64,000 bases of DNA from Hyaloperonospora brassicae. Taxonomy: Eukaryota; Oomycota; Peronosporomycetes; Peronosporales; Peronosporaceae. Location of the stretch: positions 186,001-250,000 of the forward strand of contig CANTFL010001342.1 of NCBI GenBank assembly GCA_947650285.1, written 5' to 3'. The notes under the pieces were generated by a model. That model was not told where the DNA came from and did not search any database. It saw only the letters and a list, made by a program, of their open reading frames with translations. Shown here in pieces: positions 1-64,000 of the stretch. Within the stretch, counting starts at the first letter, position 1. Every line of letters begins with the position of its first letter. Made by a program: the position numbers and the translations under genes.

Positions 1-478
1 CGCCAGAACTATAGTCTTTCGTGTCCACCCCGTTGCTTTGGACGAGACTTTCAACATAGCGCACAATGCAGACTACAAATCTAAGCTTTCTTAGCTCAGA
101 TATAGGGGGTAAGATAAGCTCCACTCTAGCAAGCTCAATAATCACCTCAGCGTTCTCTAAACCTAACTTACAATTCGTTATAGCACACATTTGTGAGCGC
201 TGGCGCAGACAACGAGGTTTGTGATTGTTAATGCAAAATTATAGGTAAATTTTTCACGATAAACGTGGTGAACCAGCTACCAGCTGATTTGGTATGTGGT
301 AGTACTGTATTGAGTAGGAATTTGGATCCATGCATCTTTCACGGTGGAATTCGGTCAATTCTCATACCATACAGGTGTCGCGGTGAGAGCGACGTGTCCC
401 AAAACGCTTGTGCAGGTTTAAAGTCTTCGCATGGTATCCTCTATTTTCCGCTTCGTAGCCAAAGCCGTACAACCTGTT
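1..478. other. Left flank, no gene recognised
   Basis: Sequence outside the gypsy insertion. The last five bases (474-478, CTGTT) are the left copy of its target-site duplication. A 72-codon frame at 265-483 opens with GTG, matches nothing I recognise and runs into the LTR, so I do not call it a gene. Confidence 0.6.
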
Positions 479-871
479 TGTAACGGGGCACACCCTTGCG
501 TGAACTTAACGCAAGGGCTTTGGTGCGCCCGACAGACGTACACGAGGCAAACGAGGAAGCGTAGATAAGGGAAAAGTAAAACTGTTATATTGATATAATT
601 AAGTCTATAACCACTGTCTCTCTGTTTGACTTAACTTAATTATGTTAATATAACTGAGTGTATGACGACGTCTACTCACCACTCATTGCGCGGGTCTTGC
701 GGCGATTGGTGGGTTGATATCGTCAAGATATCAACCAATGAGCGGACTCTTTGGTCGACCCATCAATATCACCACCATTGGTGATATTGTTCAAATAATA
801 ATCAACTTAATATTATTTATTGTCACTTTCCTTAAAGTGACAATTTCCATGTAACGGGCTGCCCCGTTACA
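479..871 (-). repeat. 3' LTR of element 1
   Basis: Directly repeated at 8047-8439. It begins TGTAACGGGGCA and ends with the exact reverse complement, TGCCCCGTTACA. It contains a run of near-perfect hairpins: 713-735 (arm GTTGATATC), 764-789 (arm CAATATCACC), one around 823-842 (arm GTCACTTT), and one at the right end where CCGTTACA folds back on TGTAACGG. Confidence 0.95.
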
Positions 872-874
872 TTA

Positions 875-885
875 CCCCCCCTTAA
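875..885 (-). promoter_or_regulatory. Polypurine tract of element 1
   Basis: On the minus strand this is a G-run preceded by AA, lying a few bases before the 3' LTR. This is the expected place and composition for the plus-strand primer of reverse transcription. Confidence 0.8.
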
Positions 886-1002
886 CTGATAGTCACCGTG
901 TGACTATCAAAAAGATGGCGGCCACTCATTGGGCACCATTGGGACAGGGAGCACTTGTTGAGTCCGTTCCATTCACTTTCCACCCGACCTCGCATAGTTA
1001 AC

Positions 1003-2604
1003 ATGTCTATGCGGGGTGACTCAAGACACGCACAGCCCGCTGCTGTGCCAGCCTCTGCGGCAGACGATTCGTCGTCTGCTGCTCGTTCTCCGCCTGCAGC
1101 AAGAGGTGCTGCAGGTGCACGCGGTATCAGCACCGCGTGCGCATGATGACCCTGACATTGAGGTCATCTATTCTGGAGGGTCAGACGTGTCTGACTCGGA
1201 AAAGCCTTTGGAGGCATCGCATTCACTTGCGGTGCCTCATTCATCCACGACACTGCAGGACGTACGGACTCGTGACATGTGTCACAGTCTGTTCGGCAGT
1301 GATGATAAGTCTGATGATGAGTATGATTGCTCATCACCGCGATCAACTCGTGCTCCTTCGCACGATTGACTTGACGATGGTGCAAGCCATCGTCATACTG
1401 ACAACCGTGGTACCGACAAGGGTACCAATGTGAAGCGTGATGAGCTGAAGGCGTGGCGTTTGCCTGAACGGCTCATCAATGGATTGTCTTACGAGACAAG
1501 CCAACATTATCGAATACCCTAATTCGATGCGACTGAGCTTCACGACTTGAGTTCCAGCGCGAAGAACTTTCGCGATGAAGAGGATTTTTATATCGATGTC
1601 TTCTCTAGACGTCGATGGTACAACGGCAACCAAAAGCGGGACAAAGCCTCGCTTTTGGCTGCGTGGAACGCGTTCGTCCAAAACTTAAAGACTTCGGACG
1701 AGAAGGGTCGCTCAAGAAACTTGAGGCGGTACCCCTCAAGTTTAAAAAGCGAACACCAACCGGTGCAAGGTACCGGTTGCATTGTTTGTCGAGTGAGGCA
1801 GATATTCCTTGCCTCACATAGGGAGACCCTTGTGCGAGTTGTGTTGACAACTCACAGCGGGCACCTAGGGATGTGTACTCCCTAAGTTCGCCCTGGGGAA
1901 GGGCACACATCTCGGCTGAGATGAGTGACGCGATTGCCAACTTGAAATCCGTCTACAAGCGCCAAAAGCGCGTGTTTACCGATGGTCCCTCGGACCTATC
2001 GGACGAGTCTCGTCATACTGGCGAACGAGACCTTCAACATCCATCAACAGCTGAGAGCGAGGCTCCCAGCTGTTCCAAGAGGGTGGATACCCCCGCCACT
2101 GGACGAGGTAGCTCGTCCTTGATCCTGAATCGTCATGGTGGTTCAAGATACGCTCCACTAGGAAGCGTTGACCACCGTGAGAATCCACCAAATGATGTGG
2201 TGGAGGGGGAAAGACCTCCTCCAGAGCCCCATGCCCACCATCTCGACCCTTACGAGATGGATCGCGCAATCGATGAATTGCGCGATGACTTGAAGAACTA
2301 GCGCGACCGGCGCTACGCTTTGACTGATACCGTGCGGAAGAACCGCAAGGATCACGAGGCTGATCGGGCGAGGGATCGCGCCGATTATGCCACGGCGCAG
2401 CTTCAGGTCGAGCGGGATGCTCGCTCCCTTCCTGTCGAGCTGGCGACAGCTCGCGGAGAGATAACTCGGTTGAGTTCCGAGGTATCATATCTGCACGACC
2501 AGACGGATCGTCTGGAGCGCGAACGCAAGAACTTGATGGATGTTCTTGAACGTGGGGGCTATCTTCATCGGAAGAAGAAGGCTCGTACTGATAGTACGAC
2601 CTGA
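1003..2604 (+). pseudogene. Antisense accessory reading frame of element 1, coiled-coil C-terminus
   Basis: Reads opposite to gag-pol between the 3' LTR and the integrase end, then overlaps the integrase C-terminus and chromodomain on the other strand. Pieces in order: Ala/Ser-rich start (ATG at 1003), an acidic motif IEVIYSGGSD (about 1158-1187), LFGSDDKSDD (about 1290), a basic-aromatic block RRWYNGN (near 1610-1630) followed by an AWNAF motif, a Gly/Pro/Ser linker, and a charged coiled-coil-like tail at 2320-2604 ending in a Lys-rich segment. It is broken by a frameshift near 1140, stops at 1369, about 1520 and 2301, and another shift near 1790. The same order and motifs recur in element 2 on its antisense strand (30330-32011). 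No known family recognised; function unknown. Confidence 0.6.
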
Positions 2605-3295
2605 GACTCCCCAGGTAAAACGTAGGATGCGTGCGCATCTTACGTGGCAATTCGAGTGTGTATGCATTGACCTTGCGATGCAACACTCGAAATGGCCCAA
2701 TGTATTTCGGCAGTAGTTTACTACTGCCGACACTAGTGACTGCATGTCCAGGTAGGTTTACCGTAGACAGTAGTACTAGGTCGTTAACTTTAAATGAAAG
2801 AACATTTGCTCTTCCATTCTTGTCTGCGTTCCGTTTCTGACGGTCCACCGCATTCGCGATGGAGTCCTGAACGAAACGAACTACCGCCTCTCGAGTCAGC
2901 AGGAAGTTATCTGCTGACTCTTTGTTTTGTCTTTCAGTGCGCTTCGTACGCACTGCTAAGAGATTGTTCTCTTCTTCAGCGAGGTTGTCTTCTTCCTCGC
3001 TGGCATAATCGTTGACGATGCTGAATATACCAGCATCGTCATCATCATCCGAGTCAGTAATAGCGTCGTCGCTATTATTTAGGTGATCTTCTTCATCGAT
3101 GTAGACCTGATCTGCATCGGCATCATACGTGACGACGTTAACGTCGACACGTGATGAGCAAGAGCCAAAACGGTTTTTGCTCGAGCGATTCCCTCCCCCC
3201 CTTATCCAAGAGTCACACTCTAGAAGGGTGGGCACACGTGGATGGTGTAGGCCATTCACGTAAAACGGTGTTTGCTGTGTTGAGGCATGAACCAA
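1976..3295 (-). pseudogene. Integrase C-terminal region with chromodomain (element 1)
   Basis: Continues the integrase after a frameshift at 3295/3297. It starts with the end of the catalytic region, passes an acidic linker and a Pro/Ser/Arg-rich stretch, and ends with a clear chromodomain (about 2010-2170): RFLVERIL, then SYLVQWRGYPP, then WEP and a closing QYDE. In chromoviruses this domain reads histone marks and guides integration. The frame closes at 1976. The low-complexity linker (about 2200-2600) is where the antisense frame also reads open. Confidence 0.85.
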
Positions 3296-3296
3296 A

Positions 3297-4802
3297 TTAT
3301 TGATGGCAAATTACACCATGGGTAGGAATTCGCTCCAACTCGGAAACGAGTGGACATATCCTCAAAAAAATCTCTTCGAGGACACGATTCGCACGTTCCG
3401 TCTGACCATCTGTTTCGGGATGGTCAGAAGTAGACATCTTCAATCGTGTTCCGAGAAAACGGAACACGGATTGCCAAAACGCCGCCGTGAATCGAGGGTC
3501 ACGGTCGGATACAAGCTCACGGGGTAACCCATGGAGTCTAAAGACCGTGTCTAAAAAGACACGAGCACAACCTTGAGCCTTGATCGACTCGGGTACAGCA
3601 GCAAGATGCATCATCTTGCTGAATCGGTCAACAAATACAAGAATACCATTATTCTTGTGAGCGTCTTCGGGAAAACCGAAGACGAAGTCCATTGAAACGG
3701 ACTGCCAGCACTCTGCCGGAACAGGAAGAGGTTGCAATGGTGCACGGGATGAAGGACTAGGCTTCACCCGTTGACATACTTCGCAAGCACGGATGTACTT
3801 GCGTACAAACTGATACTGGCGGGGCCAGTAAAAGTCACGACTTACCGTGAGGTAAGTCTTTTCTCTCCCACGATGACCACCTGTTGGGGCATCGTGACAC
3901 TCATACATGATGCGTAAACGCAAATCATGATGAGCGGGTACGACTACACCAGGCGTGCCGTCGACAACAGCTGTATAGTACAGCAATCCGTTGCGTGTAC
4001 TATACCGATTCGATGAGGATCGGTACAAAGCTGGTAAATCCCTCATGGATTTACTGGATGGATTCACCAGATGATCCATCAATCGCAGAAGATCCTTATC
4101 TTCCGCGTATGCCTTTCGTACGTCGTCAAGTTTACTTGACGACGGAACACTGGCTCTCAGTATCGCAACAGTGGGCTTATCCTCACTGTTGATTTGTGCG
4201 TCTGGCTCGAAATCGGGCCGGCGCGAGAGCGCATCAGCGACGACATTTAGTCGTCCTGGTTTATACTCCACGGAGAAGTTGTACTCCGCGAAGAAAGAAA
4301 GCCACCTCGCCATCCTTTTCGAGAGGCGTGGGCTGTTTACGGCCGTGCGTAGTGACGCATGGTCGGTATACACGATGAACGGTCTATCTCCCAAGAGATA
4401 CACCCGGAACTTAGCCAGTGCATACTTCATAGCAAGGAGTTCCTTGTCGTGCACTGGGTAATTGCGCTCAGCTACTTGCAGCTGACGCGACTGATAACAG
4501 ATGACGCGCTCCGCGCCATCTGTGTCAAACTGCATTGACGCACAGCCGATGGCAAAATCGCTGGCGTCACAGACCACATGAAATGGTCTGTCCTGATCTG
4601 CAATCGCCAATATCGGCGACTGCATCAAGCTTTGCTTGACACATTCGAATAAACGCTGGCACTCAGCGTTCCATGAGCACTTGACATTTTTCTTGAGCAA
4701 GCAAGAAAGATGAACAGTCATCTCGGCGTAGTTGCGCGAGTACTTGTGCAAGTACGACGCTAAACCAAGGAACTTCCTTAGTCCCTCGACATCGACTGGC
4801 AC
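3297..4802 (-). pseudogene. RNase H and integrase of element 1
   Basis: 501-codon open frame. First comes Ty3-type RNase H, with CYQSRQL and YTDHASLRT, ending at VVADALSRRPDF. Next is the integrase zinc-binding region (HDAPTGGHRG, then CEVCQRVKP) and the DDE core: D in SMDFVFGF, D in SDRDPRF, and E in GQTERANR. All three catalytic acidic residues are present. The frame is lost at the right border (RT side, stop codons) and at the left border (frameshift into the chromodomain part), so it is a segment of a broken polyprotein. Confidence 0.9.
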
Positions 4803-6043
4803 AGGCCTGTCGGTGATCGCCTTGATCTTCTAGGGATCGGGGCGTACGCCGTGTTTACCCACGATGTAGCCGCGAATATACACTTCTTGAGGTTAGCATA
4901 CAACTTATGCTTGCGCATAAGTTGAAGGACTTGACGAACGTGAGTTCGGTGAACTTAAACGTCGGTCTTTCCGTCCATTGCCCGACTATGGACGAACACA
5001 TCATCAAAGTAACTCGGTGCGGAATCCGGCACCGGTCTCAACAGATTTGTAACACATCTGTTGAACGTTGCAGGGGCATTTCTCATCCCCTGTGGCATCA
5101 CTAGCTACTCCCACAGCATACCGCTGGGGGTGCTCACTGCCGTGAATGGGATTCAACGTTCACGCATGAAGATATGATAGAAGCCATCCATCAGATCCAT
5201 GGACGAAAAGATGGTACTCTTTGACATACACTCTATGATTACGTCCTTCCTCGGTATCGGCGTCTGATCCGGTACCGTTGCAGCACTCAACTTGTTGAAT
5301 GCATGCACTATCCGCCATCCTCCTGTGGCCTTTCGTACAAATAAGGTCGGAGAGCTGTGAGAAGAAGGTGATTCCCTCACATGGTCCGCTGCAAAGCGAT
5401 CGGCAAAGAACTTGTCGATGGCTAGTACTTGTTCACGAGTCAGTGGCCACTGCCTCATGGCACAGTACTTCGAGCCCGGTTTGAGCTCGATCTCGTGTCG
5501 AGTGCCTTTATTCTTAGGCAGCTCACAAGGTAAGGATTCAGGGAATACGTCCTTGAATTCGATCAAATCCTTGTACAAAGAATTTGTCTGAAGCGACTTC
5601 TGGACATGATACGCGTATCGCTCAATCCGAGTCTTCTCATCGAGGACACTTTCGTCCATACATGAGCTGCTAAGAACCCGTTCGGTCTCAGCAAACATTG
5701 TTGCCGACCGAATATCGGCCACATACGCGTCCTCTGTGACGAGTAGGCAGATCTGCTTGACTTTGCCGCTACTCAGATCGCGCAACGACCGTTTCGGTTC
5801 TAGCTTTGGCAATTGAGTTATCTCCGAAGTTAACTTCGGAGGCACAATTGAATCAAGCGTATAAGCGCCTACGCTTGATCCGTCATTAACCAAGACGTTC
5901 AAAGTCTCGGTTAATTCCTGAGAACTTCGTTCCACATGTTTATGAAGGCCTAATCCTTCAGCAAGTGACTCTTGAGGAATTCCTTCCTCAAGTTCGTGAG
6001 GACTTATTCCCTCGACGTCTTCTGACTGTGGATGTGAAACCAC
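4803..6043 (-). pseudogene. Reverse transcriptase of element 1
   Basis: Open from 6043 to 5153 with the pre-RT linker and N-terminal RT fingers/palm (RHEIELKPG, WRIVHAFNKLS, then SSMDLMDGF, which holds the first catalytic Asp). An in-frame TGA follows RER at 5153. Homology resumes in the same frame through MPQGMRNAPATF and the catalytic YFDDV box (about 5005-5020, minus strand), with further stops, then joins RNase H near 4803. Element 2 has the same TGA at the same place. The enzyme would copy element RNA into DNA; this copy cannot do so as it stands. Confidence 0.9.
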
Positions 6044-6441
6044 AGTCAGGTCTCGATCCTCTACGGTCGACTCTCCAGTCGACCTAGGATGACCGTGTTA
6101 CCGTTTCTGGATAACCGGTTTGTTATTTCTAGAATGTTGCCTCTCTGGCATGGATCCATGTTCCGTTCCACTCAACTTATTCGAGCGGTGGGCCTTCGTA
6201 TCTACCTGTACTTCTGTACAGCCGCGAAAAGCTTGCTCCACATTCTATTGATCAGCTACACTGAGGTCTCGTCAAGTCGTGCTAACGACCGTACCGCAAT
6301 TGAGGCCATCGCCCTCACTCGCAGTACATCCACACGCTTGTGGACGCTGCATGACTTTCATCAGATGGCCACCTGATGAACAGCGGCAGGCCTCTTCACG
6401 GATCGATGCTGCCAGCTCACTCTTCGCTCCTACCTTCGCAG

Positions 6442-6798
6442 CTAAAGTAATCCCACGATGACGCCAAATTTGTCATCCAGATCCAGTACGATGAAGTCAT
6501 CATCGTACTGTTCGCCCTCTAACGTGTAGTGGATTCCTACTACACGTTTCTCAACGGTAATCGATGCGCCTGTTGCAAGGCGCACCGTCATCCTCGTGAG
6601 GGGAATGTCGCGCTCTTCGAACTTGAGCCTACGAACCTCTAGTGACTGGCGACTAACAAAGTTGTTCGACGCCCCACATTCAACTAGGTCGCAAAGTGAC
6701 ATATCTTTTGTCACTCGCAACTTCAAGGTGATGAGTGATATCTTATCACCAGGTGCAGAGCCACACAACGATTGTGTATCTGGAGCAGCTTTCGTCAA
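6442..6798 (-). pseudogene. Retroviral-type aspartic protease of element 1
   Basis: 118-codon frame with the layout of a gypsy protease: a beta-strand lead (ISLITLKLRV), the active-site region VECGASNNFV, and a distal hydrophobic block ending FGVIVGLL. In this superfamily the motif usually reads D-[ST/C]-G-A; here the Asp position is Glu. The same Glu is present in element 2. It joins gag by a frameshift near 6795. The identity of the domain is from layout and position; activity is doubtful. Confidence 0.75.
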
Positions 6799-8002
6799 GA
6801 GATTTGAAAATTCTCTTGACGTTGCTGGATGAGTAGGGCGCTCCGCCCCTACTGACCCCGATCATTTTCGACGGTCCGTCTCGCTGTTGCGGATTCGCAA
6901 CAGCGCTGGAACCACGCCCATTGCCCTTCTTGGTGAATGGTCGTCCATTTCTCTTAGTACTGTTTGGTACTGGGCGTGGAGCACTACACTCGTATGCGTA
7001 GTGCCCTAACTTCTGACAGCGATTGCACGTCTGCAATCGCTTGTTGCTTGAAGAGCGAGGTCTCTCGCCCTCAACATAGCAGAGGTCCATTGGTTCTGGA
7101 CCTCCGATCTCTTGTCGTCTCAGTGGACGATATGGAGTTTGAGCTAGCATGAGTATGTCTCATGCTAAAATCTTCCTGTTCCGCGGCTGATATCGCATCT
7201 TCCAGCGTATTCAGCTCAAGGCGGAACTGGTGGCTCCTGACGGGCCCTTCTGCGAGCCCTTGCATGAATACCGTAATCAACGTGTGTTCATGGACTGGGT
7301 TAGCAGTTATACTACTCGCAAGGAGTCGTATATGTTGAGCGTAAGCGTGCACATCACGCTTACCCTTCTTGAGTTTCAGGAGCTCTGAACGAGCCCTAAA
7401 CTCAGCCCGTGGCGGCTCAAACGTTTGTCTGAGCCGGGACTTGAAGTCATCTAGCGACCTAAACATATTTGGGTCGCTACTCTCGAGCCCCAGGGACCAA
7501 GTTTTGGCACGTCCTGCCAAGTGGGCTTGAGCAAATGTGATTTCATTTGCTCATCTTCGACGCGACGAACCCTTAGGGCTCTGTCGAGTTCGACAAACCA
7601 TAGTAACAGGGAGTCTTCCGGGACTCCACTGTACTTGGAGATGTCAACTTTCATGACTTCGGGACGACGGGCATGTGCCGTCCCGCCCACAGCAGCATGG
7701 AATTGCTGCTGTCTCAACAGCTCTGTCTGTTGAGCACCGGGTTCTTTCAAGTGCACGGTTTGTTGAGAGCCTTGCTGTTGAAGCAAGGCTACTTTCTCCC
7801 TTTCGGCGACAAGTTCATTGTGAATGAACTTGGCGATAGCAGCATGTTGTTGGTCTCTGTCTAGAGACTCCAACATGGTGCTGACGACGAGTTCGCCTAC
7901 GGTAGAACTCATTCGTTCTACCGCACCCCATTCAATGTCACTCAAATGGGTAAACCCTTCACGCGTGGCGTGAAAGGTTTCTTCATCATCCAACATGTTC
8001 AT
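6746..8002 (-). pseudogene. Gag of element 1 with CCHC zinc knuckle
   Basis: Begins at ATG 8002, shortly after the 5' LTR and primer site. The N-terminal part is Gln-rich and helical (EREKVALLQQQ). After a frameshift near 7535 comes a capsid-like region (MFRSLDDFKSRLRQTF, then HAYAQHIRLLASSI and FMQGLAEG). After another shift near 7140 there is a single zinc knuckle CNRCQKLGHYAYEC (C-X2-C-X4-H-X4-C) in a basic tail. Gag forms the particle and packages RNA. The frameshifts are private defects in that element 2 has different breaks. Confidence 0.85.
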
Positions 8003-8032
8003 GTTGGATGCTGTGGTCCTTGGAAGGACTAC

Positions 8033-8046
8033 AAAGTGCTACCAGG
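8033..8046 (-). promoter_or_regulatory. Primer-binding site of element 1
   Basis: On the minus strand, two bases after the 5' LTR, the sequence reads TGGTAGCACT. Its first eight bases are complementary to a tRNA 3' end UGCUACCA, as in many initiator-Met tRNAs. The same stretch with one base changed follows the LTR at 59336. Confidence 0.65.
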
Positions 8047-8439
8047 TGTAACGGGGCACACCCTTGCGTGAACTTAACGCAAGGGCTTTGGTGCGCCCGA
8101 CAGACGTACACGAGGCAAACGAGGAAGCGTAGATAAGGGAAAAGTAAAACTGTTATATTGATATAATTAAGTCTATAACCACTGTCTCTCTGTTTGACTT
8201 AACTTAATTATACTAATATAACTGAGTGTATGACGACGTCTACTCACCACTCATTGCGCGGGTCTTGCGGCGATTGGTGGGTTGATATCGTCAAGATATC
8301 AACCAATGATCAGACTCTTTGGTCGACCCATCAATATCACCACCATTGGTGATATTGTTAAAAGAATATTCAACATAATATTCTTTATTGTCATTATCTT
8401 CTAAATGACAATTTCCATGTAACGGGCTGCCCCGTTACA
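8047..8439 (-). repeat. 5' LTR of element 1
   Basis: Copy of 479-871, same length and termini, followed by the CTGTT duplication (8440-8444). It should carry the element promoter. The hairpin corresponding to left-LTR 823-842 is kept here with both arms changed (arm GTCAT against GTCAC). Confidence 0.95.
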
Positions 8440-8444
8440 CTGTT

Positions 8445-8779
8445 GCTACTGACGATTTTTGGGGTACACAATCTGAGCTAGAGAGCAACCTATATTTTTG
8501 CACGACTGTCTCGCAACAAGCGCACGCAAGCGGCCGACTGGTGGATGGCGGTCAAGGTCTGTGTGCGTAAACTTTTGCCTTGTCGAAGCATAGTTCGCGC
8601 AGAAAGAAAGGAGATGTAGACGGTACATACAGCTTCTATACCGGCTGGTCGTCCGGCTTGCGAGGATCAAATGAACGCTTGAAATCACCGTCACCTGTCT
8701 GGAATACACTAATGATGCATTGAATGAAGAAACGGCAATATCCATTACGTTCGAGATACCCAATCAAAGATCAACATGA
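8445..8779. other. No gene seen
   Basis: Between the gypsy insertion and the first recognisable LINE homology. It may be the endonuclease-side part of the LINE, but I can see no motif that proves it. Confidence 0.4.
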
Positions 8780-8989
8780 TAGGCCGCAAAGCGTCGATTT
8801 CTGCGTCGGTTGCACGCACACATCACCCTGGAAGGTCTACACGCGCTTTCGTTCGACCTGTATACGACAAATTATTCGATAACTCTGTACAGTTGCTTAA
8901 GGGCTTGTTTAAACCTGGCAAGACACAATCGCGTGAACCTAGAATTGACATGATGGAAGGTTTGCCAAATGTCATACAGTAACCGGCTA

Positions 8990-10480
8990 CAAGTCATTCG
9001 CATTTACAAGTTTTTTAGTCATTTTCCTAGCCCATTGACACAATTTGAGATCGAGGGGCAATGTGGTCCAGTGTCGCAGAACGAAGTGCGCAAATACTTT
9101 AAGTGCAACCGTGGCAATGCATGTGGTCCCGACGAGATTTAAAATGACTGGTAAATGAACCAATTCGATACCCTTGTCCCGCTGTTGAGAGATCTCTGCG
9201 GCTTCTGGTTTGAAGGAGGCATGTTGCATACGACAATTCCAGACGCCCACATATCTTGCGTAAAACAATACAAGTGGTGCAGCTGGATCACTCGACCACC
9301 GCCCGATTGCACCCTAGACACGGAATACACGATCTTCACGCGCGGTCTTGCGAACCGATTAAAACTTCGCTTGCCCGGATAGTACGTCTGCTACAAGCTG
9401 GATTCGTTCTTGGTCGGTAGATAAAACACACTATTGACCTATTTTGGCCGCAAATATTGAGGCACGTGATGACCCACGATACGAACATGGAATGGAACTG
9501 TTGCTACACTTTACCAAAACAATAAATAGCTCGCGCGCCACATTCTTTTGACTCCCCTGTGGTACCAAGTATTCTCAGAGACGATGTTGTTTGGATTGTC
9601 AACACCTTCCACGAGGGCACACGGTGTCGCTTTAGTGATAACAGGCATCTCTCAGGGTAGCTTCCCGTTACGTGTGGCACCAAAGCTGCCCTCTCGCTAA
9701 TCCGTTGTTTATTCCCACCTAGCTTTCGATACCAGACCATAGTTTGACGCGTTGACAGGGCTTGTACTTGCCAATTATCCAAAAATGCTATGGCACGTAA
9801 GGTATGCGTATATAACATGGCAGTATATATCGATTTATCTAGCTACCTGGAGACGATTCAGCGTATTCTTGAGCAATTCTAGGATATTGTTGGCCTTGGA
9901 GTGTACGTGATGATGTCGATATCTGGTCCAATTCGGCAGGTGCTTCTGGTCAGACCCAATTTGCGTGGCGGGCATGATGTCACCACGCGATGATGATCAT
10001 GCCGTTACCTCAGGGTGCTGGTCGAGTTCGTAAAAAGGGTAGAGGCAAACCGGGCCACATGTGCGCGAGCGATCGACTTACGACTAGCGCTTGCCCGTTT
10101 GCGTGCTCTTCCTGCAGAAGCTATCATTGCATCAAAGATTCGATGTTTGGCGATCCACAGCTGGCCGTCTCTTATCATCATCAGTATCTTGCATCGACTC
10201 GTCAAACAACTTGTGTGAGGCAGTCGCGAAGGCATGCTATGTCGAGAAAAGATGGGAGAATGTCAGGCCGACCTTTGGAAAAATGGCGGAGTCCCCGACA
10301 CAAGGTAAATTATATCCTCGAACTGATGGCATCGGCTGCTGTTAGTTCATGGCCACCGGATCTGAAGGTGTCGGTCGATTTGTTGGTGGGGGATAACGTT
10401 GGAAAAGATGGTGAGAAGAGGGGGTTTTCACGGACGATAAAATGCGCGGCAAGAGCGGCTGTCGGATCTTGGCTTGAGTA
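8990..10480 (+). pseudogene. LINE reverse transcriptase remnant
   Basis: RT homology is clear between about 9020 and 9680 in shifting frames. The position where the catalytic Y-A-D-D box should precede AVYID (about 9802-9832) now reads VYNM, so both catalytic Asp residues are lost. From about 10010 an Ala/Leu/Arg-rich stretch with RALPAE resembles the LINE thumb/connection, and RHKVN near 10300 the following region, with less certainty. Confidence 0.75.
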
Positions 10481-11639
10481 ATCAGGCAAAGTTCAAGGCA
10501 GAGCTAGGCCAAAAAGGTAGTTCGTTTGACATGTGGACAGGAGAGCAGAAACGGAAACGTGGCAAGCGTAGGTAGGTAAAACATAATACAGAATCAATTT
10601 CACCCTCATCTACTCGAGCTATTTTCTACAGATGTCCCCACTGAGGACCGACGTAAACTCGATACGTACCTCAAGCCAGGTCATGGTGGCGGTCAGGGCA
10701 CGCACGACAAGTGGCGAAGACGATGTGGACGGCAGGCGCGGACTTGGTCCGACATTTGCACCATGATCTACTTTTTGCAGTCGAAGTGGTAATCCTACAG
10801 CATGCAAAGGCGGCACTTTGGTCGACATTGGCGGGACGCGAGGTAAGAGAATGGTGATCTTCGGTTCGAAGCGAGTGCGGCTACATTGACGGACATCGCG
10901 AATATGAAGCGCAAGTGGACGGCTCTATGAGAAACGCTATGTGATAAATGATTTAAGTCTGATTCGCTCGATGAATGCTGAGCGTGGCTGCGAAGCGCAA
11001 TCGGGCAGCCTCCTGTCGCTGGTTTGCTTACGCGCCTAGTGGACAAAAAGTGCAAACTCGGTGTGCTCCTGGGTGGAGAGTGGAAGCTCACGGTAAGATC
11101 GTCAGTTCGCTGTGTGATTAAGCAGATCCAGCCACCCATCTTCGACGTTGCGTTACGACGCTCTATTAGACACTGCTGTTTAGATTTCCTCAATTGATGT
11201 ACAAGCTAACTGGTACAGCCTTTCTCTGGGCGGTTGGCACCAGAGGGCACTTCAGCCATACATGGAGATGGACGGGAGGGCGAGAAATCGTGTACGCTGA
11301 CGCTATGCTTGAGCGCAAGCCGCGTGTGGTGAAGTCCATCGTACACTGCGACTGTACTGCCGCGACTGAAGTTCCTGGTTGGAGTGTTAAACCCCTGCAC
11401 ACCCAGCTCTATCGAGGTACGTCCAAATCTACGGAGACGGAGGTCGATGGAAAGCGCGCCGCGAAATTACGGTGCGACCGTACGTCTGATACACGATCCA
11501 AAGGTGAAGCTGCCAGGGACTCTGCGATATAAGCTATGATGGACGAATTAGACCCTACTCACGCTGCGATGGCTTAACCCGACTAGCGGAGCATCCAGCG
11601 TGTGCACGGTACGTCGGCGTACGCAGCTCAGACGATGTT

Positions 11640-12040
11640 CAAAGTCACCATCCTTGATCTCTGGAATTGCGCCAGTCGTAATAGGTCCTGTCCGCACGAT
11701 ACGGGCGACCAAGCAGCATTAGTCTTTTTTGCCCGTCTTATGGGAGTATCCGGTGGCTTCGGGCGCAAGGTCTGATTTTTGGACCAGGTGGAGAGCGCGT
11801 GACAACACCTTAAACGATGACAACCAGCGGGCATGTTTCAGCCTGAGGATGCATGATACGCCTAACACCGCTTGGGAAGCGGTTCACGATATTCTAGGTG
11901 AGCTAGGCTATGAGAATGGTCTTTGACATCAGCTTTCGTGGCAGCAAACTTGCTGTGGCGGCTCACGGTTATGGCAAATATACACGCCATCTGGTGCGCC
12001 CGTCTACGGCTTCGGGATCAGGTAAGCGCAAGCCGGGCAT
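11640..12040 (+). pseudogene. LINE zf-RVT-like region remnant
   Basis: Across two frames I read a W-E-Y-P-V-A-S-G block followed by SDFWTRWRARD (about 11750-11800), then WEAVHDILGELGY and, in another frame, ANLLWRLTVMANIHAIW. This resembles the zf-RVT module between RT and RNase H of LINEs (HxxxxC then a Trp-rich helix pair), although the zinc ligands are not all visible. Confidence 0.55.
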
Positions 12041-12229
12041 CACTACGTGCAGGCCAGGTCACTAATGCTACTGCCGTATGAGGAATCGCGCAACTCAGGT
12101 ATTCGATGCGAGCTTTCGAGAACAGCGCTACATTGCGGATACGTGTGCTTTTGGCGATGTAAAAAATATTGGCAGGCGTGCGGGTTGAGGAGATCGGATT
12201 GTGTGTTCACTCGTTGCCTGTGGCAAGTG

Positions 12230-12720
12230 TCGACATGCTTTTCTTCGAAGGCGGATCGAGCGAGAGGAAACCCAGGCCTCAATGGTGCCGGATCTGTGAC
12301 AGTATGGCTGGACACAAGAACGCATGCAGTCGAGATCTGCTCGGCGTCAAGCATGTCATACGCTATTATTACAACGACGAATAACGATACCGAATACTGG
12401 GGATTCGTGCATGGACCGCGTCGTGTGGCGGCCGCTGGATGTACTCCTCTGCGCGTGATCGGAGACAGTGCGATGGTTATTCGATAACAGCTGTATCACA
12501 TGCCGCCAAAACGGGACTATGTTAGACAGTTCTACTACAATGCTCGACATTGAGCAGACGGTCCGGGAGCCCGGAGCTGGACGCATCATGACAGGAAACA
12601 TAACAAGATGGCTGATCGAATGGCAGCCAACAGCGCAATGATACAAAGAGATCGACATAGACAGCGGCAGTCGACAAACGAGATATCCTCGACGAAATAA
12701 AGCAATATCTCGACAACGAC
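12230..12720 (+). pseudogene. LINE-encoded RNase H remnant
   Basis: The plus strand reads RGNPG then GAGSVTVW (first strand of RNase H), TNNDTEYWG (the conserved TNN-x-x-E motif with its catalytic Glu) near 12370-12400, and GDSAMVIR (catalytic Asp) at about 12460-12487. After a shift it continues KRDYVRQFYYNARH. The first catalytic Asp lies in the frame-damaged stretch before RGNPG. Identification is strong; function is lost. Confidence 0.8.
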
Positions 12721-12780
12721 GTTCAGCAGTGGATCGCCACGAGCCTGGCGGTACAACAGATGGTCGCATCCTCTTGTGAC

Positions 12781-13076
12781 ATGGTTGGCGAAACGAGTGC
12801 TCAGCACGTAGTGCTCAGCACTTACTGTCCGGGCGACGCAACATTCACGAATGATCATTGTCTGCTAGTGATACCCAGTATCGATGCATATTTTCGTAAG
12901 CGTAGCGCAGATAGTAGTGTCGACATCACGGCCATTAGAGATCTTGCATAGCATCTCATGTACCTCATCGTCTATCCTTTCATTGTTGTAGGCTATTGCC
13001 ATCGACGATACCCTTTTGTTCGTACGGTGTAACGTAGACAACCTCCAGCATTCAGAACATCCATCACAACATAATC
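12781..13076. other. No gene seen
   Basis: Possible LINE 3' tail plus host sequence up to the start of the inverted-duplication arm. No motif recognised. Confidence 0.4.
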
Positions 13077-13230
13077 ACCCATCGCCTTTTCCGGTTCTCA
13101 CGTCACTTGTGCACCTCATTTCTTTCTACATCTTGGGTGCGTCCACTAGACACTTCTTTTCTAGTTGGGTGGCTCTAATAATACTTAGATCTATTGTGTC
13201 CGACCATCGATCACCCACTAAACCGCGTTG

Positions 13231-13240
13231 CTATAAATAC
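13231..13240 (+). promoter_or_regulatory. TATA-like box upstream of NDUFA4-like gene, left arm
   Basis: CTATAAATAC about 50 bp before the ATG at 13289. It is conserved in the right arm at 39174-39181 (reverse strand) although nearby bases differ. Confidence 0.5.
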
Positions 13241-13288
13241 TCGGAGCAATAATAGTAGCGGTTTTGGCGATGGCAGACGAACAATGCG

Positions 13289-13753
13289 ATGATGCAGGGC
13301 GTGAAGCTCCGTGCACGCATGTTCATGGCATTCCAGAACTTGCTGACTAAAGATCACTACAAAACGATGAAGGCCACTTTCGCTCGGATGCAGAAAATTC
13401 GCGGCAATCTCTCAGCCGTGGGCCAGCCGAAGGTGCCAGTGCCGATGCCAACGGGTCCGACCGACAAACGCAGCTTTATCTGGGTGTCTTCGCGGGACGC
13501 AGAGATATACCCTTTGGTGCTCTGTGTGGGCCTCGGCGTCGGGGTCGCCATCTTCAGCGGTGTTCGCCACCTGACATCCGACCCCGACGTCAATCTGGAC
13601 CCTGACCGCCGCGAGACGCCGGCATGGGAGCGCTACGAGCCCGAAGAAGGCAAGACGTTTTCGCGCAACCGCCACAACTTCGCCACTCTCACGTCGAATC
13701 CGATCAACACTTTGACTGAGTCATCCACGCACGATCAAGAAGCGAACGAGTAG
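13289..13753 (+). CDS. NDUFA4/B12D-family (MLRQ-like) protein, left-arm copy
   Basis: 154 residues. Residues about 28-70 are basic and Pro-rich. A membrane segment spans about 73-94 (IYPLVLCVGLGVGVAIFSGV), followed by the family signature RHLTSDPDVNLDP and a conserved Trp (PAWERY, 111-116). NDUFA4/MLRQ proteins are single-pass subunits of the mitochondrial respiratory chain (assigned to complex I or cytochrome oxidase) and usually about 80 residues; the extra N-terminal and C-terminal tails here are long. The first ATG gives MMQGVKLRAR, a possible mitochondrial targeting start. The right-arm copy differs at about six residues. The ORF is intact. Family call from the membrane segment plus DPDV and Trp spacing. 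Confidence 0.75.
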   Translation: MMQGVKLRARMFMAFQNLLTKDHYKTMKATFARMQKIRGNLSAVGQPKVPVPMPTGPTDKRSFIWVSSRDAEIYPLVLCVGLGVGVAIFSGVRHLTSDPDVNLDPDRRETPAWERYEPEEGKTFSRNRHNFATLTSNPINTLTESSTHDQEANE

Positions 13754-13786
13754 TAGTGCGTCTCGAGACAGGGCTGAAGCAGGAAG

Positions 13787-14269
13787 ATGGAGAGCAGCGC
13801 AATTGCAGGCAGCTTCGAAACACACGGGGCGATTACACTAATAACAACTAATTTCTTTCAAACACATTGTGCATTGAGATTAACCCACGTAAACGCTGTA
13901 GCGAAGGCGTTTTACGTATTTTGTCTCGATCCACTGACGGAACGCCATGTGGCGCCCCAATGCTCACAGATGCACGCTTTTGCTGGTGCACAGGTGAAGG
14001 ATTGTCACGAAGGGCAACTCACTGACGGGTATGGACGTCGCGTCACATTCATCGTCGAAAGTGATGCGGGGCAGCGAAAACGAACTTCGGCATGTGACGT
14101 ACACACTGCATCATGTGGCTGCATCATTGAGCTGATGTCGAATCATTCGAAGCGTAAAAGTGCGTTGCAAGACATACTTGCAAGTCCGTCGAATGTATTA
14201 TCCTGCATAATAGCAAGCGCTAACGAGTGCTCGCGATCGAAACAGACATCTGCTCCGCACACCTACTGA
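13787..14269 (+). CDS. Unrecognised ORF conserved in both arms
   Basis: 160 codons, opening with ATG 34 bp after the NDUFA4-like stop. The right-arm copy (38144-38626) is open over the same length with about three residue changes, as expected for a recent duplication, so this is not evidence of selection. Cys-rich in the middle (CSQMHAFAGAQVKDC, then CDVHTASCGC). No family recognised. It could be 3' UTR of the preceding gene or part of a spliced gene, since GTAAGT and CAG signals follow. Confidence 0.3.
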   Translation: MESSAIAGSFETHGAITLITTNFFQTHCALRLTHVNAVAKAFYVFCLDPLTERHVAPQCSQMHAFAGAQVKDCHEGQLTDGYGRRVTFIVESDAGQRKRTSACDVHTASCGCIIELMSNHSKRKSALQDILASPSNVLSCIIASANECSRSKQTSAPHTY

Positions 14270-15279
14270 CTGGTATCATGACATTCGATCCTGGAGCCCA
14301 GTGCTATCGTTGTGTAAGTAATTGACTACACCTGACGCGTTTTTCAGGATAGTTCACTCCAGTCTCATTGAAGTCATGGCCACCGTCATTCGATGGTGCG
14401 TCAGCTCTTGCATCCTCATGTCTGACAACCTACCTACGAGCGTGAACTGGTTGGTCACTGGAAGTCAAGCAGAAGAAAGTCCAGCGGACACATGCGGTAA
14501 TCATGAAACGATCGTGAGTTTGCTCTCATAGTCAATTGACAAAGTGGAGATCAACACCAGCGAAGAGTTTCGATGCCAAACGTCACTAGTCAGTAAGATC
14601 AGATACCTTGTGGATTCCATCCTCTGTGCCGACAGTCCATTCCATGCCAGAGCCTTACTCGGGACGGTAAGGGAAGATAAGAGAAGCATCTGGCATACGA
14701 CTTATCATTCAGTCTTGTCAGTGTTCGGCCTCGCTGTCCTGACCCCACGTACGAGTCTTGTGCTGTAGCCATCGATTGCGACATTGTCGACAAGCTGACA
14801 TCCCACAACTTAACACGGACGTTTGCGCTTGTGTAAGTCGAGTACGTGCTCGTTCATCTACCGTTGCAACACGTTTTTAATCTGCACTTATCGAAGTGAA
14901 GTCCAAGTCTTGTACATACTGCAAAATTGACGTGGTCGATGTATCATAGCAACTTCTGGAACACGGTCACAGCACCAAGTTGCACTCAAACATTGCTACA
15001 CACTAGTGTGACAGTAAGGCGTGGTATGACCAGAGAACACGCTTGACACTTACTATCCAGCTGAATGGATTATGCTTTCGTTCCTTGCCATGAATTTGCC
15101 CATTCGATCCAAGTGCATCAGACTCGTGAGCACTTTTCGCTAGTACGCTTTCTCTTCTTTCATGTCATCGTAGCTATGGTTTACAGTGATAAGTGGCGAG
15201 CAGTGTGCAACTGACTCGCATCACTTTGCTGCTTGATTTCTCCAGTGACCAGCAACTTATGCTGCACGTCACTGCCAAG
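14270..15279. other. Intergenic, several splice-like signals
   Basis: No long frame. On the plus strand a GTAAGT donor at about 14315 is followed by a pyrimidine run and CAG at about 14346; more donor/acceptor pairs follow to about 14730. They are largely kept in the right arm. No exon set I tried gave a recognisable protein. Confidence 0.35.
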
Positions 15280-16507
15280 TCACATGCCAGTTGAAGCGTC
15301 TTTTGCGAACGAGAATGACAACGACTGCGCAAATGAGTCGATCGTCTTCGAATGCGCACGTCGCTTTTCTGGCGAGTCCAGTGCACCTCGGAAATACGGC
15401 GGCGGTAACATCGCCGTGGGCGTGACAAGCGGCACCGTGCCATGCCCCGGAGACACTTGGAAGTTGCACCTCAGCATGTTCATCTTGGGTATTGACAGTT
15501 TAGAGCCACTTGCTGTCATTTTCTCCAGCTCGTCAGCAGGCGACAACGAACGCGCTGTCGCTGGACCATTCGAATGGACCGTAGACCGTGACGTGTTGGA
15601 CAACGGCGTCGCGACCACATCCTCCAACGACACGAAGTCGATCGAACTCAATGGGCTTGGAACTGCACCGACCGGCAGACTTCGCTGTAACGGACTACTG
15701 TATATCTGGTCATCTTCCATCGAGCACGACTTTTGCCGCACATGCGCTGGCGTCAGAGCCACGTTCTGTTCCTTCGCCTCGGGCCGTTCTGGAAGCGCCT
15801 GTATCGTTTCCCTGTCTACAACCAAGCGCCCCTCCGCCATCACAGTACATCTTCTCTCTACCACAGTAGCAAAGACATCCTGAGCAGACGCAGACTGTCG
15901 CTTGTCCGTCAACTCGACCTCCAGATGCGGCGTCTGGTCGATACCAGCTGCTTCGTCGAAGCCAAAGCCCTGCAACCTCTTTCCTGACCCAAAAGTGTGC
16001 CGCAAGACTTTTCTCTGATCCCTCGCTGCAATGGCTACACCAACTTTTTTCGACGGCGTTTGCACGCGGTTTGCTGTGATCGCAAAGGTCCGACACTGAC
16101 ATCGCTGCCCTGGCATCGTGTCATGGTCGTGACTGTGCAAAAGCGCTTCGTCCGAGCCACACAACAGCATCTGCTCAATGTCCTCCTGCACATCGTCACC
16201 ACTCATCGCTATTGCACCAAATCAACAACAACAACACGTCAATCAACAGCACAAGTGGATCCATAGTGTTTCTCGACATGGACAACGTGAGTCTGTGAAT
16301 GCCTCGACTTGTACATGGACAAATATTACTACGTAATATACAGATGTCAACAATAAATTACATACCACTCTATACACATTGTCGAATTCGACGTACCAGG
16401 ATAAAACCTCGAGTCAAATAACCCATCGCCCGAGTCGCTCGGAAACGCGTCGGCGTCCAACATGGCGCCGGGGCAAAAGACGTCCATGTCGATGTTCATC
16501 TCGACGT
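15280..16507 (-). pseudogene. Truncated copy of the two-exon unrecognised gene (left arm)
   Basis: Exon 2 is 15280-16208 on the minus strand (308 codons from its ATG at 16206), the intron is 16209-16396 (GT...AG, 188 bp), and only the last 111 bp of exon 1 remain (16397-16507), cut by the duplication junction. The exon 2 frame is intact and differs from the right-arm copy at about four residues. Without the first exon start it could still be translated from the internal Met MSGDDVQEDIE, so it may be a shortened gene rather than fully dead. Product unknown: acidic start, Ser/Pro-rich end with SLSPADELEK and SPEKRRAHSK. Confidence 0.65.
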
Positions 16508-16640
16508 TTTGACAAGAAGTTTTCGTGTAATTGACTCAACTTCGCCAATCTCATGCCGAATCCGATCAACACTTTGACCGAGTCACCTGCGCACGAGAAT
16601 CGAACAAGTAGGAGTCTGTCTAGAAACATTGATGGAAACG
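16505..16640 (+). pseudogene. 3' fragment of an NDUFA4-like gene
   Basis: Starting at the arm junction, the sequence matches the C-terminal part of the NDUFA4-like gene: AACTTCGCCAATCTCATGCC, then CCGAATCCGATCAACACTTT and a GAGTCA/CACGA/AGTAGGAG stop region. The transmembrane part is missing. It reads on the plus strand, as does the intact copy at 13289. Confidence 0.8.
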
Positions 16641-18072
16641 GTAATGAAGAGCTGTGACCAGCTATTGCAACAGCAGGGCGCGAAAAGGGCAGCACGATTT
16701 ATCTTGTGCGTGGCACTTAAGCAGATGTGTCGTTATTTGCGAGTGAAGACTAGATATTGCTAACTAACAGCCACGACTCATTTTAAAGCTCACTCAAAGG
16801 CAGATAGACGAGAAACACATCGTTGTATTTCTAACTACATAAGACGAGGGTGTTGCTACCTCCATCATGAAACACAGACCATTTGTAAGGATATAACATC
16901 TCAGTTGGACGTTATCGTCGTCTAACATTACGCGTGGAATGTATCTTCATTACCACTACCACACGAAAGAAAACCTGTGCGCGTACCTTCTCTCGGCGTT
17001 ATTCTAGTGAGGGAAACAACAAAGCAGTGAACTGTTATATGACTGAGTAAGGTCTATCTGCTGATCAAGTCGGACCGAATTCTTTCGACCTCAGATATAC
17101 GATGTCAGCAGCTCAGCAGACACATCAACACCAACACCGACTTGGTATCAGCGAGCTACCTGAACTCCAGACGTCGACAAATGTTTCGCGGCAAAGCAAG
17201 GCCGAATCATGTAGCTCGGACTGACGACATTTGCGTGATAATTGCCCGCGACGGGCCTTACAGTATGCATGTGTGGACCAGCCGGCAACAAGGGCCGGTC
17301 ACGCTGTGACTAAGATCAGCAGCTTCTTCTGGATTCTCCAGAATAAAGCTGTAGTAGCACATTGCTGTTGACAACGTCACCGGCATGTCTTCATCGTGTG
17401 CGCTATGACGGACTTATATTCACGTGTTGTTGCGAACTCACTTCCGTTAGTACTTTTTTCCACATGTAAGCGCAACGATAAAGCTCAGCCGGATCGCTAC
17501 ATTACACATCTGCCAGTGATTTTGCAGGATGACATACATCAGGATGGAAGATCCAACTATGAACTCGCGCTATAATCCACTTTATCCAGTCCACGGTCCA
17601 TAGAACTGTGTCTAGAATTTTATGTTTACGTTCCATTCGGATGGTTCAGGATAGACGGCGAAGGGTTGGTATGTTGCACAACAAAGATCAGTCGTAGTCC
17701 GTATTTACCTTCCTGCGTTTGAGCATTTCAACAGCAACAACTATGGTACAACGAAGTGCATCATCACGCGACAATCACGGCAGCACTTCGATAACTACAC
17801 ATCTCAACGCACGACCCTCCATCATCCAACCTGCCTCGAAACATGCAAGATGGGTACGTAAATATTCAAGCTTGACCGAGCCCGATGGACTGAGAATGGC
17901 ATTAGACTAGAGCTTGCTGTCGTGTCTTACTCATGAGTCAGGTCGAGGCATATGACATTGAAACGTATTGCGTAAATTGTGCGAAACAAAGGCCAACCGG
18001 AAGTAGACATATAGATTATTCTTCGTCTCGACACGACTCGCTTCTGTAGATTGATGTCACCCATCGTCTTGT
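16641..18072. other. No gene seen
   Basis: Short frames only, none with recognisable motifs. GC content is similar to the surrounding host DNA. Confidence 0.5.
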
Positions 18073-18477
18073 TCATAGATGCTCCGAAAAAGGCTCATCG
18101 GTCTTTTCCTGGAGTGTTGCAGCCTCTGGAAACTGGTTAACGGGGTTTGGCTTGAGGTTGGCAAAATGGTGGCGGTTCCGCGAGAACTTCTTTCCCTCCT
18201 CCGGCTTATAGCGCTCCCATGCTGGTGTCTCACGTCGGTCACGGCTCAAATTGATATCGGGATTGAGCGTCAAGTGGCGAACACCGCTAAAAACAGCAAT
18301 CGTCATGCCAATAGCTACACAGAGCACCAACGGATAGATCTCGATATCGTGCGAAGGAGCCCAGAAAAAGCTCCGCTTGTCTCTCGGTCCCGTCGGCACT
18401 GGCACTGGCACCTTCGGTTGCTCCACAACAGCGGACTTCCGATAAACCTTCTGCATACGAGCAAACGTGGCCTTCAT
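18073..18477 (-). CDS. NDUFA4/B12D-family protein, diverged paralogue
   Basis: 134 residues from the ATG at 18477 (MKATFARMQK). A longer upstream frame begins only with TTG and its DNA is rearranged relative to the other copies, so I use the ATG. Layout matches the other copies: Pro-rich stretch (PKVPVPVPTGP), membrane segment IYPLVLCVAIGMTIAVFSGV, then RHLTLNPDINL and PAWERYKPEEG. The C-terminus differs (LQEKTDEPFSEHL). About 75 percent identical to the arm copies by eye in the shared part. It lies 1.4 kb from the 3' fragment at 16505. Function probably as for the family; the loss of the N-terminal lead may affect mitochondrial import. Confidence 0.7.
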   Translation of the reverse strand: MKATFARMQKVYRKSAVVEQPKVPVPVPTGPRDKRSFFWAPSHDIEIYPLVLCVAIGMTIAVFSGVRHLTLNPDINLSRDRRETPAWERYKPEEGKKFSRNRHHFANLKPNPVNQFPEAATLQEKTDEPFSEHL

Positions 18478-18507
18478 CTTGGTGTTGCTCAGCGAGCACG
18501 TTCTCAA

Positions 18508-20316
18508 ATGCTGCAGACTTCAGTGCAGTCAGCCTTCAATGCCATCCACGTCCCGTCTCATCGCAGCGTCGCCGATGACGCGCACGTCAATTTCTCGAAT
18601 ATTGCTTCTAGATGGTTTTTAAAATGCCAACTGCCGAATCCTTCAAGGCTAGATGAGACACTTCGTTCCAAATATGTTTCTTTGTCAAAAAATTGTCTGC
18701 GATATGTCGAACAAACTGCAAAAAGTCGTCATGCGGGTGGAAAAGCGCATTGTTAGCTTAACATATAGAGCATTAGCTTGTTTACGAAATGCACCTTACT
18801 TCACGTCTCTAGTTTTGCCACCACTATTTATCTCATTCTGCAACTCAGACAAACATAAATTTGGAGTATGTCAATGCGAGACGCGACTACTTTTCTGCAT
18901 TTTGATCGTCCTACACATGACTTCATCGAGGTGAACGCAACACGTCGCAGGTTTTAACCGCGCCAGCATAGCACATATTGTGGCAGCTCGCACGTCGGAC
19001 TTTGTCGGTAGAATTGTGTGTGCGCTTGGTGTGGAAAACACATGGGGATGTCGTTCGACTAGAATCCTGTTGCAGTGTCCAAACGACCAGCTGTGTTTGT
19101 AACGATCATACAACAGCTTTCAGCTGAAGAATATCGACTCTGTGTCCGAAAGCCTCGTCATAACACTGGTACAACCACTAATGAATGCGTCACTATGCTT
19201 GCAGTGGAGGGATACTGTGCTGCATTCGGTTCAGCCAGATCGTGTTGTTCGTAAACGCCTGTATGTCTATTATTCCATGATCGTTCGAATAGATCAGTGG
19301 AAGAATTTAATACTGTATACAGCTATCAAGCAAGATTATGACTGCCCGAGTAAATACGTAATTTTGCTTCGCTGAATGAGGTTGGATGTTAATGTAAACA
19401 GTCGCTTTGTCCCAACACGTATTCAAATAGTACTTCTTGCATTGCTGGCAATTGTCGAGAACGTAAACAGTGAGCAGCTTTTTGCGTGAACGGTAATGTG
19501 CGGACATGAACATCAAGTCACGCGTAAACGGGCTGGCATTACTCGGCATCACATATTCCTAAGACATCGCCACTATTTCAATCGATGAGAAGGGAGACAT
19601 GTGGTGCTCAAATTGCTGTATAATGTATGAATAAAAGGCAGACATTGAGACAGAAAGTGTGTAACAACGATTTCTGGTCATTTTCAGAGGGTTACGTTGA
19701 TTGATATCTAAATGGGATGAGAATTTGATACAGGCATGTACACCAATGAGACGCGACTAGTATCTCAAGGCAAAGATATCTCGACGTAGTCGATCATTAT
19801 TCATGCAGTCAGCGATGACATGGTTACTTGTATGGTGGCCGCGCTGATAATCATGCGGAAGAAGATAAGACGGGGAGACTAAAATTACTTCATACTCGGC
19901 TTTGTTCTGTAACCACATTCGTTTACAATACCATGCAACGTGCGAAATCCTCCTATGTACATGTTCCTTGTAGCATATGTAATGGATCAGCTTTGTGGTC
20001 GGCTGCCATAGGCCGTAGGACGCACTTACAAATATTTCAAAATGATGTACGACTTTTCGAATATATAAGGCTTTTTAGGCTCAATTATCGCAAATGAGAT
20101 GTTATGCGTTGATAAATTCCTAGTGTTCAAATCGACGGTAGCGATGTTTGCATGAAATAGCCCAAATATCATTGCAGTGTGATGAGTGGTCGGTTCTCCA
20201 ATTGTAATTTATATCTTCTCAACTAGTCACTAGTTTATAGAAATAGAAGCAATCACAATATCATTAATCGCGCCACAATGCCAAGCATAGATTTTAATGA
20301 ATCAGCAGATGGTATC
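18508..20316. other. No gene seen
   Basis: AT-richer than the arms, with short frames only. The right end (20312-20316, GTATC) is the target duplication of the copia element. Confidence 0.5.
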
Positions 20317-20570
20317 TGTTATGTCGAAGGAAAATTGGAAAGTGTATTGAATAAGTTTTCCTATGAACTTACTCGTCGTGTTATCTTCTTCTACCTTGTA
20401 GCTTTCCCTGATCTTGATGGATTCTAGAACATACACTCAAGGTAGTTCTAGAATCATCAGACTGCACGTGAACCGTTTACACCCTGTCGTATCATCGCTG
20501 TCTTGCCACTTGTGCGTAGCAAATCACAGTTGGCTTTGTTGACCGTGCATTGACAGTGCACCCATCAACA
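20317..20570 (-). repeat. 3' LTR of copia element
   Basis: Direct repeat of 23566-23819, ending in CATCAACA. It includes one long inverted repeat (arm TCTAGAAC). Confidence 0.95.
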
Positions 20571-20581
20571 CTCCCACTCAC
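20571..20581 (-). promoter_or_regulatory. Polypurine tract of copia element
   Basis: Minus strand reads GTGAGTGGGAG directly before the 3' LTR. The stop codon of the RT/RNase H frame lies inside it. Confidence 0.7.
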
Positions 20582-21708
20582 TGTTGATGCTCGGGTCCAT
20601 CACGTACCTTGATGTCCATTCCGGCACGGAGGTACTGGAATCGCTTGGTGCCGAGTGCCTTCGTTAGTATGTCGGCAAGTTGATGTTCCGTCTCCTTGTA
20701 GATCACCTTTATATCACCGGCCAGAACTTTCTCTCGGACAAAGTGGTGACGTATGTCTACGTGTTTAGTCCGCGCATGGTATCCTGGGTTTGTTGCGAGA
20801 GCAATGGCTCCTTGATTATCCTCGTAGATGACAGTAGGATTCTTCTGCTCGAATCCGAGGTCAGCCATTAACATCCTTGCCCATAGTATGTCTTGAGTGC
20901 ACATGCTTAGCGCCATGTATTCAGCCTCAGAAGTACTCAATGCAACGGTGCGTTGGTACTTAGACTTAAATATAACAGGGCCTCCATTAAGCACCAGCAA
21001 AACACCAGATACCGATCGACGGTCGTCCAAGCTGTTTCCCCAATCGGCGTCACTATACGCTGTTAGTTGTTGCTGTAGTTTGTCAACACTGTAGTGTAAT
21101 CCAAAACCACTCGTCGAGCGGAGGTATCTTAGCACTTTGATCAGTGCCTTCCAGTGTTGTGAGCCAGGGTTTTCTGCAAATCGTCCAAGTTGGCTCACAT
21201 GAAATGCTGCGTCTGGTCTGGTCGTGGTCACTATAAACAGCAGTCGTCCCAGCAATTGGCGGTACGGTGCACGACTCATGGCTTGTCTTTCGACATCGGA
21301 CTTTGGACTGTTTGCGCTGGACAGTTTCATGCTCTGATCACATGGGTTACCAGTTGGTCGGGCTTGAGTCTGTCCAAACATGTCTGCAGTCTCCTCGATG
21401 TATCTTTGTTGCGAAATAAACATCTCACGCTTCTTTTGGTAGTACATAACTTCCATTCCAAGCAAGTGCTTCACTGGACCAAGGTCTTTGGTTTGAAACC
21501 GCTGAGAGATTTGTTCTTTCACCTTGCGTACCGTGGTTGCTTCTTTTGCAGCTACAATCATATCATCAACGTATAAGCACACGTACGCCCAGCCTTCACC
21601 ATCCTTTATCTTGTATATGCATCGATCAGCACCGCACGCAGCAAATCCCATCTCCAGTAATGCATTGTGAATCGTCTTATTCCAGGCTTGCGTACAATTG
21701 GTGTCCAC
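20578..21708 (-). CDS. Copia RT C-terminal half and RNase H
   Basis: 376 codons open. Begins at the deletion scar with TQAWNKTIHNALLEMGF, then the catalytic YVDD box (residues 46-49), KDLGPVKHLLGMEV, and a complete RNase H: AYSDADWG, VALSTSEAEYMALS, YEDNQGAIAL and TKHVDIRHHFVREKV. The RT fingers and first catalytic Asp are missing, so no polymerase is expected; RNase H could fold. It overlaps the upstream frame by about 100 bp in another frame, so it is not translated as a fusion without a shift. Confidence 0.85.
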   Translation of the reverse strand: MDTNCTQAWNKTIHNALLEMGFAACGADRCIYKIKDGEGWAYVCLYVDDMIVAAKEATTVRKVKEQISQRFQTKDLGPVKHLLGMEVMYYQKKREMFISQQRYIEETADMFGQTQARPTGNPCDQSMKLSSANSPKSDVERQAMSRAPYRQLLGRLLFIVTTTRPDAAFHVSQLGRFAENPGSQHWKALIKVLRYLRSTSGFGLHYSVDKLQQQLTAYSDADWGNSLDDRRSVSGVLLVLNGGPVIFKSKYQRTVALSTSEAEYMALSMCTQDILWARMLMADLGFEQKNPTVIYEDNQGAIALATNPGYHARTKHVDIRHHFVREKVLAGDIKVIYKETEHQLADILTKALGTKRFQYLRAGMDIKVRDGPEHQQ

Positions 21709-23519
21709 GTCTTGTTACGCTCATGAGCCGCAAATTCATTCTCAATAGCTTTAATCCATTGGTATCTGTCAGGTCCATTCACTGCCTCCGCATAAGAGCC
21801 AGGTAAATCACGAGCTATCATGGCAACTTCTGCTATCAATGCCACATCGCTGTTTATTCGCGATCGCTTGGAAGGAGGTTCGTCATCTTCACTCCCACTG
21901 GCTTCATGGTTTTCATTGTATGGCACAATGCTGTTTTCTGTTGTGGTACTAGTGTTATTGTCTTCCAACAAGAGCTGAACAGGTTGCTCAATTGGTAGCA
22001 TTTCATCAACACCTCCTCGTGGTCCGGATCCACTTCTCCCACTGGCATCGTCAGTAAGAACACGATACTGATGCTCGCGACCGGAACGACGCTTAAGTTG
22101 TGGACGGAACACCATCGCTCCAGAGTCGTGCGGATTGTGTAATTCGAGTTCTTTGTGACGAGGTCCTTGTTGAATTACTTGGGAAGTGTGTTGATGTTGT
22201 TCGTTGTTCATATTTCTTGCAAGATAATGATTGCTTGTCTCACTCGAAGGTGTGTTACTGATGTCATTGTCAGAACTCGGTACTTCCATCTCCACATCTT
22301 CGACAATTTCGTGCTCTTCCATTTCAACATCTTCATCACCATCTTGTTGCAAGTTACTTGGTTGATCTCCATGTTCTACCAACATCGCGTGCTCATACTC
22401 CACATCAAGAGTGTACACGCTTCTCATGCGCTTCGCAGAAATCATCAACACATTATCCTTGTAGATACCGCAGTATTTTTCACTGAATCGAACGTTGTAC
22501 CCACGCTGGACGATCTTGGGCACCGCTAGTAGTCGTCTGTCCAGCGTTGGAATGTGCAATACTTCATTCACAGTCACTGCTGTACCATTCGTACAGCGAA
22601 ATCGAATGCTTCCTCGTCCAATTGCATTCATGACCGCACCATCGGCAACGCGAACTTGAATGGCTTCTCTCAATTTCTCGTACTCAAAGAAATCTTCTTC
22701 GGCTGGGGTCATATGTGACGAGGCGCCGCTGTCCAACAACCATCCTTTTTTTAATCCGTTTGTGGCCGTGAATGCCATTTCATTTCCATCATTCTTGGTG
22801 GCAGATCGGCACTCAAACTGCTTGTGTCCGATCTTGTTACAGCGGTGACACTTCCCACGAAACGGCTGTTTCTTCTTCCAGCTCTCTTCTGCACCACGTT
22901 GTTTGCGCATTCCACGACCACGATCCTGTTTATGGCCTCCACGACCAACGCGGAAAGCTCCTTCGGAGACCTCTTGCTGCTGCTTCTTCTTGTGTTCCTT
23001 CAACAGCTTTTCTTTCACATCCACCATCGTCACACCCATGGAATTCTCAATGATGGACACAATCATCTCGTACTCTGCCGGTAAGCTACTCAGCAGAACT
23101 GTCATCTGGCGTGCGTCGTCCATGGTATCGCCCACCGCCTCCATACTCAAAACAAGTTCATCGAAACGGTCGAGGTGGCTCACCATGTCGCCTCCCTCAT
23201 CCATACGAAATTCGTGCAATCGACGTGTCAGTGCCACTCGATTCTGAAGGTTTGTCTTGTTGTAGTAGTCGCGTAGTGTTTCCCATGCTTCCTTCGCAGT
23301 GCGAGCATGTCGGATCTTCGTCTGATGCTTTACTTCGATCCCTTGAGCAATAATAGCAAACGCCTTCATGTCCTTGACCTTCCAATCCTCCGTCATCTCC
23401 TGCTCCGACTTCACTTCCAAGATGTGCTCTAGCAGGCCCTTCCTCGCAAGTGTCATCTTCATATTGAATTCCCAATGGAAGTAGTTGTCTGTTCCAAGCA
23501 GGTCATCGGGTTTCTTCAT
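21606..23519 (-). CDS. Copia Gag-protease with linker (truncated Pol)
   Basis: 637 codons from an ATG 46 bp inside the 5' LTR. Residues 1-170 form copia-type Gag (GTDNYFHWEFNMKMTL, then EAWETLRDYY). Residues 224-237 are the zinc knuckle CHRCNKIGHKQFEC, and 263-266 the protease DSGA (LLDSGASSHMT). The GAG-pre-integrase start (LHIPTLDRRLLAVPKI) is present, then integrase is absent and an acidic linker leads into the RT start (SYAEAVNGPDRYQWIKAIENEF). The frame ends out of phase after the deletion scar near 21710. A non-autonomous Gag/protease producer is plausible. Confidence 0.9.
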   Translation of the reverse strand: MKKPDDLLGTDNYFHWEFNMKMTLARKGLLEHILEVKSEQEMTEDWKVKDMKAFAIIAQGIEVKHQTKIRHARTAKEAWETLRDYYNKTNLQNRVALTRRLHEFRMDEGGDMVSHLDRFDELVLSMEAVGDTMDDARQMTVLLSSLPAEYEMIVSIIENSMGVTMVDVKEKLLKEHKKKQQQEVSEGAFRVGRGGHKQDRGRGMRKQRGAEESWKKKQPFRGKCHRCNKIGHKQFECRSATKNDGNEMAFTATNGLKKGWLLDSGASSHMTPAEEDFFEYEKLREAIQVRVADGAVMNAIGRGSIRFRCTNGTAVTVNEVLHIPTLDRRLLAVPKIVQRGYNVRFSEKYCGIYKDNVLMISAKRMRSVYTLDVEYEHAMLVEHGDQPSNLQQDGDEDVEMEEHEIVEDVEMEVPSSDNDISNTPSSETSNHYLARNMNNEQHQHTSQVIQQGPRHKELELHNPHDSGAMVFRPQLKRRSGREHQYRVLTDDASGRSGSGPRGGVDEMLPIEQPVQLLLEDNNTSTTTENSIVPYNENHEASGSEDDEPPSKRSRINSDVALIAEVAMIARDLPGSYAEAVNGPDRYQWIKAIENEFAAHERNKTWTPIVRKPGIRRFTMHYWRWDLLRAVLIDAYTR

Positions 23520-23550
23520 CGTACTGGCTTCTGGCAGGGGTCCTTAAGCT

Positions 23551-23565
23551 CTTGGGCTCATAACC
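23551..23565 (-). promoter_or_regulatory. Copia primer-binding site matching initiator tRNA anticodon arm
   Basis: Just inside the 5' LTR the plus strand reads GGGCTCATAACC, the anticodon stem-loop of eukaryotic initiator tRNA-Met (CAU anticodon). The minus-strand template would thus pair with an internal part of that tRNA, not its 3' end, as known for Drosophila copia. Confidence 0.85.
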
Positions 23566-23819
23566 TGTTATGTCGAAGGAAAATTGGAAAGTGTATTGAA
23601 TTAGTTTTCCTATGAACTTACTCGTCGTGTTATCTTCTTCTACCTTGTAGCTTTCCCTGATCTTGATGGATTCTAGAACATACACTCAAGGTAGTTCTAG
23701 AATCATCAGACTGCACGTGAACCGTTTACACCCTGTCGTATCATCGCTGTCTTGCCACTTGTGCGTAGCAAATCACAGTTGGCTTTGTTGACCGTGCATT
23801 GACAGTGCACCCATCAACA
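23566..23819 (-). repeat. 5' LTR of copia element
   Basis: 254 bp, pairs with 20317-20570 with one difference seen (T for A in the GAAT-AGTTTTCC stretch). Target duplication GTATC follows. Confidence 0.95.
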
Positions 23820-25009
23820 GTATCCTACATCTTAATCATCAGAATTACATCAAATGTATTGTAGGCTCTTGAGCTGGGCAGCATCGAAAGCTCAGAGAGA
23901 TGCCTAGTTTTTGGTTAAAAAAAGCTATGCTCGTGCTACCAAACGCTATCGTGTTTTGTTATACATTAAGGTATGCCGCTATAAATGAGTTCTCGACCTA
24001 TCTTCTCAGTGTGCGTGTGACGATTCTTCTGATCCATTAACATTTTGGCACGAAACTTTCGCTCAAATGCGTTATAATGTGTTTACTTCAGCTGCTTTCT
24101 CATCTGCACTCATTCTAGTCTCTAATTATGAGTGTCCTTTAGCCAGCCTATTTCATTTAAAATATAAATAACCAATTTATGATATTATTATATATATATC
24201 ACTCTCATATTCGCTTCGTTTGATTCACCCATCATTTCTATCGAGGCAAATTTATAAAATTCTTCTGACGTAGATTTTTTAAGATTAAACAACAAAAACA
24301 GTAGTCTTTCCATGTAGCGGGCCAAAATTTGCGGTGCGTTTGCCTCGTTCCTCATACAAGACTCTTTTCTATGGAGTGTCAATATGAACCCATTCTATAA
24401 AATTATTCAGTATACACTGATTCTTTCGAATTAAGCACTGCTTTCTCATGTGCTAGGTGGTACATGCCAACTTCTTGGTCAATGCGTCACTGTCGTGCGA
24501 TAGCAAAATAAAGGATGAATGACATAGACTCTAGAGCCTAGGATGGCCTAATGGTTACCTCATGGGCACTTTCACCATCATTGTCGTTATAAATCGCATC
24601 ATGCTCCATCACGTCTGAGTCGCACTCGATCGGCTCGTAGTCATCCGCACCGATGTACTCGTCGACATCGACCCCCCAAGTCAAATTCGTCACGAACCTG
24701 GTCAGCCGTTCCTCAACAAATCGATCAATACGTTTGTTGTAGTCGCTTAGTTGGGTGATATCGGCCATCGTCAACGCCTCCAAAATATTACACTTGGTCA
24801 AGCAATTTCGAGTTACTTGCCCGAGCACCTTACCTTCTTTATATAGCAATGCTCGCAGCCTTCAGGACATCTAACTTTCGATCGATTCTGGTGTGCACAA
24901 CATCCATGAGTCATTGAATATGTTGAATGAGAATACCGCGCTTTAAATGACTAAATGTAACTATCAGAAAAAAGACACGTGCGAAACACACTGTCAGCGA
25001 AATCTTTAT
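23820..25009. other. Mostly no gene; AT-rich
   Basis: Flank of the copia insertion up to the truncated gypsy. Only one short frame (24538-24768) is worth listing. A TATATA run lies at 24190. Confidence 0.5.
24538..24768 (-). CDS. Small acidic ORF, unrecognised
   Basis: 76 codons from ATG at 24768 (MADITQLSDYNKRID), open a further 27 codons upstream to a TTG. Composition is protein-like: amphipathic start then a strongly acidic middle (DVDEYIGADDYEPIECDSD). No family recognised. A TATATAAAG lies upstream. May be a gene fragment. Confidence 0.25.
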   Translation of the reverse strand: MADITQLSDYNKRIDRFVEERLTRFVTNLTWGVDVDEYIGADDYEPIECDSDVMEHDAIYNDNDGESAHEVTIRPS

Positions 25010-25011
25010 TA

Positions 25012-26045
25012 GCGTCATGTTGTATTCCCTTGACAGGGACCAACAACATACCGCTATAGACAGGTTCATTCAAAATGAACTTGTCGCCGAAAGGGAGAAA
25101 GTAGCCTTGCTTCACCAGCAAGGCTCTCAACAGGCCGAGCATTTAAGAGAACTCGGTGATCAACAGACAGAGATGTTGAGACAGCAGCAATCCAATGCTG
25201 CTGTGGGCAGAACGACACACACGCTTCGTCGCGAAATCTTGAAGAATGATATCTTTAAGTACATTGGAGTCCCGGAGGACTCTCTGTAACTGTGGTTTGT
25301 CGAACTAGACTGAGCCATAAAGACACGTCGTATCGACGATGAGCAAATAAAACTCACATTTGCTCAAGCCCACTTGGCAGGACGTGCCAAAACTTGGTCC
25401 CTGGGGCTCGAGAGTAGCGACCCAAATATGTTTAGGTCGCTAGATGACTTCAAGTCCCGGCTCAAACAGACGTTTAAACCGCCTCGGGCTGAGTTTAGGC
25501 TAAGCTCCTGAAACTCAAACAGGGTAAGCGTCATGTGCACGCTTACGCTCAGCATATACGACTCCTCGCGAGTAGTATAACTTCTAACCCAGTTCATGAA
25601 CACTCGTTGATTACGGTGTTCATGCAAGGGCTCGCAGAAGGGCACGTCAGGAGCCACCTGTTCCGACTTGAGCTGAATACGCTTGAAGAAGTGATATCAG
25701 CCGCGGAACAGGAAGACTTTAGCATGAGACAGGCTCATGCTAGCTCAAACTCTTACCGTCCACCGAGACGACAAGAGATCGGAGGTCCAGAACCAATGGA
25801 CCTCTGCTATGTTGAGGGCGAGAGACCTCGCTCTTCAAACAACAAGCGATTGCAGACGTGCAATCGCTGTCAGAAGTTAGGGCACTACGCATACGATTGT
25901 AGTGCTCCACGCCCAGTACCAAACAGTACTGAGAGAAATGGACGAGCATTCGCCAAGAAGGGCAATGGGCGTGGGTCCAACACTGTTGCGAAGCCGCAAC
26001 AGCGAGACGGACCATCAAAAAATGATCGGGGTCAGTAGGGGCGGA
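25012..26045 (+). pseudogene. Gag of element 2 (5' truncated)
   Basis: Starts at LDRDQQHTAIDRFIQNELV, equivalent to about residue 45 of element 1 Gag. A stop after VPEDSL (25288), a few-base deletion near 25500 and a frame change follow. It then stays open through HAYAQHIRLLASSITS, FMQGLAEG and the zinc knuckle CNRCQKLGHYAYDC (about 25855-25900). The tail reads KKGNGRGSN and ends near 26038. Confidence 0.85.
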
Positions 26046-26088
26046 GCGCCCTACTCATCCAGCAACGTCAAGAGAATTTTCAAATCTC

Positions 26089-26445
26089 TTGACGAAAGCT
26101 GCTCCAGATACACAATCGTTGTGTGGCTCTGCACCTGGTGTTAAGATATCACTCATCACCTTGAAGTTGCGAGTGACAAAAGATATGTCACTTTGCGATC
26201 TAGTTGAATGTGGGGCGTCGAACAACTTTGTTAGTCGCCAGTCACTAGAGGTTCGTAGGCTCAAGTTCGAAGAGCGCGACATTCCCCTCACGAGGATGAC
26301 GGTGCGCCTTGCAACAGGCGCATCGATTACCGTTGAGAAACGTGTAGTAGGAATCCACTACACGTTAGAGGGTGAACAGTACGATGATGACTTCATCGTA
26401 CTGGATCTGGATGACAAATTTGGCGTCATCGTGGGATTACTTTAG
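26089..26445 (+). pseudogene. Protease of element 2
   Basis: 118 codons, differing from element 1 at one residue by eye (PGVKISL against PGDKISL). The active-site position reads VECGASNNFV, again Glu where Asp is expected. Joined to gag by a frameshift. Confidence 0.75.
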
Positions 26446-26843
26446 CTGCGAAGGTAGGAGCGAAGAGTGAGCTGGCAGCATCGATCCGTGAAAAGGCCTG
26501 CCGCTGTTCATCAGGTGGCCATCTGATGAAAGTCATGCAGCGTCCACAAGCGTGTGGATGTACTGCGAGTGAGGGCGATGGCCTCAATTGCGGTACGGTC
26601 GTTAGCACGACTGCACGAGACCTTAGTGTAGCTGATCAATAGAATGTGGAGCAAGCTCTCCGCGGCTGTACAGAAGTACAGGTAGATACGAAGGCCCACC
26701 GCTCGAATAAGTCGAGTGGACCGGGACATGGATCCATGCCAGAGAGGCAACATTCTAGAAATAACAAACCGGTTATCCAGAAACGGTAACACGGTCATCC
26801 TAGGTCGAATGGAGAACCGATTGTAGAGGATCGAGACCTGACT

Positions 26844-28078
26844 GTGGTTTCACATCCACAGTCAGAAGACGTCGAGGGAATAAGTCCTCACGAACTTGAG
26901 GAAGGAATTCCTCAAGAGTCACTTGCTGAAAGATTAGGCCTTCATAAACCTGTGGAACGAAGTTCTCAGGAATTAACTGAGACTTTGAACGTCTTGGTTA
27001 ATGACGGATCAAGCGTAGGCGCTTATACGCTTGATTCAATTGTGCCTCCGAAGTTAACTTCGGAGATAACTCAATTGCCAACGCTAGAACCGAAACGGTC
27101 GTTGCGCGATCTGAGTAGCGGTAAAGTCAAGCAGATCTGCCTACTCGTCACAGAGGACGCGTATGTGGCCGATATTCGGTCGGCAACAATGTTTGCTGAG
27201 ACCGAACGGGTTCTTAGAAGCTCATGTATGGACGAAAGTGTCCTCGATGAGAAGACTCAGATTGAGCGATACGCGTATCATTTCCAGAAGTCGCTTCAGA
27301 CAAATTCTTTGTACAAGGATTTGATCGAATTCAAGGACGTATTCCCTGAATCCTTACCTTGTGAGCTGCCTAAGAATAAAGGCACTCGACACGAGATCGA
27401 GCTCAAACCGGGCTCGAAGTACTGTGTCATGAGGCAGTGGCCGCTGACTCGTGAACAATTACTAGCCATCGACAAGTTCTTTGCCGATCGCTTTGCAGCG
27501 GACCATGTGAGGTGACAGCTTCCTCTTACAGCTCTCCGACCTTCTGTGTGCGAAAGGCCACAGGAGGATGGCGGATAGTGCATGCATTCAACAAGTTGAG
27601 TGCTGCAACGGTACCGTCTCAGACGCCGATACCGAGGAAGGACGTAATCATAGATGGCATGTCAAAAAGTACCATCTTTTCGTCTATGGATCTGATGGAT
27701 GGCTTCTATCAGATCCTCATGCGTGAACGTTGAATCCCATTCACGGCAGTGAGCACCCCCAGCGGTATGCCGTGGGAGTGGCTAGTGATGCCACAGAGGA
27801 TGAGCAATGCCCCTGCAACGTTCAACAGATGTGTTACAAATTTGTTGAGACCGGTGCGAGACTTCGCACCGAGTTACTTCGACGATGTGTTCGTCCATAG
27901 CCCGGATATGGACGGAAAGACGTACATTGAGGTATATAGCACTCATGTTCGTCAGATTTTTCAACTTACGCGCAAGCATAATTTGTACGCAAACCTTAAG
28001 AAGTGTATCTTCGCGGCTAGCGAAATGCCACTTCTTGGGTGCATCGTGGGTAAACACGGCGTACGCCCCGATCCCTAG
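26844..28078 (+). pseudogene. Reverse transcriptase of element 2
   Basis: Pre-RT linker and fingers to AADHVR at 27513, stop, shift, then WRIVHAFNKLS and SSMDLMDGFYQIL to 27733, where the same TGA after RER as in element 1 interrupts. It resumes with MPWEWLVMPQ and the catalytic YFDDV box (about 27877-27892), then LKKCIFAA and GKHGVRPDP, stopping at 28078. Confidence 0.85.
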
Positions 28079-28760
28079 AAGATCAAGGCGATCACCGACT
28101 GGCCTGTGCCAGTCGATGTCGAGGGACTTCGTAAGTTCCTTAGGCTAGCGGCGTACTTGCACAAGTACTCGCGCAACTACGCCGAGATGACCGTGCGTCT
28201 TTCTTGTTTACTCAAGCAATATGTATAATGTTTATGGAACGCTGACTGTCGGTTTCCCTTGAAGGTATTAAGCAAAGCTTGATGAAATCGACTATAGTGG
28301 CATTTGCAAATCAGGACAGACCAGTTCATGTAGTCTGTGACGCCAGCTATTTTTCTATCGGCTGCGCGTTGATGCAGTTCGACACAGATGGCGCGGAGCG
28401 CGTCATCTGATATCTATCGCGTCAGCTGCAAGAAGATGAGCGTAACAAACCCATTGCATGACAAGGATCTCCTTGCCCCGAAGTAGGCACTGACCGAGTT
28501 TCGGGTCTATCTCGTAGGAGATAGACCGTACATTGTCTATAAGGACCATGCGTCACTACGCACGGCCGTAAACATCCCACACCTCTCGCATAGGATGACT
28601 AGGTGGCTGGCTTTCTTCGCGGAGTACACATTCTCTGTCTAATACAAGCCAGGACGACTCAACGTCGTCGCTGATGCGCTATCGCGCCGACCCGATTTCG
28701 AGTCGGGCTCTCAATAAAACAGTTGAGACAAGACCACTTTGCTGCACTTACGATCAGTGT
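28079..28760 (+). pseudogene. RNase H remnant of element 2
   Basis: Begins with KAITDWPVPVDVEGL, close to element 1, but from about 28200 identity drops and stops multiply. CDAS, SRQLQ and DALSRRPDF equivalents can be recognised in different frames. Confidence 0.7.
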
Positions 28761-29650
28761 CCCGTCGTCAAATTACTGGACGACGTGAGGAAGGCCTACG
28801 CAGAAGATAGGGATCTTTTGCACTTGATGGATCATCTGGCAAATTCATCTCGTATATATTTATAGGTTGTCCGGATTTTACCGATCCTCTTTGGATGGTG
28901 CACAAATAGCAATGGGTTGCTGTCCTATACGTCCGTTTCCGGCGACACACCTCGTGGCGTCATCCCTACTCATAATGATTTGCGCTTTAGCATCATGTAT
29001 GAGTGTCACGATGCCCCAACAGGCGGGCATCGTGGAGAGAAAAGACTTACCTCACGGTAAGTCGTGACTTTTACTAACCCCGCTAGTATCAGTTTGTCCG
29101 CAAGTAAATTCGTGCTTGCGAGGTTTGTCAACGGGTGAACCCTATTTTCTCTTCCCATGCAGCATTACAGAATCTTCCTGTCCTTGAAGCGTGCTGATAG
29201 ACCGTTTCAATGGACTTCGTCTTCAGTTTTCCCGAAGACGACCACAAGAAAAATGGTATTCTTGTGTTCGTTGATCGGTTCAGCAAGATGGTTCATCTTG
29301 CTGCAGTTCCAGAGTCGATCAATGCTCACGGATGTGCGCGTGTCTTTTCCGACACAGTGTTTCGACTTTATGGGTTACCTCGTGAACTCGCATCCGACCG
29401 TGACCCTCGGTTTACGGTGGAGTTTTGGCAATCAGTGTTCTGCTCACTCGAAACATGGTTGAAGCTATCAACATCTGAAATTCCCGAAACAGATGGTCAG
29501 ACGGATGTGCCAATCGTGTCCTCGAAGAGATCCTTCGAGGATATGTCCACTCGTTTTCGAGTTGGAGCGAATTCCTACCCATGGTGGAATTCGCCATCAA
29601 TAATTTGGTGCATGCTTCAACTCAGCATACACCTTTCTTCGTGAATGGCT
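28760..29650 (+). pseudogene. Integrase core of element 2
   Basis: Zinc-binding region in fragments (ECHDAPTGGH equivalent near 29005). The core frame at 29210-29500 shows MDFVFSFPED, FVDRFSKMVHLAAVPES and ASDRDPRFTVEFWQS. The catalytic Glu codon of GQTE (about 29504) is hit by a one-base deletion, so the reading after it shifts to GQTDVP. Confidence 0.8.
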
Positions 29651-30345
29651 TCCGCCATCCACGTCTGCCCTCCCTGTTAGAGTGTGACTCATGGATTATG
29701 AGGGGGGAATCGATCGAGCAAAAAACTGTTTTGGCTCTTGCTCATCATTTGTCGACGCTAACGTCGTCACGTATGATGCCGATGTCGATCAAGTCGACAT
29801 CGATAAACAAGATCACCTCAATAATAGCGATGACGCTATTGTTGAATCAGATGATTATGACGATGCTGGCATTATCAGCATCTCCAACGACGACTTCAGC
29901 GAGGGTGTCATCATCCTCGCTGATGAACAGAGGGAGCAAAGGACTCTTTCTGTAGTTCGAACAAGTTGAACTGAACAAAGAAATGTCTCGTCAGCAGAAA
30001 GGTTTCTGCTGGCTCGTCAAGCAGTGGTCCGTTTCGTGCAGGATTCCATCACTCACGCCGCAGACAGGCAGAAGCGGAACGCTGACAAGAATGGAAGAGC
30101 AAATATACGTTCATTTGTCAAAGGTGACTTAGTCCTATTATCTACGGTAAACTCACCTAGACATATACTAATTAACGTGGGCAGCAGCAAACTATTGCCC
30201 AAGTACATCGGTCTCTTTCGCGTGCTGCTCCAACAAGGCACCGCAGACACGATCGGGCTGCCGCCTAGGATTCGTACGCATCCTACGTTTTACGTAAGGT
30301 ATCTCCGCCCGTACTGTCAGTACGATCCCTCTTAGGACGACGAAG
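29581..30345 (+). pseudogene. Integrase C-terminal region of element 2
   Basis: NNLVHASTQHTPFFVNG start, acidic linker in several frames, then AVVRFVQDSI, QKRNADKNGRAN, VLLSTVNSPRH, SKLLPKYIGLFRVL and THPTFYVRYLRPY, matching the element 1 GPY/F-type region. Confidence 0.75.
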
Positions 30346-32011
30346 TTAGCTCCACGTTCAAGAACCTCCATCAGACTCCTTCTCTCGCGCTACAGACGAT
30401 CAGTCAGGACGCGTAACGAAGAGGCCTCGCCACGCAGTTAGGAGATCTCTCTGGGAGATGTCTCCAGCTCTTCGACAAGGGGGCGGACATCACGCTAAAC
30501 CTGAACTTGGGCGAGGGCGTACTCGGCAAGATCCTTCGCCAGATCAGCCTCCCGATCCTAGCGGTGTTTCCGCACATAATCGATCATAGCGTTGCGATTG
30601 TTCCGCTCGTGCTCCATATCCTCGCGCAATTGATCGATTGCGCAATCCATCTCGTATTGGTCGAGATGGTGAGCCGAACGACTTGGAGAAGGGTTTTCCC
30701 TTTCCTCCACATCCTTTGGTGGACTCACACGGTGGTCAACGCTTCCTTGTGGAGCGTATCTTAAGCCACCGAGACGATTCAGGATCAAGGACGAGTTACC
30801 TCGTCCAGTGGCGGGGGTATCCACCCTATTAAAACAGCTGAGAGCGGGGCTCCCAGCTGATGATGGATGTTCCGGTCTCGTCGAGCAGTACGATGTGACC
30901 CACCCTTTCGAGGAGCACCATCGTCGAATGAACGCCCGGCGCGTTCGTAAAGGGATTGTAAAGTCTCAATCCCTTCGTGCATCTCGGAAGAGATATGCGC
31001 CCTCCAGTAGGGTTAATTAGGGAGGAAGGCCTCCTCAGTGGCGCTACCAGAGTTGTCAATACAACTCTGACATGTCTCTCCCCACGAGAGGCAAGTTAAA
31101 CCTGCCTCTCGAGACAATCGGTGCAATTTAAACCCAGCACCGGTTATGGACTTCCGTTCCAACTTATTGCGAGCTGTAGTAAGTTTGTCTAGCCAAGTGT
31201 CACGGCTAACACTGTCAATGTTGCCGATAAACGAGTTCCACGCGTGAGCCAACGATAAATCGTCTCGTTCGTGGTTACCGTAGTACCATCGATGTCTGAA
31301 ATAGACATTGATCTAGAATCCATGCTCAGTGCGATAATTTATCGCACTGGGATTAAGCCCATGGATCGTTGACGAGTCAAAGAGTGGTACCCGACAACTT
31401 CCAGTGGTATAACCATACCACTGTCTCAACTCGCTCAAGGTAGGCATCCATCCCTTGTTATTAGGAGCAGATCGCAACGCGTTGCGATCCTGCTCCTCCT
31501 GCGTGGTGCCAAAATGAGAGCTAGCACCACGATCGCCGCAATACTTAGTGTGGTGCGGCTATGGCTACGATGATTCCGCGAAGAGTCATCGACATTCTCA
31601 TGAGGACTTACGTCCTCATGTTTCGCACTCTCCTCGTTCGAATACGAGCGACATCGGTTCGATACCGTCGATGGGTTCACAGACTCGTCGGATGAGCCGA
31701 ACATCTCATGGCCGAGTCCTTATCGAGACTGCCGCGAGGCCCCGCAGTCTTCGATCCGCAACCTTACATTCGGGCTCTGCGCACGGCTTCGAATCAGATG
31801 GAGAATCCGATTCGCCCGAATAGACGACCTCTATCTCGGAAACTTGGTCCACGGGACTACCTCCCGCAGCCGAAGCTGCGGGTGAAGGAGCAGCACGTGG
31901 ATGACCACGTGCTCCTGCAACTCCCGTAGTTGCAGGATGCTTACTGGCAGCAGCAGGTGACTTGACACTTCGTGCTGAGTCTTGGACAGCTTGTTCTCCG
32001 GCTGCACGCAT
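30330..32011 (-). pseudogene. Antisense accessory reading frame of element 2
   Basis: Runs opposite to pol, from just inside the 3' LTR back over the chromodomain. From the start: Ala/Pro-rich (MRAAGEQAVQDSARSVKSPA), EIEVVYSGESDSPSDSKP, MFGSSDESV, FDSSTIHGLNPSAINYR, RHRWYYGNHERD (RWYYGN at 31274-31291), LAHAWNSFIGNI, GAGFKLHRLSREAGLTCL, DTPATGRGNSSLILN, then a coiled-coil-like tail with YEMDCAIDQLRED and RERRSLMEVLERG. Each block has a counterpart in the same order at 1003-2604. Broken by several stops. Confidence 0.6.
30600..30905 (+). pseudogene. Chromodomain of element 2
   Basis: Open 30638-30832: FPPHPLVDSHGGQRFLVERI, then SYLVQWRGYPPY and a stop, followed by QL-MMDV and EQYDVTHP equivalents. 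Very close to element 1 in this stretch although the sequence before it is much more diverged. Confidence 0.8.
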
Positions 32012-32187
32012 CCGTGCGGCCTCGTCACTGGAGGCCTTGTTCGATCAGCGCATGGACGAACTCGTCATGCGCTGAAAGGCTGAATGCGTTGGGCAGAACC
32101 AAAAAGTGCTCACTTTCCTACAGAGGGACCCAACGGTAGTCACTCTGTCACCAACCAATTCAGTCACTTACTGTAGTGACTGATGGT

Positions 32188-32199
32188 TTAGGGGGTTGA
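32188..32199 (+). promoter_or_regulatory. Polypurine tract of element 2
   Basis: TTAGGGGGTTGA immediately before the 3' LTR; interrupted by T residues, so weaker than in element 1. Confidence 0.6.
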
Positions 32200-32647
32200 T
32201 GTAACGGGGTGAGACCGTTACATAAAAAATGATATCTTAGTGTTAATTTTTGAAAGTTATCGATCTAGATAATGTTTGATTGACTTTACCCGTAAGGAGT
32301 AAGGTTGAAGGAACATTACCACCGAGGGTAATATTTCTTTGATGGGTTGCTCCACCTGATGGTTGATGTTCGCGGTACATCAACCAGATTAACCATCAAT
32401 CGCTGCTGGACGCGCGCAATGGGTGGTGAGCAAGAAACCCACACAGGAGATTGTAGTTTAATATAGTTAGCTCAAGACAAAAGATGGTTCATTAAGAAAC
32501 ATAAGTATATTAAATACAGTTCTGCTTTTTACCTTAGACAGAACTTCTAAGTTCTGCAGACTCCGCTGCGCTTCCTCACGCCACGTGTACGTGACGTCGG
32601 GTGCACACAACCTTGTGTCGAATTGATACAAGGCGTGCCCCGTTACA
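32200..32647 (+). repeat. 3' LTR of element 2
   Basis: 448 bp, TGTAACGGGG...CCCCGTTACA. Shares with the element 1 LTR the core around CAATCGC, CGCGCAATG, GTGGTGAG and the 3' block before GTGCCCCGTTACA; the rest is diverged. Hairpin-rich (arms GGTTGATGT, CCTTGT, TGTAACGG). Confidence 0.9.
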
Positions 32648-34207
32648 AAGGCGGTAAGTCATCAAATTGGCGTCAAGCTACGATCTCGTGGCGCCGTCCT
32701 GAGCATGCCAGCGTGATAGATAGTAATCACGAGACGCATTACTTGGTAGACTTGTGTATTTGCCTGCACGGCCCCGGCATTTACTAGGAACATGACCTCG
32801 TAATCTATCAACATCTGCTGTTGTCGCTACTTCGCCGCGCACACGTCGTCACGTGAGCCTTTTCAGTGCATTCGTGAGGTCGTCAGAATCTCGCAGCACT
32901 AGCGCAGCGCCTCCAAATTTACTTTACACAACCAGATGAACAACAATGGAAATGCGAAGAGTTCGTACTGTGGAGGGTAGGCGCGGCTGCCAGGGCTTCG
33001 TGCGGTCACCTGAGCCTTTGACGTTGTGCGTCACTGAGCTAAGGACGAGCGAACAAGATCGCACCGCTGCTAGTTGTCTAATCGCAGTGCATCGTGCACA
33101 ATTGCTTGGTAGATAGACTGGTGTGGAAGGGTCCTTGCGTTTGCTCATGACGACCAATCTAGAGCACATACTCTATTGGCTTTGCAGCGAAATCTGTTCC
33201 GCATTCAGCTGATTTGAGTGCTAAACGCTTGTATCGAGTCCGTATCGCACACGCATTCCCCAAGCACCGAACATGCGATTGAACAACTCGACCACGTCGC
33301 TGCACCGGCTTAGGTTTGTGACGCGTGTCGTGTTGTGACCTTGATGTGTCTGTCAGTCAGATTGGACTGACTCCAGATTCCGGAACGTTAGTCTGCACCC
33401 AACACAGTTACACATGTGCATGTCATCGTCTCTGTGCCTTGTCATCATCTCTACGTGATTGCCATCAACATATTAAAAGGAGCTGTTGCTACGAACACGC
33501 AACACAACCTCACGCTAGAGTACTCGTTGCAACAGCCTCAACAATAAGCGCATCCGCTCGTCTTTACATGCGTGCGATCGATGGCGTGCCCGACGCTTTC
33601 TCCGCAACGCGATCCGGCGTTACAGATGATTTCCAGCACTTCCGCCGTGTATGTCACATGGCGATGAATTGTGGTCCAGAACGACGTTGGGCGGAGACGA
33701 AGCGCGTTAGCCGCTGTATTTGTAATACGCTGTATCGTACATATGATAAAAGAGAGAAGTGATGTCATGGACGTGCACTAACGGTCTACGAATCTGCCGA
33801 TCCGTATCGTGTCGGATGTGCTCAAGCGGTTGAAATGCTTCGACGATCGTCACTCCTTCGTACGGAGCGTGCGAATCCGACAGACGATAAGCATAGCGGT
33901 AACAGGGAAGGACTACTTTAGTCGCATGGCGTAAACCCTGTCGTGGTTCTTCGTGACGTGTGGATTCGTGGGCACCACGCGGTTACCCCACGTGTTTTCC
34001 CAGCTTTCGTGCACGCGTGCGATCGAACACAACCTCGTCCTAAGACATATGAAGCTCGACACCCTGTCGCCACTGTCTCCGCAGTACACATAGAGCCAAC
34101 ATGCAGTCCGTAGCTTCCACAACCTTTCTGGATGGATGCGATCTCCGACGTGGCACCTGCAATCGCGGAACGAGGGGCGATAAAGCTGTAGTGGATCGAT
34201 CAAGCCC
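32648..34207. other. No gene recognised
   Basis: Host-like GC content. The longest frame (33325-33762, plus, 145 codons) is Cys/His-rich, opens with a non-ATG codon and has no motif I know; I do not call it. Flanks the mutarotase gene. Confidence 0.5.
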
Positions 34208-34208
34208 C

Positions 34209-34227
34209 AGTCATTCCAAAACTTCTC
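34209..34227 (+). promoter_or_regulatory. Oomycete-type initiator element
   Basis: TCATTCC at 34211-34217 followed by AAAACTTCTC, about 55 bp before the ATG. It fits the oomycete core promoter (initiator TCATTYY with a flanking A/T-pyrimidine region). Confidence 0.6.
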
Positions 34228-34270
34228 CTCTGCGCCACAGGCTCAACCTGGACATCGTCCCGCTTGCAGC

Positions 34271-35260
34271 ATGACCAAGGCCTTCCTCATCAAGACTGCC
34301 GCATTGGTGGCGACAGCACTTGCCTCAGCCGATGCTCAATTGGAGACTGTGAAGCTCAAGCACCCAAGCGGCTCCAGTGCTGAGGTGTTCCTCTTCGGTG
34401 CCCACGTCAAGTCGTTTCGCGCCGCTGTCGACCCCGAGCTCGACATTCTCTTCATGTCGAAGGGGTCGTTCTTGGACGGCATCAAGCCCATTCGCGGTGG
34501 CATCCCTCTTATCTTTCCCAACTTTGGCAGTCTAGAAGGATTCCCAAGCCACGGGTTCGCCCGCATCACCAATTGGACCCTTGTCAGCCACGAGGATGCG
34601 AAAGAAAAGGAGAGCCCCAGTGTGGCCACGTTTTCAATGGCGTCGAGTGACTCGACCCGTACCATCTGGCCCGTGGACTTTGAGCTCACGTACGAGGTCA
34701 AGCTGTATGCCGATCAGCTCAAAACGGCTCTGCATGTGCGCAACACGTTTGAGAAGCCGATTGATTTCCACGCGCTGCTGCACAACTACCTGTGGGTGGA
34801 CGACGTGCGCGACAAGGGCGTGCAGGTGAAAGGGCTCAAGGGCGTCGAGTACTTTGACAAGGTGAGCAAGACGAACGAGACCGAGACCCGTGAGCTCATT
34901 GACTTTTCGGCCCAGACGGACAATGTGTACCGCAACGCCCCAGACCTCGTGTCTGCTATCATCAAGGGCGTCAAGGCTATCGACCGTACGGTGACAGTTG
35001 AGAAAAGTGGCTCCATCACTGGCGGGGCCGGTACAAAATCAGGCGTCCGCGACCCGGACGAAGCAAAAGGAGTCGAGACCGAGACGGACATTGTCCTGTG
35101 GAACCCGTGGGCCGAGCGTGCGGCGACCATGGAGGACTTTGTGGCTGAAGAGTACAAGAACATGGTGGCCATTGAGCCAGGACGTGTGAGCGAGAAGCAA
35201 GTTCTGCCTAACGGCCAGACGTACACGTTGCAGCAGATCATCTCTGTCCGCACAACGTAA
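34271..35260 (+). CDS. Secreted glucose-6-phosphate 1-epimerase-like (D-hexose-6-phosphate mutarotase)
   Basis: 329 residues, uninterrupted. Residues 1-22 look like a signal peptide (MTKAFLIKTAALVATALASA). The rest matches the aldose 1-epimerase superfamily, YeaD/YMR099C branch, which interconverts alpha and beta anomers of hexose-6-phosphates: RGGIPLIFP (75-83), HGFAR (94-98), LHNYLWV with the probable catalytic His (170-176), VLWNPW (275-280) and the probable catalytic Glu in IEPG (301-304). Two N-glycosylation sequons (NWT 101, NET 202) fit a secretory route. ATG chosen because it gives the signal peptide and sits below the initiator element. Role outside the cell is unknown. The only clearly intact single-copy host gene here. 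Confidence 0.9.
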   Translation: MTKAFLIKTAALVATALASADAQLETVKLKHPSGSSAEVFLFGAHVKSFRAAVDPELDILFMSKGSFLDGIKPIRGGIPLIFPNFGSLEGFPSHGFARITNWTLVSHEDAKEKESPSVATFSMASSDSTRTIWPVDFELTYEVKLYADQLKTALHVRNTFEKPIDFHALLHNYLWVDDVRDKGVQVKGLKGVEYFDKVSKTNETETRELIDFSAQTDNVYRNAPDLVSAIIKGVKAIDRTVTVEKSGSITGGAGTKSGVRDPDEAKGVETETDIVLWNPWAERAATMEDFVAEEYKNMVAIEPGRVSEKQVLPNGQTYTLQQIISVRTT

Positions 35261-35696
35261 GACGGGGGACGCCATGAGGTTCCTGGATTCGCCCCATACT
35301 GCGTTGTTTTGTCGTTTTTCATTTTCTGTCCATGGCATGGGGAGGTCGCTCGAATGTGCCAAACGAATGAATACACACGATCTGCCTGTTCAGCGTATAC
35401 ACGTTTCTGTCGTCAGACGTATACCGTCCGCCTCAGCTCTTTGTCCCTCTGTCTGCCTCGTACGTGTGGCACGGCACAAGATGCCGGTGTTTGTCAGCTT
35501 AATACCAAAGACGTTACCGACTGCTTGCCAAGTACTACAGAGAAAGCATAGTGGGTCAGAAGAGAGCGATTTATTGACCCAAATGTCTAGAGGCTCCGAT
35601 CCCAGATGCTTAAAGAAATGGGTCAATCAATCGTTTCCATGACCCATTTACAGCCAATGAAATGTCTCTCTCGTGCACACACCACTTTGCAATGCA
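35261..35696. other. Intergenic
   Basis: 436 bp between two plus-strand genes; no further frame recognised. It would hold the mutarotase 3' UTR and the promoter of the next gene. Confidence 0.5.
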
Positions 35697-37132
35697 ATGG
35701 CTTGCAAAAACAGCGACGACGCGCGGACAATCGATTCCCCCGACTTAGTGACAATGGCAACACCACCTGTGGGGATGTACCTAGTGGACGCGCTGGACGA
35801 CACCGCGTTATTGACCGGTCTCGAGCCAATGCGCGACGCACTGTCTGCCACGTCAGAGCACATGCGACATGCACTGCCACTGGAGAGCAGCAACGCGACG
35901 CTGGACGTCGAGATGAACATCGACATGGACGTCTTTTGCCCCGGCGCCATGTTGGACGCCGACGCGTTTCCGAGCGACTCGGGCGATGGGTTATTTGACT
36001 CGAGGTTTTATCCTGGTACGTCGAATTCGACAATGTGTATAGAGTGGTATGTAATTTATTGTTGACATCTGTATATTACGTAGTAATATTTGTCCATGTA
36101 CAAGTCGAGGCATTCACAGACTCACGTTGTCCATGTCGAGAAACACTATGGATCCACTTGTGCTGTTGATTGACGTGTTGTTGTTGTTGATTTGGTGCAA
36201 TAGCGATGAGTGGTGACGATGTGCAGGAGGACATTGAGCAGATGCTGTTGTGTGGCTCGGACGAAGCGCTTTTGCACAGTCACGACCATGACACGATGCC
36301 AGGGCAGCGATGTCAGTGTCGGACCTTTGCGATCACAGCAAACCGCGTGCAAACGCCGTCGAAAAAAGTTGGTGTAGCCATTGCAGCGAGGGATCAGAGA
36401 AAAGTCTTGCGGCACACTTTTGGGTCAGGACAGAGGTTGCAGGGCTTTGGCTTCGACGAAGCAGCTGGTATCGACCAGACGCCGCATCTGGAGGTCGAGT
36501 TGACGGACAAGCGACAGTCTGCGTCTGCTCAGGATGTCTTTGCTACTGTGGTAGAGAGAAGATGTACTGTGATGGCGGAGGGGCGCTTGGTTGTAGACAG
36601 GGAAACGATACAGGCGCTTCCAGAACGGCCCGAGGCGAAGGAACAGAACGTGGCTCTGACGCCAGCGCATGTGCGGCAAAAGTCGTGCTCGATGGAAGAT
36701 GACCAGATATACAGTAGTCCGTTACAGCGAAGTCTGCCGGTCGGTGCAGTTCCAAGCCCATTGAGTTCGATCGACTTCGTGTCGTTGGAGGATGTGGTTG
36801 CAACGCCGTTGTCCAACACGTCACGGTCTACGGTCCGTTCGAATAGGCCAGCGACAGCGCGTTCGTTGTCGCCTGCTGACGAGCTGGAGAAAATGACAGC
36901 AAGTGGCTCTAAACTGTCAATACCCAAGATGAACATGCTGAAGTGCAACTTCCAAGTGTCTCCGGGGCATGGCACGGTGCCGCTTGTCACGCCCACGGCG
37001 ATGTTACCGCCGCCGTATTTCCGAGGTGCACTGGACTCGCCAGAAAAGCGACGTGCGCATTCGAAGACGATCGACTCATTCGCGCAGTCGTTGTCATTCT
37101 CGTTCGCAAAAGACGCTTCAACTGGCATGTGA
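35697..37132 (+). CDS. Unrecognised two-exon gene, full-length right-arm copy
   Basis: Exon 1 35697-36015, intron 36016-36203 (GTACGT donor, T-rich tract then CAATAG acceptor, 188 bp, phase 1), exon 2 36204-37132. Joined length is 1248 nt, a clean multiple of three, 415 residues. ATG 35697 (MACKNSDDAR) is chosen; the frame extends upstream only with a GTG. Features: acidic N-terminus (VDALDDTALL, VEMNIDMDVF), a His-rich patch (LLHSHDHD), a low-complexity middle, and a Ser/Pro-rich C-terminus with SLSPADELEK and LDSPEKRRAHSK, which look like phosphorylation sites. No membrane segment, signal peptide or known domain. Possibly a nuclear regulatory protein, inference only. Truncated duplicate at 15280-16507. 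Confidence 0.7.
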
Positions 37133-38143
37133 CTTGGCAGTGACGTGCAGCATAAGTTGCTGGTCACTGGAGAAATCAAGCAGCAAAGTGATGCGAGTCA
37201 GTTGCACACTGCTCGCCACTTATCACTGTAAACCATAGCTACGATGACATGAAAGAAGAGAAAGCGTACTAGCGAAAAGTGCTCACGAGTCTGATGCACT
37301 TGGATCGAATGGGCAAATTCATGGCAAGGAACGAAAGCATAATCCATTCAGCTGGATAGTAAGTGTCAAGCGTGTTCTCTGGTCATACCACGCCTTGCTG
37401 TCACACTGGTGTGTAGCAATGTTTGAGTGCAACTTGGTGCTGTGACCGTGTTCCAGAAGTTGCTACGATACATCGACCACGTCAATTTTGCAGTATGTAC
37501 AGGACTTGGACTTCACTTCGATAAGTGCAGATTAAAAACGTGTTGCAACGGTAGATGAACGAGCACGTACTCGACTTACACAAGCGCAAACGTCCGTGTT
37601 AAGTTGTGGGATGTCAGCTTGTCGACAATGTCGCAATCGATGGCTACAGCACAAGACTCGTACGTGGGGTCAGGACAGCGAGGCCGAACACTGACAAGAC
37701 TGAATGATAAGTCGTATGCCAGATGCTTCTCTTATCTTCCCTTACCGTCCCGAGTAAGGCTCTGGCATGGAATGGACTGTCGGCACAGAGGATGGAATCC
37801 ACAAGGTATCTGATCTTACTGACTAGTGACGTTTGGCATCGAAACTCTTCGCTGGTGTTGATCTCCACTTTGTCAATTGACTATGAGAGCAAACTCACGA
37901 TCGTTTCATGATTACCGCATGTGTCCGCTGGACTTTCTTCTGCTTGACTTCCAGTGACCAACCAGTTCACGCTCGTAGGTAGGTTGTCAGACATGAGGAT
38001 GCAAGAGCTGACGCACCATCGAATGACGGTGGCCATGACTTCAATGAGACTTGATGTGGACTATCCTGCAAAACGCGTCAGGTGTAGTCAAGTACTTACA
38101 CAACGATAGCACTGGGCTCCAGGATCGAATGTCATGATACCAG
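37133..38143. other. Intergenic part of right arm
   Basis: Counterpart of 14270-15279. No long frame; splice-like GTAAGT...GCAG at about 38106-38070 on the minus strand is kept. Confidence 0.4.
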
Positions 38144-38626
38144 TCAGTAGGTGTGCGGAGCAGATGTCTGTTTCGATCGCGAGCACTCGTTAGCGCTTGC
38201 TATTATGCAGGATAATACATTAGACGGACTTGCAAGCGTGTCTTGCAACGCACTTTTACGCTTCGAATGATTCGACATCAGCTCAATGATGCAGCCACAT
38301 GATGCAGTGTGTACGTCACATGCCGAAGTTCGTTTTCGCTGCCCCGCATCACTTTCGACGATGAATGTGACGCGACGTCCATACCCGTCAGTGAGTTGCC
38401 CTTCGTGACAATCCTTCACCTGTGCACCAGCAAAAGCGTACATCTGTGAGCATTGGGGCGCCACATGGCGTTCCGTCAGTGGATCGAGACAAATAACGTA
38501 AAACGCCTTCGCTACAGCGTTTACGTGGGTTAATCTCAATGCACAATGTGTTTGAAAGAAATTAGTTGTTATTAGTGTAATCGCCCCGTGTGTTTCGAAG
38601 CTGCCCGCAATTGCGCTGCTCTCCAT
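38144..38626 (-). CDS. Unrecognised ORF, right-arm copy
   Basis: Partner of 13787-14269, 160 codons open, about three residue differences (for example VICLD against VFCLD, DTLAS against DILAS). Product unknown. Confidence 0.3.
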   Translation of the reverse strand: MESSAIAGSFETHGAITLITTNFFQTHCALRLTHVNAVAKAFYVICLDPLTERHVAPQCSQMYAFAGAQVKDCHEGQLTDGYGRRVTFIVESDAGQRKRTSACDVHTASCGCIIELMSNHSKRKSALQDTLASPSNVLSCIIASANECSRSKQTSAPHTY

Positions 38627-38659
38627 CTTCCTGCTTCAGCCCTGTCTCGAGACGCACTA

Positions 38660-39124
38660 CTACTCGTTCGCTTCTTGATCGTGCGTGGATGACTCAGTCA
38701 AAGTGTTGATCGGATTCGGCATGAGAGTGGCGAAGTTGTGGCGGTTGCGCGAAAACGTCTTGCCTTCTTCGGGCTCGTAGCGCTCCCATGCCGGCGTCTC
38801 GCGGCGATCGGGGTCCAGATTGACGTCGGGGTCGGACGTCAGGTGGCGAACACCGCTGAAGATGGCGACCCCAACGCCGAGGCCCACACAGAGCACCAAA
38901 GGGTATATCTCTGCGTCCCGCGAAGACACCCAGATAAAGCTGCGCTTGTCGGTCGGACCTGTCGGCATCGGCACTGGCACCTTCGGCTGCCCCACAGCTG
39001 AGAGATTCCCGCGAATTTTCTGCATCCGGGCGAAAGTGGCCTTCATCGTGTTGTAGTGATCTTTAGTCAGCACGTTCTGGAATGCCATGAACATGCGCGC
39101 ACGGAGCTTCACGCCCCGCATCAT
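38660..39124 (-). CDS. NDUFA4/B12D-family (MLRQ-like) protein, right-arm copy
   Basis: 154 residues, intact. Same layout as the left-arm copy: membrane segment IYPLVLCVGLGVGVAIFSGV, DPDVNLDP, PAWERYEPEEG. Differences include MMRG for MMQG, NVLT for NLLT, HYNT for HYKT and LMPN for LTSN. It lies tail to tail with the two-exon gene. Probably a mitochondrial inner-membrane respiratory subunit. Confidence 0.75.
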   Translation of the reverse strand: MMRGVKLRARMFMAFQNVLTKDHYNTMKATFARMQKIRGNLSAVGQPKVPVPMPTGPTDKRSFIWVSSRDAEIYPLVLCVGLGVGVAIFSGVRHLTSDPDVNLDPDRRETPAWERYEPEEGKTFSRNRHNFATLMPNPINTLTESSTHDQEANE

Positions 39125-39173
39125 CGCATTGTTCGTCTGCCATCACCAAAAGCGCTACTATTATTGCTCCGAG

Positions 39174-39181
39174 TATTTATA
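39174..39181 (-). promoter_or_regulatory. TATA-like box, right arm
   Basis: TATAAATA on the minus strand, about 50 bp before the ATG at 39124. Confidence 0.5.
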
Positions 39182-39333
39182 GCAACACGGTTTGATGGGT
39201 GATCGATGGTCGGACACAGTAGATCTAAGTATGATTAGAGCCACCCAACAAGAAAAGAAGTGTCTCGTGGACGCACCCAAGACGTAGAAAGAAGTGAGGT
39301 GCACTAGTGACGGGAGAACCGAGGAAAAGCGAT

Positions 39334-39800
39334 GGGATTTCGCTGGTAGTGGTTGAACTAAAAGATGAAGGTTGTATATTTCCCCAAAATAGGGAGCACG
39401 CCAAAGAAGGCATCAGGCGGTAAGAGTGCATATACTTGTGCGTTGAACCTGACCACAGCAGGCACCAAAGAGCATAATTTCTGTCGAGCTTGTTTTTTGG
39501 TGTGCCTGCCTGGTCTGACAAACCGGTTAAGACGCACCAAGCATCATTTACATGCATGGACAAGGACATCCTTTGCATTCATGCTACGTTGAGCGCTATC
39601 CGATGTTTTGTTCGTTTGGCGAAGTGTACTCATATTGCCCGCTATAGCTGTGCGCACATGACGAAGGCTGGAGTAAAAGGACTATCAGGTAACTTCTATA
39701 CTTACTGTGACTAGTTACATGAGCGCGAAATGTTTCTGCTGTATGACGGAGTAGTTCAGTACCGCGTGATCGGTGGTCAATGTCGATACAACGCAAAAAA
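39334..39800. other. No gene seen
   Basis: Unique sequence between the right arm and the solo LTR. Confidence 0.5.
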
Positions 39801-40265
39801 TGTAACGGGGTGAGCCCGTTACATAAAAATTGATACGAATGTATCAATTTAGGTTATTATTTATTTAGATAATATTCAATTGACATTACTCGAAAAGAGG
39901 TAATGTTGGCAGAATATTACCCCCGAGGGTAATATTCGTGGTTGCTCCACTTCTTGGTTGATGTACACGTTACATCTACTAACTTGACCACCAATCGCTG
40001 CAGGACGCGCGCACTGGGTGGTGAGCGAGAAACCCACATAGGCGATTGTAGTTTAGTATAGTTATCTTAAGACAAAGATGGTTTATTGAAAAAACATAAC
40101 TATACTAAATACAGTTCTACTTTTTCCCTTAGACAGAACTTTCGGGTTCTGTTTGCTTCGGTTGCGCTTCCTCGCCACGTGTACGTGACGTCGGGGGTAT
40201 GCAGCCTTGTGTTCAGTCAACAAAAGGCCTTGCCAGTCATATGACAAGAGTCGTGCTTTGTTACA
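39801..40265 (+). repeat. Solo gypsy LTR
   Basis: 465 bp, TGTAACGGGG...TTTGTTACA, related to the element 2 LTR, with no internal region on either side. Flanks are AAAAA on both sides, compatible with a 5-bp target duplication though a homopolymer is weak proof. Produced most simply by recombination between two LTRs. Confidence 0.85.
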
Positions 40266-43200
40266 AAAAAGCTACCTGAGTTGCGAAGAAAAATGCTGTC
40301 GACTCGGTGGTAAAACTCGTGATGCTAGTGTATACTACATTATTTTGTTGGTACTTGTTTGAAAATAAGAGATTGACTTACTTTAGTTTGAGTGGTCCGT
40401 TTAACTTAAGGGCACCACAATGACCCTTTTTGTGCATCCGTAATATAATATTTGTAAACATATGGTAGGTATTCCGTTTCTAATTGATTGGTTCGTTAAA
40501 ATAATGTCGTTTTGTGCATTCAGTTTTTTATATTGCTTTGTAATTTAATATGTATTCTTTTAAGATATAATGTCAGGCCTATCAAAGAAATTTCTTATAT
40601 CAAATGCGTCTCATCGGCGAAGACTTAGCACATAATATAAAGAGATTTGACAATGCTTTTTCGACTCATATAATCTCGCATATAATAGCCAGCCTATGAA
40701 AATTTGGGTACCAGTATCGAGTAGCCAAGTTATGAATAGAAGTACCCCCTCAACCAAGTCGTCAATTACCGACATATCTAAATTTTTCTTGCGTGATGAG
40801 ATTGACACATGTGATTTATATGTTGTTCAACAGAATAAAGTGTTTGGATAGGCATTATAAATGGCCAAATCATGGTCAAGTATAATCATATAGAAAATAT
40901 GAAATGTGGATAGACGCAATGCAGCCATCAGAGCATCTAAAATCTGTCTCTGCAGCACTTCAATTGCATTTAATTTTTTATATTTAGTTATAAAAATGAA
41001 AATGTCACATATCTGGTCTTCATCTATTGTGGATGTTTGTGCGAACCCTTCAGTTGTCAAGTGCAGTCGTGAGGCAATGTGGCGGTAGTTATTTGGTATT
41101 AGGTTTTCATTTGTATTATCATGATCATATTGTGATCGTAAAGCAACAATACATGAATGAAGGGGCATCGCAAGTACGGGGGAAGTATGGACGCCCGCAA
41201 TTCTTAATCGAGCATAATTTGGGGTGTACATGTCCGTCATGCCAATCATGTCTTTCCACTCCATATTATGTGTAGCCAAGGTGTAAATTGGTAATAATAT
41301 GCAAATATAACTCGCAGCAGTATTGTAATCAGGCATACAAAGCCATATCGTATGAAACTGCTATAGCCTACACATTTTGTGTGCGTCCATAATATTTACT
41401 CATGACTATAAGGTCGTATGCAATACGGAATACAATGCAAATAGCATGCGAAATGACGCCCAATCACCAGATTGTTGAAATTTCGGTTATATCAACAATG
41501 TATCATGCTCATTCATCTCGATTAAATTTTGCATATCTGTCTAAGTCGCGGAATTTATTACCTGGGTCGTACATGTGCTTACCTGACGCAAGTCAATCGT
41601 ACAGGTAAATATCGAATATATGGCGGTCCCGGAGCTGGAGCGGTAACATGTCACTGATGTTTGTTTTATATTTAGCCGGAATTTGTGATCGACCAACACA
41701 CGGAGATAGACCGTTACAGTGATAGAATATCATAATACTGTCTTCGTGATAACGGCAATGTTGATCTTGCGATGCTTTGCGCAATTATGATTCCGTAAGG
41801 ACTGTTTTACACTACCCATAAAGGAACAAGGCACAAAACTCCGTCGAATTATACTTCGACATACCCTGTGCGACATGATAAGTCCGCACTTTTTCGATTT
41901 TATTCAATGCATGTACTGCAACTCGTTAATGCTCTCAAATATACCTCAAAATGCTGTGACAAGTATAAAGTATCCTTGTAGTTAAAAACAAATTAATTGA
42001 TAACACGACTCACTTCATTTATAGTATATAAGAAGTTTGAGCTGTGATGACCGGATCTAGGAAATACCCAGTTGCAAAATATTGCAAACATTAGTCATTA
42101 TTACTTCTCCGAGTTACACCGTCGCTCGAAGACAATATGATTGCGTAATGCCTTATATTTATGCAATTATTTTATTTTTACAGAACCCTTTGAGCATTTG
42201 TTCAAACCCGCTGCAATATAAAGTCTTCATGACCTCCTCTATATCAACGCATCAGAAAAATTTGGTGATATTTATTTATCTGACCATGATTTATATCATC
42301 AATTCAATGTTGTTTTTCCTTGCATGTAATCGAAATGTATAAACGTCGATACGCATCCTTAGCATATCATCTTGACACTTTCACATCTTCCAGTACCGGC
42401 CCCGGTGGCCGAGTATAAAGTAACGGTATAGGGACCTGGTATACGTGGATCGATAGTCGTGCAGGGTCGGAACACATCGCCGGAGATTGACTTACAAAGT
42501 CGGATAGTGAATATTTTTGGTCACAGGTATACATGATAAAGCTTTCCGTCACACACCTTCCAGTAAAATGTTGTAGGCATGTATCGATGACTTTCGGAGG
42601 TGCACTTTAACACCATAAGAATGAGAGTTTAAAACTGCTTAATCCTATGCGGAAGAATTCTTAGTATAACGGCGCATTTGCTCATACGAGCGAGAACTAG
42701 GGGAACCTTTAGTCATTTAGAAAATGCAATTGGTATATATTTGTCCCCTATTATTATGAGTTTGCTATTTTAGTCATATAGCTATACTTCCAAAGCTATC
42801 TATGTACGTACGGCCGATTCGATTGATTTTGTCTCTTCGGTGAACACCAGATGTTTAAGGCGATAATAGATATAGATATACAAAGTTAATTTGATGAGTA
42901 TATATATAACATTGGGAACCGCCATTTAGCCATTACTTTCTTGCTCATTGCCCAGAAATCCCAAATTTGTCGAAATTTGATTAGTCAAAGGGTAAAATGG
43001 GAATCGATCAGTAAGATAACCCAAATATCCGTAATTTACGATGATACTCTTGCTCTTCTTGGAGTTGCATTGATGGACATGGTGTTAAGCTATTATCGCT
43101 ATGTTGCTGCTGCTCGGACGTGTAACAAGCCTGTGATACCGGTGACCAATCTATTTAATTTTGTGTAATATTTGCTGCTTCGATAGCGTGTACGCTCATG

Positions 43201-46200
43201 ATCACGGAAGAGCGTCAGTGGCTGCTGGCATACTCGGGTTTTCCCGTGGATATCGTAGCTTGCATTTTGCGGGTATAAATCGTGTGAAGAATTGCAGGTT
43301 ACGGGTGCAACAGAACATTGACGAGAAGCCACTAGCAGTTAGTACCAACTATTGCAGATTGTGGCTAAGTTTAAACAAGGCCACACTGACCAGTTGGTTC
43401 TCACCATGTTGGCTCTGAAACGGTGCTGGATAAATTGCGCGCTTGTTCACCACAATTCAAGGTACGGGCGACCCAGTGCAGGTTGCAAGCGTCGATGTGG
43501 GTATTTTGCTAAACCGAACTCTGGTGTTACATTTTTGTATGAGCTATGAACATGGTGCTTGGCCACGCATAGAAGAAGAAGGCGGAGTTGTAGAAGAAAC
43601 GCACCTCAAACGCCACTGCTTCAATTATATCTTGAGTACCAAATCTTGTCGCTGGCAAACAAAACAGCTTCAATTGTATTACTTATGGGGCAGTAGACAG
43701 CCACAGATTGTCATCATGGACAATGTGATCACCTTTATACGTAGACAATGTTGCTGTTTTACGTCTTTAACCCCTATAATTCAGTGCTTCTGAAATAACA
43801 ATTGTTACTGCTGGTGCTGTAATTGCTGATGGTGGTGCTTATGGTGGTGCTTATGGTGTTGAGGTAGCTGTTTCTTGTGCATTTAGATGACAGGATCGGT
43901 CTTTGTGACCTGTTTCCGGATAAGTAATACATTTTCGACGTCGCACAGGATCTTCTAACGTACCTACAACATTCCCGAACTTTGATAGGGGAAATTAGGA
44001 AGAAGGTGATGACTAAATAGTGGTTCATAGTATTGATTTTAAATGCGGGCATACTATGTATTAATAAAAACTCTAACATAACGCAACACCGATTGCGCAG
44101 AAATGTGTTATAAGCATAACATATGGTGCTGCTAGTCCGCACATGTTATGGGAAAACCACGAACCTTCATATGATTATTAAGCTTTCATTTCCGCGCTCA
44201 GCTAAGTAAATATTCTTGAGCATAGCAGCTGACGACAAAATTATACTTTGGAAAGCACCTTGCGCACTTATGTACCCGAATATACGAGTACATATATGAT
44301 GTGAAAGCTGCCCAGTTTATGCTAAAAATGAGACAAGTTAAATTTCAGACACGCTTAAAACCAAAAGATTATGAGCGGGGTTTTCGGTGCAGGTTTTGCT
44401 GATATGGCACGAATTAAGATATCGCTTGCTAAGCACTACAGTATGTAAAAAATAGAGTATTAAATCAACCGGTATTTAAGTTACGATGAGTCACAGAGAT
44501 ATGCAACACCCTTCCTCCCTCCATAAATTTTAATAACGGCCCATGCGTACTCACCGACCTAAAAAAAGCGACTCGTTTTTAAAAAAAGGCTTACCGATTA
44601 GAATGTCCATTGTGCCGTTACGATCGTGACTCAAACATCAAATAAAATCATAATCTTACATATCAAGGTAATATCAATACTATCAGCCATGTGGTTTAGT
44701 AAGTTTGTTATGCGTGACTGATGTTAATCATTCGTACAATATTGCCTCGTCAACAATCAATTATATAACACAAATATTATACTGAATGAACTCGTAAAAA
44801 TACCGCCGCACACAAGAATAGGCTTCAACGGTATACAGTTATACTTTGGAGAAGATGTTATTGCGTCAATGCTACATAAGCGCCCGTAAATGCTTTAACT
44901 ACCAACATATGCCGCCGCGTAAAACTTATAGATTAACAATAAAGATATCAAACGCCGACAAACACTTTGCATTGTCGCGAAAGATTAAGATAATGCTTCT
45001 TAATATTAGAAACAAACGAGGAATCATGTGCAGGGTCTCGATCGGACTGCAGGTGGCTACACATATACAGGAGTGGGCGATGATTTCAAGGACTTTTAAT
45101 TTAGGTGATGGGAGGAGGTAATTGACTGACCACAGTAATATAGTGTTTTGTTGCAAATGACTAGATGGCTAATCAATTTCCTATAAGAGTGAATTTTAGT
45201 TAAAACATGTGGCTTATCCCAAGACACAAATAATTAGCCACGAGAAGAATGCTGATGCTATTCAAAATATAAATTATCTTACAATAATTATCTCGTTAGC
45301 AAATAGTGATCTGAACCGTAGCAAGTATTGAACCCAGATCTTCCTTATTCTATTACGTGTCAGAGTGGCCAGTGAGTGTATTGGAGTGTGCTTAAAAATG
45401 ACCATCTGAATTTTTATGAAGTCTTACTAGCACTACTTATGTAAGGTTTGTTTACGTAGAGTGACAGCTACTGCAATTTGTCAATCGTGTTGCACTAGTA
45501 ATTGCAGTGAAGATTAGCATGTCATATACGTACTTTTAGATGAAGAATACCGATCCTGTTGCTTCATTTGCGTGCACGAAGTAGGTAGATTTCAGGTTTT
45601 AAAATATATTTACGCGATCGCAATGTTAAGCATGATTCCTGATCAAAATACTATCTATTGTACTTGAAAAATGTAATATCGGCCAAATCGAGTGCGCTTA
45701 TATGTACTAGTTCGTTACGCATGTTACGCCATCAGGCCGCGAAGCCAAACACATCAAATATCGATTCTGGAATCAACGCTATCCACAAATGAATATTCGA
45801 GACAGAATACTGGGCAAGCACAACGAAACGGTTAACATATCATCTCGCGTGTCAGTAATTACGACGGACGATTGACCACAGTACAAAATCAACCAAAATG
45901 ATTACGTAATTTACTGTTTGCAAAGTTATTCACGACCAAACTGAATCTGCTTCATTTCCATTTGCTGAAAAATCTGTCATCTCTATCATGTTATAGGAAC
46001 GCGGTGTATTTCTTTATCACGATATCAACAGTTCCAGCTGAAGCACACATCTTCAGCATTTCTATAGAATATATATTAAATTGTTGTCCTGCCATTCAAA
46101 AATAAGGATGAGGAACGAGAGAAGTACGCACTTAAGTATTTTTAAGCTAGGCTATGAGGTTGATAATAAATTAGATTTGTACGAATCACACCAGCATGAA

Positions 46201-49200
46201 GGCTGCGCTTTTGGCCTTGCCACCATAATTACGACAGTGGCGGACGCTAAGTCGGCTCGAGGAGGGGGGGCAAGTACCGAATGGCATAAGAACTTGACCA
46301 AATTAAGAAAGATCCTAACAATACAAGCCGAGCATGACAGCCTAAGTAGAAAAGTACAGGCTTGATAGTTTGGTAGACAGAATCGGCAGTGGTTTTTATG
46401 ATTTGACGGGTATAATAATATTATGAACTTCTAGAATTAGCAGTCACCATGAACTTATCGTTACACTGATAAATGGCGAATGATGTATCTGTGGTCTTTA
46501 CATACATTAATCCTGACGACCATGAGTATGGAACATTGATATGTGCACCTAAAGATCAATTATTCGCATTGATGTGTCGCGCATGAACGGTTGAAAATGA
46601 TGTGATGCCTACTCAATATACATATTTTGTGAATTTAATCTTGACATCAGCCAAGCGAAGTAAGAAGCCCAACTGAAAATATGAGTCGATGGCAACGAAT
46701 ATGTATAAGATAGCGGGATGAATTCTGGATGGTCACAAAATAAATATGGCCGCGTAAAAATTGCCGTAAGGTAAAAGTTTACGTTTTAATTAATTCTAAT
46801 GCAGCTTCAACTTAAATTGTAAGTCAGTTCACAAGGTGCTACGTGCATAAACAAGTTTATACTGGCTTTCGGTAGTCCAGATCAGCATATAGGAATTCAA
46901 TTCGTGTGTATCAGAATGGAAGGAAAATGATGACATCGAACCTCAAATAAACGATGGTAGATAACACATTTCTACATTTACAAATAAATGAACAGTCACT
47001 CGAATACAGACCATTCGCACATTCACGAAGATGCTAATCAAGGAAAAATGCAGCTTTGGGCGCATAATGAGGACATATATACTAGGCAGAATCGGTTAGA
47101 TACAGCTGGAGAAAAAATAATTTGAAGGTACCTGGCGGCATGTACACTGCCACATTACAACCATGGACATTGAAGCTATACGCACGAAGAGCCATATTAA
47201 GTTTTGGCGAAAATTAGCTGGGCTACATCGAAATAGGATCTTTGGCTAAGAAGAATACTGCACTATGCAAAGAATGCTTCGCTACAGTTTTCGCGATCCA
47301 TAACGAGCTTTCAATAGCATAAACTGTAATTCGAATGCATAAAAATAATAATAAATAGGTGTTAAGCACGTGCAAGTAAGCCAAGTGAAAGTGAGTGTGG
47401 TAAAAGTATAGAGACATATAGCAAGTTACTTTTCAGCACTATTTAAATGGTGACGAAATTATTGCGCTACATACGTTGAAGCATTTAAGCACACAAAATC
47501 CTAAATTGTTAGTAATAGCTTTAAAAAGTCATGTTACGGCGTATTCGATAGCTCAACACAATTAAGATGCACGCCGACGGTAATGTTTAATAGTACAGAA
47601 CGAGTTTGGTTTCCTATATAAATCATTGTCAATAGTGTTACCGTACACCTGCGATAAGATATTCTGACGTTTATTGTATACAGCTTTGTAGTACCTGCAA
47701 TGCAGGTATTTATATTAATAACTGAGCAACCCAGTGATGCGTAAAGACCTTGTACATATGCAAATATTGCAAAAATGCAGTATATGATGTAGGTTCCATT
47801 GAAAATACACAGATTTGCGATTGAATGAAACAGTACCTTGTGCGGAATATTAAAAGATTGTAAAGCGACAGAGATAGATCCTATCGACAGATCTGCGCTT
47901 TTCCTGTAAAAGTAAGTTTACAATCCTATATTATCATTGTACAAATTTGACAGAAACAGATAATATATATGTAACCAATGTCGCCGGGAAACTATTGTAT
48001 ATATCTGCACATAGGACAAAAAATAATTGACAACATGGTCTAATAATGATCACTTATCCATCGAATGCATTTATAACGGGAGAATAGATATGGTAATATA
48101 ATATGTGACTTGACAGTAAAATTGTTCTCAATGTCGACTCCGAGTGTGCACTTGGCCATAATAATGTAATCGAAAAAACACTCGACAAATGTAGGCCGGG
48201 TTCAAGACTAAAACATGACGACTGTCATAATGGATGAATGCATATATTTGTATTTTGTGACCATCTAATTGCAGTATTTTTACCATATTATCAAATTTGC
48301 AGACATTGTATTTTCTGTATATCGTTGTATGATATAGAGCGCTCGAAGAATAACACTCCCGGAATTCAATTTACACTGAATCAAGTAATTAAGTACTCAC
48401 ATGCGCAGATAGAATCGTATCAGCGTCCAATAATTATGAATATGAACCATAAATGTACAATTAGAACTAACGTTGTGATGTATGGTAACGTTGCCGTTAT
48501 TACATTCGATGGCGTGTCAGTCAATATGTATAGACATGATGCCTACACATTGACATATAATTTGGCAGATAGGTCAGCGGTCTTGCTATTGTGGAAAGCA
48601 CATAATAACCAGATAATCGTCAAACGTATATGAGTGTGTCTTTCTGTAATCGATCCAAACGAAGTTCTGTCGACTTCGCGAACATGAAAACTGATAACCA
48701 ATAGGGCGTTGCCACGATGCGATCATCATACCTACATAGGAAGTGTACCGCAGACAAAATAATATTCACGACAACCGAATATATTTATCTACACATTGAA
48801 GTAAGCGACGCATAGCAAGTAATAGTTTATGCGACACAACATCGCATTACCTTGTGTATAATTATATAATCTTGGATGTCTTGACAGAAAAAGAACAAGA
48901 TGTGCCAGCTTACTGGACAGAATTCGACTAGCTCCCCAGCTCAGCAGGCTGACCATTTTGTGGTAATCATACAAACACTTCGGCGTTTTAAAAAATGTCC
49001 ATTGAATGACTTCTGATATTATCAAGCGCGATAAATGAGTTTTTTGCATAACAAAATCCGACTTTGCTTTATTATCCAAGCATTGAGACTTACTTGATAA
49101 GAATTAGAAAGGCAAGAGAAACAGATAAACGTGACCAATTTCATCAATATGATATTAATCGGACAACCTTAATGTTGGTTTTGTAAACGAACATTTTCAG

Positions 49201-52200
49201 TACAGGCATTTATTACCTATGCTTTACCCAGCGTTATAACTCTTTAACTATGCCTTTTAATCAATGCAAAATGAATCATGTCATATTCAAGCAACAAGTC
49301 CGTATTTGGGTATGATGTCCATACGTTTTAAGCAGTATAGGCATGTACAATGAAATGGTGTCATTTGACGAGATAAAAATATCTATATTTGTAAGTTACC
49401 GTATGCGACTTATATGATGAGCATCTTACTGTGAACAATCCAATTGCCACTTTCTTACCGGCTTCTAATAAAAATTTCTCATTTTTTTAATGTATCTCAA
49501 TACGGCGAGCTTAATGTTGAATTTATTGTGTAATAAACGAACGCGTTTCTCGATCAAAATGTTCTAATATTATGTCCTATACAACGCCTACATATACTTC
49601 GTGTAATTACCAATATTTTGTTTATACCTCGCTTCTGTTCTAATGAGTCTATTTATTTTTACTCATTATAAGGTGTTTATATATATTTTTGTAGTCCTTT
49701 CAAGACCTTTGAATGTTCGGAGTGCGTTAGTTAAATCGACATACGTGACGTTGGACGCCGATACCAACCACATATAAACTCACAAGCACCAACACCCTAC
49801 TTCTCACTATAAAAACCTCAATTATTATTTACACTCTTACGAATCGTTCTATCTAGTCTATTCTAGTGCATTTGCTGCTTGATTTCGTATGAACACTCAA
49901 CGAAAAGTTAGCATAGGTAAGCATTACTGAGACCTAATCTTGCGTCTACACATACATGTTAGTGACGGGGTAGCATCGGGTGTTATATATCATGCATTTT
50001 ACCAAATTTATCGTTTAAAATATTCTGAAATGTGGAACTATATGAAGGTGAAAGAACATCTCGTCCTATCGTAGAATACAAAAGTTGCTACCTAGGTAGG
50101 TGCTGGTTTAGTATCGCCGTGGTCAACGACACTAAGGCTATTTATACGACATGTGTCTTCGACTTCACCTGACGTTTAATCATCCTGGACTTATGTCCAT
50201 ATACAAGCAACATCACTCATTATATACTATACAGTGCGCACGTGAAAATGTGTTTTATAAGGTTTCTTTCCTGTACGATAGATAAAAATAAGTACGATGA
50301 GAAGACTTAATATGAAGAAAATAGGAGAACTGATTTTGAGGGTCACATTTTAGTATTGTATTTTCTAACACTATAAGGCTGTTAACATATTACTTATAAG
50401 ATTATTGAATATAACGCGAAATCAGAAGATTCGAAACGCAGAAACTTAGCTGCATTTATTTATATATTATTGAAATGAGTAATATTGAAGAATTGTCTTT
50501 TTATCTATTCATCCTTGGTTCTTTAGCATCGCCATAAAATAAAAGCTGGATATCTTGTCATGTACGTTCATTTTTTAAATTTGCATCCGGGTACGCACAT
50601 GAATCTGGTTTTTCTTTTGCCATATACACACTGGATTTAGAAAGGATATGTCTTATCATAGCCGCGTCACATTATTATTGCTTATTCTTTACATCAATAT
50701 AGGCAATGATGCGCCGAAAATGAATAGTACAAATTTGTAGTGCTTTATATCGACGCAATCTATCACTTACTGATAATCCTTGACTAAATGATGTCAACCA
50801 CTTCGTTCAACCTTTTTGTAAAATGATATCATCGAGGTACAAGAAGATTTCAAATTTATATATTTTCGACTAATGTTCGAAACATCATAATTGTACTCCA
50901 ATTTGGTTTACATATTCGCCTTCTGTGATGTTTAAGCATCTGTATTTATAAATCAAATTATGCAATTCAATTTAAGCGAATTTTATTGTCAAAGTGCTTT
51001 CGACATTTACATGAAAGATAGTGATTAACCACTTATATTGCTGCAAATCTCGTTTAACGATTATCGACGCACAAATGTGCTTTATCTATTTGCAAATCAG
51101 GGGCTACGCGTGTTTTGGAATCGTAAGACTTTTGTATAGTACATTTTTTAATATTTATTTAACATTTACTCGCTAAAACGTCTAGTTAAATCATAAAGAT
51201 AGGTGTTCAATTCTTGACTGTAGCATATCAAAACGTTTCAACCTACGATCTTGAAATTATTGTCGTCACCGATTCACCTACGCATTTCATCAATATTTTC
51301 TTATTGTTCTAGCCTTGTATAAACTTAAACATACATCTTGTACTTTGCGCTTGGTTGGAATTTTTATTGCTTCCTTCGGAGTCTGTAATATTCATCTCGA
51401 TCAGCGTAATGATACATTATATCTATAATAATATGCATTTTACATCGCGCAAAGAACTTGCATACATCGCAATCTTGTTCAGCAATTGCAATGTCGATCA
51501 AGATTATTTACAGACAATTTATCGTGTAAGCTGTTGCTTCGATACACTTAAATCAATTGGTGATGCTCGGTCCTTGCCGATCCAGCTTTAAGATTCTTAT
51601 TTTTCATTTTTACAAATACCAGATGGGTGTCGAGCTCAACGCTAAAGAGGCTATCTATTAAAAGGTATTTCACATCGTCCACATGCACCGTAGTCAACTC
51701 CATATTTTCCGAGTCGGACTTACGCAGTTGAGGGTCCAACAGCTGAGTTTTTGGTCAGCATTACCTCGTCCGATAACTATGATTGAAATTCTTATATTGC
51801 ATGTCAAATATGTGTGCGTAGACTTTTTCGTATTCTTAATTGAATAATCGAATATCTAAGGTTCACGTGCAATCTTAAGAGAAAGCATTCCAAGTTTAGT
51901 GGCCAATCTTTGTTGCAAAAATGTAGCTTCATGAAATGTGTCGAATGATGCATATTAAGCATATAAGCAAGTATTGAATAAATAAACGCTGAATATAATT
52001 TTTTGATATAACGTATTTTTGATGAGTCGGTATCCCTTTTAATTTATTTTGATACTATTGATCCTCTGCAAATATGACGAATTGTAAAACAATGGTCGGA
52101 AGATGGCGGCCGGGATCACCGCATGTGACGTGAGTCCCTGGTTTGGCATTTAATGGTCAATGTAGCAATCAATGCCCAATTGTCCATCGCAATACTCGAT

Positions 52201-54742
52201 ATACAACCTAAATGCTCTAAAGCGGTACCAAACATAAGTACGTTACCATACACATTTACCAAAAACAAAATACTACGCTGCACGTAATATGTTTTTTTTA
52301 CAATTCAAGTTTATAATCATTATCATCTTAAACAAAATACTGACTTCTAGTTTCTTTTGTATATGCAGAATTGTTCAGATTTACCATTTGCGGTTATGTT
52401 TACAAGTATCTGACTACCCCCGTCCTAAGTCAATATTAATTATGATGAAACGAATGTATTTTCAATCGTATGTTTTATACAAAATATAATGTAGATAGTC
52501 AATTCCAGCCATCCAACGCAAAAAATATCATCTAGGTCTACATCTGATTCTAAATCGATCGCTTTATTTTTTAAAAATGGATTAATTAGTCCAATAAACC
52601 TTTGTAATTATCGAGTCAATCTTGTCGTTTCATTAGCACCTCTCAGGTCTCCATGTTAGCATGAGTGTCAGCACTCTTCCAAAGTTCGTGTATTATCATT
52701 TAAGGTTAATTACGTTTTTTAACAAATGTCCCTTCATATAAAATTGGTAGCGCAATTGTTGATCAATTGATATACAATTCACATATTTTGAATGCCACTA
52801 CGATAAATGACATTCACATAAATACCTTATACATTTATTTATAAAGATCGACCAGTGTATGTAAACAGAAGGGATCGGATTGACACACCGATTTGGATCT
52901 TGTGTCATTTTACTTCATTTTACTACACTACTTCATATCATGAGATAGCATTCAAACAAGAATCTTGGGTCGTTAATCGATCTGAACCTGTTGATCACTG
53001 TATACAAAATTTATTAGACGGTCAAACTGGTGTTTATCTAGTGTTCGGAAGCAAGCAAAAGTTGAGCGAAAAGTTAGCTAAATGTACACAAATAACTTGT
53101 AAATCAGCAATATCGATTTCGTATCGATGTCAACCGGCGATTTGTCCCGACTCCTGCGTCCTGCAAGCTAAGCAATGATTTACGATGACGCATTATTAAA
53201 TTTCAAGAACTTAGAGATGCTCTGGTGAGGCAAAAGCTTAACACCTTACTTCAATAGAAATGATATCTTTGTAGAGGCAGAAGCATACATCAACTACTTC
53301 TCAAAATCGTTATTAGTCAACAGAACAGGGCTTTTGGAAGGAGCTATACTGCTATTGACCCCACACTTTTCTATCAATTCGCTGCAATGTCGCGGCCTCA
53401 TAACAACGTCAAATTGCGATTCTGAGTGTTTGATGCGAGAAACCGACCTTCCGCAAAGTGCTAAGAAAAAACGATGAGCATAGGTCACGTAATGGAGATA
53501 CGAAACAGTCAAGCTTGTGGCAGCACGTATTGTTGTTCAATTTACCTAATTCTGAAAAGCATCGTCTGTCCCTTACAATAAGAAAGTTTATGAGTTTTAT
53601 TCCATATCAATGTCGTCTAGGCAGCGACATGATGCGATGTACAAGAGCTCGTATGAAGCTAATATTAGCTCGATCCCGATTTAAATAATTTAATATTTCA
53701 AGTAACGGTTAATCGCGGAACTAAATGGGTTTGATACAAACGTCCTAAACCCCTTTATAACATAGTGTACCATGCTTTTCGTCATTTGGCGTACCCATGA
53801 TGAAAGCCACATACGACTGAGTGTGATTAACAAAAGCGTAAGGTCATGCTTGTTCTGTTTTAACGTGAGGAGATTTACGGATTCTGTAATGAAAATAATG
53901 TGTCGTGGCAGTATAAACAGTTTATCAATAGCGCTATAACAGTATCACACATTCAAGTACATGTTATAATGGCGTGTAGGTCTTAAGGCTAAGTCGTTTG
54001 AGATTTAGTCCGCAAGGATTTGATAAATCAACCCACATCACATCATATTTAGTGTACCAAAATTCTACATCACCTTCAACTTCAACGAGCCATCTTATAC
54101 AAAAGGTCTGTATCAAGGGCCTGAACATGTAGAATTATTTTCGAATTTTTTCTGCTCAACCTTTTCACTAATTAAAGGAACATCTGCTTTCTACGGTCTA
54201 CAAACTATTTCATGTTTGGAGACCTACTAACGTAACAAGTCCACTCGGTATGCTTCCCATATCCTCAAGATATTTGCTCTTTTTATACCTTACTAATTCA
54301 GAATGGCGTATATTCATGCTTCGTCAAGCTTACGTGATTAACTTTGCAAGGGTTTCATGTTATTCGTTTCCGTCAAGAAAAACACTGTCGCTCCGGAGGC
54401 GGCATTGTCGTTTGAACCCAATAATTAATGTTATATATTTTACATGTAGGCTACTCAAATGGTGGACATAATTTCTCTTCGCTCATTCAACTTCACACTC
54501 GCAAAATTATAGCGGTTGTCTTCATTTTTTGAAGGATTACACAAACAGTATGAGTTGCAACAGGAAATTTTACTCCTTCAATGGCACACGTATTCTCATC
54601 TACTACTGCTCGAAAGAGATTTGACGTATTGGTCCAAAACTTCTTGCACACTACAATGTAGAGCAAAGTGTCAGCTAATTCCAAAGACGTGAAAAGCAAA
54701 AAATTTGCTGTGTAAAAAAAGCAAAAGGAAAAGGATAAGGAA
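40266..54742. other. AT-rich gene desert with decayed sequence
   Basis: GC content falls visibly after the solo LTR and stays low. Frames are short and none has a recognisable intact domain. Noted inside: a chain of broken frames at 40827-41784, a tRNA-like stretch at 42399-42486, and short GC-richer islands that resemble gene starts (about 49889 and 52104). Confidence 0.6.
40827..41784 (-). pseudogene. Decayed unrecognised gene
   Basis: On the minus strand a 63-codon frame (41593-41784), a middle stretch with scattered stops that still reads protein-like, and a 169-codon open frame (40827-41336) follow each other. Such a long frame is unlikely by chance in DNA this AT-rich. Visible pieces: PCVGRSQIPAKYKTNISD, KFRDLDRYAKFN, and TNENLIPNNYRHIASRLHL. 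I do not recognise the family. Confidence 0.35.
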
Positions 54743-54848
54743 GGCCACGACTAAGGGCAATATCCACTTTTGCTAGGGCACACCCCATTTCTGCTACGAG
54801 CACACCTCAGGTTTGCTACGGGCCCACCCGTTCACCTAAAATAATAAA
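54743..54848 (+). repeat. Left terminal inverted repeat
   Basis: Contains three imperfect tandem units of about 23 bp, each with a TTTGCTACGGGCACACC-like core (TTTTGCTAGGGCACACCCC, TTTCTGCTACGAGCACACC, TTTGCTACGGGCCCACCC). Confidence 0.65.
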
Positions 54849-54945
54849 AACGACTTCGTATTTGATAGTGTTGAATCATACGTAGAGCACGCAATCACTT
54901 ACTACTTCTCCCTGTCTTCCGATCTTAAAACGGCAGATCCACTCA

Positions 54946-55680
54946 GACGCGAGATTTATTTAAATCATCTTGGCCACGGCGACATCCTGATGGGCAATGC
55001 CTGCTGGAATTTTTACAGTCTCGAACACCGTATTCAATCCAATGGTATAAGGCTGAGTGGCCTGACCATCAGCAGTGGTAACGACTCGTTTTTGACGTTT
55101 TTTGCCGAGAAAGGCACGAGAAAAAATGTACCGCGTGCTGTATTTGTGTGCTACCGTCTGTGCAAGGTACGTACCGGTACGTATTGTTATTTTTTACTCC
55201 CCGGTAAGATCATTTCGGGTATAAAGATGCTGAAAACAATTACGCACAATGTCGTTATCCGATTGGAAAAGAGAATGTTGAAGTGGAATAGGACCGGGTT
55301 CGAGAACTAGTAGATGCATGTACTTAACTGCAATACTTCAAGGTGTACAATGCTCGGGGTGGAGGTACAGGCTCTGGACTGGGTTCGCTCTTGCTTGATT
55401 TGATATTAGTCAATTTTGGGCGAAAACGTATATTATGTTTCTACTATTTTGCTCCTTGTCCCTGGTCTCGTCAACATGTGTGGATCCTGATCACTCGGTG
55501 TTATTTACACTCGATGATCTACCACACAGACTTCGCTTTAATGCTGAAGAATCAAGCCATTGGTGCTTGATAATCGACGTTTAATCTATATTTAGCGTCC
55601 GTCGTACACAAATACAAATTGATTCATTGATTATGTACGATCGTCGCTGACGACTTTTCTGCATTTTAATAAACTGCCGA
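54946..55680 (+). pseudogene. Alpha-tubulin pseudogene fragment
   Basis: Covers roughly the first 245 residues of an alpha-tubulin of about 450. The start codon position (54946) is AGA. Recognisable: NACWNFYSLEH, VPRAVFV, VRTGTY and LISG equivalents; the GTP-binding loop GGGTGSGLGSLLL at about 55355-55395; HTDFALMLKNQAI; and, across stops, the RRSLDIERP-like and TNLN-like segment near 55575-55640. Several frames, internal gap near 55310, no C-terminal half. Normal alpha-tubulin builds microtubules; this copy cannot. Confidence 0.85.
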
Positions 55681-57259
55681 TGCAAACGTGGAAGGCGCGC
55701 TATGAGCTGTACAGCTCTTCGAGGTGTTGCGGTGACCGACATAATCACAAGCGCTGCATTTTCCGCTCACCTCCGCTTCTGCGCTTGTTCCTCGTAATCA
55801 AAAACAGATGGATTTCTATTCGTCAAGGTGCTTGGGCAGCCCTTTTTCCTCAAAGTGTTTGATTCCTTGATTGGATAGAAAAATTGCTGGGATCAATCGT
55901 AAAGCTGCTGAACAGTTGCCCTCTGCTGGTGATCCGGCAACGTCGTCACGTTGATGGCTACTTGCTCCAGCACAACAGGCAAACGATCTACGGGTCTCTT
56001 AATAGCTTCAGCACAAAGAGAAATACGTTTCACAATGTGCGAAAAAGGATGGATATCGTTAGGAAGCTCAATCGCTTATCCTCGCTGATCAAATTCTCGA
56101 GCCGGCGCTAGCATATCATACCTCAGACTGTCGTGAAGGCATGGGAGTATGTATTTTCATCAGATTTGACTGGTCTGCGCGCGAATTCCAGCTGCAAAAA
56201 AATATATATATGTCAAAAAGGAGATGTTAGAATTTGGTAATTTCATCACGTGATTGACTTGCCATCTCTTTGACTTTGCTCAAAGATAAAATACGAAACG
56301 ATTCTTGTGACGTTCTGAAAGATGTCTGTCTAGGGGGAAGGGTAGGCAAACAGAGTAGTTTGATTATGATCGATCGCGTGCTTCGCAAGGTAATTAATCC
56401 GAAAACCTTCAATCGACACCGTCGTCCTCTTGCATCATTGCATCAATTGAGCATGATTGTGTCCAGGTACGGTTTAAGACGGCTATAACCGTTTATACCA
56501 CATGTTTTTACGGCATGCCTACAGTGTGTAACGTTGTTGGTCCATGCCGCAACAAACATTTTCTTGCGGGATAGATCCACGTATCGTATAGATATTTAAG
56601 CGCTTCCTGGCACATTCGGTAGCGGTTCTGAAACCTGGACCAGATCTCCTCCAAACAATCCACCGTATCTGCATGCATGATCTAAAAAATTATAAATAGC
56701 AGCGAGATGGCTCACTGGTTTGGTAAAATTTGCGATTTATAAGCTTCTTACCGCTGCGCAGTCTACAACTAATTTATTCATGATCGCTGCCAAGAATACC
56801 CCTGCAATTCCTGGTGACATTCTTCTCAATATGCCACACACACAAAAACCGAAGCCTTTGGAGATTGCTATCGCAACGCCGAGATCAGGGCAATTTCTCG
56901 ATTAACGGCGAAGACTTTGGCAGAGCATTGGTATGGAATAGCTTGTGCAAGAACACACCAGCAGTTCTGTACGATTATTCGGTCTCCTTGCATAAAATCG
57001 AAGGCCGCGGATAATGTGGTGTGTAATGCAGTGGAAGTAGACGACGGGCAGGAGAGACAAACGTTACTTGTTTGTGTTGTAGGTAGAATATAAGACTAAC
57101 ACGTCGTGAACGAGTCTCATCAACTCCACCATTGCCTGGTGTGCAAAAAAGCAACGAGTGACACGTCCATCATCTTCCAAGAACAATTCTAATGCATTGA
57201 ACTCATCTCTAGCAACACTGACTAGCACTTCAATCGGGCTCTAGCCATCCAACTACTTC

Positions 57260-57574
57260 TTGGTCAGCTGCTGGACGGTGTTTTACATCTTTTCATGGGA
57301 ATTATCGCGCCATTTGTCACTTATAACGGATTATAGATGCTTTGTGAAGGTACCTTTGCCTCAAGAAGAACCTAAAAAATGCAACCTACTCGTGCAAGAG
57401 CTTTTGGTGGGTTCTATGCCCGGCCGGGTGCGACGAAGGATTGTGATCGTAATCGGCGGTGATGATGCTGAAGGTCCAATATCCGTTCGCTTTCGCATCG
57501 CCGCGCCCCTTAAACGGGATTTCATCAACATGCTGGAAGCACTTCGATTATTCACACCGTCGATGCGGTTATGA
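57260..57574 (+). pseudogene. Unrecognised gene fragment inside the TIR element
   Basis: 104-codon frame with protein-like content (VQELLVGSMPGRVRRRIVIV, then GGDDAEGPISVRFRIAAPLK), followed in other frames by a hydrophobic stretch (VLVGSATISLAVGLL). Looks like part of a host protein, family not recognised. Confidence 0.35.
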
Positions 57575-58063
57575 CTGTTCTCGTAGGTTCCGCCACCATT
57601 TCACTTGCAGTAGGCCTTTTGCATACCCCGCCTCGTTTTCTATGATTTGGCGACGACAATGGCATACCCGTGGGTAGCCGCAAAACCGTTTAAGGTAGTT
57701 TCCACCTCGACCCTAATAGGAACTCTAGTACCAACGAGAGCGGCAGGTGGGTGTTGGAGCTGTAATAGCGACGGTTGTCCCATTCTCGGGTCTTCGTACG
57801 CCATTTTGGGAGTCCAGCTTTTGCGTGTTATTACCCGATGTTTTTGTCGTATTATATGAGTATGAGAGGACATTGACGCAAATGCGCGGTCCAGACAGGT
57901 GTAAAAGACAGAATCTTTTTCTTTTGCAGTAGATGGAAGTGCCCCTCATTAAGATCCAGAGCCCTAGGTCAAACGATCACAGCATTTCGGCAGGGTGCTT
58001 CTAAATAACATGTAAATGTAAATGTACAAGTACATTATTCTGCACTACAAATGTGGAGTCATA

Positions 58064-58126
58064 TTTATCATTTTAGGCGGTCGGGTGTGCCCGTAGCAAA
58101 AATGGGGTGTGTTCCTAGTCATGACC
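58064..58126 (-). repeat. Right terminal inverted repeat
   Basis: Reverse complement matches the left TIR with a single core unit in place of three. Confidence 0.65.
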
Positions 58127-58891
58127 AAAAATGAATTGGCATATACTTTTCGTATTCTTATTATATACAGCATGTAACATGTTACCACAATCCCGTATAG
58201 TCACAATATGTAACTTGAAAACGCGATTACCACTCCCTACACATCTCTGTCATTGAATAGTGCCCTTGTTTTTTTCACTGATGCAATGGCTCATATTAGG
58301 CAATGAACAGCTGGTTGATAATTGCTATCGTATACAACAGACAGTTTTATAAATTGATCTTTGATCGGAGTCGATGTCAATGAACAATCTCGCCTTGATA
58401 CTTGTTGAGGTCTCCTCAATCACTCTCAAGCCGCAGGAAGAAGGTGCGATTAAGATCATAATTACCTTTTTGCGTCTAAATCTCGCACGATGACGATCTA
58501 CATGTGTAGAGCAAGTAAAAGGGAAAAGCAACACCGTGTTGATACCACCATTGTGTCGTCACAGAAAGCTGTCGCCGTGTGTCAAATTATATCGCTTACT
58601 TTCTTGTCAATAGTTCGCGAATGTATTGCTGCGAAAATTGATCAGTTCATTTGCTGGCTTCTTCTACCAAGTAGATATTGTGTGGAGGGTCATTCTCAAG
58701 AGCTACAGTCAAACTATGACAGTGGATAGAAAATATACAAGAGCACAAGACCCCTCCGTTCACTCACGAAGCAGAAGCAGGCGGCCTTGACTAGCGAGCA
58801 TATCTTCTTCGTCGATCGAGCCAATGCCAAAATATTTAAGCCGCACAGCTAAGTCAGCGCCAGCCGGACAAGCTTTGCATGCTAGCAAGGC
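58127..58891. other. No gene seen
   Basis: AT-rich spacer before the third gypsy LTR. Confidence 0.5.
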
Positions 58892-59336
58892 TGTAACGGG
58901 GTGAGACCGTTACATAAAAATTATATCTTTGTATCATTTTTTTGAAAATTATCGATTTAGATAATGTTCAATTGATATTACCCGTAAGGAGTAAGGTTGA
59001 AGGAACATTACCCCGAGGGTAATATTTATTGGATGGGTTGCTTCACCTGATGGTTGATGTTCGCGGTACATCAAGCAGATTTACCATCAATCGCTGCTAG
59101 ACGCGCGCAATGGATGGTGAGCAAGAAACCCACACAGGAGATTGCAGTTTAATGTAGTTAGCTCAAGACAAAAGATGGTTCATTAAGAAACATAACTATA
59201 TTTAATACAGTTCTACTTTACCATTGACAGAGCTCTCGAATTATGCCTTCTTCGCTGCGCTTCCTCAAGCCACGTGTACGTGACGTCGGGTGCACACAAC
59301 CTTGTGTCGATTTGATACAAGGCGTGGCCCGTTACA
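58892..59336 (+). repeat. 5' LTR of a truncated gypsy element (element 3)
   Basis: 445 bp, close to the element 2 LTR (same CGCGGTACATCAA and ACAACCTTGTGTCGA blocks). It is a 5' LTR because a primer site and gag start follow. Confidence 0.9.
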
Positions 59337-59462
59337 CCTGGTAGCAGTTTGTAGTCCGTCTAGCGACCCTAACCATCTCATCTGACATAAACATGTTGGA
59401 TGAGAATGAGAGATTTCACGCTATGCGTGAAGACTTTTAATATTTGAGTGACAAGAGACATC
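59337..59462 (+). pseudogene. Primer site and gag start of element 3
   Basis: CCTGGTAGCAGTTTGTAGTCC-like leader (primer site at 59337-59350), then ATG at 59393 with LDENERFHA, matching the element 1 Gag start LDDEETFHA. Homology ends at about 59462, where the transposase remnant begins. A stop lies after the CGTGAAGACTTT stretch. Confidence 0.8.
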
Positions 59463-59467
59463 CATCT

Positions 59468-60370
59468 AAACTTATCTGCATCGAGCTATCTCAAATGTGC
59501 TGTCATGTTTGAAGGCAGGAATGCCCGCTTGACATTGTAGCATTGAGGGGATGCATAGTGCCACGACACGTCGTCCAGAAAGAGAAGAACTAGTCTTCCG
59601 TACATATTTAAATTGAAATACCGGTACCACTTAGCAAACGTTGACTCATTTTTGTCATGCAGTTTGGTTGTTAAGGCACACAACTTTCGTTTGCCTGGTG
59701 TTGGGTTTGCGGAACACTCGTAGTTTCTTCGACTTCCCTACGACGAGATCCATCTTCTAGATGCTAGGCATGTTGCAACCCATTGCGCCTGGGTACAATC
59801 ATTTTCTGACTCCTTTCTATTGCGCTTGACCTTATCTAGTGTCTTGTTAAAAGGTAGGCGATCAAAGAGAGCTGATTCGTCAAAACGAACTACATCGCTT
59901 GGTGGATGTTGGCTAGTCATATCGTTAAGCCCCATTCTATTCACTGTCAATAGAGCGCGATCAAATAGTTCTGACTCGCCGTGAAGAACACACATTTGGA
60001 TGTCGTGTCGATTATAAAATTTGTCTGGAAACCTATTCGAAAACCGCAGGTCGTTCTCGCTTTGCCCTACAGAGGCTCGGATTGAGATACTTTCTTTTCT
60101 TAGTAGATCATCTGTGAAATTTGGTAACCTGTCCTTGAGACGGTAGTATTCTAGACCCGTACCTTTGAACGCAAGTAACAAAACCTATTGATTGCGCTCC
60201 TATCCGTGGCAAGAAACACGTTGTCCAGTGCCTGGATCATCCGTTCTGCTGTCATTCTGTGAATCCGAAGGCCGAGTTTCTGTCAGATTTGGTCTTGTAT
60301 TTTAGCCAAATTGATGCCTAGTGTGCTTGTATGGTGCACCTGCACCTGGTACCTCTGCTTCATAGTATGC
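59468..60370 (-). pseudogene. Pogo-like (Tc1/mariner superfamily) transposase remnant
   Basis: Minus strand. A helix-turn-helix-side part with several stops (from about 60370), then a 147-codon frame: KFYNRHDIQMCVLHGES, VVRFDESALFDRLPFNKTL (first catalytic Asp of the DDE_1 domain), and KVKRNRKESEND. After a short gap come GRLVLLFLDDVSWHYASP (second Asp) and FLPSNMTAHLR, ending near LDAD. This order is typical of pogo/Tigger-type DDE transposases. The third acidic region and the N-terminus are not identifiable. Dead. Confidence 0.75.
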
Positions 60371-63300
60371 AAATTCAATTGTGAGGGAAATCTGGTGGTT
60401 TGTGTGCGCTGTCTTGTGACCCTGTATCTGAAGTCTTTTATATAGAGTCAACACACAAAATTAAGTGATGCAGCTTGGTGCGGACACGGAGTTCGTTAAA
60501 CAGACAATAAATTCTAAATGGGGGTTGAATAAAGGGAAGACTGTACATTAGCTCTGATGGCAACGATTACGAGAATTACTCGTTCTTTATTCGACTCAGT
60601 TTGGCGTAGTTACATAAAGACCAACATTCGTGTTTCTGATTGCTGTCGAAATTGATATTCTAATCTAAAGTAGCGGAAAAATGCAATGCAAGGACGACAT
60701 TTCTTAAATATGACATATGATCATATATTTTTGTGTCCGCTACGAGCCAGAAATAGGTCCCATCCTGTGCAGGATGTCTAATGATAGATTATTTCGCGAC
60801 AAGTGCAGAAAAGACCAAATTAGGGCCTCAGCAGTTTCCATTGACACACAATCACACTCTCTGGTTCGAAGCCCTCGTAATCAACAACAATACGATAATG
60901 TAATCCCGTAGCATAGCGCCGTCATCAGGCAATCAAAGTTGCCGCAGGTTCATCAATGTAACTGCACATGCGTCAGTAAAGATTACGTATGCGATGATGA
61001 TTTAATATGTCGATGTTTGCAAAGTTGCCGCGAAAAATTACGGAAAGATAAAACAGATGTTGCGGAGTCATAACATTTCCTTTATGAAAGAGGATCTTTT
61101 TAGCTCCACGAGATACCTCGGTATTAACAAGAACACGACTCAATGAGTCCGCTTAACCATCTGAGCTTTTAACCCCAAATTGAGGGACTTCTACAAGTTA
61201 TATACTTAATGATACAAGGTGCTAAAGAGTATATGTCTGAATCAGTCATCTTGCTCTATTGGACAACGACATTTATATCATCACGCGGCTTCTACAAATT
61301 ACATCATATTCGAAGATAATTTTTCTATTGACGTTTTGATACGGAGATAAAATTTGCGTTACACAGATTCGTAAATCATTACCCTTTACGAGAGTAAATT
61401 CTATAAACGTACCTTTGGCGGCTGAGGTTACATTGGCTAAAAATGAGCGGTTCATCACATGGATTAAGACCCAGTGCCATGGGTGCAACACCCCAGTGTA
61501 CTACCGCTGTAGTGATAGACACATACAACTAAGAGCACATGCGCTTCCTATATTCATCATCTTAATCTACACTTACTAGTATCTCCTCCCTTTTTGTTTC
61601 AGTACACGTACTATGGGCAGGTGAGTACTGAAATTAATTCATGCCTTAGTTCATGGCGCAAGCTCAACAATTCGTAGACCTGATACGGTTTAGCCCTGCC
61701 AATAATCATGCTGTAGTCAGGTTCTGTATATAACTTACAAGTAGGGAGAGTTATCCCGACGTTGTGGTTCGTTTAAGTATGGAACAAGGTGTATACATCT
61801 CAGTATGAGGAAGCTCTGAACTATTACGCCTTAGTTTTGACGACCGGACCATTTCGCCCTTCATTAGATAACATTGTGCAAGCGCATGTTAATAGACAGA
61901 GTAAGTCTCATCTCATCTGAATAAATGGAAGGGTCAAGCTGAGGCTATACACGAGACATAAGTAGCGTAAGTTCTGCTGTGTCACATCGAAATAGCTTTG
62001 TGATATTGGACAATTGTACACGTTAAGTGACAAATTCAGTTCGTCTATGTGAGACCTCACTGTACCGCCGAAGTATAAGCCACGGCAAATTACTTATAGC
62101 ACCAGCGGATGGAATAATACATTCAGCTGCTTTTTTTGGTAAACAAATCAGCCTTTGTTTACACGCATGCTGCTCTGCCATTATGATATCGTTAGATTAA
62201 ATCAAAAATGCAATGTGGAAGTTGGTAAGGCAATTCTCGCCCACATCTATCATTTTGAACATATCGTCAAAGTTCTGCCTACATACAATTCCGTGAACGT
62301 CGAATTACTGAAGTTCACTACCGATCCAAAAATATAACATGAGTATAAAAAGTCTCGTCGTCGATCGATCCACGTCTGATCATGTCTAGCGTAGGAAATG
62401 ATTTGCTGACATTTCTTTCAGCCTGACAGTCCATGTGCATTACACGCCAATACGTAGCTACTTGTAACATGATCTTATTAGGTAAGCGAATCAATACATA
62501 ACTTTGCACTCTATCTACTTGCCATGAACTATGGAAATCGTTTTCGGGTCATCTTTATCGACCTACAATCTAATATGTATTCGTATCTTCAGACAAAAAT
62601 ACTAATGTCGCTTGTGAACTGATATATACAAGACAAACAAACTAAACCGCAATATAAACACACCTACGAATTACTTGTCCACCTTTAAGAAGAATGGATA
62701 CTGACTTACTAGTTCCATATGCTCTAGTCAATCTTTGACTTTCTCTTGCCGTGTGCCTTCTTATACATGCGTTTGAGCTCATATGTTCTTTCTGTGTATC
62801 CTATATCCCACCTTGCGCTACTTTCTTAGATTGACACGCTAGAAATATCCCGTATCAATGGAATGCATATCCATTTGTACTCTATTTCCAATAAAATAGT
62901 TTATTTATACATTTGTAATCGGAATATCGATGGGTACAAGGAGCATTAGAGGTACGCATTGTACATTACCGTTATCTTTAAAAATCACGTCAATATTTAC
63001 TATATCATAGCCGTTTCACCTTCACGTAGGGCTATTACTGGTAGCTCTATTGCTCACATTATGAGATTCATTAGATATAAGGCCAAAGTTAGTACGCATT
63101 TTGAATATTTCACAGCGTTTTGAATACCGTCAAATTTACTGTGCAGTCCGCCACTAGCAATCCAAACCATTGATGTTATATATAGGTTTATGCTACAGCT
63201 CATAGACATGCAACTAGCTTAAAGAACATGCGAATGAATATTTTTTGAATACTCATGTAATCTAAAGAGAACAAAGAGCAAAAAGGATCACTAGTGGACC

Positions 63301-64000
63301 ACAGCAACTTTTAAGCGCCTCAGTACGGCGACCGTTTGTCGCATGAACAAAATTTAAGGCTACAACATAGATTAACACGTCATTTTCGACATGATTCGCC
63401 GTTGTCGCTAACACAATGTATTGTCCAATCGTAGCGACTACTTGCGGAAACGACGCGATACATAGACAACAATAACGTAACTGAGTCAAAACCGTTATAC
63501 GAAATTCTCCGCGCAACGATAGTGAAAAGTCTGAGATAGGTCCTAAGTGAAACAAGCTTAGACCTATCGTTTGGTTGAGGTACAAAAGTAGAGTGTCTAC
63601 CAAAAGAATCGGAAACAATAGCGAAAAATGATCTCACTTTTTACCGTCATCAAATGATGTCATTGCAGTGCTTTTTTTGCGCGCGTATACAAAGTTCAGG
63701 CGTGCTGTAATGCATCACGCCTTATCGGAGAGCGCGTCAAACCCTATGTATATTAGGTTTATGATAAAATTAGTAGACATAAATCATTTTACACAAAAAA
63801 TATGTCTAGAAGTGCGTAGTGAAGCTCGGTTAACCGAGTCCACAGGACGCTAAATCGCGAGTTCTGCATAGAAATGCGGATCGTCTTTCGGCGCCCGCCT
63901 AGCAATTTATAGCGAGAATACTTTAGAGCACCTTCTCGTACCACTCACGACACGCAATCAGGCGGACTAAGCGCTTCCTCAATTGTGCAAGATAACGTGT
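60371..64000. other. AT-rich, no gene recognised
   Basis: Short frames only. A Cys-rich scrap is read at about 60955-61030 (CNCTCVSKDYVCDDDLICRC) and a tRNA-like stretch on the minus strand at about 61085-61165; neither supports a gene call. Confidence 0.5.

What the first reader, a model, noticed from the sequence alone, without database searches (positions are those of the whole stretch)
479..8439. A retrotransposon tiled end to end with short perfect inverted repeats
Reading element 1, I find a perfect hairpin roughly every few tens of bases, in LTRs, gag, protease, RT, RNase H and integrase alike. At least eight stems of 9-11 bp with loops of 0-7 nt are listed in the feature table; about 0.3 nine-bp stems (loop 1-10) are expected by chance in 8 kb. 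I did not notice such a density in the copia element, LINE, mutarotase or duplication arms. Coding sequence is therefore shaped by a second constraint. Possible causes: a folded RNA genome (packaging, protection, translation control), or template switching during reverse transcription that repeatedly turns imperfect hairpins into perfect ones. I do not know of a description of this.
Basis: seen in the sequence. Interest (0 to 1): 0.9.

Follow-up and report, generated by a model that had tools for sequence, protein, structure and literature searches.

The report
Retrotransposons tiled with perfect hairpin repeats
A group of jumping genes in a downy-mildew genome is packed along its length with short, perfectly matched hairpins of a size typical for each family; the lineage that kept multiplying conserved and added hairpins while an old dead copy did not, so these elements seem to carry a second code on top of their proteins.

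Summary
Confirmed, and stronger than reported. Element 1 (479-8439, minus strand) is a Ty3/Gypsy chromodomain LTR retrotransposon with 45 perfect stems of 9-11 bp (loop 0-10); 300 dinucleotide shuffles give 0.28 on average, at most 3. The copia element, epimerase region and rest of the window are near chance; a related element at 25-32.4 kb has 32. Younger copies elsewhere in the genome (probably Hyaloperonospora brassicae) are about twice as dense. Stem length differs between families (5-6, 8-9 or 8-11 bp); the four families read form one RT clade, and the distant Gypsy and copia pieces sampled have no such stems. Stems of element 1 are conserved on the lineage to the young copies at third codon positions (2/128 against 83/944), but young-copy stems are not on element 1's branch (12/285 against 32/748); that lineage gained stems by stepwise substitutions. 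Best reading: selection for a string of stem-loops, probably in the element's RNA and read by an element-encoded protein. Against RNA: no clear G-U preference or strand skew. Function is inferred, not shown.

The parts
479..8439 (-). Element 1: Ty3/Gypsy chromodomain LTR retrotransposon, 7961 bp, 45 perfect stems of 9-11 bp (listed; a selection follows)
474..478 (.). Target-site duplication CTGTT, left copy
   Evidence: read from sequence
8440..8444 (.). Target-site duplication CTGTT, right copy
   Evidence: read from sequence
479..871 (-). 3' LTR (sense orientation), begins TGTAACGGGG and ends CCCCGTTACA in sense
   Evidence: 96% identical to the other LTR
8047..8439 (-). 5' LTR (sense orientation), six hairpins of 8 bp or more in 393 nt
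8022..8044 (-). Putative primer binding site just inside the 5' LTR; nearly identical in families L061 and L062
   Evidence: tRNA match not tested, label from recall
875..881 (-). Putative polypurine tract (seven G in sense) before the 3' LTR
   Evidence: sequence; label from recall
7987..8010 (-). 11-bp hairpin, loop 2, that contains the gag start codon
   Evidence: gag start by comparison with L067
3297..4802 (-). Open frame with RNase H, H2C2 and integrase core domains
1976..3295 (-). Open frame with Tf2-1-like SH3 domain and chromodomain
712..736 (.). LTR hairpin, arm 10, loop 5
764..789 (.). LTR hairpin, arm 11, loop 4
819..844 (.). LTR hairpin, arm 11, loop 4; differs from its counterpart 8387-8412 by a compensated pair
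849..872 (.). Hairpin at the LTR start in sense, arm 10, loop 4
2707..2730 (.). Hairpin, arm 11, loop 2
3013..3041 (.). Hairpin, arm 11, loop 7
4121..4144 (.). Hairpin, arm 11, loop 2, in the RNase H-integrase frame
5822..5841 (.). Perfect palindrome, arm 10, loop 0
6484..6510 (.). Hairpin, arm 11, loop 5
24997..32400 (+). Element 2: diverged relative (85.6% over 6188 aligned bases, 24997-31145), 32 perfect stems of 9 bp or more
   Evidence: its ends were not mapped
39800..40212 (.). LTR-like piece (80% identical to 32199-32618) with three stems of 10-11 bp at 39800-39937

Best explanation
A clade of Ty3/Gypsy chromodomain retrotransposons in this oomycete is under selection to turn its transcript into a string of short, independent, perfectly paired stem-loops, with a stem length typical of each family. 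Shown: the hairpins exist in the four families read, which form one RT clade; they exceed dinucleotide and codon controls; in the window family they are conserved on the lineage leading to young copies, change at the background rate on the branch to element 1, and were added by stepwise substitutions on both arms. Inferred: that the selected molecule is the element's RNA, and that an element-encoded protein (most likely Gag/nucleocapsid, possibly RT) reads stem-loops of that family's size, so that many weak sites along the RNA favour packaging or compaction of its own genome. Shielding from host RNA silencing, with stems kept short, is a second possible benefit.
For: Density against shuffles and codon shuffles. 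Stems of el1 on the L048 branch: third positions 2/128 against 83/944 in non-hairpin sequence (Fisher 0.0025), first+second 0/235 against 83/1892 (9.7e-5); stems of L035 on the same branch 1/246 against 41/794 (2.7e-4), of L036 2/271 against 28/762 (0.011); control, L048 stems on the el1 branch 12/285 against 32/748 (p 1). These tests share the L048 branch and are not independent. Derived substitutions inside perfect stems: 35/195 on the L048 branch (random placement mean 3.0, max 10 in 60), 1/127 on the el1 branch (mean 3.2). In the LTR, variation with the minor allele in at least 4 of 30 copies is at 5/116 stem columns, 8/34 loop, 21/242 outside. Loop lengths peak at 3 (L063), 4 (L061), 4-5 (L064, L067). 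Stem length differs by family and agrees with the RT tree. Folding excess per 350 nt: L064 50.3%, L067 47.5%, el1 35.2%, against -3.5 to 2.5% in five same-genome controls.
Against: No clear wobble tolerance: stems with one internal mismatch carry G-U and A-C about equally (L048 9/9, el1 12/10, el2 9/6; L064 28/33, L066 16/26, L067 31/22, L065 28/19, el1 20/19, el2 16/14; variants shared by two or more copies 20/20, single-copy variants 62/44). Only L061 leans clearly to G-U (7/0, 10/5); L063 8/3 is near its shuffles (6.5/4.7). Sense and antisense fold about equally and loops show no significant skew. Conservation is absent on the nine branches to single other copies taken together (my sum: 23/2574 stem against 58/6741 other third positions), which I read as post-insertion decay; in the divergent 3' non-coding part of L036, el1 stems are not conserved either (17/78 against 99/964). 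L032 stems on the L048 branch are marginal (5/274 against 33/759, p 0.062). Several branches show no stem gain above random (listed in the full report). LTR covariation is weak: 2 pairs changed on both sides, as in shuffles (1.9), though 9 such cells against 3.4 (0/500). No loop-motif search was run. No RNA data were available.
Confidence: 0.5

Rival explanations
1. Mutational drive: the element's own reverse transcriptase folds the nascent strand back on short inverted repeats and copies one arm from the other, so imperfect hairpins are repeatedly corrected to perfect ones; stem length reflects a property of each family's RT.
For: Perfect Watson-Crick arms with G-U little or no commoner than A-C and no strand skew are what copying predicts. 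Stem length differs between RT lineages. Quasi-palindrome correction by template switch is documented in yeast DNA (PMC3820800, abstract and outline read). Protein constraint could hide propagated changes in coding stems.
Against: Gains are stepwise and 5 of the 6 stems with two or more derived changes changed on both arms; 27 of 31 changed pairs on the L048 branch changed on one side and 2 were compensated. In the non-coding LTR, 13 stem columns have a minor allele in at least 2 of 30 copies and at most 4 of them belong to compensated pairs (my reading); fast correction predicts mostly compensated pairs. Stem sites stayed unchanged while other sites diverged.
Confidence: 0.22
2. The hairpins act in DNA: in the single-stranded cDNA during reverse transcription, or in the integrated DNA, for example by protecting exposed cDNA or by binding an integrase or chromatin factor.
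For: Strand-symmetric signal; G-U and A-C about equal; the first hairpin begins at the first base of the LTR.
Against: Stems change at the background rate on the branch to the integrated, apparently dead element 1, so no function at the integrated locus is needed; stems of 5-6 bp (L063) are unlikely to extrude from duplex DNA (general knowledge).
Confidence: 0.13
3. Shield against host RNA silencing: stems block small-RNA targeting and RNA-dependent RNA synthesis while staying shorter than Dicer needs.
For: Stems in the window family rarely exceed 12 bp (longest seen 13-14 bp); published ordered-structure work suggests shielding of viral RNA (PMC7642675, passages read).
Against: A general host pressure does not explain why families in one genome keep different stem lengths, nor why the two distant Gypsy and two copia elements sampled lack them. 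No small-RNA data were available.
Confidence: 0.1
4. Chance, composition, simple repeats or assembly error.
For: None found.
Against: Shuffles, codon shuffles, no tandem repeats in 1-40500, the same stems in many copies on different contigs.
Confidence: 0.01

Closest known systems
[quoted passage not shown]
   Same: Many consecutive stem-loops spread over coding sequence, excess folding over shuffled controls, paired sites less variable than unpaired ones.
   Different: Here the stems are perfect Watson-Crick with a length typical of each family, no clear wobble preference was found, the folding excess of copies L067 and L064 (47.5 and 50.3%) is about twice the highest value quoted there (23.4%; methods differ), 56 of 102 distinct stems are shared by 21 or more of 35 copies, and the carrier is an LTR retrotransposon.
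Dispersed packaging signals of RNA viruses (PMC6281560, passages read)
   Same: Many stem-loops spread over the genome, read there by the virus's own coat protein.
   Different: Those share a coat-protein recognition motif; here stem length is the shared feature seen and no loop motif is evident. Binding is untested.
Yeast Ty3 genomic RNA (PMC11381356, passages read)
   Same: Ty3-type element; stable structured regions reported for up to 30% of the RNA.
   Different: The passages seen describe probing-based mixed structures and six short palindromes near the 5' end, not a tiling by perfect hairpins.
Quasi-palindrome correction by template switch (PMC3820800, abstract and outline read)
   Same: Extends identity between arms of imperfect inverted repeats.
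   Different: Described there for highly transcribed yeast DNA; would have to act along a whole retroelement in one clade with a set length.
Palindromic motifs of plant Sireviruses (recalled; one search gave listings only)
   Same: Conserved palindromes in an LTR retrotransposon.
   Different: As recalled, a few conserved sequences near the polypurine tract, not many different ones through coding regions.

Membership tests
Ty3/Gypsy chromodomain LTR retrotransposon | Two near-identical LTRs flanked by a short target-site duplication | tested here: met
   479-871 and 8047-8439, 96% identical; CTGTT on both sides
Ty3/Gypsy chromodomain LTR retrotransposon | RT-RNase H before integrase, integrase with C-terminal chromodomain | tested here: met
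   Element 1: RNase H, H2C2, integrase core, SH3_Tf2-1, chromo (no RT domain was reported in the element-1 frames scanned); gag, protease, RT, RNase H, integrase, SH3 and chromo in copy L067
Ty3/Gypsy chromodomain LTR retrotransposon | Primer binding site complementary to a host tRNA | not tested
   A conserved stretch follows the LTR; no tRNA comparison was run
Genome-scale ordered RNA structure | Order-dependent folding energy over the whole genome, above shuffled controls | tested here: met
   el1 mean 35.2% over 22 fragments (12.0-65.4), L067 47.5% over 22, L064 50.3% over 20; own 350-nt fragments, 8 shuffles each, so only roughly comparable with published values
Genome-scale ordered RNA structure | Positions of pairing not conserved between relatives | tested here: inconclusive
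   Within the family 56 of 102 distinct stems are in 21 or more of 35 copies; between families few centres coincide, though more than chance for two of three pairs
Genome-scale ordered RNA structure | The structure is formed by RNA | tested here: inconclusive
   No clear preference for G-U over A-C in the window family and no strand difference; the RNA itself could not be probed
Dispersed packaging signals | Shared coat-protein recognition motif in the stem-loops | tested here: inconclusive
   Loop lists looked over show no evident motif and no significant skew; no motif search was run
Dispersed packaging signals | Stem-loops bind the element's own capsid protein | not testable with these tools
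   Needs binding assays
Quasi-palindrome correction by template switching | One arm overwritten by the other, so that compensated pairs outnumber one-sided inherited variants | tested here: not met
   Mostly both arms change; LTR one-sided variants outnumber compensated ones; power in coding stems is limited, so the mechanism is kept as a rival

The most novel reading that the evidence does not exclude
Each family of this clade writes a shape code over its whole genome: perfect stem-loops of one characteristic length (5-6, 8-9 or 8-11 bp), read by its own Gag or RT, so that the RNA is recognised as self by the length of its hairpins rather than by any sequence, and the set length shifts as reader and genome co-evolve.
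Probability: 0.3. Interest if true: 0.95.

Novelty: new variant of a known kind. Interest (0 to 1): 0.86.

Why it matters
Large-scale RNA structure is known in RNA viruses, but its purpose is unsettled. Here the signal is extreme and clean: perfect stems, a length that differs between sister families in one genome, an apparently dead copy as a neutral control and young copies as the selected state. That lets one ask directly what reads genome-wide structure and whether it is the element or the host. It also means that protein evolution in these retrotransposons cannot be read without the overlaid constraint, and it bears on how retroelements tell their own RNA from others.

Tried and rejected
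Strand test by G-U against A-C mismatches, sense against antisense folding and loop composition: no clear strand found. Closing-pair bias (C-G and T-A in L063, G-C in L061) was considered as strand evidence and dropped, because a perfect hairpin has the same closing pair on both strands.

An apparent excess of amino-acid-changing substitutions in stems (24 of 32 coding against 71 of 143 elsewhere) was not clear when matched by region: 23 of 27 in stems against 68 of 98 elsewhere in the fast-evolving 5' part; I ran no formal test on that table.

Relatives outside the genome: viral contigs gave none; genome contigs gave 17 Gypsy loci in prokaryote records, apparently eukaryotic contamination. 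None of the 17 shows the tiling. L079/L080 (near-identical to each other), L083 and L078 have small excesses of 7-8 bp stems, partly TA repeats in L079 and L078, and L082 and L074 of 5-bp stems (z 4.3 and 3.5); L074, L083 and L079 have moderate folding excess of 8-12% (five of the 17 folded). Rfam: no match for 400-8500. Alignment A3 mixed strands and was replaced by A4. One search failed because a wrong strand was given; one search stopped with an error after its useful rows; two element-1 frames were out of frame and are not used.

Only one copy each of families L061, L062 and L063 was read at length. The same-genome controls are the window's copia element and other window stretches, a 2-kb piece each of two related Gypsy families (L085, L087) and 2 kb of one further copia element (L086, with a weak excess of 5-bp stems, 15 against 8.7). 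Gypsy clades between these and the hairpin clade, and other species, are unsampled.
Full report
What is there. Element 1 (el1, 479-8439, coding on the minus strand) is a Ty3/Gypsy LTR retrotransposon: two 393-bp LTRs 96% identical, a 5-bp target-site duplication CTGTT, and frames with RNase H, zinc-binding and core integrase, a Tf2-like SH3 domain and a chromodomain. Gag, protease and RT are recognised in copy L067. El1 looks dead: its longest frames are 439, 501 and 296 aa, against 1339 aa and more in many other copies, and its LTRs have diverged by 4%. The window lies in contig C809 (704,455 bp) of a 100.6-Mb genome. A protein named Hyaloperonospora brassicae sits on a contig of exactly that length (P0173), so the genome is probably that downy mildew.

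The hairpins. Perfect stems of 9 bp or more with loop 0-10 number 45, against a mean of 0.28 and a maximum of 3 in 300 dinucleotide shuffles. Arm lengths are 9, 10 and 11 bp (17, 20, 8), none longer. Loops are 0-9 nt, whole hairpins 20-29 nt. Stems end abruptly: the first outside pair is G-U and A-C about equally often (12/14 in L067, 14/12 in L064, counted). Copia 20317-23819, the epimerase region and the rest of the window are near their shuffles; the exceptions are weak (7-bp arms 5 against 1.8 in 34271-39333; 5-bp arms 222 against 192, z 2.3, in the rest). Element 2 (about 24997-32400) has 32 stems of 9 bp or more.

Other copies. The 29 further pol-region loci of the family (L032-L060) hold 28-38 such stems in about 4.4 kb, against 16 in the same region of el1. 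Across 35 aligned copies there are 102 distinct hairpins of 8 bp or more; 56 occur in 21 or more copies and 46 in 9 or fewer. The search with an el1 pol piece scored and listed 86 matches at 90% identity or more, out of 7945 candidates.

Family-specific stem length. Against shuffles, L064 and L067 of the window family peak at 8-10 bp (25 nine-bp stems in each, against 0.1), with single stems up to 14 bp. L061 peaks at 8 bp (30 against 0.8). L062 lies at 8-9 bp (12 and 10 against 0.8 and 0.2). L063 peaks at 5 bp (161 against 35) and 6 bp (46 against 9.9), with 8 against 2.4 at 7 bp and 2 at 8 bp. A smaller excess of 5-7 bp stems is present in the other families too. Inside L063's long frame, codon shuffles give 24.4 five-bp stems against 78 seen, so this is not only its LTR or internal repeat. 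Loop lengths peak at 3 nt in L063, 4 in L061 and 4-5 in L064 and L067. In an RT-RNase H tree of 22 rows these families form one group (100/100), with L061+L062 (100/100) and the window family (99/100) inside it; the first position of L063 is weakly supported (86/70). Two Gypsy families of the same genome with no excess (L085, L087) lie far off at 29-30% identity. A second copia element (L086) has no excess of stems of 6 bp or more. One origin is consistent with this, but sampling is thin and the tree has long branches.

Folding strength. Mean excess folding energy over dinucleotide shuffles, 350-nt fragments: L064 50.3% (20 fragments), L067 47.5% (22), el1 35.2% (22), el2 26.2% (21), L063 17.7% (21), L061 15.8% (21), L062 10.2% (20); same-genome controls copia 2.5% (10), 32.5-39.7 kb -0.1% (20), L085 1.3% (5), L086 0.6% (5), L087 -3.5% (5); Gypsy loci from other organisms 1.8-11.5% (L081, L077, L083, L079, L074; five of the 17 loci). 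L067 is young (LTRs 99.2% identical); the age of L064 was not measured. A published survey quotes about 15% for SARS-CoV-2 and 23.4% as the highest vertebrate virus value (PMC7642675, passages read); methods differ, so the comparison is approximate.

Selection, not decay or chance. I took stems (8 bp or more) as they stand in an older or divergent copy and counted changes on the branch to young copy L048 (identity 1.0 at three decimals to L052 and L053). El1 stems: third codon positions 2/128 against 83/944 in non-hairpin sequence (ratio 0.18, p 0.0025), first and second 0/235 against 83/1892 (p 9.7e-5). L035 stems 1/246 against 41/794 (p 2.7e-4); L036 stems 2/271 against 28/762 (p 0.011); L032 stems 5/274 against 33/759 (p 0.062). 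These tests share a branch. El1 stems on the branches to L042, L041, L037, L035, L032 and L036 give third-position ratios of 0.00-0.27, again sharing most of that branch; but in the divergent 3' non-coding part of L036 they are not conserved (17/78 against 99/964). Third positions of loops changed 4/33, near background. The mirror test, L048 stems on the branch to el1, gives 12/285 against 32/748: no constraint. The nine branches from L048's relatives to single copies also show none when summed (23/2574 against 58/6741, my sum; single ratios 0 to 2.1). Single-copy branches are mostly post-insertion time, so I read this as decay, but it is a result that does not by itself support selection.

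Gain. Of 195 substitutions derived on the L048 branch since el1, 35 lie in perfect stems; the same substitutions placed at random give 3.0 on average and 10 at most in 60 trials. On the el1 branch it is 1 of 127 (random 3.2). Other branches: L048 since L032 9/89 (2.5, max 6), L036 15/197 (3.4, max 9), L032 0/28 (0.8), L041 0/60 (2.0), L035 0/61 (1.7), L048 since L041 1/35 (1.0), el2 7/541 (4.8, max 13). So gain is above every random trial on three of nine branches. On the L048 branch 27 of 31 changed pairs changed on one side, 2 were compensated, 2 changed on both sides from a non-pair. The alignments show stems built up step by step, in 5 of the 6 stems with two or more derived changes on both arms. 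Gains concentrate in the fast-evolving 5' part of pol.

RNA or DNA. I expected G-U pairs to be tolerated if RNA folding were selected. They are not clearly favoured over A-C in the window family; single-copy variants lean a little (62/44), and L061 leans more (7/0; 10/5). Sense and antisense fold about equally; loops have no significant skew. Many mismatches in copies may be decay or unfinished stems, so the test is weak, but it is the main evidence against the RNA reading. In 30 LTR copies 96.8% of stem cells are paired; 2 pairs show changes on both sides, no more than in shuffles (1.9), while cells with such a change are 9 against 3.4 (0 of 500 shuffles). Variants with minor allele in at least 2 of 30 copies fall in 13/116 stem, 8/34 loop and 43/242 outside columns.

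How it may work (inferred). Selection is seen where the element kept multiplying and not on the dead copy's branch, so the phenotype belongs to RNA, particle or cDNA. Because families in one genome keep different stem lengths, I favour a reader encoded by the element over a host factor: Gag/nucleocapsid gathering its own RNA through many weak sites, as proposed for dispersed packaging signals (PMC6281560, passages read), or RT. A shield against silencing would not explain the different lengths. Arm copying by RT explains Watson-Crick perfection and lack of strand bias but not the one-sided, both-arm build-up; it remains the main rival.

Literature. Ten full-text searches listed no description of such tiling by title or start of abstract. 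Four papers were opened: PMC11381356, PMC7642675 and PMC6281560 (passages), PMC3820800 (outline and abstract). The library lacks most subscription papers.

Noticed in passing
   Followed up: partly
window 479-871 against 8047-8439: The two LTRs of one insertion (same target-site duplication) differ, by eye, mostly within one short patch that holds two hairpins, with compensated pair differences; this looks like exchange with another copy before or after insertion.
   Followed up: partly
L063 (own genome, C10): Very many 5-6 bp hairpins, preferring 3-nt loops and closing pairs C-G and T-A; L061 instead prefers closing G-C with 4-nt loops.
   Followed up: partly
element 1 sense 383-426, L061 873-908, L062 103-145: The stretch that joins LTR end and putative primer site is 93-97% identical between families whose pol DNA is about 56-70% identical.
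   Followed up: no
L061, L062, L064 pol regions: A few hairpin centres fall at homologous positions in different families more often than circular shifts allow (L061-L062 5, L062-L064 4; L061-L064 3 with p 0.074).
   Followed up: no
L068-L084: Prokaryote genome records (Trichormus, Methanosphaera, Erysipelotrichaceae, Geminicoccus, Solirubrobacter and others) contain Ty3/Gypsy contigs that look like eukaryotic contamination; L079 and L080, from two different strains, are 99.3% identical.
   Followed up: partly
L074, L079, L083: Some Gypsy elements from other organisms show moderate folding excess of 8-12%, a possible weaker form of the same trend.
   Followed up: no
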